From positions 1 to 45,553 of IMG/VR virus record IMGVR_UViG_3300037961_002511: DNA of 45,553 nt; one strand, given 5' to 3'. The translations under genes were made by a program, and so were the position numbers. Shown here in pieces: positions 1-45,553 of this stretch. How positions within the stretch are numbered: position 1 is the stretch's first letter; each line of letters opens with the position of its first letter. The notes below the pieces were generated by a model. It was not told the DNA's origin. It saw nothing but the letters and a program-made list of their open reading frames with translations, and did not search any database. The DNA is from a virus.

Positions 1-1755
1 TTCTATTCCATGTCCACTTGTATATCCAATATGTGTTCTATCATCTCGAAGATTTACTGTTTTAACTAAATCTGCACTTGCATCTACGTGAAGTTGGTGT
101 GTTTGGTTTTGAGATTCTACTCTAAAATCTGAATTATGTCCACCTTCATTAAATGTTGCTCCATAATTAACAGACATTGGTGAACTAAAAGAAGTATTAC
201 CATAAACATTATGCGTTCCTGTGTTGGTTAAGTTATATCTTGTATTAGCTCCACCAGTTTGTAATAATAAACCATTGCTTGTTGCTTGTATATATAGATC
301 TTCTCCACTATGATAAATTTTTCCTTTTGGAACATTTAATGCACCAGCTTCACTTGCATCTATTTGCAATGCATTTACATTAGAACCACCATCATTTACT
401 CTAAAATAAATATCTTTATCTTGTGCATTGTTTGCTATATATAAACTATTACCAGTATCTTTTTCTATAAAACTATCACCTGTGCTGTTTAAATCTAGTA
501 CAGCAGTAGAACCACCAGTAATAGTAAGTTTGTTAGTTACACTACCACTTCTATTTACTTTTAGTTCTCCACCAGTATATGTTAGTTCTGATTCTCCATT
601 TAAAGCTGTTGAACTGCTAAATGTCGCTATTCTATTATTTGCACCATTCGCTACTGCTGATACTGCACCACTACTTTGAGAGTCTACATATGCCTTAACA
701 CTTTGTTGTGTAGGTAAGTGGTCAGCACTATCAGAAGCCATATCGTCTTCATCTTTAGTTGGAAGCCTATCTATATCAAAAGCTCCACTTGTAATTTTAC
801 TTGCTGGTAAATTTCCTACATAAGCAGCAGCTATAGCTGTTCCTTGCCATACACCAGTACTTATATTACCTGATGAATTAATTGAAAATCTTGTAGCACC
901 TGCAGTAGCATCGTATATACTCCAAGAGTCTGTATTATTAACTCCGACATTATACTGCTTTGCATCATTAAGGTATTGTATTTGTGCATTACCATTTACT
1001 TTATCGGTTTCTATTCTTAAATCTACATTATTAGAATCATCTTTTATGTGCATTTTTGTACTTGGTGTTGCAGTACCAATTCCAACTTTTCCACCATATG
1101 GTTGTAAATGCAGTTCTCCATCATTAGCACCGTTCCAAGTTTGCCATTGATATTCACCAGTAGCTATTCTTCTCATATAAGACATATCGTTAGTGCCACT
1201 ACCAATGTTTAAACCTGCACCTTGAATACTTAATCTAGGTGTACCACCTGTAGTATATGCTGACGTACCTCCAAGTACTAATGGAGTTGCTCCTTGTTTA
1301 AAATAACTAGTACCATCTGCGTGCATAAGAATTTCACCAGCAATATGTACTTGTGTAGTTTTCCAACTATTAGAACCTCCATCTGCAGATATTCTTACTT
1401 CTGCTCCACCAGTTGACGGCACTTTAAATAGTAAATCACCACCATTATCTTGTTGAAACTCCCAATTATAAGTTCCAAAAGTAGAATTATCTAATCTTAA
1501 TTGTGCATCAGTTAATTCTAAAAATGAACTAGCAAAAGTAAGTTGAGATTCAGAATTAATACCACCAGAACCATCGTCAGTAAGTAATTGATTGTTAGAT
1601 CCAGATGTAGTTGCACCACCGCCTATTTGACGATAATTGTCACCGTCGTTAATATATAGCTCAGTTGTACCTGTTCTATATCCTAACTCATAATGCTCTA
1701 AATCATTGCCTGAGGGTACACTGGACCCACGTTTAATCTTGATTATGTTAGACAT
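1..1755 (-). CDS. Tail fibre / receptor-binding protein, 3' end outside the window
   Basis: This open frame of 585 codons starts at ATG 1755 and runs off the left edge without a stop. The N-terminus (MSNIIKIKRGSSVPSG) matches the module that opens the next fibre gene. The body is rich in Gly, Ser, Thr and Asn, with beta-type repeats and the motif KVGIGTATPSTKMHIKD, which is common in phage tail fibres of the 'VGIGT-SP' type. It is the last gene of the leftward capsid and tail-fibre cluster, 8 nt after the previous stop. If the window is circular, the frame continues from base 45553 for eight codons to a TGA. Virion location and host-surface binding are inferred from family features and position. 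Confidence 0.8.
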   Translation of the reverse strand, partial: MSNIIKIKRGSSVPSGNDLEHYELGYRTGTTELYINDGDNYRQIGGGATTSGSNNQLLTDDGSGGINSESQLTFASSFLELTDAQLRLDNSTFGTYNWEFQQDNGGDLLFKVPSTGGAEVRISADGGSNSWKTTQVHIAGEILMHADGTSYFKQGATPLVLGGTSAYTTGGTPRLSIQGAGLNIGSGTNDMSYMRRIATGEYQWQTWNGANDGELHLQPYGGKVGIGTATPSTKMHIKDDSNNVDLRIETDKVNGNAQIQYLNDAKQYNVGVNNTDSWSIYDATAGATRFSINSSGNISTGVWQGTAIAAAYVGNLPASKITSGAFDIDRLPTKDEDDMASDSADHLPTQQSVKAYVDSQSSGAVSAVANGANNRIATFSSSTALNGESELTYTGGELKVNRSGSVTNKLTITGGSTAVLDLNSTGDSFIEKDTGNSLYIANNAQDKDIYFRVNDGGSNVNALQIDASEAGALNVPKGKIYHSGEDLYIQATSNGLLLQTGGANTRYNLTNTGTHNVYGNTSFSSPMSVNYGATFNEGGHNSDFRVESQNQTHQLHVDASADLVKTVNLRDDRTHIGYTSGHGIE

Positions 1756-1763
1756 TTAACTCC

Positions 1764-2771
1764 TTACGAATAACTACCACAGTCTATAGTAGAGCTTTCT
1801 AACGTTGCTTTAAAATTACCATTAGTAACTTGGAAATAATCAGTGTTATCTAAATTCTTCCATTCAATCTTAGGTGCACTAGCGTTTGTACCAACTGTTA
1901 ATCCAGCACCATCTACTCCTGGTGTGTTCGTTGCATCAGTTGGATCACCAGATTGATCACTAGCTACAACAATATTTTTATCTTCTACTGTTAATGTTGT
2001 AGATTCAATAGTAGTTGTAGCACCTTGTACAGTTAAAGTACCGCCAATATTCCAATTTCCTGACACTCCACAATTTCCTGCTAAAGTAATATTATTAGCA
2101 ATTTTATCTGCAGTTACTGCATCGTCTTGAATTGCATTTTCATCGACTGCATTATTTGCTAATTTAGCTGCAGTTACTGCATTATTAGCCAAAGCTGAGT
2201 TAGTTACAGCGTTAGATGCAATATTACCAACAACTACGGCATTATCTGCAATATCTCCAGCTTCAATACCATCAGCTGCAATACTTACTGCTCCACTTGA
2301 TACGCTAAAGTTTGTACTGTTAAAAGATGCTATACCTTTGTTAGACGCTGTTGCATCTTCTGCACTAATTGTTACATTTCCAGTAGATCCAGAAACGTCA
2401 ATACCTTCTCCAGCTACTGCTGTTGCTACATAATTACCAGTAGTTTCAGTTCCAAGTATAACACCACCATCTTTAATTTTTACTTTACCTGCAGTAACTT
2501 CAAAATTTTCACTTAAAAACCCTGCTTTACCTAAAGTTGGTGCAGAAGCATGAGCTGTTGCTGTTGGTGCTGCATTAAGAATATTTTGTTGAATATCTAC
2601 AATAAATCCTGAATTACTATTGTCTTTACCACCAATAAACAATTTACCTGCAGATCCATTATTATTTAGCCAGCCTAACTCTCCATAAGCTAACTGTGCA
2701 TTTACTCCTGTTCCAGAAGGAGCCGTAGTGCCGTCATAAGCACTTTTTTTAATCTGTATTACATTTGCCAT
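1764..2771 (-). CDS. Tail fibre protein with tandem decapeptide repeats
   Basis: The product has 335 residues. It opens with MANVIQIKKSAYDGT, similar to the start of the downstream fibre protein, so both may attach to the same tail site through a shared N-terminal module containing a YGELG-like stretch. Residues 171-230 are six tandem ten-residue repeats of the form xxxIAxNAVx, as seen in trimeric phage fibres. A Gly/Thr/Val-rich C-terminal part follows (GGTLTVQGATTTIESTTLTV). No enzymatic motif is visible. The gene lies in the late leftward cluster with an AGGAG-like ribosome site. The tail-fibre role is inferred from repeats and context. Confidence 0.75.
   Translation of the reverse strand: MANVIQIKKSAYDGTTAPSGTGVNAQLAYGELGWLNNNGSAGKLFIGGKDNSNSGFIVDIQQNILNAAPTATAHASAPTLGKAGFLSENFEVTAGKVKIKDGGVILGTETTGNYVATAVAGEGIDVSGSTGNVTISAEDATASNKGIASFNSTNFSVSSGAVSIAADGIEAGDIADNAVVVGNIASNAVTNSALANNAVTAAKLANNAVDENAIQDDAVTADKIANNITLAGNCGVSGNWNIGGTLTVQGATTTIESTTLTVEDKNIVVASDQSGDPTDATNTPGVDGAGLTVGTNASAPKIEWKNLDNTDYFQVTNGNFKATLESSTIDCGSYS
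2082..2261 (-). repeat. Six tandem decapeptide-coding repeats in a tail fibre gene
   Basis: Six consecutive 30-nt units encode AGDIADNAVV, VGNIASNAVT, NSALANNAVT, AAKLANNAVD, ENAIQDDAVT and ADKIANNITL. The period is exact and the Ile/Leu-Ala-x-Asn-Ala-Val core is kept, while bases have drifted. Such repeats usually form a repetitive fibre shaft. Confidence 0.85.
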
Positions 2772-2788
2772 TTTTTTCTCCTATGAGA

Positions 2789-3049
2789 CTAAAAGTCTCC
2801 TCCATATACGTTATTATCGTCAATCCATTTGCCACTACTACTATCATATTTTAATAGAGCATGATTTTGTGGACTTGTTAGATTTGTATCATCTAATTCG
2901 TTTAAATTAGTGTCTCCACTAAAATTTGTAGCAGATGTTATATTTACATCAGCTGATCCGTTATCATACTTAAAAGTACCATTATCATAAAATACTAATT
3001 TAGTATAAACGTCCTTAATTCTATTTGGTTTTGTTAAACTTCCACCCAT
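2789..3049 (-). CDS. Small virion-region protein of unknown function
   Basis: The product has 86 residues (MGGSLTKPNRIKDVYTK...). It is polar, Asp/Asn-rich and without Cys or membrane segments. The stretch YDNGTFKYDNGSADVNI suggests short beta strands. Its start ATG shares one base with the stop of the preceding 104-residue gene, so the two are translationally coupled. It sits immediately upstream of the two fibre genes, which suggests a fibre-associated or neck role. I do not recognise the family. Confidence 0.6.
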   Translation of the reverse strand: MGGSLTKPNRIKDVYTKLVFYDNGTFKYDNGSADVNITSATNFSGDTNLNELDDTNLTSPQNHALLKYDSSSGKWIDDNNVYGGDF

Positions 3050-3363
3050 TATGCGTTCATCCCCACATCGTTATAATTTGGTTCGTCAATATTTAATTGA
3101 TTTTGATAGGTATATGTATCAATATCAATGTTTGTAAAACTTGGATCAGATATATTAGGAATATCTGTATATATACTATTTGCTGCTACTTTTCTAGTTT
3201 CAGCAGATGCATCATCAGTAAAATTAGGATTAGCAATTAATGATTCATTAGTATATTGAGCATTTATATCATCTCCAAATCCATCAGACATTTCATCAAA
3301 TGTTGAATTTACAGAATTAAAAAACTGTAATCCTAGTTGTCCTTTTATCCAATTATTAGCCAT
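3049..3363 (-). CDS. Small virion-region protein of unknown function
   Basis: The product has 104 residues (MANNWIKGQLGLQFFNS...), is acidic and is rich in Asn, Asp and Thr, with no obvious motif. It starts in a TAATG overlap with the upstream Lys-rich peptide gene and ends in a one-base overlap with the next gene. It therefore belongs to a tightly coupled group between the head-tail adaptors and the fibres. The context favours a minor tail or fibre-attachment protein, but this is inference only. Confidence 0.6.
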   Translation of the reverse strand: MANNWIKGQLGLQFFNSVNSTFDEMSDGFGDDINAQYTNESLIANPNFTDDASAETRKVAANSIYTDIPNISDPSFTNIDIDTYTYQNQLNIDEPNYNDVGMNA

Positions 3364-3464
3364 TACTTCTTTTTCTTTTTTTTCTTTAATTTATTCATAG
3401 CTCTTTTTGCTGCTGCTTTACCTCTTTTGGTGTATGAATATTTTTTTCCTGCTACTTTTGGCAT
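3363..3464 (-). CDS. 33-residue Lys-rich peptide
   Basis: ATG 3464 is preceded by AAGGAGA at good spacing. The frame encodes MPKVAGKKYSYTKRGKAAAK, then a tail ending in seven Lys, and stops in a TAATG overlap with the next gene. From memory, short proteins opening MPxVxGKKxxYTxxG recur in structural regions of many aquatic phages, though their role is not established. The strong ribosome site and exact coupling support a real gene. The charge suggests nucleic-acid or capsid contact (inference). Confidence 0.7.
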   Translation of the reverse strand: MPKVAGKKYSYTKRGKAAAKRAMNKLKKKKKKK

Positions 3465-3475
3465 ATCATTCTCCT

Positions 3476-3889
3476 TTACATATCGTGTTGTCTAACTTGA
3501 AAAGAACCACTTATTCTTCCTCTGTTAGCAAACGTTTTACCTTCTTTAATTCCTTTTTCATACTTTCTTTCAAAATATACAGCCATATTAGGATCTGCTT
3601 TTTGTTCATATCCTAATTGTATAGCTCTATCTACTATGTACTGATGAAACTGACTTGGTATTTCTGGAATATCTGTTAAGTCAGCACCATCTACATCTAG
3701 AGTTTTTAATGGATCTGGTTTTTTATAATAAAAAAGTGTAACTTCATATACACCATCTGGTGATTTAAATCTATTTTTTTCTGTTGTTAATGAATCTAAT
3801 AAAGCTATTCCAATAGAATCACGTTCAGTCCACCATACATGCTGTTTAGTAGCATTAGTATAAATTCTGCTATAATTTGTAGTTGCCAT
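3476..3889 (-). CDS. Probable head-tail connector / minor tail protein
   Basis: The product has 137 residues (MATTNYSRIYTNATKQHVWW...). The central part EVTLFYYKKPDPLKTLDVDG and the segment IPSQFHQYIVDRAIQLGYEQ resemble small adaptor or neck proteins that carry a helix after a beta region. It lies third in a run of three genes (283, 92 and 137 residues) between the capsid and fibre genes, where short-tailed phages place connectors. It shares one base with the stop of the preceding gene. The family cannot be named from sequence alone. Confidence 0.5.
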   Translation of the reverse strand: MATTNYSRIYTNATKQHVWWTERDSIGIALLDSLTTEKNRFKSPDGVYEVTLFYYKKPDPLKTLDVDGADLTDIPEIPSQFHQYIVDRAIQLGYEQKADPNMAVYFERKYEKGIKEGKTFANRGRISGSFQVRQHDM

Positions 3890-4167
3890 TAGTCAATATC
3901 CCTATATTTTGGTCTACCTATTAATCTTTTAATTTCATAAGTATCACCGTCTTCGTTTTTAAAGTCAACTGACTTTATTTCTAAAATTTCATCTTTTAAT
4001 CCATAAAATCTTTGCCCAGAAACTGTATTAAATTTTGTAGCTCCATCTAAAATTAATGTTCTAGCACAAAACTCATCTTGAGCTTGATTACACAATGTAA
4101 TAATTTCATTTTCTGATAATTCAGGATGATGTTTTTGTACGTATTCAATCATTTGCTGTAATTTCAT
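3889..4167 (-). CDS. Probable head-tail adaptor, small
   Basis: The product has 92 residues. The N-terminal helices (MKLQQMIEYVQKHHPELSEN and IITLCNQAQDEFCARTL) are followed by a short beta-rich part (GQRFYGLKDEILEIKSVDF). This helix-then-strand arrangement is typical of connector subunits that assemble as rings under the portal. It overlaps the preceding gene by four bases. The assignment is structural-pattern inference plus position. Confidence 0.5.
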   Translation of the reverse strand: MKLQQMIEYVQKHHPELSENEIITLCNQAQDEFCARTLILDGATKFNTVSGQRFYGLKDEILEIKSVDFKNEDGDTYEIKRLIGRPKYRDID

Positions 4168-5015
4168 TCTCCGCCTCCTGAACCTAGTGGTATATAACTA
4201 CCTAACCATTGTATTAATTCTTGTTGCAATTTAACATATTGAGATTCATGCCAATTATATTGCGTGCTAGAAGAACCTAATTCTGTTTGATATGCTCCTA
4301 AATAAGAAGCTATATTATTTAACATAGCTGTAGCTAATTCTACATCTTCATCTGCTAAATAATCTCCTACCATATCCCACCATTTATCATAATCTAATCT
4401 ATCAACATCTTGTTCAACATCACCTGCTTCAATTTTAGTTAATTCTCCAACTGTAGTATTTCCTGCAACATTAGGCTCAACTATGTCATGCATTTTTTTT
4501 CTGATACATTGCATAGCAGAATATAATATAACTCCACGTTCATACTCTTTAGGAAAATTATCTATATCGCCACTATTTTGATTATGCGTAACACTGCTAT
4601 CTGGTTCAATAACTTGCAATTCTCCAAATTCACTAGCAGTTGGATCTGGATAAATAAATAATTTTCCATTCTGTATATAATACTTAGGTCCATATTTATT
4701 AGTAAAATATATACTGTTTGTATCACTTAAATCATATTTTCTAATGTTAGGTATTCTTTGACATAATCTTTTTTTATTATTACCTGAATCATTATCTTTT
4801 CTTACTACTTCTGTAATATTTAAAACATTATCAAGACTATATCCGTTACCATTAGTAACATCTACACTTTTAGTTAATTGATGTACAATAGAATCATTTT
4901 GCATTAATGCTTTTGTAATAAACCTAACTCCTTCTGGTAAAAAAACATTTAAATCTGTTTTTTCATCAGCTGTTAAAGTTCCAGTAATTGCCTCTACTTC
5001 AGTTAAAAAACTCAT
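4164..5015 (-). CDS. Probable head-tail adaptor / tail completion protein
   Basis: The product has 283 residues. The N-terminus (MSFLTEVEAITGTLTADEKT) is helical. A beta region includes YGPKYYIQNGKLFIYPDPT, then a helical part includes FPKEYERGVILYSAMQCIRK. The latter is like the C-terminal helix of gp4/gp10-type adaptors, in which residues after a PxEY-like turn dock on the portal. It overlaps the next gene by four bases and follows the 174-residue gene by five. I infer a neck role from layout and fold pattern; no catalytic motif is seen. Confidence 0.55.
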   Translation of the reverse strand: MSFLTEVEAITGTLTADEKTDLNVFLPEGVRFITKALMQNDSIVHQLTKSVDVTNGNGYSLDNVLNITEVVRKDNDSGNNKKRLCQRIPNIRKYDLSDTNSIYFTNKYGPKYYIQNGKLFIYPDPTASEFGELQVIEPDSSVTHNQNSGDIDNFPKEYERGVILYSAMQCIRKKMHDIVEPNVAGNTTVGELTKIEAGDVEQDVDRLDYDKWWDMVGDYLADEDVELATAMLNNIASYLGAYQTELGSSSTQYNWHESQYVKLQQELIQWLGSYIPLGSGGGE

Positions 5016-5020
5016 TCTAC

Positions 5021-5545
5021 TTAAACCTTACGCCTTACTTCTTTCATACCACCAAGAATGTTAGTTTTCTCAGTTTTAGCAGATAAAACCTCTGCGTCTG
5101 ATGCATCAAATTTACGACCGCCTTTATATCCTTTTCCATAAGGATCATCAGCAAAACCAAAAGCTTCACTTATAAAACCTTTTTGCCCTTCTAATGCACT
5201 AGATGGTCTATTTCTTACTTTACTATAACTTGCTACCATTCCTTCAGTAACACCTGATTTATCTTCTGGATAATAACGTAACTCTCTACCTACTTTTCTA
5301 GTATCGCCCATAAGTTGATCAATAGATGACGATGTGTCCATTCTACCTTTTCTAACTAATTCACTGTAAGCACTTTTGCCTCTTTTACCAGCAGTTTTAT
5401 CCCAATCTAACATTGCTGCTCTTTTTTGTAAAGAACCTAATGTTCCTCCAGCTCTTTCAATAGGAGTCATTGGTCTAGTACGGTTTACTTTAATTGTTTT
5501 TTCTCCGCCTAATAACTTTCTTCCTAATTGTCTAAAAACGCCCAT
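5021..5545 (-). CDS. Basic virion-region protein of unknown function
   Basis: The product has 174 residues (MGVFRQLGRKLLGGEKTIKV...) and is rich in Arg, Lys and Gly, especially in the first 60 residues, with a short hydrophobic-basic N-terminal helix. It begins about 57 nt after the capsid stop, across a strong stem-loop, and has an AAGGAGAG ribosome site. Its place directly after the capsid gene would suit a head-decoration, core or DNA-contacting protein. I do not recognise the family. Confidence 0.55.
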   Translation of the reverse strand: MGVFRQLGRKLLGGEKTIKVNRTRPMTPIERAGGTLGSLQKRAAMLDWDKTAGKRGKSAYSELVRKGRMDTSSSIDQLMGDTRKVGRELRYYPEDKSGVTEGMVASYSKVRNRPSSALEGQKGFISEAFGFADDPYGKGYKGGRKFDASDAEVLSAKTEKTNILGGMKEVRRKV

Positions 5546-5562
5546 ATCTCTCTCCTTAAATT

Positions 5563-5586
5563 GGGGGAGTATATTTCAACTCCCCC
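5563..5586 (-). terminator. Stem-loop directly after the capsid gene
   Basis: GGGGGAGT (5563-5570) pairs perfectly with ACTCCCCC (5579-5586), giving an 8-bp GC-rich stem and an 8-nt loop. In the leftward transcript it stands 16 nt after the capsid stop and is followed only by AATTT. It is probably a partial terminator or 3' stabiliser that raises capsid mRNA relative to downstream genes. Confidence 0.6.
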
Positions 5587-5601
5587 TGTTTATATTAACT
5601 A

Positions 5602-7056
5602 TTAGCTAAATTTCAATACAGTGTGTGTTTCTGGTAATTGAATTTCAAGACCTGCTTCTGTAAGAATCATGTCTTTTCTACCGTCAACATCTCTGTCTTG
5701 TACGTTAGTAATAATTTGAGTATCACGTGATACACCGTTACCCATTAAAGGACGGTATGCTACATTATTTAAATCAATCATGATAGCTGTATCTTCATGG
5801 AATCCTCTAAATAGTGGTTCTAAAACAAAGTTTAGATTACCATATAGAGTTGATACACGTGTCACAAGGTGACCAAATTGGCCATCTACGTTCTGCATGT
5901 CAATTCCACTTCCTGTCATACTGTTAGCACTCATTGTATTACCCAAGAATGACTCACCACCTAGTTTATTCAACCATGATAGTACTTTTCTTGAAGCCAA
6001 TACTAGCTTTTCACCACTGTTTCCAGATTCTGGTGAGAAAACGTCTTGCATAGCATCAATGAAGTGATCGTAATTAGCTGAAGCATATGCGAAAGTTTTC
6101 ACTTTACCATTTTGTTCAGTATAAGGTACGATTCCATGTGTTCTACGAATTGGTCCTCCGCCATCAACATCTAGATCGTCTGTTCCAACACCAAATAACA
6201 TAGCGTGCTCAAGATCCATTTTATGTTCCATAAGTTTTTCTTGATATACTCTCATGTATTCGTTTGAAACTCCACGATAACGTGTAGCTAGAGCTGTACC
6301 AGAGAATAGAGGTACTGCAGTCTTAAAGATTTGACAGTATCCTTCTCTGTTATAGAATTGATCGTGCCAACCATCTGGGTCTTTTGTTCCCTCAGCAAAA
6401 GCTGTACCAACTACTTGACCATCTGCATCAGCTCTAAAAATTAATTTAGATGCATCTGCTGGTTCTTGCTCTCCTGCTGTTGCTGCTTCTTCACCATCTC
6501 CTGTACGAGTTGGTTTAAGCATTAACTTTAAGAAAGTTGCAGTTTTGATTTTCACTTTTAATGAAGATGTTTTTTCGATCTCTCCTACTTTATAATATGC
6601 AATTGCATCTGGTTCTGCTGCATCATTTCCACCACTAGCGTCTGCGTCATAATCACATTCGATAGCTAAGATTTGATCTGCAAGTAAGAACTCAGGAGCA
6701 ACTGGTGTGCTCACACTTCTTCCGAATTTGTCATATTTACAATCAACGTATAGATTCTTCCCTGAAGCAATATCTAAGCCAGTATTATCGGCTCCTGCGG
6801 CATCTGAAGTAACCGCTGTTTCAACTTGGAAGTTTCTACGTTGCCACTGGTGTCTCTGTTCTAAGAACTTAAACACTGGATCGTCTGTAGGCACTTTAGC
6901 AACCATTGACAAATAAGTGAAGAAAGGTGATTGAGCAGGTGCTAATTCAGCAATTCTCTCGCCAAAGTTAAAAATTCTTCTATCGTTATTGATAGAAGTA
7001 CCTTGTACGTTAGAGGCATTATTTACACCTGTGATTGTACTAGTATATACACTCAT
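5602..7056 (-). CDS. Major capsid protein
   Basis: The product has 484 residues. The assignment rests on position (after portal and scaffold, before adaptors), length, and a typical capsid pattern. The N-terminal arm is MSVYTSTITGVNNASNVQGT. Next comes a helical stretch ELAPAQSPFFTYLSMVAKVP, then an acidic insertion rich in Ala, Gly and Asp (about residues 130-215). The second half contains a conserved-looking MEHKMDLEHAMLFG helix and the ending GLEIQLPETHTVLKFS. The gene is visibly richer in G+C than its neighbours, as often seen for the most highly expressed virion gene. A GGGG-type ribosome site precedes ATG 7056. The HK97-like fold is expected but not shown here. Confidence 0.8.
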   Translation of the reverse strand: MSVYTSTITGVNNASNVQGTSINNDRRIFNFGERIAELAPAQSPFFTYLSMVAKVPTDDPVFKFLEQRHQWQRRNFQVETAVTSDAAGADNTGLDIASGKNLYVDCKYDKFGRSVSTPVAPEFLLADQILAIECDYDADASGGNDAAEPDAIAYYKVGEIEKTSSLKVKIKTATFLKLMLKPTRTGDGEEAATAGEQEPADASKLIFRADADGQVVGTAFAEGTKDPDGWHDQFYNREGYCQIFKTAVPLFSGTALATRYRGVSNEYMRVYQEKLMEHKMDLEHAMLFGVGTDDLDVDGGGPIRRTHGIVPYTEQNGKVKTFAYASANYDHFIDAMQDVFSPESGNSGEKLVLASRKVLSWLNKLGGESFLGNTMSANSMTGSGIDMQNVDGQFGHLVTRVSTLYGNLNFVLEPLFRGFHEDTAIMIDLNNVAYRPLMGNGVSRDTQIITNVQDRDVDGRKDMILTEAGLEIQLPETHTVLKFS

Positions 7057-7075
7057 TGTATTTCCCCTTTTTTAA

Positions 7076-7978
7076 TTAAAACGGATTCTTTTTATTGAAA
7101 TTTCCAATCATAGAATCCATCATTTGATCTTCTACTTTTTTGTTTGACTGCACATTAGCTCCAGGTTGTACCCCTAATGGCTGGGGAACAGTTAAGTTTC
7201 TTTGTCTATTTTCCATTTGTGCCACCTTTTGTTGAACCTCAGGTCTTTGTTCTCTATTGATTACTTGACCTGCATTAGCTCTGTTTCCTCTACGGATTTG
7301 GTGTAATTGCACTAAATTGTCTAAAGACAACGAAGATGGATCGTTCATAACTTCTACAAAGTCAGCTGCTTCTGGAGCAGTATAAGAATATTTAGATTGT
7401 AGCTCTGTCATAACCTGTTGGTTACGTAGTGCCATTTGTCTGTTTTTTTCTTGTATTGCTGCAGATTGTTCTCTTTGAGTTTCAGCATATTCCATGTATT
7501 CAGCTAAGTCGTCCACATATTGATCTTTTTGAGATAGATACTTTGCAGAATCACTCTCTGGATCATCTAGAGCTTCAGAATGACTAAATCCAGCAGGCTT
7601 TCTAGGTTTAATAGGTTTTTCAACTTTATCTATTTCCTGTCTAGCTGGTTCTTGAGGAGCTTCTCTTTGAGCTGACAATGCAGCTACTTGAGTTTTTAAC
7701 TCATCAATTTCACTTTGTCTTTTATCTGCTTGACTTTGCCAGTATTGAAACTGACTATTGTCATCCTTTGGATCTACAGGTGCTTGAACTGGTTCCGAAG
7801 GTTCCACCCCTAAAAAATCTGGTTGCTGTTCAGTAGTGTCTGTTGCAACAAACTCTTCTACAGCAGGTCCTCCAAAAATTTCAGTAAAGATGTCTTCTTG
7901 TAAACCAGAATCGTTTGCAGTCGATTGTTCTGGCTGTTGTCCTTGCATCTGGTCCATGTTTTCTGTATTATTTGCCAT
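7076..7978 (-). CDS. Probable capsid scaffolding protein
   Basis: The product has 300 residues and is strongly biased to Gln, Glu, Asp and Pro. A predicted coiled coil spans about residues 85-190 (SQADKRQSEIDELKTQVAAL and AEYMEYAETQREQSAAIQEK), and the C-terminus is short and basic (GNFNKKNPF). Scaffolding proteins commonly have an acidic or Gln-rich start, a long helix and a basic capsid-binding tail. The gene lies exactly between portal and capsid, the usual scaffold position, with 12 and 19 nt spacing. No protease motif is evident. Confidence 0.7.
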   Translation of the reverse strand: MANNTENMDQMQGQQPEQSTANDSGLQEDIFTEIFGGPAVEEFVATDTTEQQPDFLGVEPSEPVQAPVDPKDDNSQFQYWQSQADKRQSEIDELKTQVAALSAQREAPQEPARQEIDKVEKPIKPRKPAGFSHSEALDDPESDSAKYLSQKDQYVDDLAEYMEYAETQREQSAAIQEKNRQMALRNQQVMTELQSKYSYTAPEAADFVEVMNDPSSLSLDNLVQLHQIRRGNRANAGQVINREQRPEVQQKVAQMENRQRNLTVPQPLGVQPGANVQSNKKVEDQMMDSMIGNFNKKNPF

Positions 7979-7990
7979 TTTATTCCCTTC

Positions 7991-10315
7991 CTAACTCTCC
8001 ATATCCTCAGTCAACGCACTGAACATATCTTCGTTCTCGTTTGCTGTACCCTCAGGTGTTACAGAGTTCATTAGATTTGTTTTCGCATCATTAAGTCTAG
8101 CTTTCATTAAGCTAGCACTTGCATCAGCACGATTAGTAATCTTGTCTAATTCGCCACTGAATTTTTCAACTTCTAAACGTTTCTTAGCATGTACTTCTTC
8201 ACGTTCAGCAGTTTGTAGGTCTCCTTTGACCTTCTTTAATTCTTGTTGTAATTGTTCATTTTGTGCCATTAATTGTCTCATTTGTCCACTTCTTTCAAGC
8301 ACACCTTCTACATCTACAAGTTCTGATTTCTTAAGAACTTCTACTTGATCAATTAACCCTAACTGATACAACTCTTGATAAGTTTGTAATAAAGCCATTC
8401 TATTTGAAGGTAATGTAGATCCTGCAACTACTTGTATATCATATTTACCAACACCTACATCATGAAATCTTTTAACTGTTCCATCGTCCATTTGCTGATA
8501 AAAATTAATTCTTTCTTCTTTTAATTCTCCATTAGGCTGTAAAAGTCTAATAACTTTTTCTTCAGTATATAGTTGTTGAATTAACGGTATAGATACTTTT
8601 GCAACTTGATTTAAAAAGTTTTCTATATCATCTCTACGAGATTTAATTCTACGTTGTCCAAATTCGTCAACTACCAAGGTACCTCTATAAGTTGATGGTG
8701 CATTAGTAGCTCCACCTTGCATTAGCTCAAAAATACCAAATCCGTATTCTAAATCATATTTAGCATCAGATTCATTTTTATATAGCTCATTAGGCAATGG
8801 AACTGGACCAGCAACGATCGGTGCACCTAGCTCAGCGTCAAACTCAATAACACTGGTTCCAGCTTTACTCCACTCCGTCTCTATTTGACGAAGATCTGCC
8901 GAGCCTCTAGGTATTAACAATTTTACATTTGTACTTGTACTTGCGTGTGCAATAATAAGAGAACGTATTTTATTTATATATTCTTGTAATGGTCTATATA
9001 GTCTTACGTCAGAATCAGGATACGGATTTCTGTGATGTACGTTCATCATAGGAATTATAGGATAATCTTCCGTAGGTAGCATTCTTGTATATAATAAAGA
9101 TTCACCAACAGAAACTGTTTGTTGTATACATGGCTTTAAAATATTATTTACTTTAATTCTTCCTGTTCCTATTAATTCTTCTTTTGACATAGGTATAATT
9201 TGAACAGTAGAACCAGGGATGCCATCTTCATTCTCTACTCCTGGAACAATTTCTACTTCTTGTTGTATAGGTTGACCTAAATCATCAAACTTTGGATCAG
9301 GTAGTCTAAAATGGAATACATGTCCAACGTCTACAATTTGTTGTGCTAATATAGCAATACCAACGTCATCATGTATTATCTCTTCTTCTCCAGTAACTTT
9401 TCTAACTATAAAATAATAATTATCTAAATATCCTGAATATTCTTCTTCATTAAATACAAATTCTTCATTAGCAAAAGGTTCGTATACATGAAAATAAGGA
9501 CTAGATACTCTTCTATATCTTTCTATATATTTACGTTTTGTATGTTTTCTTCCATGTTCGTCTGAATAAAACATTTGTCCTTCTGTAGCAGCAAGATCGG
9601 TAGCTGGAGTTTCATCTTCATCTAATGCTGATGGATTTGATTCTAATATAATATCCATAAATGAAGGATACACATTAGCAGCTACTTCGTCTGTCATATG
9701 CTTGCATACTATAATATTTGAAGCATCTCTAGCATAAGGGTCTTTAGAGTTAGGATCAATATACACGTCTAAAGGATTTATAGATTTTAATAATACTTCT
9801 CCTTTACCATGATCTCTACCTGGATCTTGGTAAACTTGAAATACTCCCATACCTCCTACGTAATAATCGTCAATAGTTTTTTTAAGTTCTTCGTCTCCAG
9901 AAGATACATACCATACATGTTGGAATAAGTCTGAAAAGACTTTTGCTGTTTTAGAGTCAGAGTCTTCTTTAGCAGTAGCTCTGAATTGTGGTGAATTATA
10001 TGTTAATAAAGATTTAGCTGTTTCTACGATTGGATGTATTCTATTTACGACTATTGGTGCTTGTCCACGTGCTTCTAATGTTTCTTTTTCTTCATGTGAC
10101 CATTGTGCACCAGCTCTAAATTCTATAGCTTCTTGATATTTTTGTGCCCATATTTGTCGAGCAGATTGATATTCATCGAATAATTCTAATGTTTCTTGCA
10201 CTTCTGGATGAGTAGTTTCATCCTGAATAGATCCTCTTTGAAAGCCAAAGGTGTAATCTTTGTCAAGAGGATTCTGTAGTCTGTTCGTTGCTAGGTTTTT
10301 TAGTTTTTTTGCCAT
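7991..10315 (-). CDS. Portal protein (P22-like family)
   Basis: The product has 774 residues, in the usual size range for P22-type portals. Typical elements are an early segment FRAGAQWSHEEKETLEARGQ with RIHPIVETAKSLL, then YYVGGMGVFQVYQDPGRDHG and INPLDVYIDPNSKDPYARDA. A long helix around RPLQEYINKIRSLIIAHAS and a C-terminal coiled coil (QNEQLQQELKKVKGDLQTAE) follow. The protein forms the dodecameric DNA gate at one capsid vertex and docks the terminase. It follows the terminase genes in the standard packaging order. A 54-codon frame overlaps its start by 53 nt. Confidence 0.85.
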   Translation of the reverse strand: MAKKLKNLATNRLQNPLDKDYTFGFQRGSIQDETTHPEVQETLELFDEYQSARQIWAQKYQEAIEFRAGAQWSHEEKETLEARGQAPIVVNRIHPIVETAKSLLTYNSPQFRATAKEDSDSKTAKVFSDLFQHVWYVSSGDEELKKTIDDYYVGGMGVFQVYQDPGRDHGKGEVLLKSINPLDVYIDPNSKDPYARDASNIIVCKHMTDEVAANVYPSFMDIILESNPSALDEDETPATDLAATEGQMFYSDEHGRKHTKRKYIERYRRVSSPYFHVYEPFANEEFVFNEEEYSGYLDNYYFIVRKVTGEEEIIHDDVGIAILAQQIVDVGHVFHFRLPDPKFDDLGQPIQQEVEIVPGVENEDGIPGSTVQIIPMSKEELIGTGRIKVNNILKPCIQQTVSVGESLLYTRMLPTEDYPIIPMMNVHHRNPYPDSDVRLYRPLQEYINKIRSLIIAHASTSTNVKLLIPRGSADLRQIETEWSKAGTSVIEFDAELGAPIVAGPVPLPNELYKNESDAKYDLEYGFGIFELMQGGATNAPSTYRGTLVVDEFGQRRIKSRRDDIENFLNQVAKVSIPLIQQLYTEEKVIRLLQPNGELKEERINFYQQMDDGTVKRFHDVGVGKYDIQVVAGSTLPSNRMALLQTYQELYQLGLIDQVEVLKKSELVDVEGVLERSGQMRQLMAQNEQLQQELKKVKGDLQTAEREEVHAKKRLEVEKFSGELDKITNRADASASLMKARLNDAKTNLMNSVTPEGTANENEDMFSALTEDMES

Positions 10316-10427
10316 CTAGTTTTTTTACTTCAACATAATCTTCAGGTATTGGATTTAAACTATCTAAAGTTTTAAGAACATCCTGAACCGTGAACTTATA
10401 TTTTTTTTCTACTTCTTTAATTAACAT
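10263..10427 (-). CDS. Small overlapping open reading frame, 54 residues
   Basis: ATG 10427 opens MLIKEVEKKYKFTVQDVLKT and runs to TGA at 10263, overlapping the first 53 bases of the portal gene in another frame. The protein looks structured in its first half (an amphipathic helix) and charged later. It fills most of the 163-nt gap between portal and terminase. No good ribosome site is seen, so expression is uncertain. Confidence 0.4.
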   Translation of the reverse strand: MLIKEVEKKYKFTVQDVLKTLDSLNPIPEDYVEVKKLDGKKTKKPSNEQTTESS

Positions 10428-10478
10428 TAGAATTTTAAAGATAATTTATAATCTTTTTTTAGACTTGTCAAGTAAAAT

Positions 10479-11963
10479 CTACAATGTTTTCCAACTTTTT
10501 TTAACAGGATACATATAATCAGGCTCTTCGTATACTTTTTTAGCTTCGTGATGTGGCCTATAACAGTTTTTATTAGCATAAAAGAATCCATCTAGCAAGT
10601 CATCATGTTTACCTCTAGGGTATAATAATAACTCATCTAACAACGCTTGTTGTCCTTCTTTAATGTAAACTTGATGATTAGAAAATATAGGTTGCAAACT
10701 TTCTAGTCTAAAAGATTTTCTAGTCCTAGGATTTTCTTTAATTTCTAATCCAGGTATAAATAATCCCATACGTTCAGATTCTTCTTTAATATACTGTCTT
10801 AACATTTCCTGATAACCTACAGACTCAATTCGTGTACGTGCACTTCTATATTGTCGAAAGTTTTCTAATATAGCATCTGCTAAATCTAATGGTTTTGCTC
10901 TTTTTCTATAATACGGCAAACAAAATCTATTGTTATCTTCATCTATTGCTAAATTAAATATAACAGAATAGTCAGCAGTAGATTTAGTACTAGATGCAGG
11001 ATCGATGCCTGTAAACACATTTACAGGTCTAATCATGTCTATTTCCTCACCATTAAGCTTCGTCAAGACAAGATTCGACAATCCTTGTTCATCTTGCTCT
11101 AGATATCCGTCGTATGTCTGTATGTCTTCCATTCTGAACAACTGATCTTCATCACCTACAATTTCACATAGGTATTCTCTGTAAAACACAGACAATCTGT
11201 TAATACTGTCTAGTTCTTCTTTTTTATTTTTAAGTTTATTAACATCCCACACTTCAGGCCATAATGGTATATTATTTTCAAGATCAGGTTTAAATATTAA
11301 ACTTTTCCAACCTTTCATCTCTTTTAATATTTCTACCATACATCTTTCATGTTGGGGAGTACCAATAACAGATATCTTACCACGTTTAGGATCGAGTGAG
11401 GGAACACCAGATTGCAGCAACCAACGTAAATTATACTCCATAGCTTCTGCTGTTTTAGTATTATTTTCATCTTCTGGGTCATCAAGTATCAACAGAGTCG
11501 GACGTTGATTTCCGTGTTTGATTCCTCTTATCTGTTGACCTGTACCCTTACAAATAATAACAGAACCGTCTTTCAGTTCTATCTCAGTATTTGTCCATTT
11601 TCTAGCAGACTGTTGCCCCCAGTACCCGAAAAAATATCTAAATTCTTTTGAATAGTCTAATACATCTTTTATAGTACCAAGCAACTTAACAGCATGCTGC
11701 TGTGTTCTAGATACTAAGACTATTACCTTTACTCCCTTGTCGAACATCAAATGATATAAAGGGTAAACACCAGCAACGACAGATGACTTAGCGTGTCCAC
11801 GAGGAGCTATAATATTTAATTGTTTTATATCATCCTTTAATAACTCTTTAGTAATTTCATAATGAAACGGAGGAGAATTCTCACTAAACATGTTTGGCAT
11901 TACCATCCTACCAAACAATAGCATGTCTTTCTCCATATCTAATAATATTTTATTTTTGTTCAT
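10479..11963 (-). CDS. terL: Terminase large subunit (packaging ATPase-nuclease)
   Basis: The product has 494 residues. The Walker A-like APRGHAKSS is at about residues 53-61 and Walker B LLILDDPED at 157-165. The RNase H-like nuclease half shows GIDPASSTKSTADYS with Asp 321, a second acidic site near RIESVGYQEM, and HDDLLDG with Asp 454-455 and 458. The enzyme pumps DNA into proheads through the portal and cuts concatemers. Its start lies inside the end of a 40-codon gene (14-nt overlap), implying translational coupling. Confidence 0.9.
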   Translation of the reverse strand: MNKNKILLDMEKDMLLFGRMVMPNMFSENSPPFHYEITKELLKDDIKQLNIIAPRGHAKSSVVAGVYPLYHLMFDKGVKVIVLVSRTQQHAVKLLGTIKDVLDYSKEFRYFFGYWGQQSARKWTNTEIELKDGSVIICKGTGQQIRGIKHGNQRPTLLILDDPEDENNTKTAEAMEYNLRWLLQSGVPSLDPKRGKISVIGTPQHERCMVEILKEMKGWKSLIFKPDLENNIPLWPEVWDVNKLKNKKEELDSINRLSVFYREYLCEIVGDEDQLFRMEDIQTYDGYLEQDEQGLSNLVLTKLNGEEIDMIRPVNVFTGIDPASSTKSTADYSVIFNLAIDEDNNRFCLPYYRKRAKPLDLADAILENFRQYRSARTRIESVGYQEMLRQYIKEESERMGLFIPGLEIKENPRTRKSFRLESLQPIFSNHQVYIKEGQQALLDELLLYPRGKHDDLLDGFFYANKNCYRPHHEAKKVYEEPDYMYPVKKSWKTL

Positions 11964-12072
11964 CTACCTTCACCTTTATACCTAAATCTCTTGCCACTTC
12001 TTTTGCTGTAGCAATAAATAATGCTAATACTTCTTCACTCTTCGATTTGACTGATATTACTATTTTTTTCAT
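11950..12072 (-). CDS. 40-residue peptide encoded between terminase subunits
   Basis: ATG 12072 is preceded by AGGAGAT at good spacing. The product MKKIVISVKSKSEEVLALFI...VKVDEQK is a short alpha/beta-type peptide with a strand-helix-strand pattern. It starts 38 nt inside the end of the presumed small terminase gene and ends 14 nt inside the large terminase gene. The double overlap and strong ribosome site support a genuine gene that couples translation of the two terminase genes. The function is unknown. Confidence 0.6.
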   Translation of the reverse strand: MKKIVISVKSKSEEVLALFIATAKEVARDLGIKVKVDEQK

Positions 12073-12817
12073 CGTCTATCTCCTGAGTTTTAACAGCTTT
12101 TAATGATTTTGTCTGTTTTTCAAAATTAGCTTCTATTTGATGAGATATATCCATCTCTAAACTTTCTGTCTGTGTTTTTGTTTTAGGTTTCATTTCTAAA
12201 AATTCAGATAACTTATCTGCAGCTTTAATCATATTACTACTATCTTCTTTACCAGTAGCAATAGTAATAGCATCTTTCATTACATCTAAAACATAGCCTT
12301 CATCTATTTCTTTTTCGATCAAAATATCTTTTAGTTTGTCACTTACCATTTTTTTTATTTCCTTTGTTTTAAATAATTTTCTAGCAGCTATTTCTGGATT
12401 TTCTTGATCTGGCCTATATATCTTACCTATTTTATAAAAGTCAGGAGCTGTTCCAGCTAACTTATAATTAACAAATGTATCTACTGCTAATTCAGCTCTA
12501 TCCCTCTTTGCTTCCATTTCACCATAACTTTTACTAGATACTGATGAATAGTTCTTAGTTTCATAATGTGGTTCAAATAATAAAGTAGATGTCTCATATA
12601 AAAACTGTTTACCGTATGGGAAGACCATTTCTGTGCTTGTTTCATATTCATTCCTAGCTATACACTCAGAAATATATCCATCATCACTAATGCCCCAGTC
12701 TCCAGCATTGCAGTCTTTCCAATAGATGTAAGGTTTATCAAATTCATCTTTAGTGTATATGTTATATACCACTGGTTCATAATTATTTATCTTCAGCTTT
12801 CTCTGTATCTTTATCAT
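12035..12817 (-). CDS. Probable terminase small subunit
   Basis: The product has 260 residues. The N-terminal half is mixed, with many aromatics. The central part AELAVDTFVNYKLAGTAPDF and NPEIAARKLFKTKEIKKMVS looks like the helix-turn-helix and linker of TerS proteins, including the common AA+KLF pattern. An oligomerisation-like helical region follows (SSNMIKAADKLSEFLEMKPK), then a charged tail. It lies just upstream of the large subunit, the standard position. TerS binds the packaging-initiation site. Family assignment is by pattern and context. Confidence 0.6.
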   Translation of the reverse strand: MIKIQRKLKINNYEPVVYNIYTKDEFDKPYIYWKDCNAGDWGISDDGYISECIARNEYETSTEMVFPYGKQFLYETSTLLFEPHYETKNYSSVSSKSYGEMEAKRDRAELAVDTFVNYKLAGTAPDFYKIGKIYRPDQENPEIAARKLFKTKEIKKMVSDKLKDILIEKEIDEGYVLDVMKDAITIATGKEDSSNMIKAADKLSEFLEMKPKTKTQTESLEMDISHQIEANFEKQTKSLKAVKTQEIDDEKNSNISQIEE

Positions 12818-13013
12818 CGGGTTTTGCTTTTTTTTGTAAAAATTCTATAAAGTTTTGTTTGTCACCTTTCATCTCAAGATACTCATCTAATGCTTGATCT
12901 CCTTTAAATACATGGAGTTGTAATTGTTCCAACTGCATAGTTAAAACATTTATTGTCTGTATCAACTGTTTTAATGTAGGTTTTTTAGGTTTCTGTATCA
13001 TTTTACTTGACAT
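12783..13013 (-). CDS. Small coiled-coil protein upstream of terminase
   Basis: The product has 76 residues (MSSKMIQKPKKPTLKQLIQT...). A predicted coiled coil (NVLTMQLEQLQLHVFKGDQA) is followed by a highly charged Lys/Asp/Glu tail. It overlaps the next gene by 35 nt and has an AAGGATG ribosome site. It is the second gene of the leftward late operon. Function unknown; a packaging accessory role is only a positional guess. Confidence 0.6.
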   Translation of the reverse strand: MSSKMIQKPKKPTLKQLIQTINVLTMQLEQLQLHVFKGDQALDEYLEMKGDKQNFIEFLQKKAKPDDKDTEKAEDK

Positions 13014-13028
13014 CCTTGTTTTTTGTCC

Positions 13029-13094
13029 GTATACTTAAAGCATAATACTTAACAAATATCTTAAATATTTGTGTAATATATACTATAAGTATAC
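13029..13094. repeat. Nested inverted repeats between the first two late genes
   Basis: Outer arms GTATACTT (13029-13036) and AAGTATAC (13087-13094) enclose inner arms ACAAATAT (13052-13059) and ATATTTGT (13065-13072). Both pairs are perfect 8-bp complements. The region is AT-rich and gene-free. It could be an operator, a packaging site near terS, or an attenuator; nothing in the sequence decides between these. Confidence 0.55.
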
Positions 13095-13357
13095 TAATCT
13101 AAATTATGCAAATCTAATAATTCCTCTTTCATTGCCTCTATTACTAAATATACTTCCATTTCTGCTGCGTGCAGTTCTTTTACTGTAAGCATCTCATCAT
13201 TATTAAAGTCCATAGGAACAGTTTCCCATTTTTCTTCTAACGGATCGTATCTCGTTAAGGGGGTTGAATATTCAATATTCTTCCTAGCTTCCTTTTTAAT
13301 TTGATCTAATGATAATTTTACGTCAAAAATTTTTTTTAATTTTTTTATACTGCTCAT
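13094..13357 (-). CDS. First gene of the leftward operon, unknown function
   Basis: The product has 87 residues (MSSIKKLKKIFDVKLSLDQI...). A basic N-terminal helix is followed by an acidic, helical C-terminal half (ELHAAEMEVYLVIEAMKEEL). A sigma70-like promoter (TTGCAT, 17 nt, TATATT) ends only 5 nt before ATG 13357. The mRNA may be almost leaderless if that promoter is real. As the first gene it might regulate late expression, but no DNA-binding motif is certain. Confidence 0.6.
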   Translation of the reverse strand: MSSIKKLKKIFDVKLSLDQIKKEARKNIEYSTPLTRYDPLEEKWETVPMDFNNDEMLTVKELHAAEMEVYLVIEAMKEELLDLHNLD

Positions 13358-13362
13358 AATAT

Positions 13363-13391
13363 AATATAAGGCCCCTTTTTCAAAAATGCAA
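13363..13391 (-). promoter_or_regulatory. Candidate sigma70-type promoter for the leftward arm
   Basis: On the minus strand TTGCAT (13391-13386) is separated by 17 nt from TATATT (13368-13363). Four of six bases fit each bacterial consensus or better and the spacer is ideal. Transcription would start at about the start codon of the 87-residue gene. Confidence 0.45.
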
Positions 13392-13423
13392 GTAGAATGT
13401 ACGCACGTCTTTTATGTAGTATC

Positions 13424-13485
13424 TACTACCCTTTGGTTTAGGTTTGTTTCCAACTTTTAGTTGAAAAATACTAAACCTGGTAGTA
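13424..13485 (+). promoter_or_regulatory. Compound stem-loop in the divergent control region
   Basis: Three nested helices are visible: TACTACC (13424-13430) with GGTAGTA (13479-13485), GTTTAG (13436-13441) with CTAAAC (13471-13476), and CAAC (13451-13454) with GTTG (13460-13463). It lies upstream of the first early gene. It may be an operator, a hairpin promoter or a leader structure. Confidence 0.55.
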
Positions 13486-13529
13486 AATACTAAAAAGATA
13501 GTAGTTTAAAGTGCTAACCTTTGGTTTAG
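13430..13529 (+). repeat. Direct repeat of CCTTTGGTTTAG
   Basis: The 12-mer CCTTTGGTTTAG occurs at 13430-13441 and again at 13518-13529, 88 bp apart. Each copy lies inside one of the two large stem-loops of the control region. Two identical copies on one strand suggest a protein-binding site or a duplicated leader. Confidence 0.6.
13461..13489 (+). promoter_or_regulatory. Possible promoter for the first early gene
   Basis: TTGAAA (13461-13466), a 17-nt spacer and TAAATA (13484-13489) give a good -35 but a poor -10. A start near 13496 would give a leader of about 80 nt containing the 13503-13558 stem-loop. Weakly supported. Confidence 0.3.
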
Positions 13530-13558
13530 CCTAGCCTTTGACTAGGAGCACTTTAACT
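13503..13558 (+). promoter_or_regulatory. Leader stem-loop before the first early gene
   Basis: TTAAAGTGCT (13506-13515) pairs perfectly with AGCACTTTAA (13547-13556), and extends by three pairs past a single bulge. CTAG/CTAG (13531-13534 and 13542-13545) forms an inner hairpin. It ends 22 nt before the start codon, just ahead of the AAAGGA ribosome site, so it may protect or regulate the mRNA. Confidence 0.6.
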
Positions 13559-13578
13559 AACTAGAAAGGACATAAGTT

Positions 13579-13905
13579 ATGTCTCAAGAACTTACTATGA
13601 CAGTCGTTGATAACGACTTGTCAGTCGTAGAGTTAACTGAGGACGAACTTAACAATCTATCTGCTAAAGATATTCAGCAGAATGATTGGCGAGTTCTGTT
13701 TCTTGCCGATGTTGGAGACACCATCGACGAGGAAACTATAGCGTCCATCAAACACCAAGCACAGTCCCAATGGACTGGCATAGTGTATATGGACAAACTT
13801 ACCTTGAAATACCTAGGCAGTGCTGAACACAGTTGTGTAGCGTTCCGCTATACTACTGCTTCTAGCAAGCCTAAAGTAGGTATTAGGTTCAAGGTTAAGA
13901 AGTAG
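13579..13905 (+). CDS. First early gene, 108-residue protein of unknown function
   Basis: The product is MSQELTMTVVDNDLSVVELT...IRFKVKK. It starts acidic and ends basic, with probable alternating strands (DWRVLFLADVGD and WTGIVYMDKLTLKYLG). It has no obvious catalytic motif. The gene is visibly richer in G+C than most others. A structured leader precedes it and a strong terminator follows within 14 nt, so it is probably a separate, abundant early transcript. First-expressed phage genes often encode host-takeover proteins; here that is inference from position. Confidence 0.75.
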   Translation: MSQELTMTVVDNDLSVVELTEDELNNLSAKDIQQNDWRVLFLADVGDTIDEETIASIKHQAQSQWTGIVYMDKLTLKYLGSAEHSCVAFRYTTASSKPKVGIRFKVKK

Positions 13906-13918
13906 TCAGTAACTTCGT

Positions 13919-13953
13919 AGTAGTAGGCACTCTTAGGAGTGCTTACTACTTTT
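13919..13953 (+). terminator. Rho-independent terminator after the first early gene
   Basis: A 14-bp stem (13919-13932 with 13937-13950, one G-U pair) with a TTAG loop is followed by a short T run (13950-13953). The core GCACTC/GAGTGC is GC-rich. It directly follows the 108-residue gene and should insulate it from downstream genes. Confidence 0.8.
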
Positions 13954-13989
13954 ACTCAGTTTACTTAGAGTAACAAAACACCAGTTTAT

Positions 13990-13995
13990 TATAAT
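13990..13995 (+). promoter_or_regulatory. Candidate -10 element, new transcript after the terminator
   Basis: A perfect TATAAT lies at 13990-13995, 36 nt after the terminator T run. No good -35 is seen at standard spacing (TTAGAG is 19 nt upstream). The predicted start, near 14002, opens directly into a small hairpin, CAAGT (14002-14006) with ACTTG (14011-14015). Confidence 0.4.
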
Positions 13996-14065
13996 ACCCA
14001 ACAAGTACTTACTTGCTGGTAACTAGATCCACTTGCTAACTAACTACCTGAGGAGGTGACTAACA

Positions 14066-14278
14066 ATGATGTTAAATAAGCAAGATTTAATTACCAAGAT
14101 AGATAATATAGTCAACCAAGGCTTCTATCGTGGTAGAACAAGTTATTTCAATCAAGACATAGCAGTATGTGAAAGCATGTTGCTAGTTGAGATACATAAC
14201 TTGCTCAAAAGATGCACTCGCAACGGTGGCATCAATAGATTTATACTTGTCAAAGAACTAAAGAAATTGGCAAATTAG
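14066..14278 (+). CDS. 70-residue early protein of unknown function
   Basis: The product MMLNKQDLITKIDNIVNQGF...ELKKLAN is mostly helical and slightly basic, with two Cys and no motif that I recognise. The ribosome site GAGGAGGTGA is one of the strongest in the window. It is the only protein gene between the 13.9-kb terminator and the large structured RNA region that begins about 10 nt after its stop. It could therefore be the leader gene of that RNA's transcript. Confidence 0.65.
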   Translation: MMLNKQDLITKIDNIVNQGFYRGRTSYFNQDIAVCESMLLVEIHNLLKRCTRNGGINRFILVKELKKLAN

Positions 14279-14287
14279 TTAGTTGCG

Positions 14288-14876
14288 TACAGGGCTACTT
14301 CGGTAGCCTTGTAACCTCAGTACTACAAAGTAAATAATTGCAGTATCGTACATCTTACCTTAGTTATATCAGTTAAATCTCACTATGTACAAAACAACCC
14401 ATTACTGTAATTATTTACTATGTAGTCAAAAGAATTAAGTAACAATACTAGCTATGTTGTTGCTTAAGTTCGTAAGCATGTGAATGTGTATTAACCCACA
14501 TCATGCTGATTAGGTCTCGATAGAGTATGAGCATACTAAATAGTATGTAAATGGCTAACAAAAGTTAGTACCAATCGAACTCTGCATCAAAGTGATAACG
14601 AGTAGGTTATCACCAATAAATGCATAGAATACAAGGTCAATCAGTCGAGCCTTGCTATGCCACATGATTACTGAGCGATAATCTCAGTTTAGTACAATGG
14701 ACAAGAGTGGAGACACTATCAAACTTGTCTGAGTATGCCTGATAAGGTATGAGTGTGTATTGGTGTGAGGGAGGCTCCTCACCAGGTAAATCAACAGAGT
14801 TGTGAGTATACTCAAATCTCACACGAACATGTTAAGTATTGTGCTTAGTATCTCAAGTACTGAGCACTTTACTTAC
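14288..14876 (+). ncRNA. Candidate large structured non-coding RNA, about 590 nt
   Basis: No credible open frame spans this gap, but it is packed with complementary segments. It begins with an 11-bp stem closed by C-TTCG-G (14288-14298/14303-14313). A 23-nt helix follows (14323-14345/14403-14425, one mismatch and one G-U). Further helices are AGCATG/CATGCT (14475/14502), CATACT/AGTATG (14532/14542), CTAAC/GTTAG with an AAAA loop (14555/14564) and GTGATAAC/GTTATCAC (14592/14606). GCATAG plus CAAGG pairs with CCTTG plus CTATGC (14622-14660). Then come ACTGAG/CTCAGT (14670/14683), GACAAG/CTTGTC enclosing an AGTG-GAGA-CACT GNRA hairpin (14700-14729), GTGAGG/CCTCAC (14765/14777) and TGTGAG/CTCACA (14801/14818). 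A final 10-bp stem (14841-14850/14858-14867) is extended by AAGTA/TACTT. Large ornate phage RNAs such as GOLLD and ROOL are possible relatives; I cannot confirm either. Confidence 0.7.
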
Positions 14877-14911
14877 AAAAATACCGATGGGTAACAAAAC
14901 AGAGGATTATC

Positions 14912-15289
14912 ATGAACATTATGGAAATAATACTGAGCATAGAACAAGATAGAGGCTTAGGCGGTGATATCACTGTTCACGAGTTAAAAACCACATTGAA
15001 GGATATGGAAGAAGTAGATTACGTGATAGATAGAAGTTTAATTACTTATTTATATCACACACCATACGAACGATATAGATGTAATCAATGTTGGTTAGAA
15101 ATAGAACACCTTAGATGGTTTCATGTAACTGCTAACTACAATGTAATACATCAGCTAATACAAGATCCAGCTGCTGTAATAGAATTGTATCCACGCAGGA
15201 AATACTTCGAGGTAGTTCTACAAGGAGACACAACGAACGATGAAAATAGAGTACAAACAACCGAAGAAGCCCAACTACCGTTCACTTAG
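14912..15289 (+). CDS. 125-residue early protein of unknown function
   Basis: The product MNIMEIILSIEQDRGLGGDI... has a helical first third, then YRCNQCWLEIEHLRWFHV, whose CxxC with nearby His residues could bind a metal. The tail is polar (QTTEEAQLPFT). It is the first protein gene after the structured RNA region, with an AGAGGAT ribosome site. The next small gene starts inside its end. No family was recognised; it might be a small zinc-binding regulator. Confidence 0.55.
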   Translation: MNIMEIILSIEQDRGLGGDITVHELKTTLKDMEEVDYVIDRSLITYLYHTPYERYRCNQCWLEIEHLRWFHVTANYNVIHQLIQDPAAVIELYPRRKYFEVVLQGDTTNDENRVQTTEEAQLPFT

Positions 15290-15398
15290 CAAAAAACAAC
15301 TAATCAATTTAGTCAAGCAGCTAACTAGTGAGAACCAGCAACTAGAAGAAAGTTTGCACTATACAGATCAGTATGTAGATGCTCAAGAAAAACGTTAG
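15240..15398 (+). CDS. 52-residue coiled-coil peptide
   Basis: ATG 15240 follows AAGGAGA and overlaps the end of the 125-residue gene by 50 nt. The product MKIEYKQPKKPNYRSLSKKQ... is basic at first and then forms a likely coiled coil (LINLVKQLTSENQQLEESL). Its small size, ribosome site and coil support a real gene. The role is unknown, perhaps an adaptor or anti-host peptide (inference). Confidence 0.5.
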   Translation: MKIEYKQPKKPNYRSLSKKQLINLVKQLTSENQQLEESLHYTDQYVDAQEKR

Positions 15399-15456
15399 TT
15401 GTTATCTTCTATAATCGGTAACAAAGCAGATGGGCAGTGTTATGCTGCCTACTGCT
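15399..15456 (+). promoter_or_regulatory. Two consecutive stem-loops in an early intergenic gap
   Basis: TTGTTA (15399-15404) pairs with TAACAA (15419-15424). AGCAG (15425-15429) pairs with CTGCT (15452-15456), enclosing GGCAG (15433-15437) with CTGCC (15445-15449). The helices abut and fill the gap up to the next ribosome site. No T run follows, so this is more likely a processing or stability element than a terminator. Confidence 0.5.
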
Positions 15457-15473
15457 AACTATAAGGAGCAACT

Positions 15474-15962
15474 ATGAATACTAATGGATTACCAGACAAT
15501 AACGAATTAATAATTCAATACTTGTCTACTTCAATATACAAAGTCATTAATGACACAGGTATCAAGAATATCTGGAAAGATATATTTAGCCTAAAAAACA
15601 ACGAGATAAGCGTTACATTAGGTGAAAAAGATTATCCAACTAATTTTAACAACTTAGTTAGATATATAATGAATAAGCATAAGGCCAAACTTGACAAAGG
15701 CAAAGAAGAATACGACGAGTTTGTGCCTATTACAATGTGTGAGTGTAAACCCACATCACGTGATAACCTAGCAGAAGCCTTAGATGAACTGCTAGACATG
15801 AATGTATACTTAGCAGCTGCTATACTGGGCGATAAGTATACTGAGATACGACCACTGTTAGAGAAAGTACTAGATTCGTTGTTGACTAATACTTTGAACA
15901 TAACAGTGTTGTATAAATCAACACAACAACGACTAACAGAAGAAGGAGATAACAATGGATAA
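15474..15962 (+). CDS. 162-residue early protein, possibly MazG-like
   Basis: The product is helical. The segment NKHKAKLDKGKEEYDEFVPI followed by DNLAEALDELLDMNVYLAAA resembles the KG..Y and EExxD-type helices of MazG/dUTPase-like nucleotide pyrophosphohydrolases, with Glu/Asp residues in the right sort of arrangement. If so it would hydrolyse nucleotide triphosphates. The resemblance covers only about 50 residues and could be chance. The gene has an AAGGAG site and ends 8 nt inside the ubiquitin-like gene, implying coupling to that cassette. Confidence 0.55.
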   Translation: MNTNGLPDNNELIIQYLSTSIYKVINDTGIKNIWKDIFSLKNNEISVTLGEKDYPTNFNNLVRYIMNKHKAKLDKGKEEYDEFVPITMCECKPTSRDNLAEALDELLDMNVYLAAAILGDKYTEIRPLLEKVLDSLLTNTLNITVLYKSTQQRLTEEGDNNG

Positions 15963-16242
15963 TGTTGTTATTAAAGTAATGTTGCCAGGTGCTCAGCACT
16001 TCTCAACATTAGATCTACCTGCAGAAGTTATGAATCTTAGAACTCTTAAGAGTCATTTAGCTTCACAAGGTAACGACAGGGTTGCTAACTCAGTAGTCTA
16101 TGTCGGAGATGTACAAGCTTTAGATGATGCTAAAGCATTTACTGATTATGAATTAACAGACAATACGTTGTATGTTACATTTGTTAATGAGAACAAAACT
16201 GGTGGTCTTATTAGATTCTACCAAGAGTTGTTGTCACAGTAA
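15955..16242 (+). CDS. Ubiquitin-like / MoaD-ThiS-type beta-grasp protein with internal Gly-Gly
   Basis: The product has 95 residues. The strand order fits a beta grasp: VVIKVMLPG, then FSTLDLPAEV, helix LRTLKSHLASQG, strand NSVVYVGD, and the final strand LYVTFVNENKTGG. Gly83-Gly84 sits where ubiquitin-like proteins end, but 11 more residues (LIRFYQELLSQ) follow. Maturation by a protease, plausibly the JAMM enzyme encoded 2.5 kb downstream, would expose the Gly-Gly for activation by the E1-like enzyme. The AGAAGGAGA ribosome site is strong. The fold call is by eye; a sulfur carrier or a protein modifier are both possible. Confidence 0.65.
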   Translation: MDNVVIKVMLPGAQHFSTLDLPAEVMNLRTLKSHLASQGNDRVANSVVYVGDVQALDDAKAFTDYELTDNTLYVTFVNENKTGGLIRFYQELLSQ

Positions 16243-16258
16243 ATAAGTAGCAAGTAGG

Positions 16259-16290
16259 GTGGTAAGTTGATTAGGGGCATGACTTACCAC
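16259..16290 (+). promoter_or_regulatory. Stem-loop between ubiquitin-like gene and 791-residue gene
   Basis: GTGGTAAGT (16259-16267) pairs perfectly with ACTTACCAC (16282-16290), with a 14-nt loop. No T run follows directly. It may cap the 3' end of the ubiquitin-like message so that this small protein is made in excess over downstream genes. Confidence 0.55.
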
Positions 16291-16340
16291 ACCCTTGCAT
16301 AGTAGTTAATTTAAAAAAAGATAGTAGGAGAAAACAAAAT

Positions 16341-18716
16341 ATGAACCTAATTGAAAGATTCAAGCAAGGTGGGATTGATACCTACTCATATAGTATGGAC
16401 ACTATGAAAAGAATGTTTACAGGTGAACAAATATCTAAAAGCATACTTGATGGTCCACAAAAAATACTTATGGAAAAAATCAATCAATTCAATAATGATT
16501 ACATACGTACACGTTATTTAAATAGAAACAGAAGCATGTTAGAACCATTAGAAGATATTGGCTTAACTGACAAGCTTAATTGGAAACGTGGTGTCACTAA
16601 TACACTAGAAAAACTATTTGTTGAAAGAATACTACAGTTTGGCAAAGGTGGTAGTGTAGACTTAAAGTTTGTGAGAAGACCAAACAATAGTGCATACCTA
16701 GGTGATCGAGCACGTAATGACTTAGATAGTGTCTGTAGAAGTCTAAAAAGAGTTAAAGACATGAAAGGTGCTTGGAATGATACTGAAGAACGTAAAAAGC
16801 TAGAAGCATTTATTGACTTGTGCTTAGATACGTTCTTTAAAAACATTGATGAAGCAAATAATTACTTAAAAACTGTAAAAAGTATGCAATTTCTACCATA
16901 CATTGTTAGCCTAAGAACAGGAAACAAAGAAAACATGATAGAAACGCCTACTGGATACAGAACTGGTAAGTATTGGAGTGCATTAGATACATATAGTAGT
17001 TTACATAGAGAGTTAATTGTAGCATTACATATTAACAAACCTGATGTTAAGTATTATAATAGAGATAGAGAACACGTAGCAGATATTAGATCTGCACCTG
17101 TTACTTTGTTGTTTAGGTATCACATGTCATCTATGGTACAATGGTGGGTTAATTTATACTTTAACTTGTACAAAGAAGATGGTAGTAACAATGAAATGAT
17201 TGCTAATCAATTAGTTACAAACAATAGATCAATACCTAGAATGTTAAATGCAGATCCGTCAGTTTTGTGGGAAGGTGCTACTTACAGAGGTAGCCGTGGA
17301 AGTGATGAGCTTAACATAGAATACTTTAGAAACAGAAAAGCATTAGATGTTTCGTCTATATACCACAATTACATGAATTCTACTGAGTATCCTTACATAG
17401 GTAGTCAAGATGGTTCTGGTTCTAAATACACATCTCTAAGTACAAAAGGATTTATGGAAAAACTATTTAAAGACGTAGATAGTGACATAGATTACAGGCT
17501 TTCTCAAAGACTAATTGAGAAAAAGTATGGACATAGAGGCAGAAACCATGAACATATATATAGATTGCAACATGAGTTACCTAGAAATCAATGTTTTGGT
17601 GACTTAAATGGTGAGATATATAACTGTGCTTCAACAGGTAACTTTATAGGTATGGTACCTTTAATATCTAAATGGCAACATTACATAGAAGGTAGATCTA
17701 ATCCACTACAAGGATTAAATAATTTACCACACATAATAACTACTGACTGGGACAGAACTATGATTAGAAAAGTCGTAGGAAGTATAGATATTATGCGTAA
17801 AAACCACTTACTACAAAATGGTTTATGTTTCCAGTTAAATCACAATGTATACTATAGTGACTTTATTAATCATGAAGCAGCATTTGGTGACATTGTAAGT
17901 ATGTTAGATTACCACGCAGGAAATAACAATGAATTTATGTTTGATGCTAGAAACTGTGTAAGTATGATAAAACATCAGTATCAAAAGTATGCTAATCAAC
18001 AAGTTCCTCAGGACTTCGTAGAAACTACTAACTTTGATGGTTACTTTAATTACTCATATGTAAGAAGTAAACGATACGAGTCAAACAATATTGGATTGCA
18101 CTCTGATAATCCAGAATGTATGTACAATACAGAAGGATTTAATGAACGATTTGTAACAGAGTTTTGTTTAGAAGCATACGATGAAAACTATGTTAAGGAA
18201 AAACAAAGAAGTCTAAAAGACATGAAATTAGCACTTGCAAACAAGTTAACTTCAGAGATGGAAGACAAAGACGAAGCTTATGATGAATACTTAAAAGAGC
18301 TTCGTAGAATAATGTCTCCTGAAACATTTCCTGTTCAAGATAGATACGGCAGAAATGCAATGTTAACGTTGTTAGATTACTACACTTCTTGTAAACAAAC
18401 ATTAGATGAAATACACGAAGATGGTTTATTGACTGAAGAACACTCAAGTTCTTGGGAATCTATAAATAGATTTCACGATATAAACTATGATAAGTACGAA
18501 ACATTTGAAATGTTTATAAGTGAAGTAATTAGATGTTATGTAATACCTAACATAGAAATTGTTGAAGAGCAAGTATCGCAAGATGTAGTAAGTGATACTA
18601 TTGATGCTTTAATAGAACAACAAGAAGATAATTCTACCAACGGAAGATACGACTTTAGTACAGAAGAAGGTAGAGCATTATGGGCTCAACACATTAGGAA
18701 CAGGAGGTCTAGATGA
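16341..18716 (+). CDS. 791-residue early protein of unknown function in the ubiquitin-like cassette
   Basis: This is the longest plus-strand gene. It opens MNLIERFKQGGIDTYSYSMD and is soluble and charged, with no membrane segment or P-loop. A His/Cys-rich patch spans about residues 398-418 (H398, H403, H405, H411, C418) and could bind metal. About ten Cys are scattered along the length, for example NPECMYNTEG and TEFCLEAY. The C-terminal 180 residues are acidic and helical. It lies between the ubiquitin-like and JAMM genes, overlapping the latter by four bases (ATGA), so it is probably a partner, ligase-like factor or target of that system. No known E2 or E3 signature is visible. Confidence 0.65.
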   Translation: MNLIERFKQGGIDTYSYSMDTMKRMFTGEQISKSILDGPQKILMEKINQFNNDYIRTRYLNRNRSMLEPLEDIGLTDKLNWKRGVTNTLEKLFVERILQFGKGGSVDLKFVRRPNNSAYLGDRARNDLDSVCRSLKRVKDMKGAWNDTEERKKLEAFIDLCLDTFFKNIDEANNYLKTVKSMQFLPYIVSLRTGNKENMIETPTGYRTGKYWSALDTYSSLHRELIVALHINKPDVKYYNRDREHVADIRSAPVTLLFRYHMSSMVQWWVNLYFNLYKEDGSNNEMIANQLVTNNRSIPRMLNADPSVLWEGATYRGSRGSDELNIEYFRNRKALDVSSIYHNYMNSTEYPYIGSQDGSGSKYTSLSTKGFMEKLFKDVDSDIDYRLSQRLIEKKYGHRGRNHEHIYRLQHELPRNQCFGDLNGEIYNCASTGNFIGMVPLISKWQHYIEGRSNPLQGLNNLPHIITTDWDRTMIRKVVGSIDIMRKNHLLQNGLCFQLNHNVYYSDFINHEAAFGDIVSMLDYHAGNNNEFMFDARNCVSMIKHQYQKYANQQVPQDFVETTNFDGYFNYSYVRSKRYESNNIGLHSDNPECMYNTEGFNERFVTEFCLEAYDENYVKEKQRSLKDMKLALANKLTSEMEDKDEAYDEYLKELRRIMSPETFPVQDRYGRNAMLTLLDYYTSCKQTLDEIHEDGLLTEEHSSSWESINRFHDINYDKYETFEMFISEVIRCYVIPNIEIVEEQVSQDVVSDTIDALIEQQEDNSTNGRYDFSTEEGRALWAQHIRNRRSR

Positions 18717-19573
18717 GCGAGTTTAATATGAGTGGTAAAGATTGGGATAAAATCATTAACTACTCACACATAGCATGGGAGAAAGATAAATCTGAAATTG
18801 GTGGCATGATGATTGCTACTAAGGAAGGTAATGACTTTCTACTCAGTGATCCAGTTATACTAAAACAGCAAGTTAGTGGAAGTAATACTGTACTAGATAA
18901 AGAAGCTTTAGCACAATATTATGGTAAAACAGCAATTAAGAATGCTGGTAAAGACATAATATTTGTATGGTGGCATAGTCATCATACTATGGCAGCTTTC
19001 TGGTCAGGCACTGACTTAGCAACTATTGACACTACTAAATCTGGTAGTGTCAGTATGTCTTTAGTAGTTAACTTGAAAGAAGAGTACTTATTTAGAGTGA
19101 ACTTATGGGAACCAATAAAGGCACATAAAGATGTTAGTATTAACATTATAAGGCCTGAACGTAAAATACCTAAATCACTTTATAACGAGTATGATAAACT
19201 AGTTAGTGATATAGTAGTCACTAGGAAAGTAAATAAACCTAAGTTCAAGTATCAATACAACAGAACATACAACCATCACTACAAATGGAACGACTTTAAT
19301 AGTTTTCCTGACTTAAGTGATGATGAATATGTAGATGTAGAAGCTAAGGTAGATGATATGCTATCTTTGTTTTATGTAGGTGAATTAGGTTACAAAAAGC
19401 TTAAGAAGCAAATTACTACTCTAAATAATAAACTTGCTAAAGATGATAGTGAGTTAAGAGTTGAATTGCCTGCTAAGCCTATATTAGAAAGTGTAATAAA
19501 AAGTGGATACTTCGACAGACACGGAGCTTCTAAGTTAATAGTGTGTAATACTCAAGGAAAATTACCATTATGA
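18713..19573 (+). CDS. JAMM/MPN+ metalloprotease (JAB domain), deubiquitinase-like
   Basis: The product has 286 residues. The complete JAMM signature is present: Glu28 in KSEIGGMM, then HSH at residues 88-90 (WWHSHHTMAAFWSGTD), Ser98 and Asp101. That is E...HxH-x7-S-x2-D with no substitution. The enzyme class uses zinc to cut isopeptide bonds or precursor tails after Gly-Gly. The C-terminal half (about 150-286) is charged and unlike known JAMM extensions. AGGAGG precedes ATG 18713, which overlaps the upstream stop by four bases, and the next gene overlaps its stop the same way. Likely roles are maturing the ubiquitin-like precursor and removing it from targets. It is not in the tail region, unlike lambda-K-type JAB proteins. 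Confidence 0.88.
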   Translation: MSEFNMSGKDWDKIINYSHIAWEKDKSEIGGMMIATKEGNDFLLSDPVILKQQVSGSNTVLDKEALAQYYGKTAIKNAGKDIIFVWWHSHHTMAAFWSGTDLATIDTTKSGSVSMSLVVNLKEEYLFRVNLWEPIKAHKDVSINIIRPERKIPKSLYNEYDKLVSDIVVTRKVNKPKFKYQYNRTYNHHYKWNDFNSFPDLSDDEYVDVEAKVDDMLSLFYVGELGYKKLKKQITTLNNKLAKDDSELRVELPAKPILESVIKSGYFDRHGASKLIVCNTQGKLPL

Positions 19574-19848
19574 AAGAAACATTAGCATACGATAAAAATC
19601 GTAATCCACTTAAACAAACAAAGTACCAATCTAAAGAATGGCCATTCAAAACAAAGAAATCTGCTACAAAAGCATTTGCTGAGTTTGAAAAGATCTATGG
19701 TCGTGGATGGTACTATTACGAGGGTTGGAATCCTGCTACATACAAGGAATTACCTTGGATAACAAGATTTCACCCTGATTACAAACTGTATTTAGCTTAT
19801 AATAGGAGGAAAAAGCGTGAAAGACAGGTACGAAGGGATAGTAAATAA
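19570..19848 (+). CDS. 92-residue basic protein between JAMM and E1-like genes
   Basis: The product is rich in Lys, Arg, Tyr and Trp (MKETLAYDKNRNPLKQTKYQ...). A helical part with aromatics (AFAEFEKIYGRGWYYYEGW) is followed by a strongly basic C-terminus (RRKKRERQVRRDSK). There is no Cys, so it cannot act as a thioester-forming E2. It overlaps the JAMM stop by four bases and the E1-like start by 32. Tight coupling implies a role in the same system, perhaps as an adaptor or nucleic-acid-binding subunit (inference). Confidence 0.6.
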   Translation: MKETLAYDKNRNPLKQTKYQSKEWPFKTKKSATKAFAEFEKIYGRGWYYYEGWNPATYKELPWITRFHPDYKLYLAYNRRKKRERQVRRDSK

Positions 19849-20494
19849 CTATCACAAATATACCTATCATATACTAGGTTGCGGTGCTATTGGTAGTGCC
19901 GCAGCTACTCAACTAGTTAGGATGGGTGCAACCAACATAGTCTTGTATGATATGGACACAGTTGGTGTAGAGAACATTGGTGTATCACAGTACAATACCA
20001 AGGATATTGGATTATTCAAAACAGCAGCACTAACAGAACATTTGCTATTTATTAATAGTGATATAGACGTAGAACAAAAGTGTGGAAGATTTGATGCAAG
20101 TATGTGGTCTCCAAGACAAAATGCTACAAACGATGTAGTAATATTAGGTTTTGATAGTATGGAAGCTAGAAAAGAAGCTGCCGAAATAATACTAAAGAAT
20201 GATAATCCAGCAGCTATGATAGATGGTAGAATGGGTGCTGAACATTATCACCAAATAGTACTTGAAAAACCAACATTAAGTAAGTATATTAAGCACTGGT
20301 ATAGTGACGAAGATGGTGATCCAGAACCATGTAATGCAAAAGCTACAAGCTATTGTAGTAACATGTCTGGTAGTTTTATCTCAGACACTATAAAGAAATT
20401 ACTTACGGATAGTGTTTACTATAAAGAGTTATCATTTCACTTTCCTAGCTTAACAATGCGTAGAGCAGGATTAGTAGATAATAGTAAACAATAG
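19817..20494 (+). CDS. E1/ThiF-like adenylyltransferase
   Basis: The product has 225 residues from a GTG start with AGGAGG seven bases upstream. The Rossmann motif GCGAIG is at 21-26, with acidic residues at the end of strand 2 (YDMDTV, D45/D47). Asn53 and Lys68 sit in the ATP-binding positions, and Asp113 is in ILGFDSMEAR. A candidate thioester Cys lies in PEPCNAKATSYC (C172, alternatively C180). It lacks the C-terminal zinc ribbon and extra domains of MoeB or Uba1, so it is a minimal version. It should adenylate the C-terminal Gly of the nearby ubiquitin-like protein. The inverted repeat after its stop may end the cassette. Confidence 0.85.
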   Translation: MKDRYEGIVNNYHKYTYHILGCGAIGSAAATQLVRMGATNIVLYDMDTVGVENIGVSQYNTKDIGLFKTAALTEHLLFINSDIDVEQKCGRFDASMWSPRQNATNDVVILGFDSMEARKEAAEIILKNDNPAAMIDGRMGAEHYHQIVLEKPTLSKYIKHWYSDEDGDPEPCNAKATSYCSNMSGSFISDTIKKLLTDSVYYKELSFHFPSLTMRRAGLVDNSKQ

Positions 20495-20505
20495 ATAAAT
20501 TAGTT

Positions 20506-20563
20506 GCGGTAGTAGGTATCCATATCCACACTCATGTTCTACTATCATCTAGACTACTACCGC
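20506..20563 (+). promoter_or_regulatory. Inverted repeat after the E1-like gene
   Basis: GCGGTAGTAG (20506-20515) and CTACTACCGC (20554-20563) are perfect 10-bp complements around a 38-nt loop. The element sits between the E1-like stop and the next TAGGAGA ribosome site. No T run follows. It is another member of the early-arm intergenic hairpin series. Confidence 0.6.
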
Positions 20564-20581
20564 AGCCCATTAGGAGAAACT

Positions 20582-20752
20582 ATGAGTAAGATAGATACCG
20601 ATAAAGCAAACAAAGCTTTTGAATTACAAGAAAAAATAAGTAAATTAATAGACAAACTTGATGACTTAGGTTTCGAGTTTATGTTCTATAATCAAATAAG
20701 TTCAGTTAGAAGGAAAAGAAATGTTAGAAGAAGCAATAAAGTCAATACTTAA
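20582..20752 (+). CDS. 56-residue early peptide
   Basis: I chose ATG 20582 because TAGGAGA lies just upstream; an in-frame ATG at 20534 lies inside the hairpin loop and lacks a ribosome site. The product is MSKIDTDKANKAFELQEKIS..., a likely coiled coil (KISKLIDKLDDLGFEF) with a basic end (RRKRNVRRSNK). It overlaps the next gene by 32 nt. No family was recognised. Confidence 0.55.
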   Translation: MSKIDTDKANKAFELQEKISKLIDKLDDLGFEFMFYNQISSVRRKRNVRRSNKVNT

Positions 20753-21158
20753 TTACCTTTGGGAAGATGAAAGAAAACACTTTAATGGTGAGTCTGACCA
20801 CATCTTTTACAGTCTAATACAACTTGCAATATCCTACAAAATAGAAGCTTTATACCCTGATATACTTAGGACATTATCTAATGCTTACGATGATAATGAG
20901 AAATATCTAGATCAGGAAAGTAAAGATAAGATATTTGAGTGGATCAAAAAATACAAAAATGAAGAGTTATTTACGGCCGTTGACGATGATACGTTAGTTT
21001 GTAGTAACTGTATATCACCAAGTGTTTATGTACAACAGTTTATAAACCCAAATGATAACAGTCATCCAAACTACCAAAATTATGAAATGATAGCAATATG
21101 CGAGTATTGTAATTTCGAAGAGACAGAGCTAGTACCTTTGTCTAAAGCTGAAAAATAA
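20721..21158 (+). CDS. 145-residue protein with C-terminal zinc-ribbon-like motif
   Basis: The N-terminal two thirds are helical and acidic (MLEEAIKSILNYLWEDERKH...). The C-terminus carries CSNC and, about 35 residues later, CEYC, a four-Cys zinc-ribbon-like arrangement. AGAAGGAA precedes ATG 20721. Such small ribbon proteins often bind nucleic acid or act as transcription accessory factors, but no specific family was identified. A 167-nt gap to the next gene follows, containing only a short GGTTA/TAACC hairpin. Confidence 0.6.
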   Translation: MLEEAIKSILNYLWEDERKHFNGESDHIFYSLIQLAISYKIEALYPDILRTLSNAYDDNEKYLDQESKDKIFEWIKKYKNEELFTAVDDDTLVCSNCISPSVYVQQFINPNDNSHPNYQNYEMIAICEYCNFEETELVPLSKAEK

Positions 21159-21325
21159 CTTGCATAACAGTATATTATTTCATATATTCACATAGTTAGT
21201 TAAACTTGTGTTATAGATAATCAGTGTAGTTTCATATGCAGTTCACATTTTGCCGAGTGTGTTACAGACGTGAAGCTACGTTGGTTATTAACTTTAACCT
21301 ACTTTAAATAGAAAAGGAACATAAT

Positions 21326-21904
21326 ATGAAATTTAAAGGTAAAGAATATACTGAAGTAAAGGATAGATTGTTTGGATTCTTATCTGAATATCCCCAAGCA
21401 ACTATTAAAACAAAACTGATTTCAGTAGATCAGATCATAGACTCACCAAGCGGAGAACAATGTAATGAATATATTGTACGTGCTAAGGTGATTCCTAATC
21501 CATTACAAGAACCAGAAATTTATTACACAGGCTATGCAGCTGAACGTGATAATACTGGTTTTGTAAATAAGACATCAGCATTAGAAAACTGTGAAACATC
21601 AGCTGTTGGTAGAGCATTAGCTTTTGCTGGATTTGGTGGTGACTTTGCTATAGCTTCTAAAGAAGAAGTTGACAATGCAAAGACAGCTGCTAAAAAATCA
21701 GCAGTAACAGTAGATATGCTTTCTAAGTTAGATGCTTTGTCTAAGAGAGTTAAATCACATATAGGTGAAGAACATTATCGTGTTTATGTAGAACGTAGAT
21801 CTAATGGATATTACGATACTAAAGTTAGATACAATAAAACAATGGATTTCTTTACAAAATCTATACCTACAGAAAGTGAGGCTACAAATGTCAAACAAGG
21901 ATAA
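21326..21904 (+). CDS. Single-strand annealing protein (ERF/Rad52-like)
   Basis: The product has 192 residues. The signature ALENCETSAVGRALAFAGFG is characteristic of phage annealing proteins of the ERF and related families, placed after a beta core (YIVRAKVIPNPLQEPEIYYT) and followed by a helical, less conserved tail. It anneals complementary single strands during recombination-linked replication. The adjacent gene order (annealer, small gene, SSB) is typical of phage recombination modules. AAAGGAA precedes ATG 21326. The exact subfamily cannot be fixed by eye. Confidence 0.7.
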   Translation: MKFKGKEYTEVKDRLFGFLSEYPQATIKTKLISVDQIIDSPSGEQCNEYIVRAKVIPNPLQEPEIYYTGYAAERDNTGFVNKTSALENCETSAVGRALAFAGFGGDFAIASKEEVDNAKTAAKKSAVTVDMLSKLDALSKRVKSHIGEEHYRVYVERRSNGYYDTKVRYNKTMDFFTKSIPTESEATNVKQG

Positions 21905-22163
21905 AATGTATACTTACACTGTAGAGAGTTCTAAACCTGGAAAGTGTGAAACTTTCTACAATAACGGTCATTTCGTACTTATGAATATACTATTAACAGA
22001 TAATGGTACTATTGATATACAATCAAACTTAGAAGAATTTGAAACATTCTTAGAAGATATGAATCACGGAATGATTGAAGCTGCAAATGAGAAAAACAGA
22101 GATCATGCAATGGCTAACATGGATGCAGATGTTAGTGCAGATCGTAATATGTTAGGAGAATAA
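21888..22163 (+). CDS. 91-residue protein between annealer and SSB genes
   Basis: ATG 21888 (MSNKDKMYTYTVESS...) is preferred because it couples to the annealer stop with a 17-nt overlap; in-frame upstream ATGs lie deep inside that gene. The product is acidic, with a beta-like start, then a helical segment NLEEFETFLEDMNHGMIEAA and an Asp/Asn/Met-rich tail. It probably works with the annealing protein or SSB. No family was recognised. Confidence 0.6.
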   Translation: MSNKDKMYTYTVESSKPGKCETFYNNGHFVLMNILLTDNGTIDIQSNLEEFETFLEDMNHGMIEAANEKNRDHAMANMDADVSADRNMLGE

Positions 22164-22164
22164 C

Positions 22165-22707
22165 ATGGCAATTAGTGGTACAAAAGTTGCATCAAACAAG
22201 ACAATTAAAAATTATTTTGTTAATGAATGCAAGATCACAGATGCAGAAGTCATGGATAGTCAATACACTGACATGAGCTTGAAGTTACAATTAGAAGATA
22301 AGAACAACGGGTACACATATACCTGCTTTGTTAACCAAAACTTCGAGAAAGATCATGCTGGTGTAGTTACAGATATGAAATATCCAACTGACTTAAACAC
22401 ACTATTCTTAGCAGCAGGAACAGATTTAAATGTTTCTGATGCAGGAGTATTAGCAACAAAATCTTTAGAAGGTTTAGTTGATAAAGAAGTAGCATGTATT
22501 ACATACAGTTCTACTGGTAAATACAAACGTAATACATGGGGTGTTGTTTCTAGCCTTAGTAAGAAAGATGACTTAGAATCTCAGTTCGTAAAACAACTAG
22601 AAAAAGGTTATCCTAAAGACTATCAAAAACCTACAGTACAAGCAAAAGGATCAGATACAGTTGTAGTATCTGGTGAACAAGTTGCTGTAGATGATTTACC
22701 ATTTTAA
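22165..22707 (+). CDS. Single-stranded DNA-binding protein
   Basis: The product has 180 residues. The C-terminus ends VAVDDLPF, matching the acidic-hydrophobic tip (DDxPF) by which bacterial and phage SSBs recruit partners. The first 130 residues alternate strands compatible with an OB fold (SLKLQLEDKNNGYTYTCFV and KEVACITYSSTGKYKRNTWG), then a linker. It protects single-stranded DNA for replication and annealing. AGGAGAATAAC precedes ATG 22165. It lies in the annealer/SSB/primase-helicase group. Confidence 0.75.
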   Translation: MAISGTKVASNKTIKNYFVNECKITDAEVMDSQYTDMSLKLQLEDKNNGYTYTCFVNQNFEKDHAGVVTDMKYPTDLNTLFLAAGTDLNVSDAGVLATKSLEGLVDKEVACITYSSTGKYKRNTWGVVSSLSKKDDLESQFVKQLEKGYPKDYQKPTVQAKGSDTVVVSGEQVAVDDLPF

Positions 22708-22967
22708 TGACTATTGAAAACATAGTAATTAATTGGATCAAAAGTCGAGCAAGATCCAATCCTAATTTCTATAGTTACGAATTCGAAGAAAGTATACCAG
22801 CTTACGGAAGACTTACAGAACAAAAAGTACATACTGCAAGTTCTTATTCTAGGTCTTTTAGAAAGATACGTGAAAGTAATACTTTAGATAAGCATGGTAT
22901 TAAATTAACCGAAATACAACATGAAAACAATAGTAAGGTAAAAGGATGGAAAATAGAAACACTGTAA
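22707..22967 (+). CDS. 86-residue replication-cluster protein
   Basis: The product MTIENIVINWIKSRARSNPN... is basic and mostly helical. A possible winged-helix-like pattern appears (YEFEESIPAYGRLTEQ and ASSYSRSFRKIRESNTL), ending with a strand KVKGWKIETL. Its start shares one base with the SSB stop, and the primase-helicase starts 22 nt before its end. Coupling suggests a loader or accessory for the helicase, but I cannot assign a family. Confidence 0.5.
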   Translation: MTIENIVINWIKSRARSNPNFYSYEFEESIPAYGRLTEQKVHTASSYSRSFRKIRESNTLDKHGIKLTEIQHENNSKVKGWKIETL

Positions 22968-24739
22968 TAGAAGTGATCCAAGGTGATTTAAGTAATAGAA
23001 ATAAAGTATCTACATTAGACATCTATAACAAGATTGAACAAAAGAACATGTTTGGCAAAGAAATGTATAGGTCATACTATTCTTTTGACTCAACTTTTGG
23101 TGACTACGTATTAACTAACAAAACAGTTAAAGGTTTTGACGGTTTAGCTTATGCAGATACTATTACTATTGACTTAGACAAAGGGGAACACAGTGATGAT
23201 AAGTTCCAAGAGTACCTTAGGTACTGTTTAAATGAGTTGTTTGACTTTGATATTAGAAGTGAAGATATAAATTTGTGGTTTAGTGGTAAAGGTTATCACA
23301 TTGAATTACAAAACGTGTTTGGGTTTCAGCCCAGTAAAAACCTTCACACTAAAGTTAAATCTACAATGCAAGAATACTTTACATTTGGTGATAACATTTA
23401 TGACAAAACTAGAATTATACGTTCTAAGTGGTCATTAAATCCAAAAACTAAATTGTACAAAGTATTTATACCATTACAACACATTTGGGACTTATCATAC
23501 GAAGAGATATGTAAGATAGCAAAGTCTAAAAAGACTTATGATTCTTACACTAAATCTCATGAAGGTTTCTACAATACATTAAATGTAGATAAAACAGTAG
23601 AACCTTATTTACAGAAATACATCATTACTTCACCACAAGTTGTTCAATCCAACATAACCAAGACAGGGGATACTACATCTGTTGTTACTTGTGTACAACA
23701 TATCTTTAATGAAGGACCTACTCAGGGATCTAGAAATACAAAGATAATGCGTATGTCAAGTAGTTACAAGAGAGCAGGTATTCCCTATCTTGTAACCTTA
23801 AATGGTATGATAAATTGGGCAGATGGACAGCTTGATGCAGCTGAAGTAACTAGAACAGTTAGTAATATATACGAAGAAAATTACATGTATGGATGTCAAG
23901 ATATTATTATGGCAGAATACTGTGATCCAAAATGTATTCACTTTAAAAGAAAAGATTACATGATGGACATTAAAGATGTTATTGCGTTAGAAGACTTCTT
24001 TAAAGAGTATATAGAAAATGATATGTCTAAGAAATCTGTAGACATGAAAGATGTATTTGACTGTGACAGTTTTGTATTTAAACCAGGTGAATTAGTAGTA
24101 GTTAGTGGTGATACAGGTATGGGTAAATCAGCTTTTGTGCAAAATATAGTTACAAAAGCACAAAAAGATTGCTTGTTCTTGTCACTAGAAATGAATGAAA
24201 TACTAACATTTCGTAGATTTGTACAAATAGCTATGAAACAAAATGCACAATGGGTGATCAATCAATACAAAAGTGATCCAAGTGTATCGTTTCAAGAGTT
24301 ATTAGGACACATCAAAATTGTTACTATAGCACCAGATATAGAAGCTGTTAAAAAGATAGTCGCACAACATGAACCTAATATTCTAGTTGTAGACACTACT
24401 GATGAATTACAAGCAAGTGGTAATAGATCATCAGATATAGAAAAGCAAAACAATATTATAGATGGATTGAAAGCAATAGCTCAAAGAAATCATACTATTG
24501 TTATTGCAGTACATCACGTTAATAAAGTCAGTGCAAGTCAGGGTGTAATTGGATTACACTCATTAAAAGGCTCTACTAACGTTGTACAAAAAGCAGATAA
24601 AGTACTTGTAGTTAAGGGAAATCGTAACGAAATTCATAGAGTCATTACTTCTGAGAAATCAAGAGATGAAGGTAGATTTGAATTGATTGCAGAATTTGAC
24701 TATAACACTTTTACATTTAATAAGAAAATAATAGTATAA
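22946..24739 (+). CDS. Primase-helicase fusion (AEP/PrimPol-like plus DnaB/RecA-like)
   Basis: The product has 597 residues. The N-terminal part has archaeo-eukaryotic-primase-like motifs: DLD at 76-78 (TITIDLDKG) and SGKGYHI at 113-119, followed by arginines in RIIRSKW. A middle part contains a Cys segment (YCDPKCIHF). The C-terminal ATPase has Walker A GDTGMGKS at 388-395, a FLSLEM motif, Walker B with Asp483 (LVVDTTD) and AVHHVNK, as in DnaB/KaiC-type helicases. It should prime and unwind the fork. Since no DNA polymerase gene was recognised, it must recruit host polymerase, or its AEP domain may itself synthesise DNA (inference). Confidence 0.82.
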   Translation: MENRNTVIEVIQGDLSNRNKVSTLDIYNKIEQKNMFGKEMYRSYYSFDSTFGDYVLTNKTVKGFDGLAYADTITIDLDKGEHSDDKFQEYLRYCLNELFDFDIRSEDINLWFSGKGYHIELQNVFGFQPSKNLHTKVKSTMQEYFTFGDNIYDKTRIIRSKWSLNPKTKLYKVFIPLQHIWDLSYEEICKIAKSKKTYDSYTKSHEGFYNTLNVDKTVEPYLQKYIITSPQVVQSNITKTGDTTSVVTCVQHIFNEGPTQGSRNTKIMRMSSSYKRAGIPYLVTLNGMINWADGQLDAAEVTRTVSNIYEENYMYGCQDIIMAEYCDPKCIHFKRKDYMMDIKDVIALEDFFKEYIENDMSKKSVDMKDVFDCDSFVFKPGELVVVSGDTGMGKSAFVQNIVTKAQKDCLFLSLEMNEILTFRRFVQIAMKQNAQWVINQYKSDPSVSFQELLGHIKIVTIAPDIEAVKKIVAQHEPNILVVDTTDELQASGNRSSDIEKQNNIIDGLKAIAQRNHTIVIAVHHVNKVSASQGVIGLHSLKGSTNVVQKADKVLVVKGNRNEIHRVITSEKSRDEGRFELIAEFDYNTFTFNKKIIV

Positions 24740-24749
24740 GGAGAAGAAA

Positions 24750-24998
24750 ATGAATTTCTTAAAATACATAATTGACTTTAGAAACTTCTCAACTAAAGCT
24801 ATGGGATTTGAAGCACACCATTATGGTGTTAGATTATTCTATATATTTAGTTTAGGAGTTAACTACATGCCATTGCAACATGCAACCAGACTAACATTCT
24901 ATGTTAGATTATTCAATAGATTAGAATTTGAGTGGGCCATAGTAATATGGGAAGCACTTGAAATGAATCAAGAAATGGTAGAAATGTATGACGCATAG
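24750..24998 (+). CDS. 82-residue aromatic-rich early protein
   Basis: The product MNFLKYIIDFRNFSTKAMGF... is rich in Phe, Tyr, Leu and Arg. Semi-hydrophobic helices (VRLFYIFSLGVNYMPLQ and EWAIVIWEALEMNQEMVE) could be interfacial, though none is a clear membrane span. AGGAGAAG precedes ATG 24750 and the end overlaps the nuclease start by 11 nt. No family was recognised. Confidence 0.5.
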   Translation: MNFLKYIIDFRNFSTKAMGFEAHHYGVRLFYIFSLGVNYMPLQHATRLTFYVRLFNRLEFEWAIVIWEALEMNQEMVEMYDA

Positions 24999-25365
24999 GA
25001 ATAAAATACGTGGCAATAATTTAGAGCGTGAAATCGTCAATATCGCCAAAGAGGAGGGGCTCTCTGCAAAGAGGGCCTACGCCTCAGACGGAAGATCATT
25101 AGGCAAATCAGAAGTTGTAGATGTTATAGTAGAAGATTACTGTATACAATGCAAACGTAAAAAGAAAATAGCACAATGGTTATATCCAGATTACCATGGA
25201 GATGACGTAGATCTAGTTGTTACACGTATGGATCGAAAAGAAGCTTTAGTGGTTATGCCATATAAAAAGTTTATAGAATTAATAAAAAACGATAAAATGC
25301 CCCTATCAAAAGAAAAAGAACTAAGCATACTACGTTCTTTAGAAGATAGGGAGGAGGATATATGA
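24988..25365 (+). CDS. Hjc-like Holliday-junction resolvase / PD-(D/E)XK nuclease
   Basis: The product has 125 residues, normal for archaeal-type Hjc. The basic start RGNNLEREIVNIAKEEG gives Glu13/Glu15. Asp45 (EVVDVIVEDY) and QCK at 54-56 form the catalytic core, with Gln in place of the usual Glu of ExK. The family cuts branched DNA during recombination and before packaging. A short G+C-rich patch (about 25041-25095) around the segment KEEGLSAKRAYASDGRS stands out from the AT-rich surroundings. It overlaps its neighbours on both sides. Confidence 0.7.
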   Translation: MTHRNKIRGNNLEREIVNIAKEEGLSAKRAYASDGRSLGKSEVVDVIVEDYCIQCKRKKKIAQWLYPDYHGDDVDLVVTRMDRKEALVVMPYKKFIELIKNDKMPLSKEKELSILRSLEDREEDI

Positions 25366-25502
25366 TTATCATAGAACTTAAAGATGTATCTCAGTTAGTT
25401 GTTATGAAAAATGCTTTAGTCAATTACAAGAAAGCACCTTTCTTATCTAACACAGAACAAGAACTAATCGAGACAATACTTAATAACTTAAATAAACTGT
25501 AA
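25362..25502 (+). CDS. 46-residue early peptide
   Basis: ATG 25362 overlaps the nuclease stop (ATGA) and is preceded by GGGAGGAGG. The product MIIIELKDVSQLVVMKNALV... has a short strand and two helices, is neutral and has no motif. The ribosome site and coupling support expression. The function is unknown. Confidence 0.6.
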   Translation: MIIIELKDVSQLVVMKNALVNYKKAPFLSNTEQELIETILNNLNKL

Positions 25503-25504
25503 TA

Positions 25505-25626
25505 TTATTGCCCTACATAATATGGCTTAAAAGGAGTCATGCAGGTAATCAACCCTGTTTACCCTTAAAAGCAAATACATCTGGATATTGGTTGGCAAAC
25601 TAAATAAGATAACAGTAGGGCAATAA
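25505..25626 (+). ncRNA. Candidate structured RNA of about 122 nt
   Basis: TTATTGCCCTAC (25505-25516) pairs perfectly with GTAGGGCAATAA (25615-25626). The enclosed sequence has CAGG/CCTG (25542-25545 and 25554-25557) and an overlapping GGTAA/TTACC, which are alternative or pseudoknotted pairings, plus two copies of CTTAAAAG. It carries no open frame and lies between two tiny genes. It could be a regulatory leader for the membrane peptide and GroES genes, or an independent RNA. Confidence 0.55.
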
Positions 25627-25639
25627 GAAGGAGAAACAA

Positions 25640-25708
25640 ATGGAATTAATATTTGTATTTATACTATCAGCTACAATACTTTGGGCAGTAAGTAGGTACT
25701 TAAAATGA
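25640..25708 (+). CDS. 22-residue hydrophobic peptide, probable single membrane span
   Basis: ATG 25640 follows AAGGAG at good spacing. The product MELIFVFILSATILWAVSRY plus LK is almost entirely a transmembrane helix with a basic C-terminal end. Its stop overlaps the GroES-like start (ATGA), so translation of the two is coupled. A membrane role such as a host-envelope modulator or small lysis accessory is possible; it may also serve mainly as a leader peptide. Confidence 0.55.
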   Translation: MELIFVFILSATILWAVSRYLK

Positions 25709-25965
25709 AACCCTTACGTAATGAAGTTATAGTTAAAGAGATAGTCAAAGAATCTAAAACTGATTCAGGTATTATATTAGAAGACGACTATCACACATCT
25801 AGAGATAAAACAATTACTGCTACAGTTACACACGTTGCAGATGCAGTTAGATCTGTAAAAGTAAATGATACAGTACTTATTTATTCTGGTGGTTACAAAC
25901 AAAATATCAATAATGAGGAATTAGTGTTTATGGACGAATCTGAAATACTAGCTGTATTACTATGA
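25705..25965 (+). CDS. GroES-like co-chaperonin (Cpn10)
   Basis: The product has 86 residues, close to the 95 or so of GroES. The start MKPLRNEVIVKEIVKESKTD aligns with the Cpn10 opening RPLxDRVxVK. SGIIL stands in the mobile loop where GroES has GGIVL, the motif that binds GroEL. The end NNEELVFMDESEILAVLL matches the Cpn10 finish (EEVLIMSESDILAIVE). The roof-loop region is short. Phage co-chaperonins such as T4 gp31 redirect host GroEL to fold the capsid protein, and that role is likely here. It overlaps both neighbours. Confidence 0.85.
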   Translation: MKPLRNEVIVKEIVKESKTDSGIILEDDYHTSRDKTITATVTHVADAVRSVKVNDTVLIYSGGYKQNINNEELVFMDESEILAVLL

Positions 25966-26177
25966 AAAAGTTTACATTTAGTAATTGGGCAGAAAGAATA
26001 TATGGAAAACAGATCCATGGCCCTAAGAAAGTAGTAGATAAACAATGGTCTTTAAAAGATGAATACCATCTTAATAAAAATAATTTGATATTTAAGAAAG
26101 ATTTTCCACTAAAACGAATTTTAAGTGATTTATCTAAAGAAAATGACAAGTTAAAGAAAAAAAGTTTACGAGAATAG
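25962..26177 (+). CDS. 71-residue basic protein, last gene of the early arm
   Basis: The product MKKFTFSNWAERIYGKQIHG... is strongly basic, with a charged helical end (DLSKENDKLKKKSLRE). It overlaps the GroES-like stop by four bases. Its last codons form the left arm of the terminator stem. No family was recognised. Confidence 0.6.
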   Translation: MKKFTFSNWAERIYGKQIHGPKKVVDKQWSLKDEYHLNKNNLIFKKDFPLKRILSDLSKENDKLKKKSLRE

Positions 26178-26204
26178 CCCTAGAAGCTCGTAAACTTTTT
26201 TTTT
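26161..26204. terminator. Bidirectional terminator between convergent arms
   Basis: AAAGTTTACGAG (26161-26172) pairs perfectly with CTCGTAAACTTT (26187-26198), giving a 12-bp stem and a 14-nt loop. Nine T residues (26196-26204) follow on the plus strand and seven A residues (from 26157) precede it, so both strands end in a U tract. It separates the early arm from the giant gene coming from the right. Confidence 0.85.
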
Positions 26205-26258
26205 AGTAGTAAGTACCCAGTAAAAACCAATCACTTATTCTACCTATCAAATATTGCG

Positions 26259-29200
26259 TTAAACGTCTTCAGCCTCTAAATTAGCTTCTATTTCGTCTAA
26301 TTCAGTCTGTGCTTCAATTTGATCACGTCTTAAACTATGTATTCTATGTAATGGTATACCAGTCATGAAGTCTACAGCCATAGCAGGACTTTGATACGTT
26401 CTATATAAATCTCTACCTAATCTACCAAATGGAAAATATGTTGCAAGTTGGAACTTATAAAAGTTTTCATAATCACCATTCAATATAGAAGTTATAGGAG
26501 GCAATATAAATCTTGCAACTGGTGGTGTAACAATTTGTAATGGTGCTAACACTTTACTAGGATATTGATTAAAGAAAGCACGATCACGTTCTTCTGTATC
26601 ACCAAACATTAATTGTGCAGTATCTTGCATCCATGACATTGGTGGTGATAAAGAATATTCAAATATACTAGCTACAAATATGTTAGCCATGGCTAATGCA
26701 AATAAATCAAAAGATACTTGTCTTTGAAATCTTTTACTTGCTATCTTAGTGTAATCAAAACCTACATCTTTAGCATTTCTGTATATATCCATTCTTCTTC
26801 TAATACTATTCCAAGCATAAGGCTGGAATCTAGTTAGTACTCTACCTAAAGAAGTATTAGCAAAATTAGGTCTTTCAGTAGCTTGATACAAGAACTGTGA
26901 AGCTTTAACACCTTCAAGAGAAAGTTTTATTAATCCAGGATTATTGAAAGACATTTTACTAGAAAATCCATCAGGAGTATTTAAAGTATTTTGTAAGTGA
27001 AATATCATGTGTGATAAGAATGTAGTACCTCTTAAGTGTCTTTCTGACTCTCTCATAAAGAAAGCACCCATATCTACAATAGACTCGTCAACTTTATATT
27101 CACGAATAAGATCCATCATAGTAGCATCTCTTAGTCTATCTCTACTTGTTTTAGTAACCATGTCATAACCAGAGTTTCTAGCATCCATAAGTCTTTCACC
27201 AAACTCTTTTACTACCTTAAATGCATTCTTACGACCAAATACTTTTTCTATAGCTACTAATTGCAACTGAGTAGTATCAAATACACCAACACTACCATCC
27301 ATCCAATTGAATATATCTTCTCTGGTTGTCATAGTTTTCTGTTCAATTTTTTTAGTGTCTGCATTAAAAAACTCATATTTAGCAGTTTCCATTTGTCCAG
27401 TATCTTTGTTATACTCTCTAAATATGTTATTTAACATCCACTCAGTATTAAAAGACTTTCTTACAGGATTTAAACCAACATCTGTAATTAAATTAGTATA
27501 ACCACCTATAAAATTAGTAATTGGTGTTTTAGGTGCTGACAACAAACTAATTAATTCGTACTTACCTTCTAAATTACTTAAGTATCTTAAGCCCTCATTC
27601 ACTTGAGTTCTTTTTTGTGCAGGATCACTAGACAATTCACCAAATAACTTTGCACCAAATGCATCATTAATAGTTTCCATTTTACGACCTACAGCATCAT
27701 CACTAGTCATGTGGTATAAACTACCATATTTACCAGTTGTGTTGATTTGTGACAATAGCCGCTTCGCATTACGATTTATCTGCTTTATATACTCTGCATT
27801 GGCTTTAGTAACATTACCTCTATTTGACAAAAGGATGTTCGTCTTCTTTTGTGGAGATAACTCTACTGCTTCTCTAAAATCATAAACTAAATCTAATTCT
27901 GCTTTTAATAAATTTAAACCTTTCGTTGAAAATTTATTATCTATAAATCTTTGATATAAAGGTATATGTTTTTCTTGTATTCCATGTGTCTGTAAAGATC
28001 TATGTAAACTTAAACCCATCATGTTTAATCCAGCATCTCTTAAATACCCAGACCAACCTAATGCATTAATATCATTTTCTACATTATTTACTTTATCAAA
28101 TCTTTTTACAATAAGTTCAAGATTAATACCAGTAGTATTTGTTAAATGAGATTTTACTAAACCACCAGCATATCTTCTTAATGCTTCTACATCCAATCTA
28201 TAAAAAGGCATAACATAAGGACCTCTTTTATGCATATTACGATATGTATAATCTCCAATATATCTACTATCAGAAAGTTTATCTCTAGATAATAAATCAT
28301 TTACTGTTATTTCATTAGCCATTTGTCCTTCTAATGCTGAGTTCATAAACTCTCTATTTTGTAAAGAAAGTTTTTCTGCTCTATATAGTTGTTTAGCCTC
28401 TGTAAAATTCAAAGGTCTACCTCTTTCTAAATCAGTAATTAACATTCTATTTGCAATATGTTCAGGTAGTTGAGATTTATCTGTTATAGTTTCCATTTCA
28501 GCATTTACTTTTCTAGTTAATTCTCTTTCAATTTTTTGAGCATTTTTAGAAATATCAGTATGTCCTACTCTAGGAAAATAACCTTCAGTAACTTTGTTTT
28601 GAAACAATTCTTTATAACTAGAATTTTTATTTAATCTATTTATAACTCTTTGTTTTAATTCTTTCTTTATTTTTGTAGGTAATTTTTCTGGTTTTGATAA
28701 GTCATAATTTTTATAAATTCCTTGCATTTCATCTCTTAATTTTAAATGATGTTTAAAAAATAACATATCATTATAAGATGGCATTAAAAACTGTGAAATC
28801 TCTCTGTTGTTAAATTGTCCTTCTATACTAGATCTTTTTAAACCACCTTCTCTAGTAGTATATGCTCCTTGATAATTCATAATAGAATCAAAGAAAGCTT
28901 TATATCTATCTTCTCTAAATATTCCAGTATTTTTATCTAAAAATATTTCTTCAAGTTTCATCATTTCAAATTCTCTACCAAATGTTTTATCTGTTTTGAG
29001 TCTTTTAAATTCTTGCCCTGGTTTCCAAAGTTTAAAATCTTTATTCCAAGTACCTATGTGTAAAAAAGTTTCTTTAATATTTTTATGTCTAGATGCTATA
29101 TAATTATCGTATACCCAATCTGTAAATGTTTTAATATCTTTTTTTAATTGTTGTGAAACAAATACACTAGGTTTAACATTTTTACCTTTAAATTCTATTC

Positions 29201-32200
29201 TAGCTCCAGATTCATCTAACTTCTGAATTAATGCTTTAGATTCATTGTATTTTGTTTTTATATAATTTTTACTTTCATAATCAATTTTTTCACCAGCTGG
29301 ATATTTACCATTATTCCATTCTAAACTATTTACAGCATGTTCTTCAAGTAATTTTCTATGTTCTTGTAACGTAGCATCATCTTTTGTTAAATATTTAAAC
29401 CAACCAGCATGTACTTTTTCTATATTATCTCTAGCTGCTTTTGTAATAGTGTCTGTAAAGTCTACATGATTTTTCATTAAATGTAATGGTGACATAGGTT
29501 GTTTCATATATTCTGCTTTAATTTCACCGTTAGCCATCATTTTATTTTCTAGTATAGGTTGTAATTCTAATTCACTCATAAATCCTAATCTATCACCTAC
29601 TATGTCATAAAAATACATATGGTCTCTACCACGTGGTTTTTCTTTAAACTTACCATCTTTAGTTATTAAATCTTTCATAGGAGTAAAAGATCTTTTTAAT
29701 TGTCCTATAAAATTAACCATATCTTTACTATCCATAGTAGAAATATCTCTCATTACACCTTCACCTTTTTTAGTAAATGCTGCAAAATAATAATCTAAAT
29801 TAGGTAATACTTGAGGATATTCTTCTAATATTTTTCTAAATTCTTTTAATACAATTTCATTTTCAGGAGTAGTAGGCTCTAATATATTTTTATCTAATCT
29901 TTCTAGGTATTTATGTTGATCTTTAAAAACTCTTTTAATTGTTTTAACTGCTTGTTCTTTTTCAGTATTAGGATCTCGTTTACTTTCTTTAAACTTTTTA
30001 GCTAAATCTTTACGTGTTTCATTAGCTATTTGTCTTTTAGATGTTTTAACACCAAATAAACCATCTACATCACTTATTATAGTTTCACCTATTTTTTTAC
30101 CACTGCTATCGTTAATAACTTTAATTTTTACTTTTTGCTTTTGTATATCAGCTTCAACTTCTTTAGCTTTTTTACGAACTATTTTAGGTTGATTCATTGT
30201 ATTAATATCAAGTATTTGATCTCCAGAAAAACTTTCTGTTAATGCTTCTATGTATGCTTGCGTTTTTTTAGGTACACGCATTTTTTTATTCATAGCCTCT
30301 AGGCCTTGTTCTATAATACCTTTTTTTAAATCTAATAAAGCTTGTCTATTTTCTGGAGTTACAACTTTTGATCTGTCAAAAAACGGAACCCTATTGTATA
30401 ATATAGCTTCTGCTTGTTCTCTTTTTCTTATCCATCTTTGCATCAATTCTGGATTTTGAGTAGCTCCCATTTTATTTGTATCATAATCTTTGTAAGAAAC
30501 TTCAACTACTTGATCTTTATTTAAATTTTTAGTTGTTCCTTCTATAAATCTATTAGCATCACTTATTATTTTAAACAACTGTTCTGTTGTTTTATTTTTC
30601 ATTTCTTTAAATCTAAATCTAGGATTTGCTGATAAATATGAATCTATAATTAAATCAATATCTTTTATAAAAGGTTTATATGCTGGAACTTTTCTATATC
30701 TAGCACGTATTTTTAATAGTTCTTGATTAACCCATTTATAGTCTAATTTACCTCTTTCTACATTAAAGCCACTTCTATCTCTAAATACATTAGCACTATA
30801 GTAAAAAGATTCTTTAATACTATTTACTTGGGATTGTATATCTTTTACTAATGTAAATGCTTCATCAACGCTTAGTTCTGTCATTCTGCTTTTACCTACT
30901 TTAGTAATAAATACATCAGATACATAATCAGCTACATTTAAATCTAAAGCATTGTGAAAATGTTGCTCTATGTTTCTAGTAGGAGTTAATGCTAAGGTGT
31001 TATATTTTTTATCACCAATAGCTTTTAATTCTTTAAATAAATGATTACCAGGTCTTTTTAAAGAATATATAGCATCTATTTCATTTCTATAACCAGGTAT
31101 TAATCCATACTTATCATAGTATTTACTATTTAATAATCTAGTATTTAATTCTGTAGTCATTTGTAATACAAAATCATATGGCTCTATAGCATTAGTATTT
31201 AAATGATCAAAACCTCTAGAAATAGATTTAATATAATCGAAAGACTGTATTCCCCAATCCATTCTAGAAGAAAGTTTTTGTGCTACATTATATGTTTGCA
31301 AGTCGTATCTAAAGTCTGCATTATTTACAAACTCATTTATAACTCTAGGTGAATTGTTTATTTCAGCAATAGTAGGTTGACCGTAAAGTAAATGATATGT
31401 CTCTGCTAAATTTTCTAATTCTCTTATTTTTGTTATATCAATATATTTAGTTTTCTTTTCTCTTGTTACTGGCTTTGTTCTTCTAGAAGAGGTTGCATCT
31501 CCCCATGAAATTTCTGATAATTTACTTACATTTTCAAAAACACCTTTTTCATTTTGAACTTGTAATTGAAAATATCTACTCCAAGTTAATTCACTTAATG
31601 TAAAATTGTCTGGTACATTTAAATATTTAGGACTATCAGCATATCCGTTTTTAGCTTTTAAAGATTCTACTTCAAATTGCTTTAAAAGTTTAAGGTAATC
31701 TTGTATATTAGTAGAGTTCATAATATTACCTTCTCCGTCTTTTAAAACTATTCTATGTTTTTTAATTCCATCGTAATTTTTGTTAGTGTTTACTTCTACT
31801 AACATATAAGGAACTTCTCTTGAAGGTTCTGTAATTTTAGTATTAATAATTGCATCCATAACTTTTATTTGTCTATCTAATGCATTTACTGCACCACCCA
31901 TAGCTTCTTTACCTATAAATGCACTTCTACCAGCCTCTATTCTTTTATATGGATCTATAATGTCTTTTAAAACGTCATTAGATGTTTTTGGTGCATACTC
32001 TACAAAGTATCCTAAATCTGTTAAAAACTTAGGAGGCGTTTCTAAATTAATTAAATTACCTTTTTCATCTCTTAAATAATCTCTATTATTTCTAAATTCT
32101 TTATTTAATTCTTTAGGTATATTATAATGTACAAATGCTTCGTCAAAATCATTATCTGCACCATCCATGTAAAACTTTTCTTTTGCATTTACATATATAC

Positions 32201-35200
32201 CTATACCTGGTTTATCAACAAATCCACCAAATTCAGGAACTCTAGCACCACTTACACCACTATTAGGAACACGCAACAATGTTTGTTCATTTAATACATT
32301 TTTAATATTTATTGCTTCTGTTTTAGTTAACTTAGTTAAACGTAACATATCCCAAGCTTGCCCTAATGTTTTTATAGCAGGTATTCCTTCTACTCTAACA
32401 GGTTTCGATCTAGCATCTCTACCTAACATCCATGCATTTTCACCAACACCAGTTGTTATTTTATTAGGACCTTGATTTTCTCTACGTTGATGCACAGACA
32501 ATTCTTCTGCATTTAATCCCATTAAAGGTGCTTGAAATCCTTGTGGATCTCTAGGTTTAACATTTCTAGTTACTATAAATCTAAATAAAGCTTTGTTTAT
32601 GTAATCTTTATAAGGATGTCTACCAAAAACAAGAGGATCATAATTGTTCATGTTTAATATTTCAGAAATCTGATAATTTTCTTGAATAGCTTCTCTCATT
32701 GCTGAGTTTTGTCCAGGCTCCCACATAGCAGTACTTAAATCATTTTCATTAGCTTCTACTATCTTTTTTAATACTTTTTTAAATGTAGGGTTATTTATAC
32801 CACCTCTAGTAGTATCATTTTTCATTTCTATAATTACTTCTTCAGGAACTCTAAAAACATCAAAGTCACGTGTTATTTCTTTTCCAGACCTAAAACTATT
32901 TATTAACTCTATACCTAACTGTGGATCTCCTTCATTACTACTACGTATCCACTCATTAACTTCTCTATCTAAATTTTCTGCACGTGTTGGGTCTTCTGTT
33001 CTAATTTTTGCCATAGAAACAGAATCGTATAATTGTTTACCAGGACTTATTCCTTTATTAAAATGTGAAGAATCTTCTCTTACACCTAAATCTATATAAG
33101 TTTCATTCCAATTATAGTCTACTACTTCCTTTGGTGTTAATGGTTTATCTGTATAATACTCACCTTTTTTAGCATCCCATTTCAATTCTACGGCATTAAA
33201 ATTACCTTTATTTGTTTTACCACCAGATTCATAAATAACGTGATGTATAGGAAATCCTCTTTGCATTTGATCAAACATCCATTTGTCTAAAGCTTTACTT
33301 GCAATTTCAGAACCTATTTTATTTTTAAGTAAATTAACTCCGTTTCTAGGACCTCTAAAAAAAGTTAATTTCATTTTACCGTCTGTTTTATCTATGTAAT
33401 ATCTATTTGCCATAGATTTAAATACGTCAGATCTAACACTATGAACTGAATCAGTATTACCAAGCATTATTTCACCATGTACTTCACCTGGTATATCTTT
33501 TAAATAAACTACTCCCATTTTTTGTTTAGAGTCTGTTATTCTGTGATCTTTAGCATTCATAGGTATATTAGTACCTATATCCATAGCTGCGTATTTATTA
33601 TACTCTACTACATCTTTATAATTTAATTTTTGATTATTATTAGCACGTAATTCTGCTATTCCATCTAAAATATTATCTACTTTTAGTTTACCATGCCCCT
33701 TTAAACCTCTTAAAGTGTGCTCTCTTAGCAAGTAATAGGTGTTAGCCATATATACCTGACGGTTTGTTTCTGTTATGTTCTTAAAACCTATTTTTTCTAA
33801 TATTTTTATTTGATCTGTTCTAGATAAATAATTAGTCTCATTAGGGAATTTATCTTGTATTGGCAAAGGTTCTACTAAAACTACTCCTTTATCTTTCAAA
33901 GCTTTAGAAACATAGAAACCGTCTTTTATAAGCTTTGTATTTATAGCATCTAATGCTTTTTCATTTAATGTAAATTCATATTCAGCTTTACCACGTGAAT
34001 CTAGTTTAGTTCTATAACTATGAGTTAAAATTTTATCGTATTGTAATTTATATATACCTGGAGCATCTATACCTAGTTGTTTTTTGCTAAACATAGTACC
34101 AGTACGTTTATCATACTGAACGTCTGATATAACATAAGACACATCTTCTATAGTACCTTTTACATGTTTATCGTGTTTATTTTCACTTCTGTATTTAACT
34201 AATATAGTTCCATCTATATCTTCACTAGGAAATTTTTGTTTACCAAAACCTTCTTTAGAAGTATATCCCCCTTTAAAAGGATTTAAATCTTGAATACCAT
34301 GGTCTGTTTGTTCTTCTAAATTCTTTTTTATTAATAAGCCTCTACCTAATTCTTGACGTATATTTGTAGGTAAAGTAATTCCATATTTTTCTATTTTTTG
34401 AAAAAACTCTATATCAGTTTTTGCTTTTTCTGCAATATTGTTTAAATCTAATTTAACTTTTGTGTAATCTAATTTACTGTCATTATTTAATAAATAGTTA
34501 ATAGCAGTTTCTAAAGGTCTTTTTAATATTGTTTTAGATGACTGCTCAGAAGAAACAGCTTCAATATTTTCATTAGCCATTGATATTTCGTTTTTATAAT
34601 CTCCTAATCTTTCTTGTGCAAAATCTTTTGTATTTTTAGGTTGTTTCGGTATAGAAGCAACTACTTCATTTGGATTATCTACATTTGCATCAAAAACTGG
34701 TTTTTGTACAGTTCCTTCTAAAGATTTGTCTACTACATAATCAACATAGTCTTCATAGTTTTTCCAAGTTTTATTACCTGGTACTCTATCATTACCATGT
34801 CCTGCAATATTTAATGTAGGTTTTTTACCTATTTTTTTTGTTACATCTTCTATAAACTGACGTAATTGTTTTGCTTCAGCATCTGCTCTTTTTTTACTTG
34901 TTAATCCTTTTGTAATAATAATATGAGGTTTAAATCCTGCCATAAACCTACCACTAGACAATGTTTGTGACGATGAACCATTTTTCCATATACCTTCAGA
35001 AGCATAACCTATTGTTCTGTTTGTACCAGCACTTTTATCTATATGTTCTGGTCTTGCAAAAATTACAGTTGCATCTGTATTCTCTATGTTTCTTATAGTT
35101 CTATTAGCATAATCTTCTGGAGCAAACTCTCTATCACCTCTTTCTGTTCTTCTAGTAATAGGTTCTGTAACTCTTTCAACTCCATAATCTTTTACTAATT

Positions 35201-36800
35201 TATCTTTAGCTTTTTTAGATCCAGTAATTTTTGTTTTAAAATCAGACGTTACAAATCCACCAGTTTTTATACCTTTACGTTTAGCAGATTTTAAACCTCC
35301 ATAATCAGCACCAGATTGCATACCTGAAAATATAGATTCTACTATAGTGCTTTTAGTTTCTATTCCAGCATTTTTATTATATATTTTTTTTACAGTTTCT
35401 TGTTTACCTTCACCTATTTCAGGAGCCTGTACATTAACACCTTCTTTTTTTACTGATATTTTTTTAGGAGTTTTAACTTTTTCTTTTATATGCTCTGCAC
35501 GATCTATTATAATTTTATCTTCTACACTTATAGGTTTAGTTAAATCTATATTTCTTTCTGCAGCTATATCTTTAACAGTTTGAGATACTTGTTGCATAAA
35601 ACTAGGTTTTTGACTATTTATAACATTTAATTGTTGAACTCTAACAGAGTCTAAATAACTATCTATATAATCTCTATCTACTTTAGGTAACGATTGGTAC
35701 TCTGGATCTTTTCTCCATTTTTCTTTTACTGTAGTTATGTTTTCATTGCTAGGAAAATATCTATCATTAATAAATTTAGTTCTATTCATAAACCCAGCAG
35801 ATTTAGCTGAAGCACCAAAGAAGAAACCTAATAGATATTCATATATTTGATCTGGTAATGGTGCCCCTCTTAATGTAGTCATACCACCTTGAAAAGATGC
35901 CCCTAATGTACCTTTAATAAGCATTTCTACAGCTTCGTATTTATTAGGGTCTTGATATAATTGTCTTGAAGCTAATTTTACAGCTTCTCTACCCATTTGT
36001 ACTGTGTCTTTATTACGTAACATATCACCAATACGTACATAATTACCTATACTACCAAACACAGCTCCTGCTGCTGCACCGTGCATAGTAGCATCTAACA
36101 TAGCTTTAGGGCCTTCTTTCCAAGAAGATACTCCTAATGCTACACCTAAATGAACTGCTTGTGTTGCTGCATTTCTTACAGAAGCTTTACCAAATAATCC
36201 TTTTGTTAAAAATCCTTTACTTAGCAATGCAGTAGATCCTATAGCACTTTGTGTTTGTTCTAAAACTTTATCAGCAACCATCATAGGTACTGATTGTAAA
36301 GCAAATGTGTTAGGTGATATTTCTTTTCTTAATAAAGGAGGTGCTTTAGATGCAACTTTAGATATACCTTCTCTTACTGCTTTACTACTTTGTCTAGCTG
36401 CTTGTTTTGCTTGTGCTATAGGTATCCATCTACCACCACTTATAACACTAGCAATAATATCAGGTGCAAAACCTAATAAGTGACCAAACTGATTTGCTAT
36501 TCTTTCTGATGTAGTGTCTGCTTCTTCAGCCCAACCTAAGGTAGTAAAACCTTCTACAACACCAGAAGTAAATTGATTAACTACAGATAATATATTTGAA
36601 CCAGACTTATCAAGATCACGATTCCACTTAATATCATATTTTTTATGTTGTTTTTCTATATAATCAAGATCTTCTTCACTAAAAAGATTAGGTTTCATAC
36701 GATAAGAAGTATCTAATCTTTTAAGATATTCTTCTGGATTAATTATACCAGTAGTTAATAGGTTGTCAATATAACCTATCTGTGTATTCGTTGTTGCCAT
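26259..36800 (-). CDS. Giant virion protein with probable DPBB RNA polymerase core and SLOG domain
   Basis: The product has 3513 residues. Residues 90-330 hold Gly/Ala-rich amphipathic and hydrophobic stretches. A cpYpsA/SLOG-like domain spans about 485-690 (SGMQSGADYGGLKSAKRKG, DYANRTIRNIENTDATVI, AGHGNDRVPG). A likely double-psi-beta-barrel RNA polymerase core spans about 1090-1650, with IYESGGKTNKG (K1195/K1198), RVPNSGVSG (R1510-P1512), ADNDFDEAFVH with DxDxD at 1549/1551/1553, and IGKEAMGGAVN near 1629-1639. The rest is mostly charged helix, with a hydrophobic span near 3360-3382 (FDLFALAMANIFVASIF). The gene is last in the late block, after lysozyme and ejection-type genes, like large injected proteins. 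T7-type polymerase motifs of N4 vRNAP were not found. I infer a virion-carried polymerase comparable to crAss-like gp66. Confidence 0.75.
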   Translation of the reverse strand: MATTNTQIGYIDNLLTTGIINPEEYLKRLDTSYRMKPNLFSEEDLDYIEKQHKKYDIKWNRDLDKSGSNILSVVNQFTSGVVEGFTTLGWAEEADTTSERIANQFGHLLGFAPDIIASVISGGRWIPIAQAKQAARQSSKAVREGISKVASKAPPLLRKEISPNTFALQSVPMMVADKVLEQTQSAIGSTALLSKGFLTKGLFGKASVRNAATQAVHLGVALGVSSWKEGPKAMLDATMHGAAAGAVFGSIGNYVRIGDMLRNKDTVQMGREAVKLASRQLYQDPNKYEAVEMLIKGTLGASFQGGMTTLRGAPLPDQIYEYLLGFFFGASAKSAGFMNRTKFINDRYFPSNENITTVKEKWRKDPEYQSLPKVDRDYIDSYLDSVRVQQLNVINSQKPSFMQQVSQTVKDIAAERNIDLTKPISVEDKIIIDRAEHIKEKVKTPKKISVKKEGVNVQAPEIGEGKQETVKKIYNKNAGIETKSTIVESIFSGMQSGADYGGLKSAKRKGIKTGGFVTSDFKTKITGSKKAKDKLVKDYGVERVTEPITRRTERGDREFAPEDYANRTIRNIENTDATVIFARPEHIDKSAGTNRTIGYASEGIWKNGSSSQTLSSGRFMAGFKPHIIITKGLTSKKRADAEAKQLRQFIEDVTKKIGKKPTLNIAGHGNDRVPGNKTWKNYEDYVDYVVDKSLEGTVQKPVFDANVDNPNEVVASIPKQPKNTKDFAQERLGDYKNEISMANENIEAVSSEQSSKTILKRPLETAINYLLNNDSKLDYTKVKLDLNNIAEKAKTDIEFFQKIEKYGITLPTNIRQELGRGLLIKKNLEEQTDHGIQDLNPFKGGYTSKEGFGKQKFPSEDIDGTILVKYRSENKHDKHVKGTIEDVSYVISDVQYDKRTGTMFSKKQLGIDAPGIYKLQYDKILTHSYRTKLDSRGKAEYEFTLNEKALDAINTKLIKDGFYVSKALKDKGVVLVEPLPIQDKFPNETNYLSRTDQIKILEKIGFKNITETNRQVYMANTYYLLREHTLRGLKGHGKLKVDNILDGIAELRANNNQKLNYKDVVEYNKYAAMDIGTNIPMNAKDHRITDSKQKMGVVYLKDIPGEVHGEIMLGNTDSVHSVRSDVFKSMANRYYIDKTDGKMKLTFFRGPRNGVNLLKNKIGSEIASKALDKWMFDQMQRGFPIHHVIYESGGKTNKGNFNAVELKWDAKKGEYYTDKPLTPKEVVDYNWNETYIDLGVREDSSHFNKGISPGKQLYDSVSMAKIRTEDPTRAENLDREVNEWIRSSNEGDPQLGIELINSFRSGKEITRDFDVFRVPEEVIIEMKNDTTRGGINNPTFKKVLKKIVEANENDLSTAMWEPGQNSAMREAIQENYQISEILNMNNYDPLVFGRHPYKDYINKALFRFIVTRNVKPRDPQGFQAPLMGLNAEELSVHQRRENQGPNKITTGVGENAWMLGRDARSKPVRVEGIPAIKTLGQAWDMLRLTKLTKTEAINIKNVLNEQTLLRVPNSGVSGARVPEFGGFVDKPGIGIYVNAKEKFYMDGADNDFDEAFVHYNIPKELNKEFRNNRDYLRDEKGNLINLETPPKFLTDLGYFVEYAPKTSNDVLKDIIDPYKRIEAGRSAFIGKEAMGGAVNALDRQIKVMDAIINTKITEPSREVPYMLVEVNTNKNYDGIKKHRIVLKDGEGNIMNSTNIQDYLKLLKQFEVESLKAKNGYADSPKYLNVPDNFTLSELTWSRYFQLQVQNEKGVFENVSKLSEISWGDATSSRRTKPVTREKKTKYIDITKIRELENLAETYHLLYGQPTIAEINNSPRVINEFVNNADFRYDLQTYNVAQKLSSRMDWGIQSFDYIKSISRGFDHLNTNAIEPYDFVLQMTTELNTRLLNSKYYDKYGLIPGYRNEIDAIYSLKRPGNHLFKELKAIGDKKYNTLALTPTRNIEQHFHNALDLNVADYVSDVFITKVGKSRMTELSVDEAFTLVKDIQSQVNSIKESFYYSANVFRDRSGFNVERGKLDYKWVNQELLKIRARYRKVPAYKPFIKDIDLIIDSYLSANPRFRFKEMKNKTTEQLFKIISDANRFIEGTTKNLNKDQVVEVSYKDYDTNKMGATQNPELMQRWIRKREQAEAILYNRVPFFDRSKVVTPENRQALLDLKKGIIEQGLEAMNKKMRVPKKTQAYIEALTESFSGDQILDINTMNQPKIVRKKAKEVEADIQKQKVKIKVINDSSGKKIGETIISDVDGLFGVKTSKRQIANETRKDLAKKFKESKRDPNTEKEQAVKTIKRVFKDQHKYLERLDKNILEPTTPENEIVLKEFRKILEEYPQVLPNLDYYFAAFTKKGEGVMRDISTMDSKDMVNFIGQLKRSFTPMKDLITKDGKFKEKPRGRDHMYFYDIVGDRLGFMSELELQPILENKMMANGEIKAEYMKQPMSPLHLMKNHVDFTDTITKAARDNIEKVHAGWFKYLTKDDATLQEHRKLLEEHAVNSLEWNNGKYPAGEKIDYESKNYIKTKYNESKALIQKLDESGARIEFKGKNVKPSVFVSQQLKKDIKTFTDWVYDNYIASRHKNIKETFLHIGTWNKDFKLWKPGQEFKRLKTDKTFGREFEMMKLEEIFLDKNTGIFREDRYKAFFDSIMNYQGAYTTREGGLKRSSIEGQFNNREISQFLMPSYNDMLFFKHHLKLRDEMQGIYKNYDLSKPEKLPTKIKKELKQRVINRLNKNSSYKELFQNKVTEGYFPRVGHTDISKNAQKIERELTRKVNAEMETITDKSQLPEHIANRMLITDLERGRPLNFTEAKQLYRAEKLSLQNREFMNSALEGQMANEITVNDLLSRDKLSDSRYIGDYTYRNMHKRGPYVMPFYRLDVEALRRYAGGLVKSHLTNTTGINLELIVKRFDKVNNVENDINALGWSGYLRDAGLNMMGLSLHRSLQTHGIQEKHIPLYQRFIDNKFSTKGLNLLKAELDLVYDFREAVELSPQKKTNILLSNRGNVTKANAEYIKQINRNAKRLLSQINTTGKYGSLYHMTSDDAVGRKMETINDAFGAKLFGELSSDPAQKRTQVNEGLRYLSNLEGKYELISLLSAPKTPITNFIGGYTNLITDVGLNPVRKSFNTEWMLNNIFREYNKDTGQMETAKYEFFNADTKKIEQKTMTTREDIFNWMDGSVGVFDTTQLQLVAIEKVFGRKNAFKVVKEFGERLMDARNSGYDMVTKTSRDRLRDATMMDLIREYKVDESIVDMGAFFMRESERHLRGTTFLSHMIFHLQNTLNTPDGFSSKMSFNNPGLIKLSLEGVKASQFLYQATERPNFANTSLGRVLTRFQPYAWNSIRRRMDIYRNAKDVGFDYTKIASKRFQRQVSFDLFALAMANIFVASIFEYSLSPPMSWMQDTAQLMFGDTEERDRAFFNQYPSKVLAPLQIVTPPVARFILPPITSILNGDYENFYKFQLATYFPFGRLGRDLYRTYQSPAMAVDFMTGIPLHRIHSLRRDQIEAQTELDEIEANLEAEDV

Positions 36801-36802
36801 TA

Positions 36803-37423
36803 TTATGAAGCTTCTTTACGTGGATCAATACTTAATGCATCCATAATATTATCTATATTATTTGCAAGTTGTTTTGTTTGATTCCAATCAGATTTAGCTT
36901 GAAAAGATATAGCAGGCATTAAACCTCTACTATCTTCTGAGGCAACTTTAGAAAATCTTACACTTCTATCCATATAATCCATAGCAGTATTTTCAAATTT
37001 TCCTACTTCACTCTCTATCTTTTGATCTATAACTTTAACCATTGGATTGTCTGGTGCCCAATAATTTAACATAGCTCTAGTTGTTGCTAAATCTTGCAAA
37101 CTAGGTAATGTATTTGTTTCAAAAGAATCTAAATATTGACCATACCTTCTTTGTGCCAATGATTGCTGAAAAGGTAAATCAACAAAACCTCCTAATGTGT
37201 CCATACCGTATCCTAAAAAACCAGATTGTTCAAAATTTATTTGATCTTGCATTGGCATTTTAGTTATAGATTGTATAGCCATATTAGCCATATTATTAGC
37301 TAATACTCTATTTTCATTTCTTATTGCACGTTGTTCTGCTTTGTAAGCAGATAAACCTGTTACTTTGTCTACGGCTTCTGTTAAACCAGCTAAAGCACTT
37401 ATTGTTGCAGCACTATATGACAT
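36803..37423 (-). CDS. Probable internal virion / ejection protein
   Basis: The product has 206 residues. The helical, Ala/Asn/Met-rich N-terminal part (ATISALAGLTEAVDKVTGLS and ENRVLANNMANMAIQSITK) is followed by a longer helical region, with no Cys and no catalytic motif. It lies 2 nt before the giant gene and after the 190-residue membrane-active-looking protein. The order resembles the small ejection proteins preceding the giant core protein in T7-like phages. The role is inferred from this layout. Confidence 0.55.
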   Translation of the reverse strand: MSYSAATISALAGLTEAVDKVTGLSAYKAEQRAIRNENRVLANNMANMAIQSITKMPMQDQINFEQSGFLGYGMDTLGGFVDLPFQQSLAQRRYGQYLDSFETNTLPSLQDLATTRAMLNYWAPDNPMVKVIDQKIESEVGKFENTAMDYMDRSVRFSKVASEDSRGLMPAISFQAKSDWNQTKQLANNIDNIMDALSIDPRKEAS

Positions 37424-37432
37424 TTTTCCCCC

Positions 37433-38005
37433 TTATCCTATTAATTTTTTATAACTTTCCATAAAATTGTAAGACATATCATTCGTATATTGTCCCAAAG
37501 AATTGTAAGTCGTTTGGTATTGAGACAGTTGATTTCTTAAATTTTGTGCATTTGCAAATGATGTACCTTGATATTTTAATTCAGCAGCATCTATAGCAGC
37601 CCCATAAGAATTGTCTATTGCATCTACAACTTGATCTTGATAACCACTTCTTAAATTTGTTCTAGAAAAAGTATCCATTGCACTATCTCTTCTTATTTCT
37701 GTTGCATCTAACGCTCTATCTGTAGCTAAATCAAAAGACTCACCTGCCATTCCTTGTTTAATATTATAATCTTCAACAGCAAATTTTCCACCTTGTATAG
37801 CATCTGCTTGGCCTATTTTACCTTGTTGTTTCTTTTTATTTAACAATGCACGTTCATCTTTGATAGCTTGATTAGTTAAATATGCACCGCCTAAAAAACC
37901 TAAAGCCTTACCCCACGGCATTGCAGCTTCTAACAAACCACCAGCTAAACTACCTTTACCTAAAAGATTAGTAGCTCCTTTAATTATTTTTCCAAAAAAT
38001 CCCAT
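37433..38005 (-). CDS. Probable ejection protein with membrane-active N-terminus
   Basis: The product has 190 residues. The first 50 are Gly/Leu/Ala-rich and amphipathic to hydrophobic (GKIIKGATNLLGKGSLAGGL and GKALGFLGGAYLTNQAIK). A long polar helical part rich in Ala, Asp, Gln and Tyr follows. Small internal proteins such as T7 gp14 have a similar plan and insert into the host outer membrane. It is coupled by one base to the upstream gene. Assignment is by pattern, not homology. Confidence 0.55.
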   Translation of the reverse strand: MGFFGKIIKGATNLLGKGSLAGGLLEAAMPWGKALGFLGGAYLTNQAIKDERALLNKKKQQGKIGQADAIQGGKFAVEDYNIKQGMAGESFDLATDRALDATEIRRDSAMDTFSRTNLRSGYQDQVVDAIDNSYGAAIDAAELKYQGTSFANAQNLRNQLSQYQTTYNSLGQYTNDMSYNFMESYKKLIG

Positions 38006-38232
38006 TACTTATCACTCCTATATCCAAACCCTAATCTTCCTAATACAGCCATCATATCAAAATCTACAGCAAATTGCTTAGATACTATTCTGTGTATTCT
38101 TTTGTATCTTTCCATTCTTACATCTGCATCCGTACTTTCAGAAGGAGGTACTGCTACGTTTGGTATAACTGTATCTACTTCTTCTTGTATTGGATTTGTT
38201 ATTACATCAAAATTTACTTCTTTGTCTGCCAT
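38005..38232 (-). CDS. 75-residue virion-region protein
   Basis: The product MADKEVNFDVITNPIQEEVD... has an acidic, disordered first half and a basic helical second half (DVRMERYKRIHRIVSKQFAV, GRLGFGYRSDK). It starts after AGGAGGAC and shares one base with the next start. No family was recognised; it may be a linker or minor core component. Confidence 0.5.
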   Translation of the reverse strand: MADKEVNFDVITNPIQEEVDTVIPNVAVPPSESTDADVRMERYKRIHRIVSKQFAVDFDMMAVLGRLGFGYRSDK

Positions 38233-38233
38233 T

Positions 38234-38734
38234 TTAGTCCTCCTGCAACTTTTCTATAGCTTTACAAAAATCAACAACTCTAACTGGTGTTTGTTTATAC
38301 CAATTAGAATATTCTGGTTTTCCACGTTTTTTATATGTTATTTCTGCAATAGCATCTTCATATCTTTTATCGCATAAAGCTTTCCAAGCTGATGGAAATT
38401 TTTTATACCAATTTACACCTAATTGAAAATTAACAGAAGTTAATGCTATTTTAAAATCTTTATCAAATACTTCTAGTTTAACACATTGTTCATTACAAGC
38501 ATCTAATGCTTTTTCTATATCTTGTTCAAACCAATCACTTATAATTTTTTCATCTATTACATCACCAACTTTATATAATTCATTTTCTTTTTTAGTTAGT
38601 AAATGTCCTATACCACAAGTAGGTTTTCCTAAAGTATCTAAATATACATCTTCTCTATAACCTTCTCTTAACTTCATATGCTCATAAAGTTTTTTTCTAA
38701 AAGAGAAAGTAGCTATTGGTTCTGGTATCATCAT
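38234..38734 (-). CDS. T4-type lysozyme (GH24 muramidase)
   Basis: The product has 166 residues, the size of T4 lysozyme. The catalytic triad spacing is exact: Glu24 in LREGYRED, Asp33 in VYLDTLG, Thr39 in PTCGIGH (E-x8-D-x5-T as in T4 E11/D20/T26). It cleaves the glycan strands of peptidoglycan. There is no signal peptide. Its location among ejection proteins rather than beside a recognised holin suggests it may be carried in the virion to open the wall during DNA entry, with or instead of an end-of-cycle lysis role. Confidence 0.85.
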   Translation of the reverse strand: MMIPEPIATFSFRKKLYEHMKLREGYREDVYLDTLGKPTCGIGHLLTKKENELYKVGDVIDEKIISDWFEQDIEKALDACNEQCVKLEVFDKDFKIALTSVNFQLGVNWYKKFPSAWKALCDKRYEDAIAEITYKKRGKPEYSNWYKQTPVRVVDFCKAIEKLQED

Positions 38735-39843
38735 TAGTTAGAGTACCTTTCATTTGCTTCTTGATCTAATTTCATTTGATTTGCAACTCTTTCAGCAATA
38801 ATTGCCTCTGGAACATTTTGACTTCTTAACTCTGCTGCAAAACCACTGTATTTTTCAGGTATTATCGGTGCAGAAGGTTCATTGTTAACTTTTGTGTTAT
38901 AATAAGCACTATTATTTTGAGGAGCTCTACCTCTACTTGCAAACTGATCTTTAAGTATGTTTACATTTTTTTCTAATTTATTTTTTATAAAATCAGCACC
39001 TTCACTTATTTTACTTTTTGCTATCTTAAAAGTTGGTTTATATTTATTATAAGCATCTCCTAAATCTTCAAGTATTTCTCCACCTCGATCTTTTACAACT
39101 TCTCCAAACATTTCAAGTTTTTCTCCACGTGTTAATGCTTTCATAGCATTGTTATCTGTAAAAGGATCTATATTATCTGTAGTATAAACTTGTCCTTCAA
39201 AAGTGTCTTTTTTACGTCTTATTCCAAACCTTCCATAATTTTCATTTATTTGTTGTTTAGAAAATACCATACTTTCAGTGTCTCCCATAGCAACTGTATC
39301 AAAAGTACTTTCACTATAACCAGCACTTCTCAAAGTATCAGCAATACCTGTTTTTATATAATTTCTTTGTTCAACTGATAAATTTTTATAACGATCTGGT
39401 AATTGCCAAGAAGTAGGCTCTAAAAAATTTCCACCTTCATTTAGCTTATAAGTTACTACATTGTCTCCTATAGCTGCAATCATTCCATCTACACCTTCAT
39501 CAAATGCACTTTTTTCTGCAAGTGCATCTGATTGTATTTTATTTCTTCTTAATATAGATAAATATCCTTCTGGATTATCAGCTTTATCATCCATAGCTTG
39601 TTCATAAGCTAACTTATCATCATCTCCAGATAGACCAAATAACAAAGTTTCCATTAAGCTCATACCAGTTAAACCACCAGTAAGTCTTTTAATATTGCTT
39701 AAAGTTTCATCTTCTGCCATTGCTAAATCTCTTTTAAAAACTTCTCCTTCTGTTACTCCTTGAAACTCACTAGTAATCATACTAGGGCTTTTATAAGTAG
39801 AAGAATCTAAACTTTGATCTTTTTTATATTTTCCTTTTGCCAT
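38734..39843 (-). CDS. Virion-region protein of 369 residues, unknown function
   Basis: I chose ATG 39843 (MAKGKYKKDQSLDSSTYKSP) because GGAGGAATTGTA precedes it and the start forms TAATG with the upstream stop; a longer in-frame start at 39873 lacks this support. The protein is hydrophilic and charged, with helices around residues 240-300 (EDLGDAYNKYKPTFKIAKSK) and an Asn/Ser-rich tail. It resembles internal core or tail-assembly proteins in composition only. It lies between the nozzle-like gene and the lysozyme. Confidence 0.6.
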   Translation of the reverse strand: MAKGKYKKDQSLDSSTYKSPSMITSEFQGVTEGEVFKRDLAMAEDETLSNIKRLTGGLTGMSLMETLLFGLSGDDDKLAYEQAMDDKADNPEGYLSILRRNKIQSDALAEKSAFDEGVDGMIAAIGDNVVTYKLNEGGNFLEPTSWQLPDRYKNLSVEQRNYIKTGIADTLRSAGYSESTFDTVAMGDTESMVFSKQQINENYGRFGIRRKKDTFEGQVYTTDNIDPFTDNNAMKALTRGEKLEMFGEVVKDRGGEILEDLGDAYNKYKPTFKIAKSKISEGADFIKNKLEKNVNILKDQFASRGRAPQNNSAYYNTKVNNEPSAPIIPEKYSGFAAELRSQNVPEAIIAERVANQMKLDQEANERYSN

Positions 39844-40088
39844 TACAATTCCTCCAATTGTATTTTCATCCACTTGTTCTCTTTTACTTTAATATATAAA
39901 TAAGAGTCATTATCTAAATTAACAACTTGACGATCTCCTACATTTCCTTCAGTCTGAACTGGTATTTTAGAAGTAACTACACCAATAGGTGTTTCATATT
40001 GTGCTTGTTGTTTGTCAAATTCTACGTCAACGTCTCTATCACGCATTTTATCTAATAATCTTTTTACTGTTAAATCACCATATGCCAT
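39843..40088 (-). CDS. 81-residue virion-region protein
   Basis: The product MAYGDLTVKRLLDKMRDRDV... starts helical and becomes beta-like (ETPIGVVTSKIPVQTEG and VVNLDNDSYLYIKVKENKWM). It shares single bases with the neighbouring stop and start. It may be a small subunit of the tail nozzle or an adaptor; this is from position only. Confidence 0.55.
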   Translation of the reverse strand: MAYGDLTVKRLLDKMRDRDVDVEFDKQQAQYETPIGVVTSKIPVQTEGNVGDRQVVNLDNDSYLYIKVKENKWMKIQLEEL

Positions 40089-42562
40089 TATTTTAAAACC
40101 TTTCCTCTAAAAACTATTTGTATATCATTTAATACAAAGTTATTGCTAACTTCTCCATTACCATAAAAAATAAGACCTGTAGATAAAATATTTTTAAAAT
40201 TACTACTACTTACTTTTATTTTTTGTGTTTTAAATTCATTAGAAGAATTAGTTAATTCTGTACCAGTCCAAGCTAAATTTGCACCTGTATCAGTAACATC
40301 TGTTAAAGAACCTTCAACTGGTGATGCATCAAATTTAGTAGAATATCCTCCTACAAAAATATTATCACCTGCTTTGTAGTTTATGTATATATGATATAAA
40401 TTTTTTCTAGCAGCAGGATTAGTAAAGTCAAACTCTTTTGTTCTTAATAACTCTGTTTTGCTTCCATATGTAATTGTTTGAGGTGTATTAGTCCAGTTTT
40501 GCATTTTAATAGTATTTGGACTTCCTGCTATTTCATAAAAATATGCTAATGTACCATCATTCTTACTTATAAGATTTGTAACATCTGCAGTTTGCATTTG
40601 TGTGGTACTTTTTGTAAATGATTCAGATTTTAAATCATATTTTAATACCACGCTATCTTTACATAAAATTATAATTTCTTTTGTTTTTGGCATATAGCCT
40701 ATAACAGCATCATCATTATATATTTCTGACTCAAAATCATTTATCAATGGTTGTCCCATTTTACCAATAATTAAATCATGAACACGTTGTCCGTCATAAA
40801 TATATAAACCATGTTTGTTAAACCATGTTATAAATCCTTCTGCACGAATAACATGGTGATCAAATTCACAACCTTTATATTCGTACTCTCCTTCTAAAAA
40901 CTCTAATCTTCTAGATATATTAATAATATATAGTCTGTGTTTTTTAAATTGTAATAATTTAGGACCAACAGTTTCTAGTTTAATTATGTCATCACCATCT
41001 TCTATAGATACATCAATAAAGCTATCTTCTTCAAAATAATCAAACTGGTTAACCTTGCTTTTTAATATTCTATCGTTTTTTTCAACGAGATTGCCCCTAG
41101 AATCGTAATACTTAACGTTACCTATATATGCCCTTCGGTTAGCTATAGTAACGGTCTTAAAACCCGTATTTGCAGGACCTATTAAAGATCTACCACCTAC
41201 TAAATATGGTTCTTTTAAAGAAAGTTTAGATAATTCTTTTCCTGTAAAATGTGATCCATCATCATCAAATGCATTAGGTGGATATACATAATTATAAAAA
41301 TTTCCCCCGCTTGTAGAACTTAATTCTTCATCAAAACTATCGTAAGTATCTTCTCCTGCAAGTCTAATACCTCTTACAAAATCTACTTCACATAATAAAT
41401 ATTTATTAGATACAGATCCAACTGCATACTTAGTAGTAGAAGCATTGGTTGTATCATAATTTTCTATTAAACCCCAATAAAACTTATAACCTGTAATTCT
41501 TTTAGTAGTACTTGGCGTTCTACCATATAAACCAAAATATAAAAATCTTTTTCTTTCATTATTGCCACTTATATCTTGTTGTGCTATATCTCCTAAAAAT
41601 ACAGCAGGAGATTCTTGTTCTTCATACATACAAGAAACCCATAATCCGTATATTTTATTTTGACTTGTAGGATATACAACCGCTTCAGATGTTTCATCTT
41701 GATTTGTATCTGTAGCTTTTTTAGCCCAATAACAAATAACTTTCATAGAACCAGTTTCCTGACCCAAACCTGCTCCATAATCAGTATTACCCTCTAAAAC
41801 AGTGTGCATATTAGCTCTAGATCTATTATAACTATTAGGATGAGTTGTATCATTACTTGGCATAATATTAGCTTCAGTTAAATTAGCTTCCATAAATACT
41901 TCAGACTTATAAGTAGGTTTAAACACTTGTCCTTTTTGATACAATCTTTCAGGATCGTGATTATTTGTTATAGCTTCACTTCCAACTCTACCTGTTAAAC
42001 CAGCAATAAACATATCACTTTCATAAAATTGATTAGTAGATATATCTAAATTAGTAGAACCAGTGTCGCCAAACTTTCTTACACCTTTTTCATAATGTAA
42101 CACTTTTGGTGTTCCAGTACTTCCTGGATGAGGAACTGCTCTTATAGATCCGTCTTGTGCATATACACAAACATTTTGAGTAGTTGAAGAACCTCCATAA
42201 TTAAGAGATTTAGCACTTATACTATTACTACCGCTAGAAGTTCCCGTATAATTTAAAAATTTTACAGTTTTATTTGTAGGGTCGTTTATTGCTATATACT
42301 CTGTATTACTAACTGTGCCTGGTGAATTTAATCTTCTATCTAAATTAAAATGATAAATACCATTACCATAAATAATATTATCTATGCTAATAGCAGCATC
42401 GCATTTAGAATCATCTACATGCTTACCATAATTTACCAATTTTCCAGGAACTTCATTATTTAAATTTGTCAATGTTGAAAATTCAACATCTAGAAGATCT
42501 CTAGAATTAGTAGCAGTATTTAATCCACCAGAAAAGTTAGTAATGTTCAGAGCTTGTTTCAT
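40088..42562 (-). CDS. Tail nozzle-like / tubular protein B-like tail protein
   Basis: The product has 824 residues, within the range of podovirus nozzle proteins. The opening NFSGGLNTATNSRDLLDVEF fits the common start of this class, in which a GGxNT-like motif precedes residues about N-terminal defaults. Most of the rest is beta-rich, with repeated blade-like segments (KLFLYxxGLYxYD-type units such as FITWFNKHGLYIYDGQRVHD and GYMPKTKEIIILCKDSVVL). It would form the distal tail tube through which DNA leaves. The small Lys-rich gene overlaps its start by four bases. Confidence 0.65.
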   Translation of the reverse strand: MKQALNITNFSGGLNTATNSRDLLDVEFSTLTNLNNEVPGKLVNYGKHVDDSKCDAAISIDNIIYGNGIYHFNLDRRLNSPGTVSNTEYIAINDPTNKTVKFLNYTGTSSGSNSISAKSLNYGGSSTTQNVCVYAQDGSIRAVPHPGSTGTPKVLHYEKGVRKFGDTGSTNLDISTNQFYESDMFIAGLTGRVGSEAITNNHDPERLYQKGQVFKPTYKSEVFMEANLTEANIMPSNDTTHPNSYNRSRANMHTVLEGNTDYGAGLGQETGSMKVICYWAKKATDTNQDETSEAVVYPTSQNKIYGLWVSCMYEEQESPAVFLGDIAQQDISGNNERKRFLYFGLYGRTPSTTKRITGYKFYWGLIENYDTTNASTTKYAVGSVSNKYLLCEVDFVRGIRLAGEDTYDSFDEELSSTSGGNFYNYVYPPNAFDDDGSHFTGKELSKLSLKEPYLVGGRSLIGPANTGFKTVTIANRRAYIGNVKYYDSRGNLVEKNDRILKSKVNQFDYFEEDSFIDVSIEDGDDIIKLETVGPKLLQFKKHRLYIINISRRLEFLEGEYEYKGCEFDHHVIRAEGFITWFNKHGLYIYDGQRVHDLIIGKMGQPLINDFESEIYNDDAVIGYMPKTKEIIILCKDSVVLKYDLKSESFTKSTTQMQTADVTNLISKNDGTLAYFYEIAGSPNTIKMQNWTNTPQTITYGSKTELLRTKEFDFTNPAARKNLYHIYINYKAGDNIFVGGYSTKFDASPVEGSLTDVTDTGANLAWTGTELTNSSNEFKTQKIKVSSSNFKNILSTGLIFYGNGEVSNNFVLNDIQIVFRGKVLK

Positions 42563-42678
42563 TTTTTCTTCTTCTTTTTCTTACGTAGTTTACGTTTAGG
42601 TGCACTCATATTATGCATACGTCTTTCAGTAACAGGTGTTCTAAATTCATTACCTATATTGCTACTATATATTGCCAT
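42559..42678 (-). CDS. 39-residue peptide with poly-Lys C-terminus
   Basis: ATG 42678 begins MAIYSSNIGNEFRTPVTERR and the frame ends in RKKKKKKK before a TGA that overlaps the nozzle-like start (ATGA). It begins 14 nt inside the end of the phosphoesterase gene. Like the 33-residue peptide at 3363-3464, it is tiny, ends in seven Lys and is coupled to a structural gene. The function is unknown. Confidence 0.6.
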   Translation of the reverse strand: MAIYSSNIGNEFRTPVTERRMHNMSAPKRKLRKKKKKKK

Positions 42679-43432
42679 CTATGATTTCTCCCCAAACACT
42701 AGTTACTCCATCATGAATTTCTACAACTTCTACTTTAAACTGACCATTATCAAACCAGTCTACAATAGCAAAAGCGTGAACCCAATTATGAAGTCTACCT
42801 TTTAACCATTTATTACTTTCATGAGACATATCTTTTAAACAACCTAAAGACCAAGCACCAATAGTACCACCTAGTTTAGTTTGAGTGTGTCTTTGTAAAT
42901 CATGAGTATGTCCATAAATTACATTTTCACCATATGTCTCTAAATGCTTTTTAGCATGATATGTAGTAGCAAACGCTCCATGAAAAAAGGTTAATTTACC
43001 TACTTGGATAGGTAGGTTGTAATCAGTGTACTTATATCCTCTTTCTTTGATTTTACACGCTTTTTTAAATGTGTAATCAACCATATAAGGATATTTATCG
43101 ACAAAATTATCCAACCAGAGATCATGGTTACCTTGGAGTAGATATTTTTCTTTACATTTGACTTTTTTAAGAGCTTCATCCCAAACATCTAATCCTTCGT
43201 TTACTAATCTAATATCTTCATCTATGAGAGGAATTTGATACTCTAATGGTGGTAATTTTTTATCTTTATACCTCCAAGCAGAAACAGATTCCCACTCACC
43301 TACATCTCCCAAATTTACAAAAACATTTGGTTTTACTTTTTTAATTGCTTTTAATACGCAGTTAATTGCAGCCTTATTCTCTAAAGGATAATGCTGATCT
43401 GGTATTATTATACCACGTTTTTTGAGCTTCAA
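42665..43432 (-). CDS. Calcineurin-like metallophosphoesterase
   Basis: The product has 255 residues with the full motif series: DQH at the start (IIIPDQHYP), GDVGEWES, GNHDLW, FFHGAF and YGHTHDLQ. These supply the Asp, His and Asn ligands for a two-metal centre. The family includes Ser/Thr phosphatases, nucleotidases and nucleases, so the substrate is open. Its presence in the late virion block, before the nozzle-like gene, is unusual. It could remove host nucleotides or signalling molecules, or act on DNA ends. Confidence 0.82.
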   Translation of the reverse strand: MKLKKRGIIIPDQHYPLENKAAINCVLKAIKKVKPNVFVNLGDVGEWESVSAWRYKDKKLPPLEYQIPLIDEDIRLVNEGLDVWDEALKKVKCKEKYLLQGNHDLWLDNFVDKYPYMVDYTFKKACKIKERGYKYTDYNLPIQVGKLTFFHGAFATTYHAKKHLETYGENVIYGHTHDLQRHTQTKLGGTIGAWSLGCLKDMSHESNKWLKGRLHNWVHAFAIVDWFDNGQFKVEVVEIHDGVTSVWGEIIDGNI

Positions 43433-43441
43433 GAAAACCCC

Positions 43442-43600
43442 CTATTTTTTATCTAAGGCTTTTTTAACTTCAGCCCAAAGTTTATCATCAAGCTTATTTG
43501 AAGATTTAGCTACTAGCCAATCTCCTAAATGCATGATAACAGCTTTAATAAGTTTTTCTGTACCTAAGCTAGTAAGTACTTTACCTAAAATTGGTCCCAT
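43442..43600 (-). CDS. 52-residue amphipathic protein
   Basis: ATG 43600 follows GGAGAG and shares a base with the upstream stop. The product MGPILGKVLTSLGTEKLIKA... has a mildly hydrophobic helix (AVIMHLGDWLVAK) and a charged helical end. It is not a clear transmembrane protein. Membrane contact or a lysis-accessory role is possible given its late-block position, but unproven. Confidence 0.55.
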   Translation of the reverse strand: MGPILGKVLTSLGTEKLIKAVIMHLGDWLVAKSSNKLDDKLWAEVKKALDKK

Positions 43601-43803
43601 TATTTGCTCTCCTTTTCACAATTAGTGTCGCAAGCTTCAAGGCCTTTCATATATCCTTGATGCTCAATGATCATTTGTTTTAATTCAGCTAATCTTGCAT
43701 TAGCTTCTTGTATTTCGTTAACAAGTTCATTATGCTGTTCAACCAATGATTCCATTTTAGTTTCAGCTTCTTGTCTTAGATTTACTTTTTTTTCTTTAGC
43801 CAT
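43600..43803 (-). CDS. 67-residue coiled-coil protein
   Basis: The product MAKEKKVNLRQEAETKMESL... is almost one continuous coiled coil (VEQHNELVNEIQEANARLAE) ending in a Cys pair (ACDTNCEKESK). AGGAGAA precedes ATG 43803. It could oligomerise as a spanin-like, chaperone or assembly factor, but it has no signal or lipobox. No family was recognised. Confidence 0.55.
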   Translation of the reverse strand: MAKEKKVNLRQEAETKMESLVEQHNELVNEIQEANARLAELKQMIIEHQGYMKGLEACDTNCEKESK

Positions 43804-43818
43804 TTAAGGTTCTCCTGT

Positions 43819-45156
43819 TTATGATATTAATTTAAGAATTTTACCCATTTTAGTTTTTCCAAACCCTTTTTTAATCGTCTTATCATCTAAAGATTTAACT
43901 CCAAAAGCATCTAAATTTAATTGTTTAGTAGATACTGGTCCACGTGCTTTAGTTGCATCATCAATTTTTCCAGTAATAGGATTACGTGCCCAAATACCAC
44001 GTCCTGTTTTATTAACACTACGCATGTTAGGACCACCTGGAATATTTCCACTTAATGCTCTACCTATTGCTCCACCTGGCATTCTAGATTGAGGAAGACC
44101 GCTTTGTACTCTACCTTGTCTTACGGGAACTCTATCGCCTTTAGATGAAAGTTCTGTAGGTCCTTGGTAATTTCTTATTACAGGTTTGTCCACAGCTACG
44201 CTTCTTGGGTTTTTTGCCCTTTCAATCATAGGTTGACCTTCATATTTACTTCCATATAGGCCACCCATTCTTCTACCTTTATTTTTTCCAAATCCACCTT
44301 TACCAGTAATTTTTCTAGCCATTTGTTGATTTTTAAGTGAACTTAATCGTTTTTTAGCTAAACTTACTTGACTTTTTGTTGAAGTAGGATCTTTTATTAT
44401 TTTTTGCTGTATTGTAGCTTTACGAGTTAATTTACTTTTAGTGTCCATAGGACTAAATTGTCTACCAGGACTTTTAAAAGTATACTCTGTTTGCATAGCT
44501 CTTTTATATTCTGTGCTTTTAGCTACCTTAGGTCTTCCTTTTCCTTTAGAAGGAGGAAAACCTTTTTCAGTACCAGGTCCTAAATCAGTTATTGTTTTAA
44601 CTTTAAAAGATTTAGGCATTTTACCTAAAGATGTGCTTTGTTTACCGTATTGATTAAACAATCTTCCTTTTCTAGAAGCTTCAGCAGTTTCAATTTTTCT
44701 TTGTGTTCTTTTAGTAGGTGAAACAATTCTGTCTTTATTTAAATCATAATAAGAACCTTTTGGTAGTCTTCCACTAGAAACTTGTTTTTGTACACTTTTT
44801 TGTATATTTCTTTGTCTTGGAGTTAACTTAGGTTCAGGTAATCCCAAAGGAGGTTGGTTAGCTTTTGCTTTTCTTCTAGCAGCTTTTTTTTCTTTTGTAG
44901 AAGTACCTATAGCTGTACCTAATTTTTGAATATTTTTTATTACATTTAACTTAGGAGTTCTATCTCTAACTTCTTTATAAATTCTTTTACCAGCTTGATA
45001 ACCAAGATATCCTGTAGTTGCACCTGCAGCTAATTTAGCAGGAGTTCCAAAAACCTGTCTTAAATCTTTTAAACCTTTTTCTCCTAAATTTGGTTGCTCT
45101 GCAACAGAATCTCTTGTTTTTGCATAATCTCTTAATTTTTTCTTAGTTTGTATCAT
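43819..45156 (-). CDS. Highly basic protein of 445 residues, unknown function
   Basis: The product is rich in Lys, Arg, Gly and Pro throughout (TKEKKAARRKAKANQPPLGL and KGGFGKNKGRRMGGLYGSKY) and is probably largely disordered. Its N-terminus (about 35-60) has a Gly/Ala helix (AKLAAGATTGYLGYQAGKRI). High charge and late expression suggest a DNA-condensing or internal virion protein. It starts after AAGGGAT and 2 nt after the upstream stop. I do not recognise a family. Confidence 0.6.
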   Translation of the reverse strand: MIQTKKKLRDYAKTRDSVAEQPNLGEKGLKDLRQVFGTPAKLAAGATTGYLGYQAGKRIYKEVRDRTPKLNVIKNIQKLGTAIGTSTKEKKAARRKAKANQPPLGLPEPKLTPRQRNIQKSVQKQVSSGRLPKGSYYDLNKDRIVSPTKRTQRKIETAEASRKGRLFNQYGKQSTSLGKMPKSFKVKTITDLGPGTEKGFPPSKGKGRPKVAKSTEYKRAMQTEYTFKSPGRQFSPMDTKSKLTRKATIQQKIIKDPTSTKSQVSLAKKRLSSLKNQQMARKITGKGGFGKNKGRRMGGLYGSKYEGQPMIERAKNPRSVAVDKPVIRNYQGPTELSSKGDRVPVRQGRVQSGLPQSRMPGGAIGRALSGNIPGGPNMRSVNKTGRGIWARNPITGKIDDATKARGPVSTKQLNLDAFGVKSLDDKTIKKGFGKTKMGKILKLIS

Positions 45157-45158
45157 CT

Positions 45159-45539
45159 TTAATCCCTTCTAAATATTTTAGATAGTTTATTATATCCTGC
45201 ACCTAATACTTTAGCAACTGGGGAAAGAACTTTTCCAGCAACAATACCTTCACCAGTCCATCCTAATACACCTTGTGTTAAATTACCTACAGTTCTTCCA
45301 TATCCGTATTCATCATAAAATTCGTTAAGTTTTTTTCTACTATCTAGAGGTTCAGATAAACTAAGTAAAGTTTCTTTAGCTTTTCCACTAGTTGTAGCAT
45401 CAACAACTTTATCATATAAATTGTCTTCTGTTAAAAAACCTGATCCTCTAAAACCAGCATGATCACCAAAAAAGAAATTTATAAGATTATCTCCAGCTTT
45501 ATGATCGTGATCATCGTCATATACTTTCATGCCAAGCAT
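45159..45539 (-). CDS. First gene of the right-hand late block, 5' end uncertain
   Basis: The product has up to 126 residues (MLGMKVYDDDHDHKAGDNLI...). An acidic/His-rich start is followed by a Gly-rich amphipathic end (TQGVLGWTGEGIVAGKVLSP). No ribosome site precedes ATG 45539 and the frame stays open to the window edge. Alternatively, if the window is circular, ATG 45530 overlaps the fibre stop as ATGA and gives 123 residues. The composition resembles the membrane-active ejection proteins nearby. Confidence 0.55.
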   Translation of the reverse strand: MLGMKVYDDDHDHKAGDNLINFFFGDHAGFRGSGFLTEDNLYDKVVDATTSGKAKETLLSLSEPLDSRKKLNEFYDEYGYGRTVGNLTQGVLGWTGEGIVAGKVLSPVAKVLGAGYNKLSKIFRRD

Positions 45540-45553
45540 AGCATTCTGGTATT

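Follow-up and report, generated by a model that had tools for sequence, protein, structure and literature searches.

Described ubiquitin-like systems and the phage operon

Conjugation of ubiquitin-like (Ubl) proteins in prokaryotes is known from archaea, from plasmids and integrative elements, and from host anti-phage defences. The plasmid-borne PRTRC operons apparently represent type 6d of Iyer et al. 2006, in which a Ubl, an alpha-helical protein, an E2-like protein, a JAB peptidase and an E1 are encoded together (PMC1779556). Their typical gene order is Ubl(C)-F-B(E2-like)-A(JAB)-ThiF(E1), and the E2-like protein B, with the sequence NI..G.VCLG, is encoded immediately before the JAB. Ubl systems of bacterial hosts act against phages (PMC10097602, PMC10286901). 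In CBASS (Cap2/Cap3), Bil and Bub an E1 and a JAB act on a Ubl or a Ubl-like C-terminus; the E1 of type II CBASS is fused to an E2, and BilA has two tandem Ubl domains (PMC11354881).

The window analysed here is the whole stretch of 45,553 nt of a virus contig, the IMG/VR record IMGVR_UViG_3300037961_002511 (positions 1 to 45,553). Its + strand encodes a beta-grasp Ubl of 95 aa (15955..16242), a large protein of 791 aa that we call BIG (16341..18716), a JAB/JAMM metallopeptidase of 286 aa (18713..19573) and an E1/ThiF-like Ubl-activating enzyme of 225 aa (19817..20494) that starts at a GTG codon. A small accessory protein, X92 (19570..19848), lies between JAB and E1 and was present only in the closest relatives among the loci examined. 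BIG and JAB overlap by 4 bp, JAB and X92 by 4 bp, and X92 and E1 by 32 bp. A reading of this DNA from the sequence only had placed a GG-bearing Ubl, a JAMM protease and an E1 on one strand, with the last three genes overlapping, and its coordinates and genes were correct. The operon adjoins replication genes on the same strand, with co-directional neighbours at 21326..24739, the last of which encodes a DnaB-like primase/helicase (22946-24739), while the recognised head genes are on the - strand, apart from the Ubl, E1 and JAB genes.

The phage gene order matches that of PRTRC, with F and B replaced by one large gene; both sets reside in mobile elements, and the E1 and JAB profiles are related (2.4e-12 and 1.7e-6, respectively). 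However, the window JAB and E1 fall far below the PRTRC_A and PRTRC_ThiF cut-offs, the Ubl lacks a match to Prok_Ub, which the positive control PRTRC_C does match, and BIG matches neither Prok-E2_D nor alpha-hel2, the latter being matched by the positive control PRTRC_F. Assignment to PRTRC was rejected on these grounds; PRTRC ParB and protein E were not seen with the phage operon. The window E1 profile also matches the Cap2 and BubCD structures, but the phage E1 is fused to neither E2 nor JAB, the Ubl is a single domain, and the operon is found in a phage replication region. Consequently, type II CBASS was rejected for its E1-E2 fusion and Bil for its two tandem Ubl domains.

The nearest E1 and JAB found belong to phages. 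A ThiF-JAB pair is carried by the crAss-like Steigviridae phages DAC15, cr111_1, cr126_1, cr128_1, cr106_1 and cr85_1 and by the Flavobacterium phage FpV4 (Fipvunavirus), again with JAB followed by E1 and again in the replication region. These E1s fall in the same clade as the window E1 (hhalign E 6e-36), sharing the motifs DGR[ML]..E..Q, FD.M..R and C-x-x-K-x-T, and the JABs are likewise related (1.6e-10). Upstream of the pair is a gene with a CLG-type cysteine motif, mostly preceded by a Ubl-looking domain ending in NK..[KR]SG or KSGG. In contrast to the window operon, this domain mostly ends in KSGA rather than GG and is followed by a long extension, and the middle gene of about 400 aa has no detectable homology to BIG beyond C-x-G. 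By hhalign, the window Ubl had no significant match to either PRTRC protein C or the crAss-like Ubl candidates, and the search of GenBank phages gave no cultured relatives of the window Ubl or BIG. In GenBank, this pair is labelled only as thiamine biosynthesis or hypothetical; we rejected the name “thiamine biosynthesis protein” as an automatic ThiF label. The statement that such sets occur mostly in hosts and on plasmids thus needs qualifying, since the Steigviridae and FpV4-type phages carry a sister set. No account of a phage E1-Ubl-JAB operon turned up in searches of the open-access literature on phage Ubl, E1 and JAB proteins, PRTRC and bacterial Ubl systems. Hundreds of uncultured tailed phages have these four genes beside those for DNA replication, so it seems that the phage supplies its own tagging system, of a kind mostly described elsewhere from host cells and on plasmids.

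Conservation of the operon, the Ubl and its enzymes

Scanning IMG/VR with an E1 profile recovered 387 relatives, and 64 distinct E1 loci were examined. JAB was found directly upstream of E1 in all 59 loci with enough sequence to tell, BIG in 41 of the 41 distinct loci whose upstream sequence extends for 4.2 kb or more, and the Ubl in 40 of 41 loci with enough upstream sequence. The order Ubl, BIG, JAB, E1 was constant in these loci, and loci gathered starting from JAB gave the same picture. The operon genes are under purifying selection, with pN/pS values, calculated against the nearest relative, between 0.31 and 0.67, the highest being that of BIG, the fastest-evolving gene. A chance origin of the gene set is excluded, since dozens of distinct loci preserve it as an operon and its genes are under purifying selection.

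The AlphaFold2 model of the Ubl (pLDDT 79) has its elements in beta-grasp order. Its top Foldseek matches are ubiquitin, FAT10 and NEDD8, with modest E-values (4e-3, probability 1.0), and all solved structures among the Foldseek matches listed are ubiquitin-fold proteins or complexes containing one. The top match in a VIA structure comparison is a molybdopterin-synthase chain (Z 9.2), and Pfam ThiS was matched by 12 of 39 Ubl family members (best 1.9e-5); the likeness to the ThiS/MoaD sulfur carriers equals that to ubiquitin. The model supports a beta-grasp fold, which is what the sequence-only reading had predicted for the 95-residue protein.

In the window Ubl, Gly83-Gly84 of the KTGG motif (16201..16206) presumably provides the conjugation carboxylate after maturation, and the 11-residue tail that follows, LIRFYQELLSQ (16207..16239), would be removed by JAB. 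The family consists of single-domain proteins of 66-115 aa, and in the E1-based set 44 of 45 Ubls have KxGG, while the remaining one terminates in MKGGC. To recover relatives independently of the motif, we used a core HMM in whose columns and training the motif had no part, and GG was present in all 12 relatives obtained in this way. Of 44 relatives, 41 have a tail of 0-11 aa after GG and three a longer one (31, 117 and 126). No fewer than 18 of the 44 KxGG Ubls end at GG already and still the JAB is intact; trimming alone does not explain this JAB, which argues for a role in deconjugation as well.

Residue conservation in both enzymes was judged from alignments of 45-70 relatives and from a further 44-45 sequences kept out of these. 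The JAMM ligands Glu28 (18794..18796) and H88, H90, S98 and D101 of the H-S-H...S-x-x-D motif (18974..19015), as well as the adenylation residues of E1, i.e. the nucleotide-binding loop GCGAIG (19877..19894), D45, D47, K68 and D113, together with C172, had all been pointed out previously; they are present and 100% conserved in the alignments, and the held-out sequences also keep the catalytic residues, save two JABs that are gapped at E28. Together with the predicted fold and the deep conservation, this backs the earlier proposal of a Ubl/E1/JAB cassette inside a phage genome.

The E1, an adenylation domain only, matches Pfam ThiF with E=1.7e-20, and its best NCBIfam model is ThiF. Among PDB structures its profile matches UBA6, UBA5, MccB, ThiF, MoeB, Cap2 and BubCD; the matches to the conjugating enzymes UBA6, UBA5 and Cap2 are among the supports for a conjugation reading. 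The only conserved cysteines of the family are C22, C172 and C180. The invariant C172 (20330..20332) aligns with the conserved cysteine of the crAss-like and PRTRC E1s and is the presumed thioester cysteine. The JAB matches Prok-JAB at 7.6e-5, slightly below Pfam's cut-off, and the sole significant solved-structure match of its profile is the archaeal Rpn11-like protein 6fjv (7e-5).

A large protein with an invariant cysteine

The 791-aa gene between Ubl and JAB had been passed over in the sequence-only reading, which described the set as having no E2. That statement is not safe, because the skipped gene belongs to the operon throughout and its product has an invariant cysteine, making BIG a candidate, albeit unproven, for the E2. 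The protein has a helical N-terminal part and a middle domain that holds this cysteine. Mean column identity is only 13%, yet C418 (17592..17594) is the one cysteine that is invariant, in 48 and in 39 further BIG sequences. It stands in an E2-like C-x-G context, [VI]C-x-[GDS] across the family, and most members also have HP[YF]I upstream and W...T-x-P-[LY]-N downstream.

None of the searches on BIG recovered an E2. Scans of 48 whole proteins against Pfam, NCBIfam and PDB and of 68 core regions against Pfam and PDB gave nothing credible, and neither Foldseek nor VIA gave a credible fold match for the AlphaFold2 model of the whole 791-aa protein, a model of mediocre quality (pLDDT 64) that is poor except over the helical N-terminus and a single region in the middle. 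When BIG, PRTRC_B and the crAss-like middle gene were compared by hhalign, alignment was limited to the C-x-G motif, which between BIG and PRTRC_B aligned with a probability of 6.6%, above 60 of 60 column shuffles. Five bacterial genomes that have weak relatives of the JAB gave no hit to Prok-E2_D, the controls being equally silent. By analogy with the PRTRC operons, where the E2-like protein B is encoded just ahead of the JAB, BIG would be an E2-like enzyme that probably accepts the thioester, with C418 as its putative active-site cysteine.

Probable reversible conjugation and the alternatives

The best explanation of the four genes, and one that we consider reasonably probable, is a single phage operon for reversible conjugation of the Ubl to proteins. 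JAB would cut off the tail after Gly84 where there is one, and E1 would adenylate the exposed glycine with ATP and then carry the Ubl in thioester linkage to Cys172. The Ubl would then be handed to Cys418 of BIG, acting as an E2-like or combined E2/E3 enzyme, and joined to an amine of the target, from which JAB could later take it off again. The position of the operon in the replication arm makes phage replisome proteins, or host proteins that the phage encounters soon after entry, the probable targets. Speaking against this explanation are the failure of every search to recover an E2 for BIG, the modest Foldseek E-values of the Ubl model and the equal likeness of the Ubl to sulfur carriers.

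The sequence-only reading had left the choice between conjugation and a sulfur carrier, suggesting that the set might act on host proteins, disable a Ubl-based defence or produce a thiocarboxylate; of the two biochemistries, conjugation is now favoured. As a sulfur carrier of the ThiS, MoaD or CysO kind, the Ubl would be made into a thiocarboxylate by E1 and deliver sulfur to a cofactor, nucleobase or amino acid, with JAB acting like Mec on a CysO-like adduct. The ThiS matches of the Ubl, its VIA match to molybdopterin synthase and the best NCBIfam model of the E1 all point this way, but a sulfurtransferase, ThiG, MoaE or cysteine synthase was not recognised among the window proteins scanned, although host enzymes could serve. 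CxxC zinc pairs are expected in the ThiF/MoeB-type E1s of sulfur transfer, and none is conserved in the alignments of the phage E1 family. This, the Rpn11-like structure match of the JAB, its preservation in loci where the Ubl ends at GG, and the constant presence of BIG with its invariant cysteine make the evidence lean to conjugation, and we find sulfur transfer quite unlikely.

Counter-defence, which we judge unlikely but somewhat less so, would have the set, or mainly the JAB, strip or poison host Ubl immunity (CBASS Cap2/Cap3, Bil, Bub), or have the Ubl tag and inactivate defence proteins. That host Ubl systems oppose phages, as mentioned above, speaks for it, and the fast evolution of BIG is what might be seen in an arms-race adaptor. 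However, stripping host conjugates would take no more than a JAB, whereas E1 and a GG-bearing Ubl are kept wherever the sequence permits a test, and both in the window phage and in the crAss-like phages the genes adjoin replication genes and not a variable anti-defence region. Counter-defence is a role, and as such could be compatible with a conjugation mechanism. Ubl and JAB pairs are also known from the tail clusters of lambdoid phages (PMC1779556), and the operon could accordingly be a non-conjugating assembly module of the kind proposed for lambda TAPI (Ubl) and TAPK (JAB-NlpC), in which Ubl and JAB process each other and E1 is a relic or a different enzyme. What the two share is a Ubl encoded together with a JAB by a tailed phage, but the operon adds the cysteine-bearing fourth protein and an E1 that is never absent and whose active site is fully conserved, the JAB protein had no NlpC/P60 match in the domain scan, and the operon is located beside replication genes on the + strand, outside a tail cluster and away from the recognised head genes. 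Assignment to TAPI/TAPK was rejected on the last two grounds, and an assembly module appears highly improbable.

Returning to reversible conjugation, we tentatively suggest, as a possibility going beyond the operon itself, that a complete E1-E2-deconjugase cascade stands in the phage replication machinery, that BIG founds a new Ubl-conjugating family unrelated in detectable sequence to the known E2s, and that during infection phages attach a ubiquitin-like protein to host factors or to their own replisome. If true, bacterial viruses would have a protein-tagging pathway of their own; the operon is conserved in hundreds of contigs from uncultured phages, and its sister set occurs in cultured phages of Flavobacterium and of Bacteroides, among them DAC15 on Bacteroides thetaiotaomicron and crAss-like phages on B. 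intestinalis. The operon may then add a further branch of E2-like enzymes, which is relevant to the origin of the ubiquitin system. The cultured relatives make removal of the genes in laboratory hosts possible, and the lysine ahead of T-G-G predicts that tryptic peptides of modified proteins carry a Thr-Gly-Gly remnant.

Gene order and setting of the operon

On the plus strand the window encodes a 95-residue beta-grasp protein with the motif G83-G84 (Ubl, 15955-16242), a protein of 791 residues (16341-18716; the large protein), a JAMM metallopeptidase (JAB, 18713-19573), a 92-residue protein between JAB and E1 (19570-19848) and a ThiF-like enzyme of 225 residues (E1, 19817-20494). The gene coordinates and residues named in the sequence-only reading agree with the window sequence, and the large protein gene was unmentioned there.

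Searches of IMG/VR gave 266 relatives with JAB and 387 with the E1 profile. For the E1-led set, loci were fetched using E1 alone and collapsed to 64 distinct E1 sequences; the fetched loci were the best 80 matches, so that near relatives are favoured, and some contigs are common to this set and the JAB-led set. JAB was located immediately upstream of E1 in 59 of the 59 E1-led loci with enough sequence to judge. Where at least 4.2 kb was available upstream, all 41 loci encoded the large protein and 40 of them the Ubl as well, and the order was invariably Ubl, large protein, JAB, E1. The JAB-led loci concur, except for two relative loci, L056 (Ubl at 8564-8770) and L061 (8555-8761), where the Ubl lies 3' of E1 instead of at the operon head; both have a KKGG end. 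That the operon is not a chance arrangement is a solid observation. The pN/pS values against the nearest relative, which are rough with synonymous sites near saturation, were 0.31 (E1), 0.36 (Ubl), 0.47 (JAB) and 0.67 (large protein), showing purifying selection on all four.

The 92-residue protein resembles small proteins located upstream of the Ubl elsewhere (e.g. L007, L008 and L018), which carry the motif KYDKN.NP...KKYG.WW.F....KTWI..FRK, and it seems to be a mobile accessory gene. A 162-residue gene (15474-15962) overlaps the Ubl start and recurs upstream of the operon in relatives. It has a conserved stretch, GA.KY..E.PI......NRDNL.E..EE..DA, and gave no family match; its product is perhaps a MazG-like all-alpha fold.

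Predicted gene content identifies the source of the window, an IMG/VR virus record of 45,553 bases, as a tailed phage. Minus-strand genes match PHROG families for the major head protein, portal, terminase large subunit and lysozyme, and plus-strand genes match those for a DnaB-like primase/helicase, RusA-like resolvase and GroES-like protein. Its terminase is only approximately 27% identical to that of the closest cultured relative, and a search of 50,697 GenBank phage records found no member of the exact operon family. The operon is located in the plus-strand replication arm. The GroES-like co-chaperonin is encoded at 25705-25965 (PHROG 3188, E 2.4e-12), and positions 26259-36800 on the minus strand form one reading frame of 3513 residues, where the scanned C-terminal 1,113 residues gave no PHROG match.

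Ubl, JAB and E1

The window Ubl by itself gave no family match in Pfam and PHROG searches, and 12 of 39 aligned Ubl relatives matched Pfam ThiS (best 1.9e-5). An AlphaFold2 model (pLDDT 79) has the strand-strand-helix-strands order of a beta-grasp, and the Foldseek matches listed were all ubiquitin-fold proteins or complexes containing one, with modest E-values (4e-3), which supports the beta-grasp fold proposed earlier. The top VIA rank was a mycobacterial molybdopterin-synthase chain (Z 9.2; 75 residues superposed at 2.5 A). Since the relatives were first chosen by GG, an HMM ending before the motif was used for a GG-independent search, and K[TK]GG was found in 12/12 relatives outside its training set. 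In the E1-led set 44 of 45 Ubls carry KxGG, the remaining one ending in MKGGC. Eighteen of the 44 terminate exactly at GG, and the others mostly extend 1-11 residues beyond it, three having far longer extensions.

The JAB carries all metal ligands named in the sequence-only reading, and the five JAMM residues are invariant among relatives, added sequences included, barring two gaps at E28. Pfam Prok-JAB gave the window JAB 23 bits, below the cut-off of 25, and the family profile matches the archaeal Rpn11-like protein 6fjv (7e-5). The window E1 matches ThiF (E=1.7e-20), and its profile matches structures of UBA6, UBA5, MccB, ThiF, MoeB, Cap2 and BubCD. It consists of the adenylation domain alone, and the family alignment contains no conserved CxxC pairs. 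C172 is invariant and aligned with the sole conserved cysteine of the crAss-like and PRTRC E1s, while C180, invariant within the family, is missing at that column in nearly all of them. The parts of the operon, their residues and their linkage are direct observations.

The large protein as an E2 candidate

Aligned relatives of the large protein vary from 427 to 835 residues with a mean column identity of 13%. Cys418 is nevertheless invariant in 48/48 aligned proteins and in 39 further sequences, where Pro455 is invariant as well. The majority local pattern, HP[YF]I...[VI]C-x-[GDS]...W...T-x-P-[LY]-N, recalls the E2 motifs HPN...ICLD...PLN, and NI..G.VCLG...THPN occurs in PRTRC protein B. However, database and structure searches for an E2 were all negative, and the sole hhalign alignment was the C-x-G motif. 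We therefore term the large protein an E2 candidate and not an E2, and this role is the weakest link in the conjugation reading.

Most relatives (e.g. L011, L028 and L041) carry a C-terminal four-cysteine cluster, C...YC....C..R..C..Y, which is possibly zinc-binding. In the window protein it is mostly lost, with threonine 562 at one cysteine position.

Related systems and a likely conjugation pathway

The nearest E1 (hhalign E 6e-36) and JAB (1.6e-10) were found in Steigviridae and Flavobacterium FpV4-type phages, whose sister loci (L085-L089, L113 and L114) lie in the replication region and have E1 after JAB. The gene ahead of JAB has a CLG-type cysteine motif, conserved as MHSH...CLG, and most loci have a Ubl-looking gene upstream with an N-terminal domain ending NK..[KR]SG. 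GenBank names these products thiamine biosynthesis protein (E1) or hypothetical. The PRTRC plasmid operons (with Ubl, E2-like protein B, JAB and E1), apparently type 6d of Iyer et al. 2006 (PMC1779556), share the gene order of the phage operon, but its domain families failed to match in the membership test, where positive controls matched. For CBASS, Bil and the lambda tail-assembly proteins TAPI/TAPK, the phage operon in each case lacks a defining feature.

The operon is likely a Ubl conjugation system. As for its reactions and targets, we infer that the Ubl would be matured by JAB, activated by E1, taken up on Cys418 of the large protein and attached to targets, and that JAB would undo the attachment. 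JAB is also retained in loci whose Ubl already ends at GG, which points to deconjugation. The adjoining primase/helicase and the replication-region site in crAss-like phages suggest that the targets would be either replication proteins or host factors encountered early.
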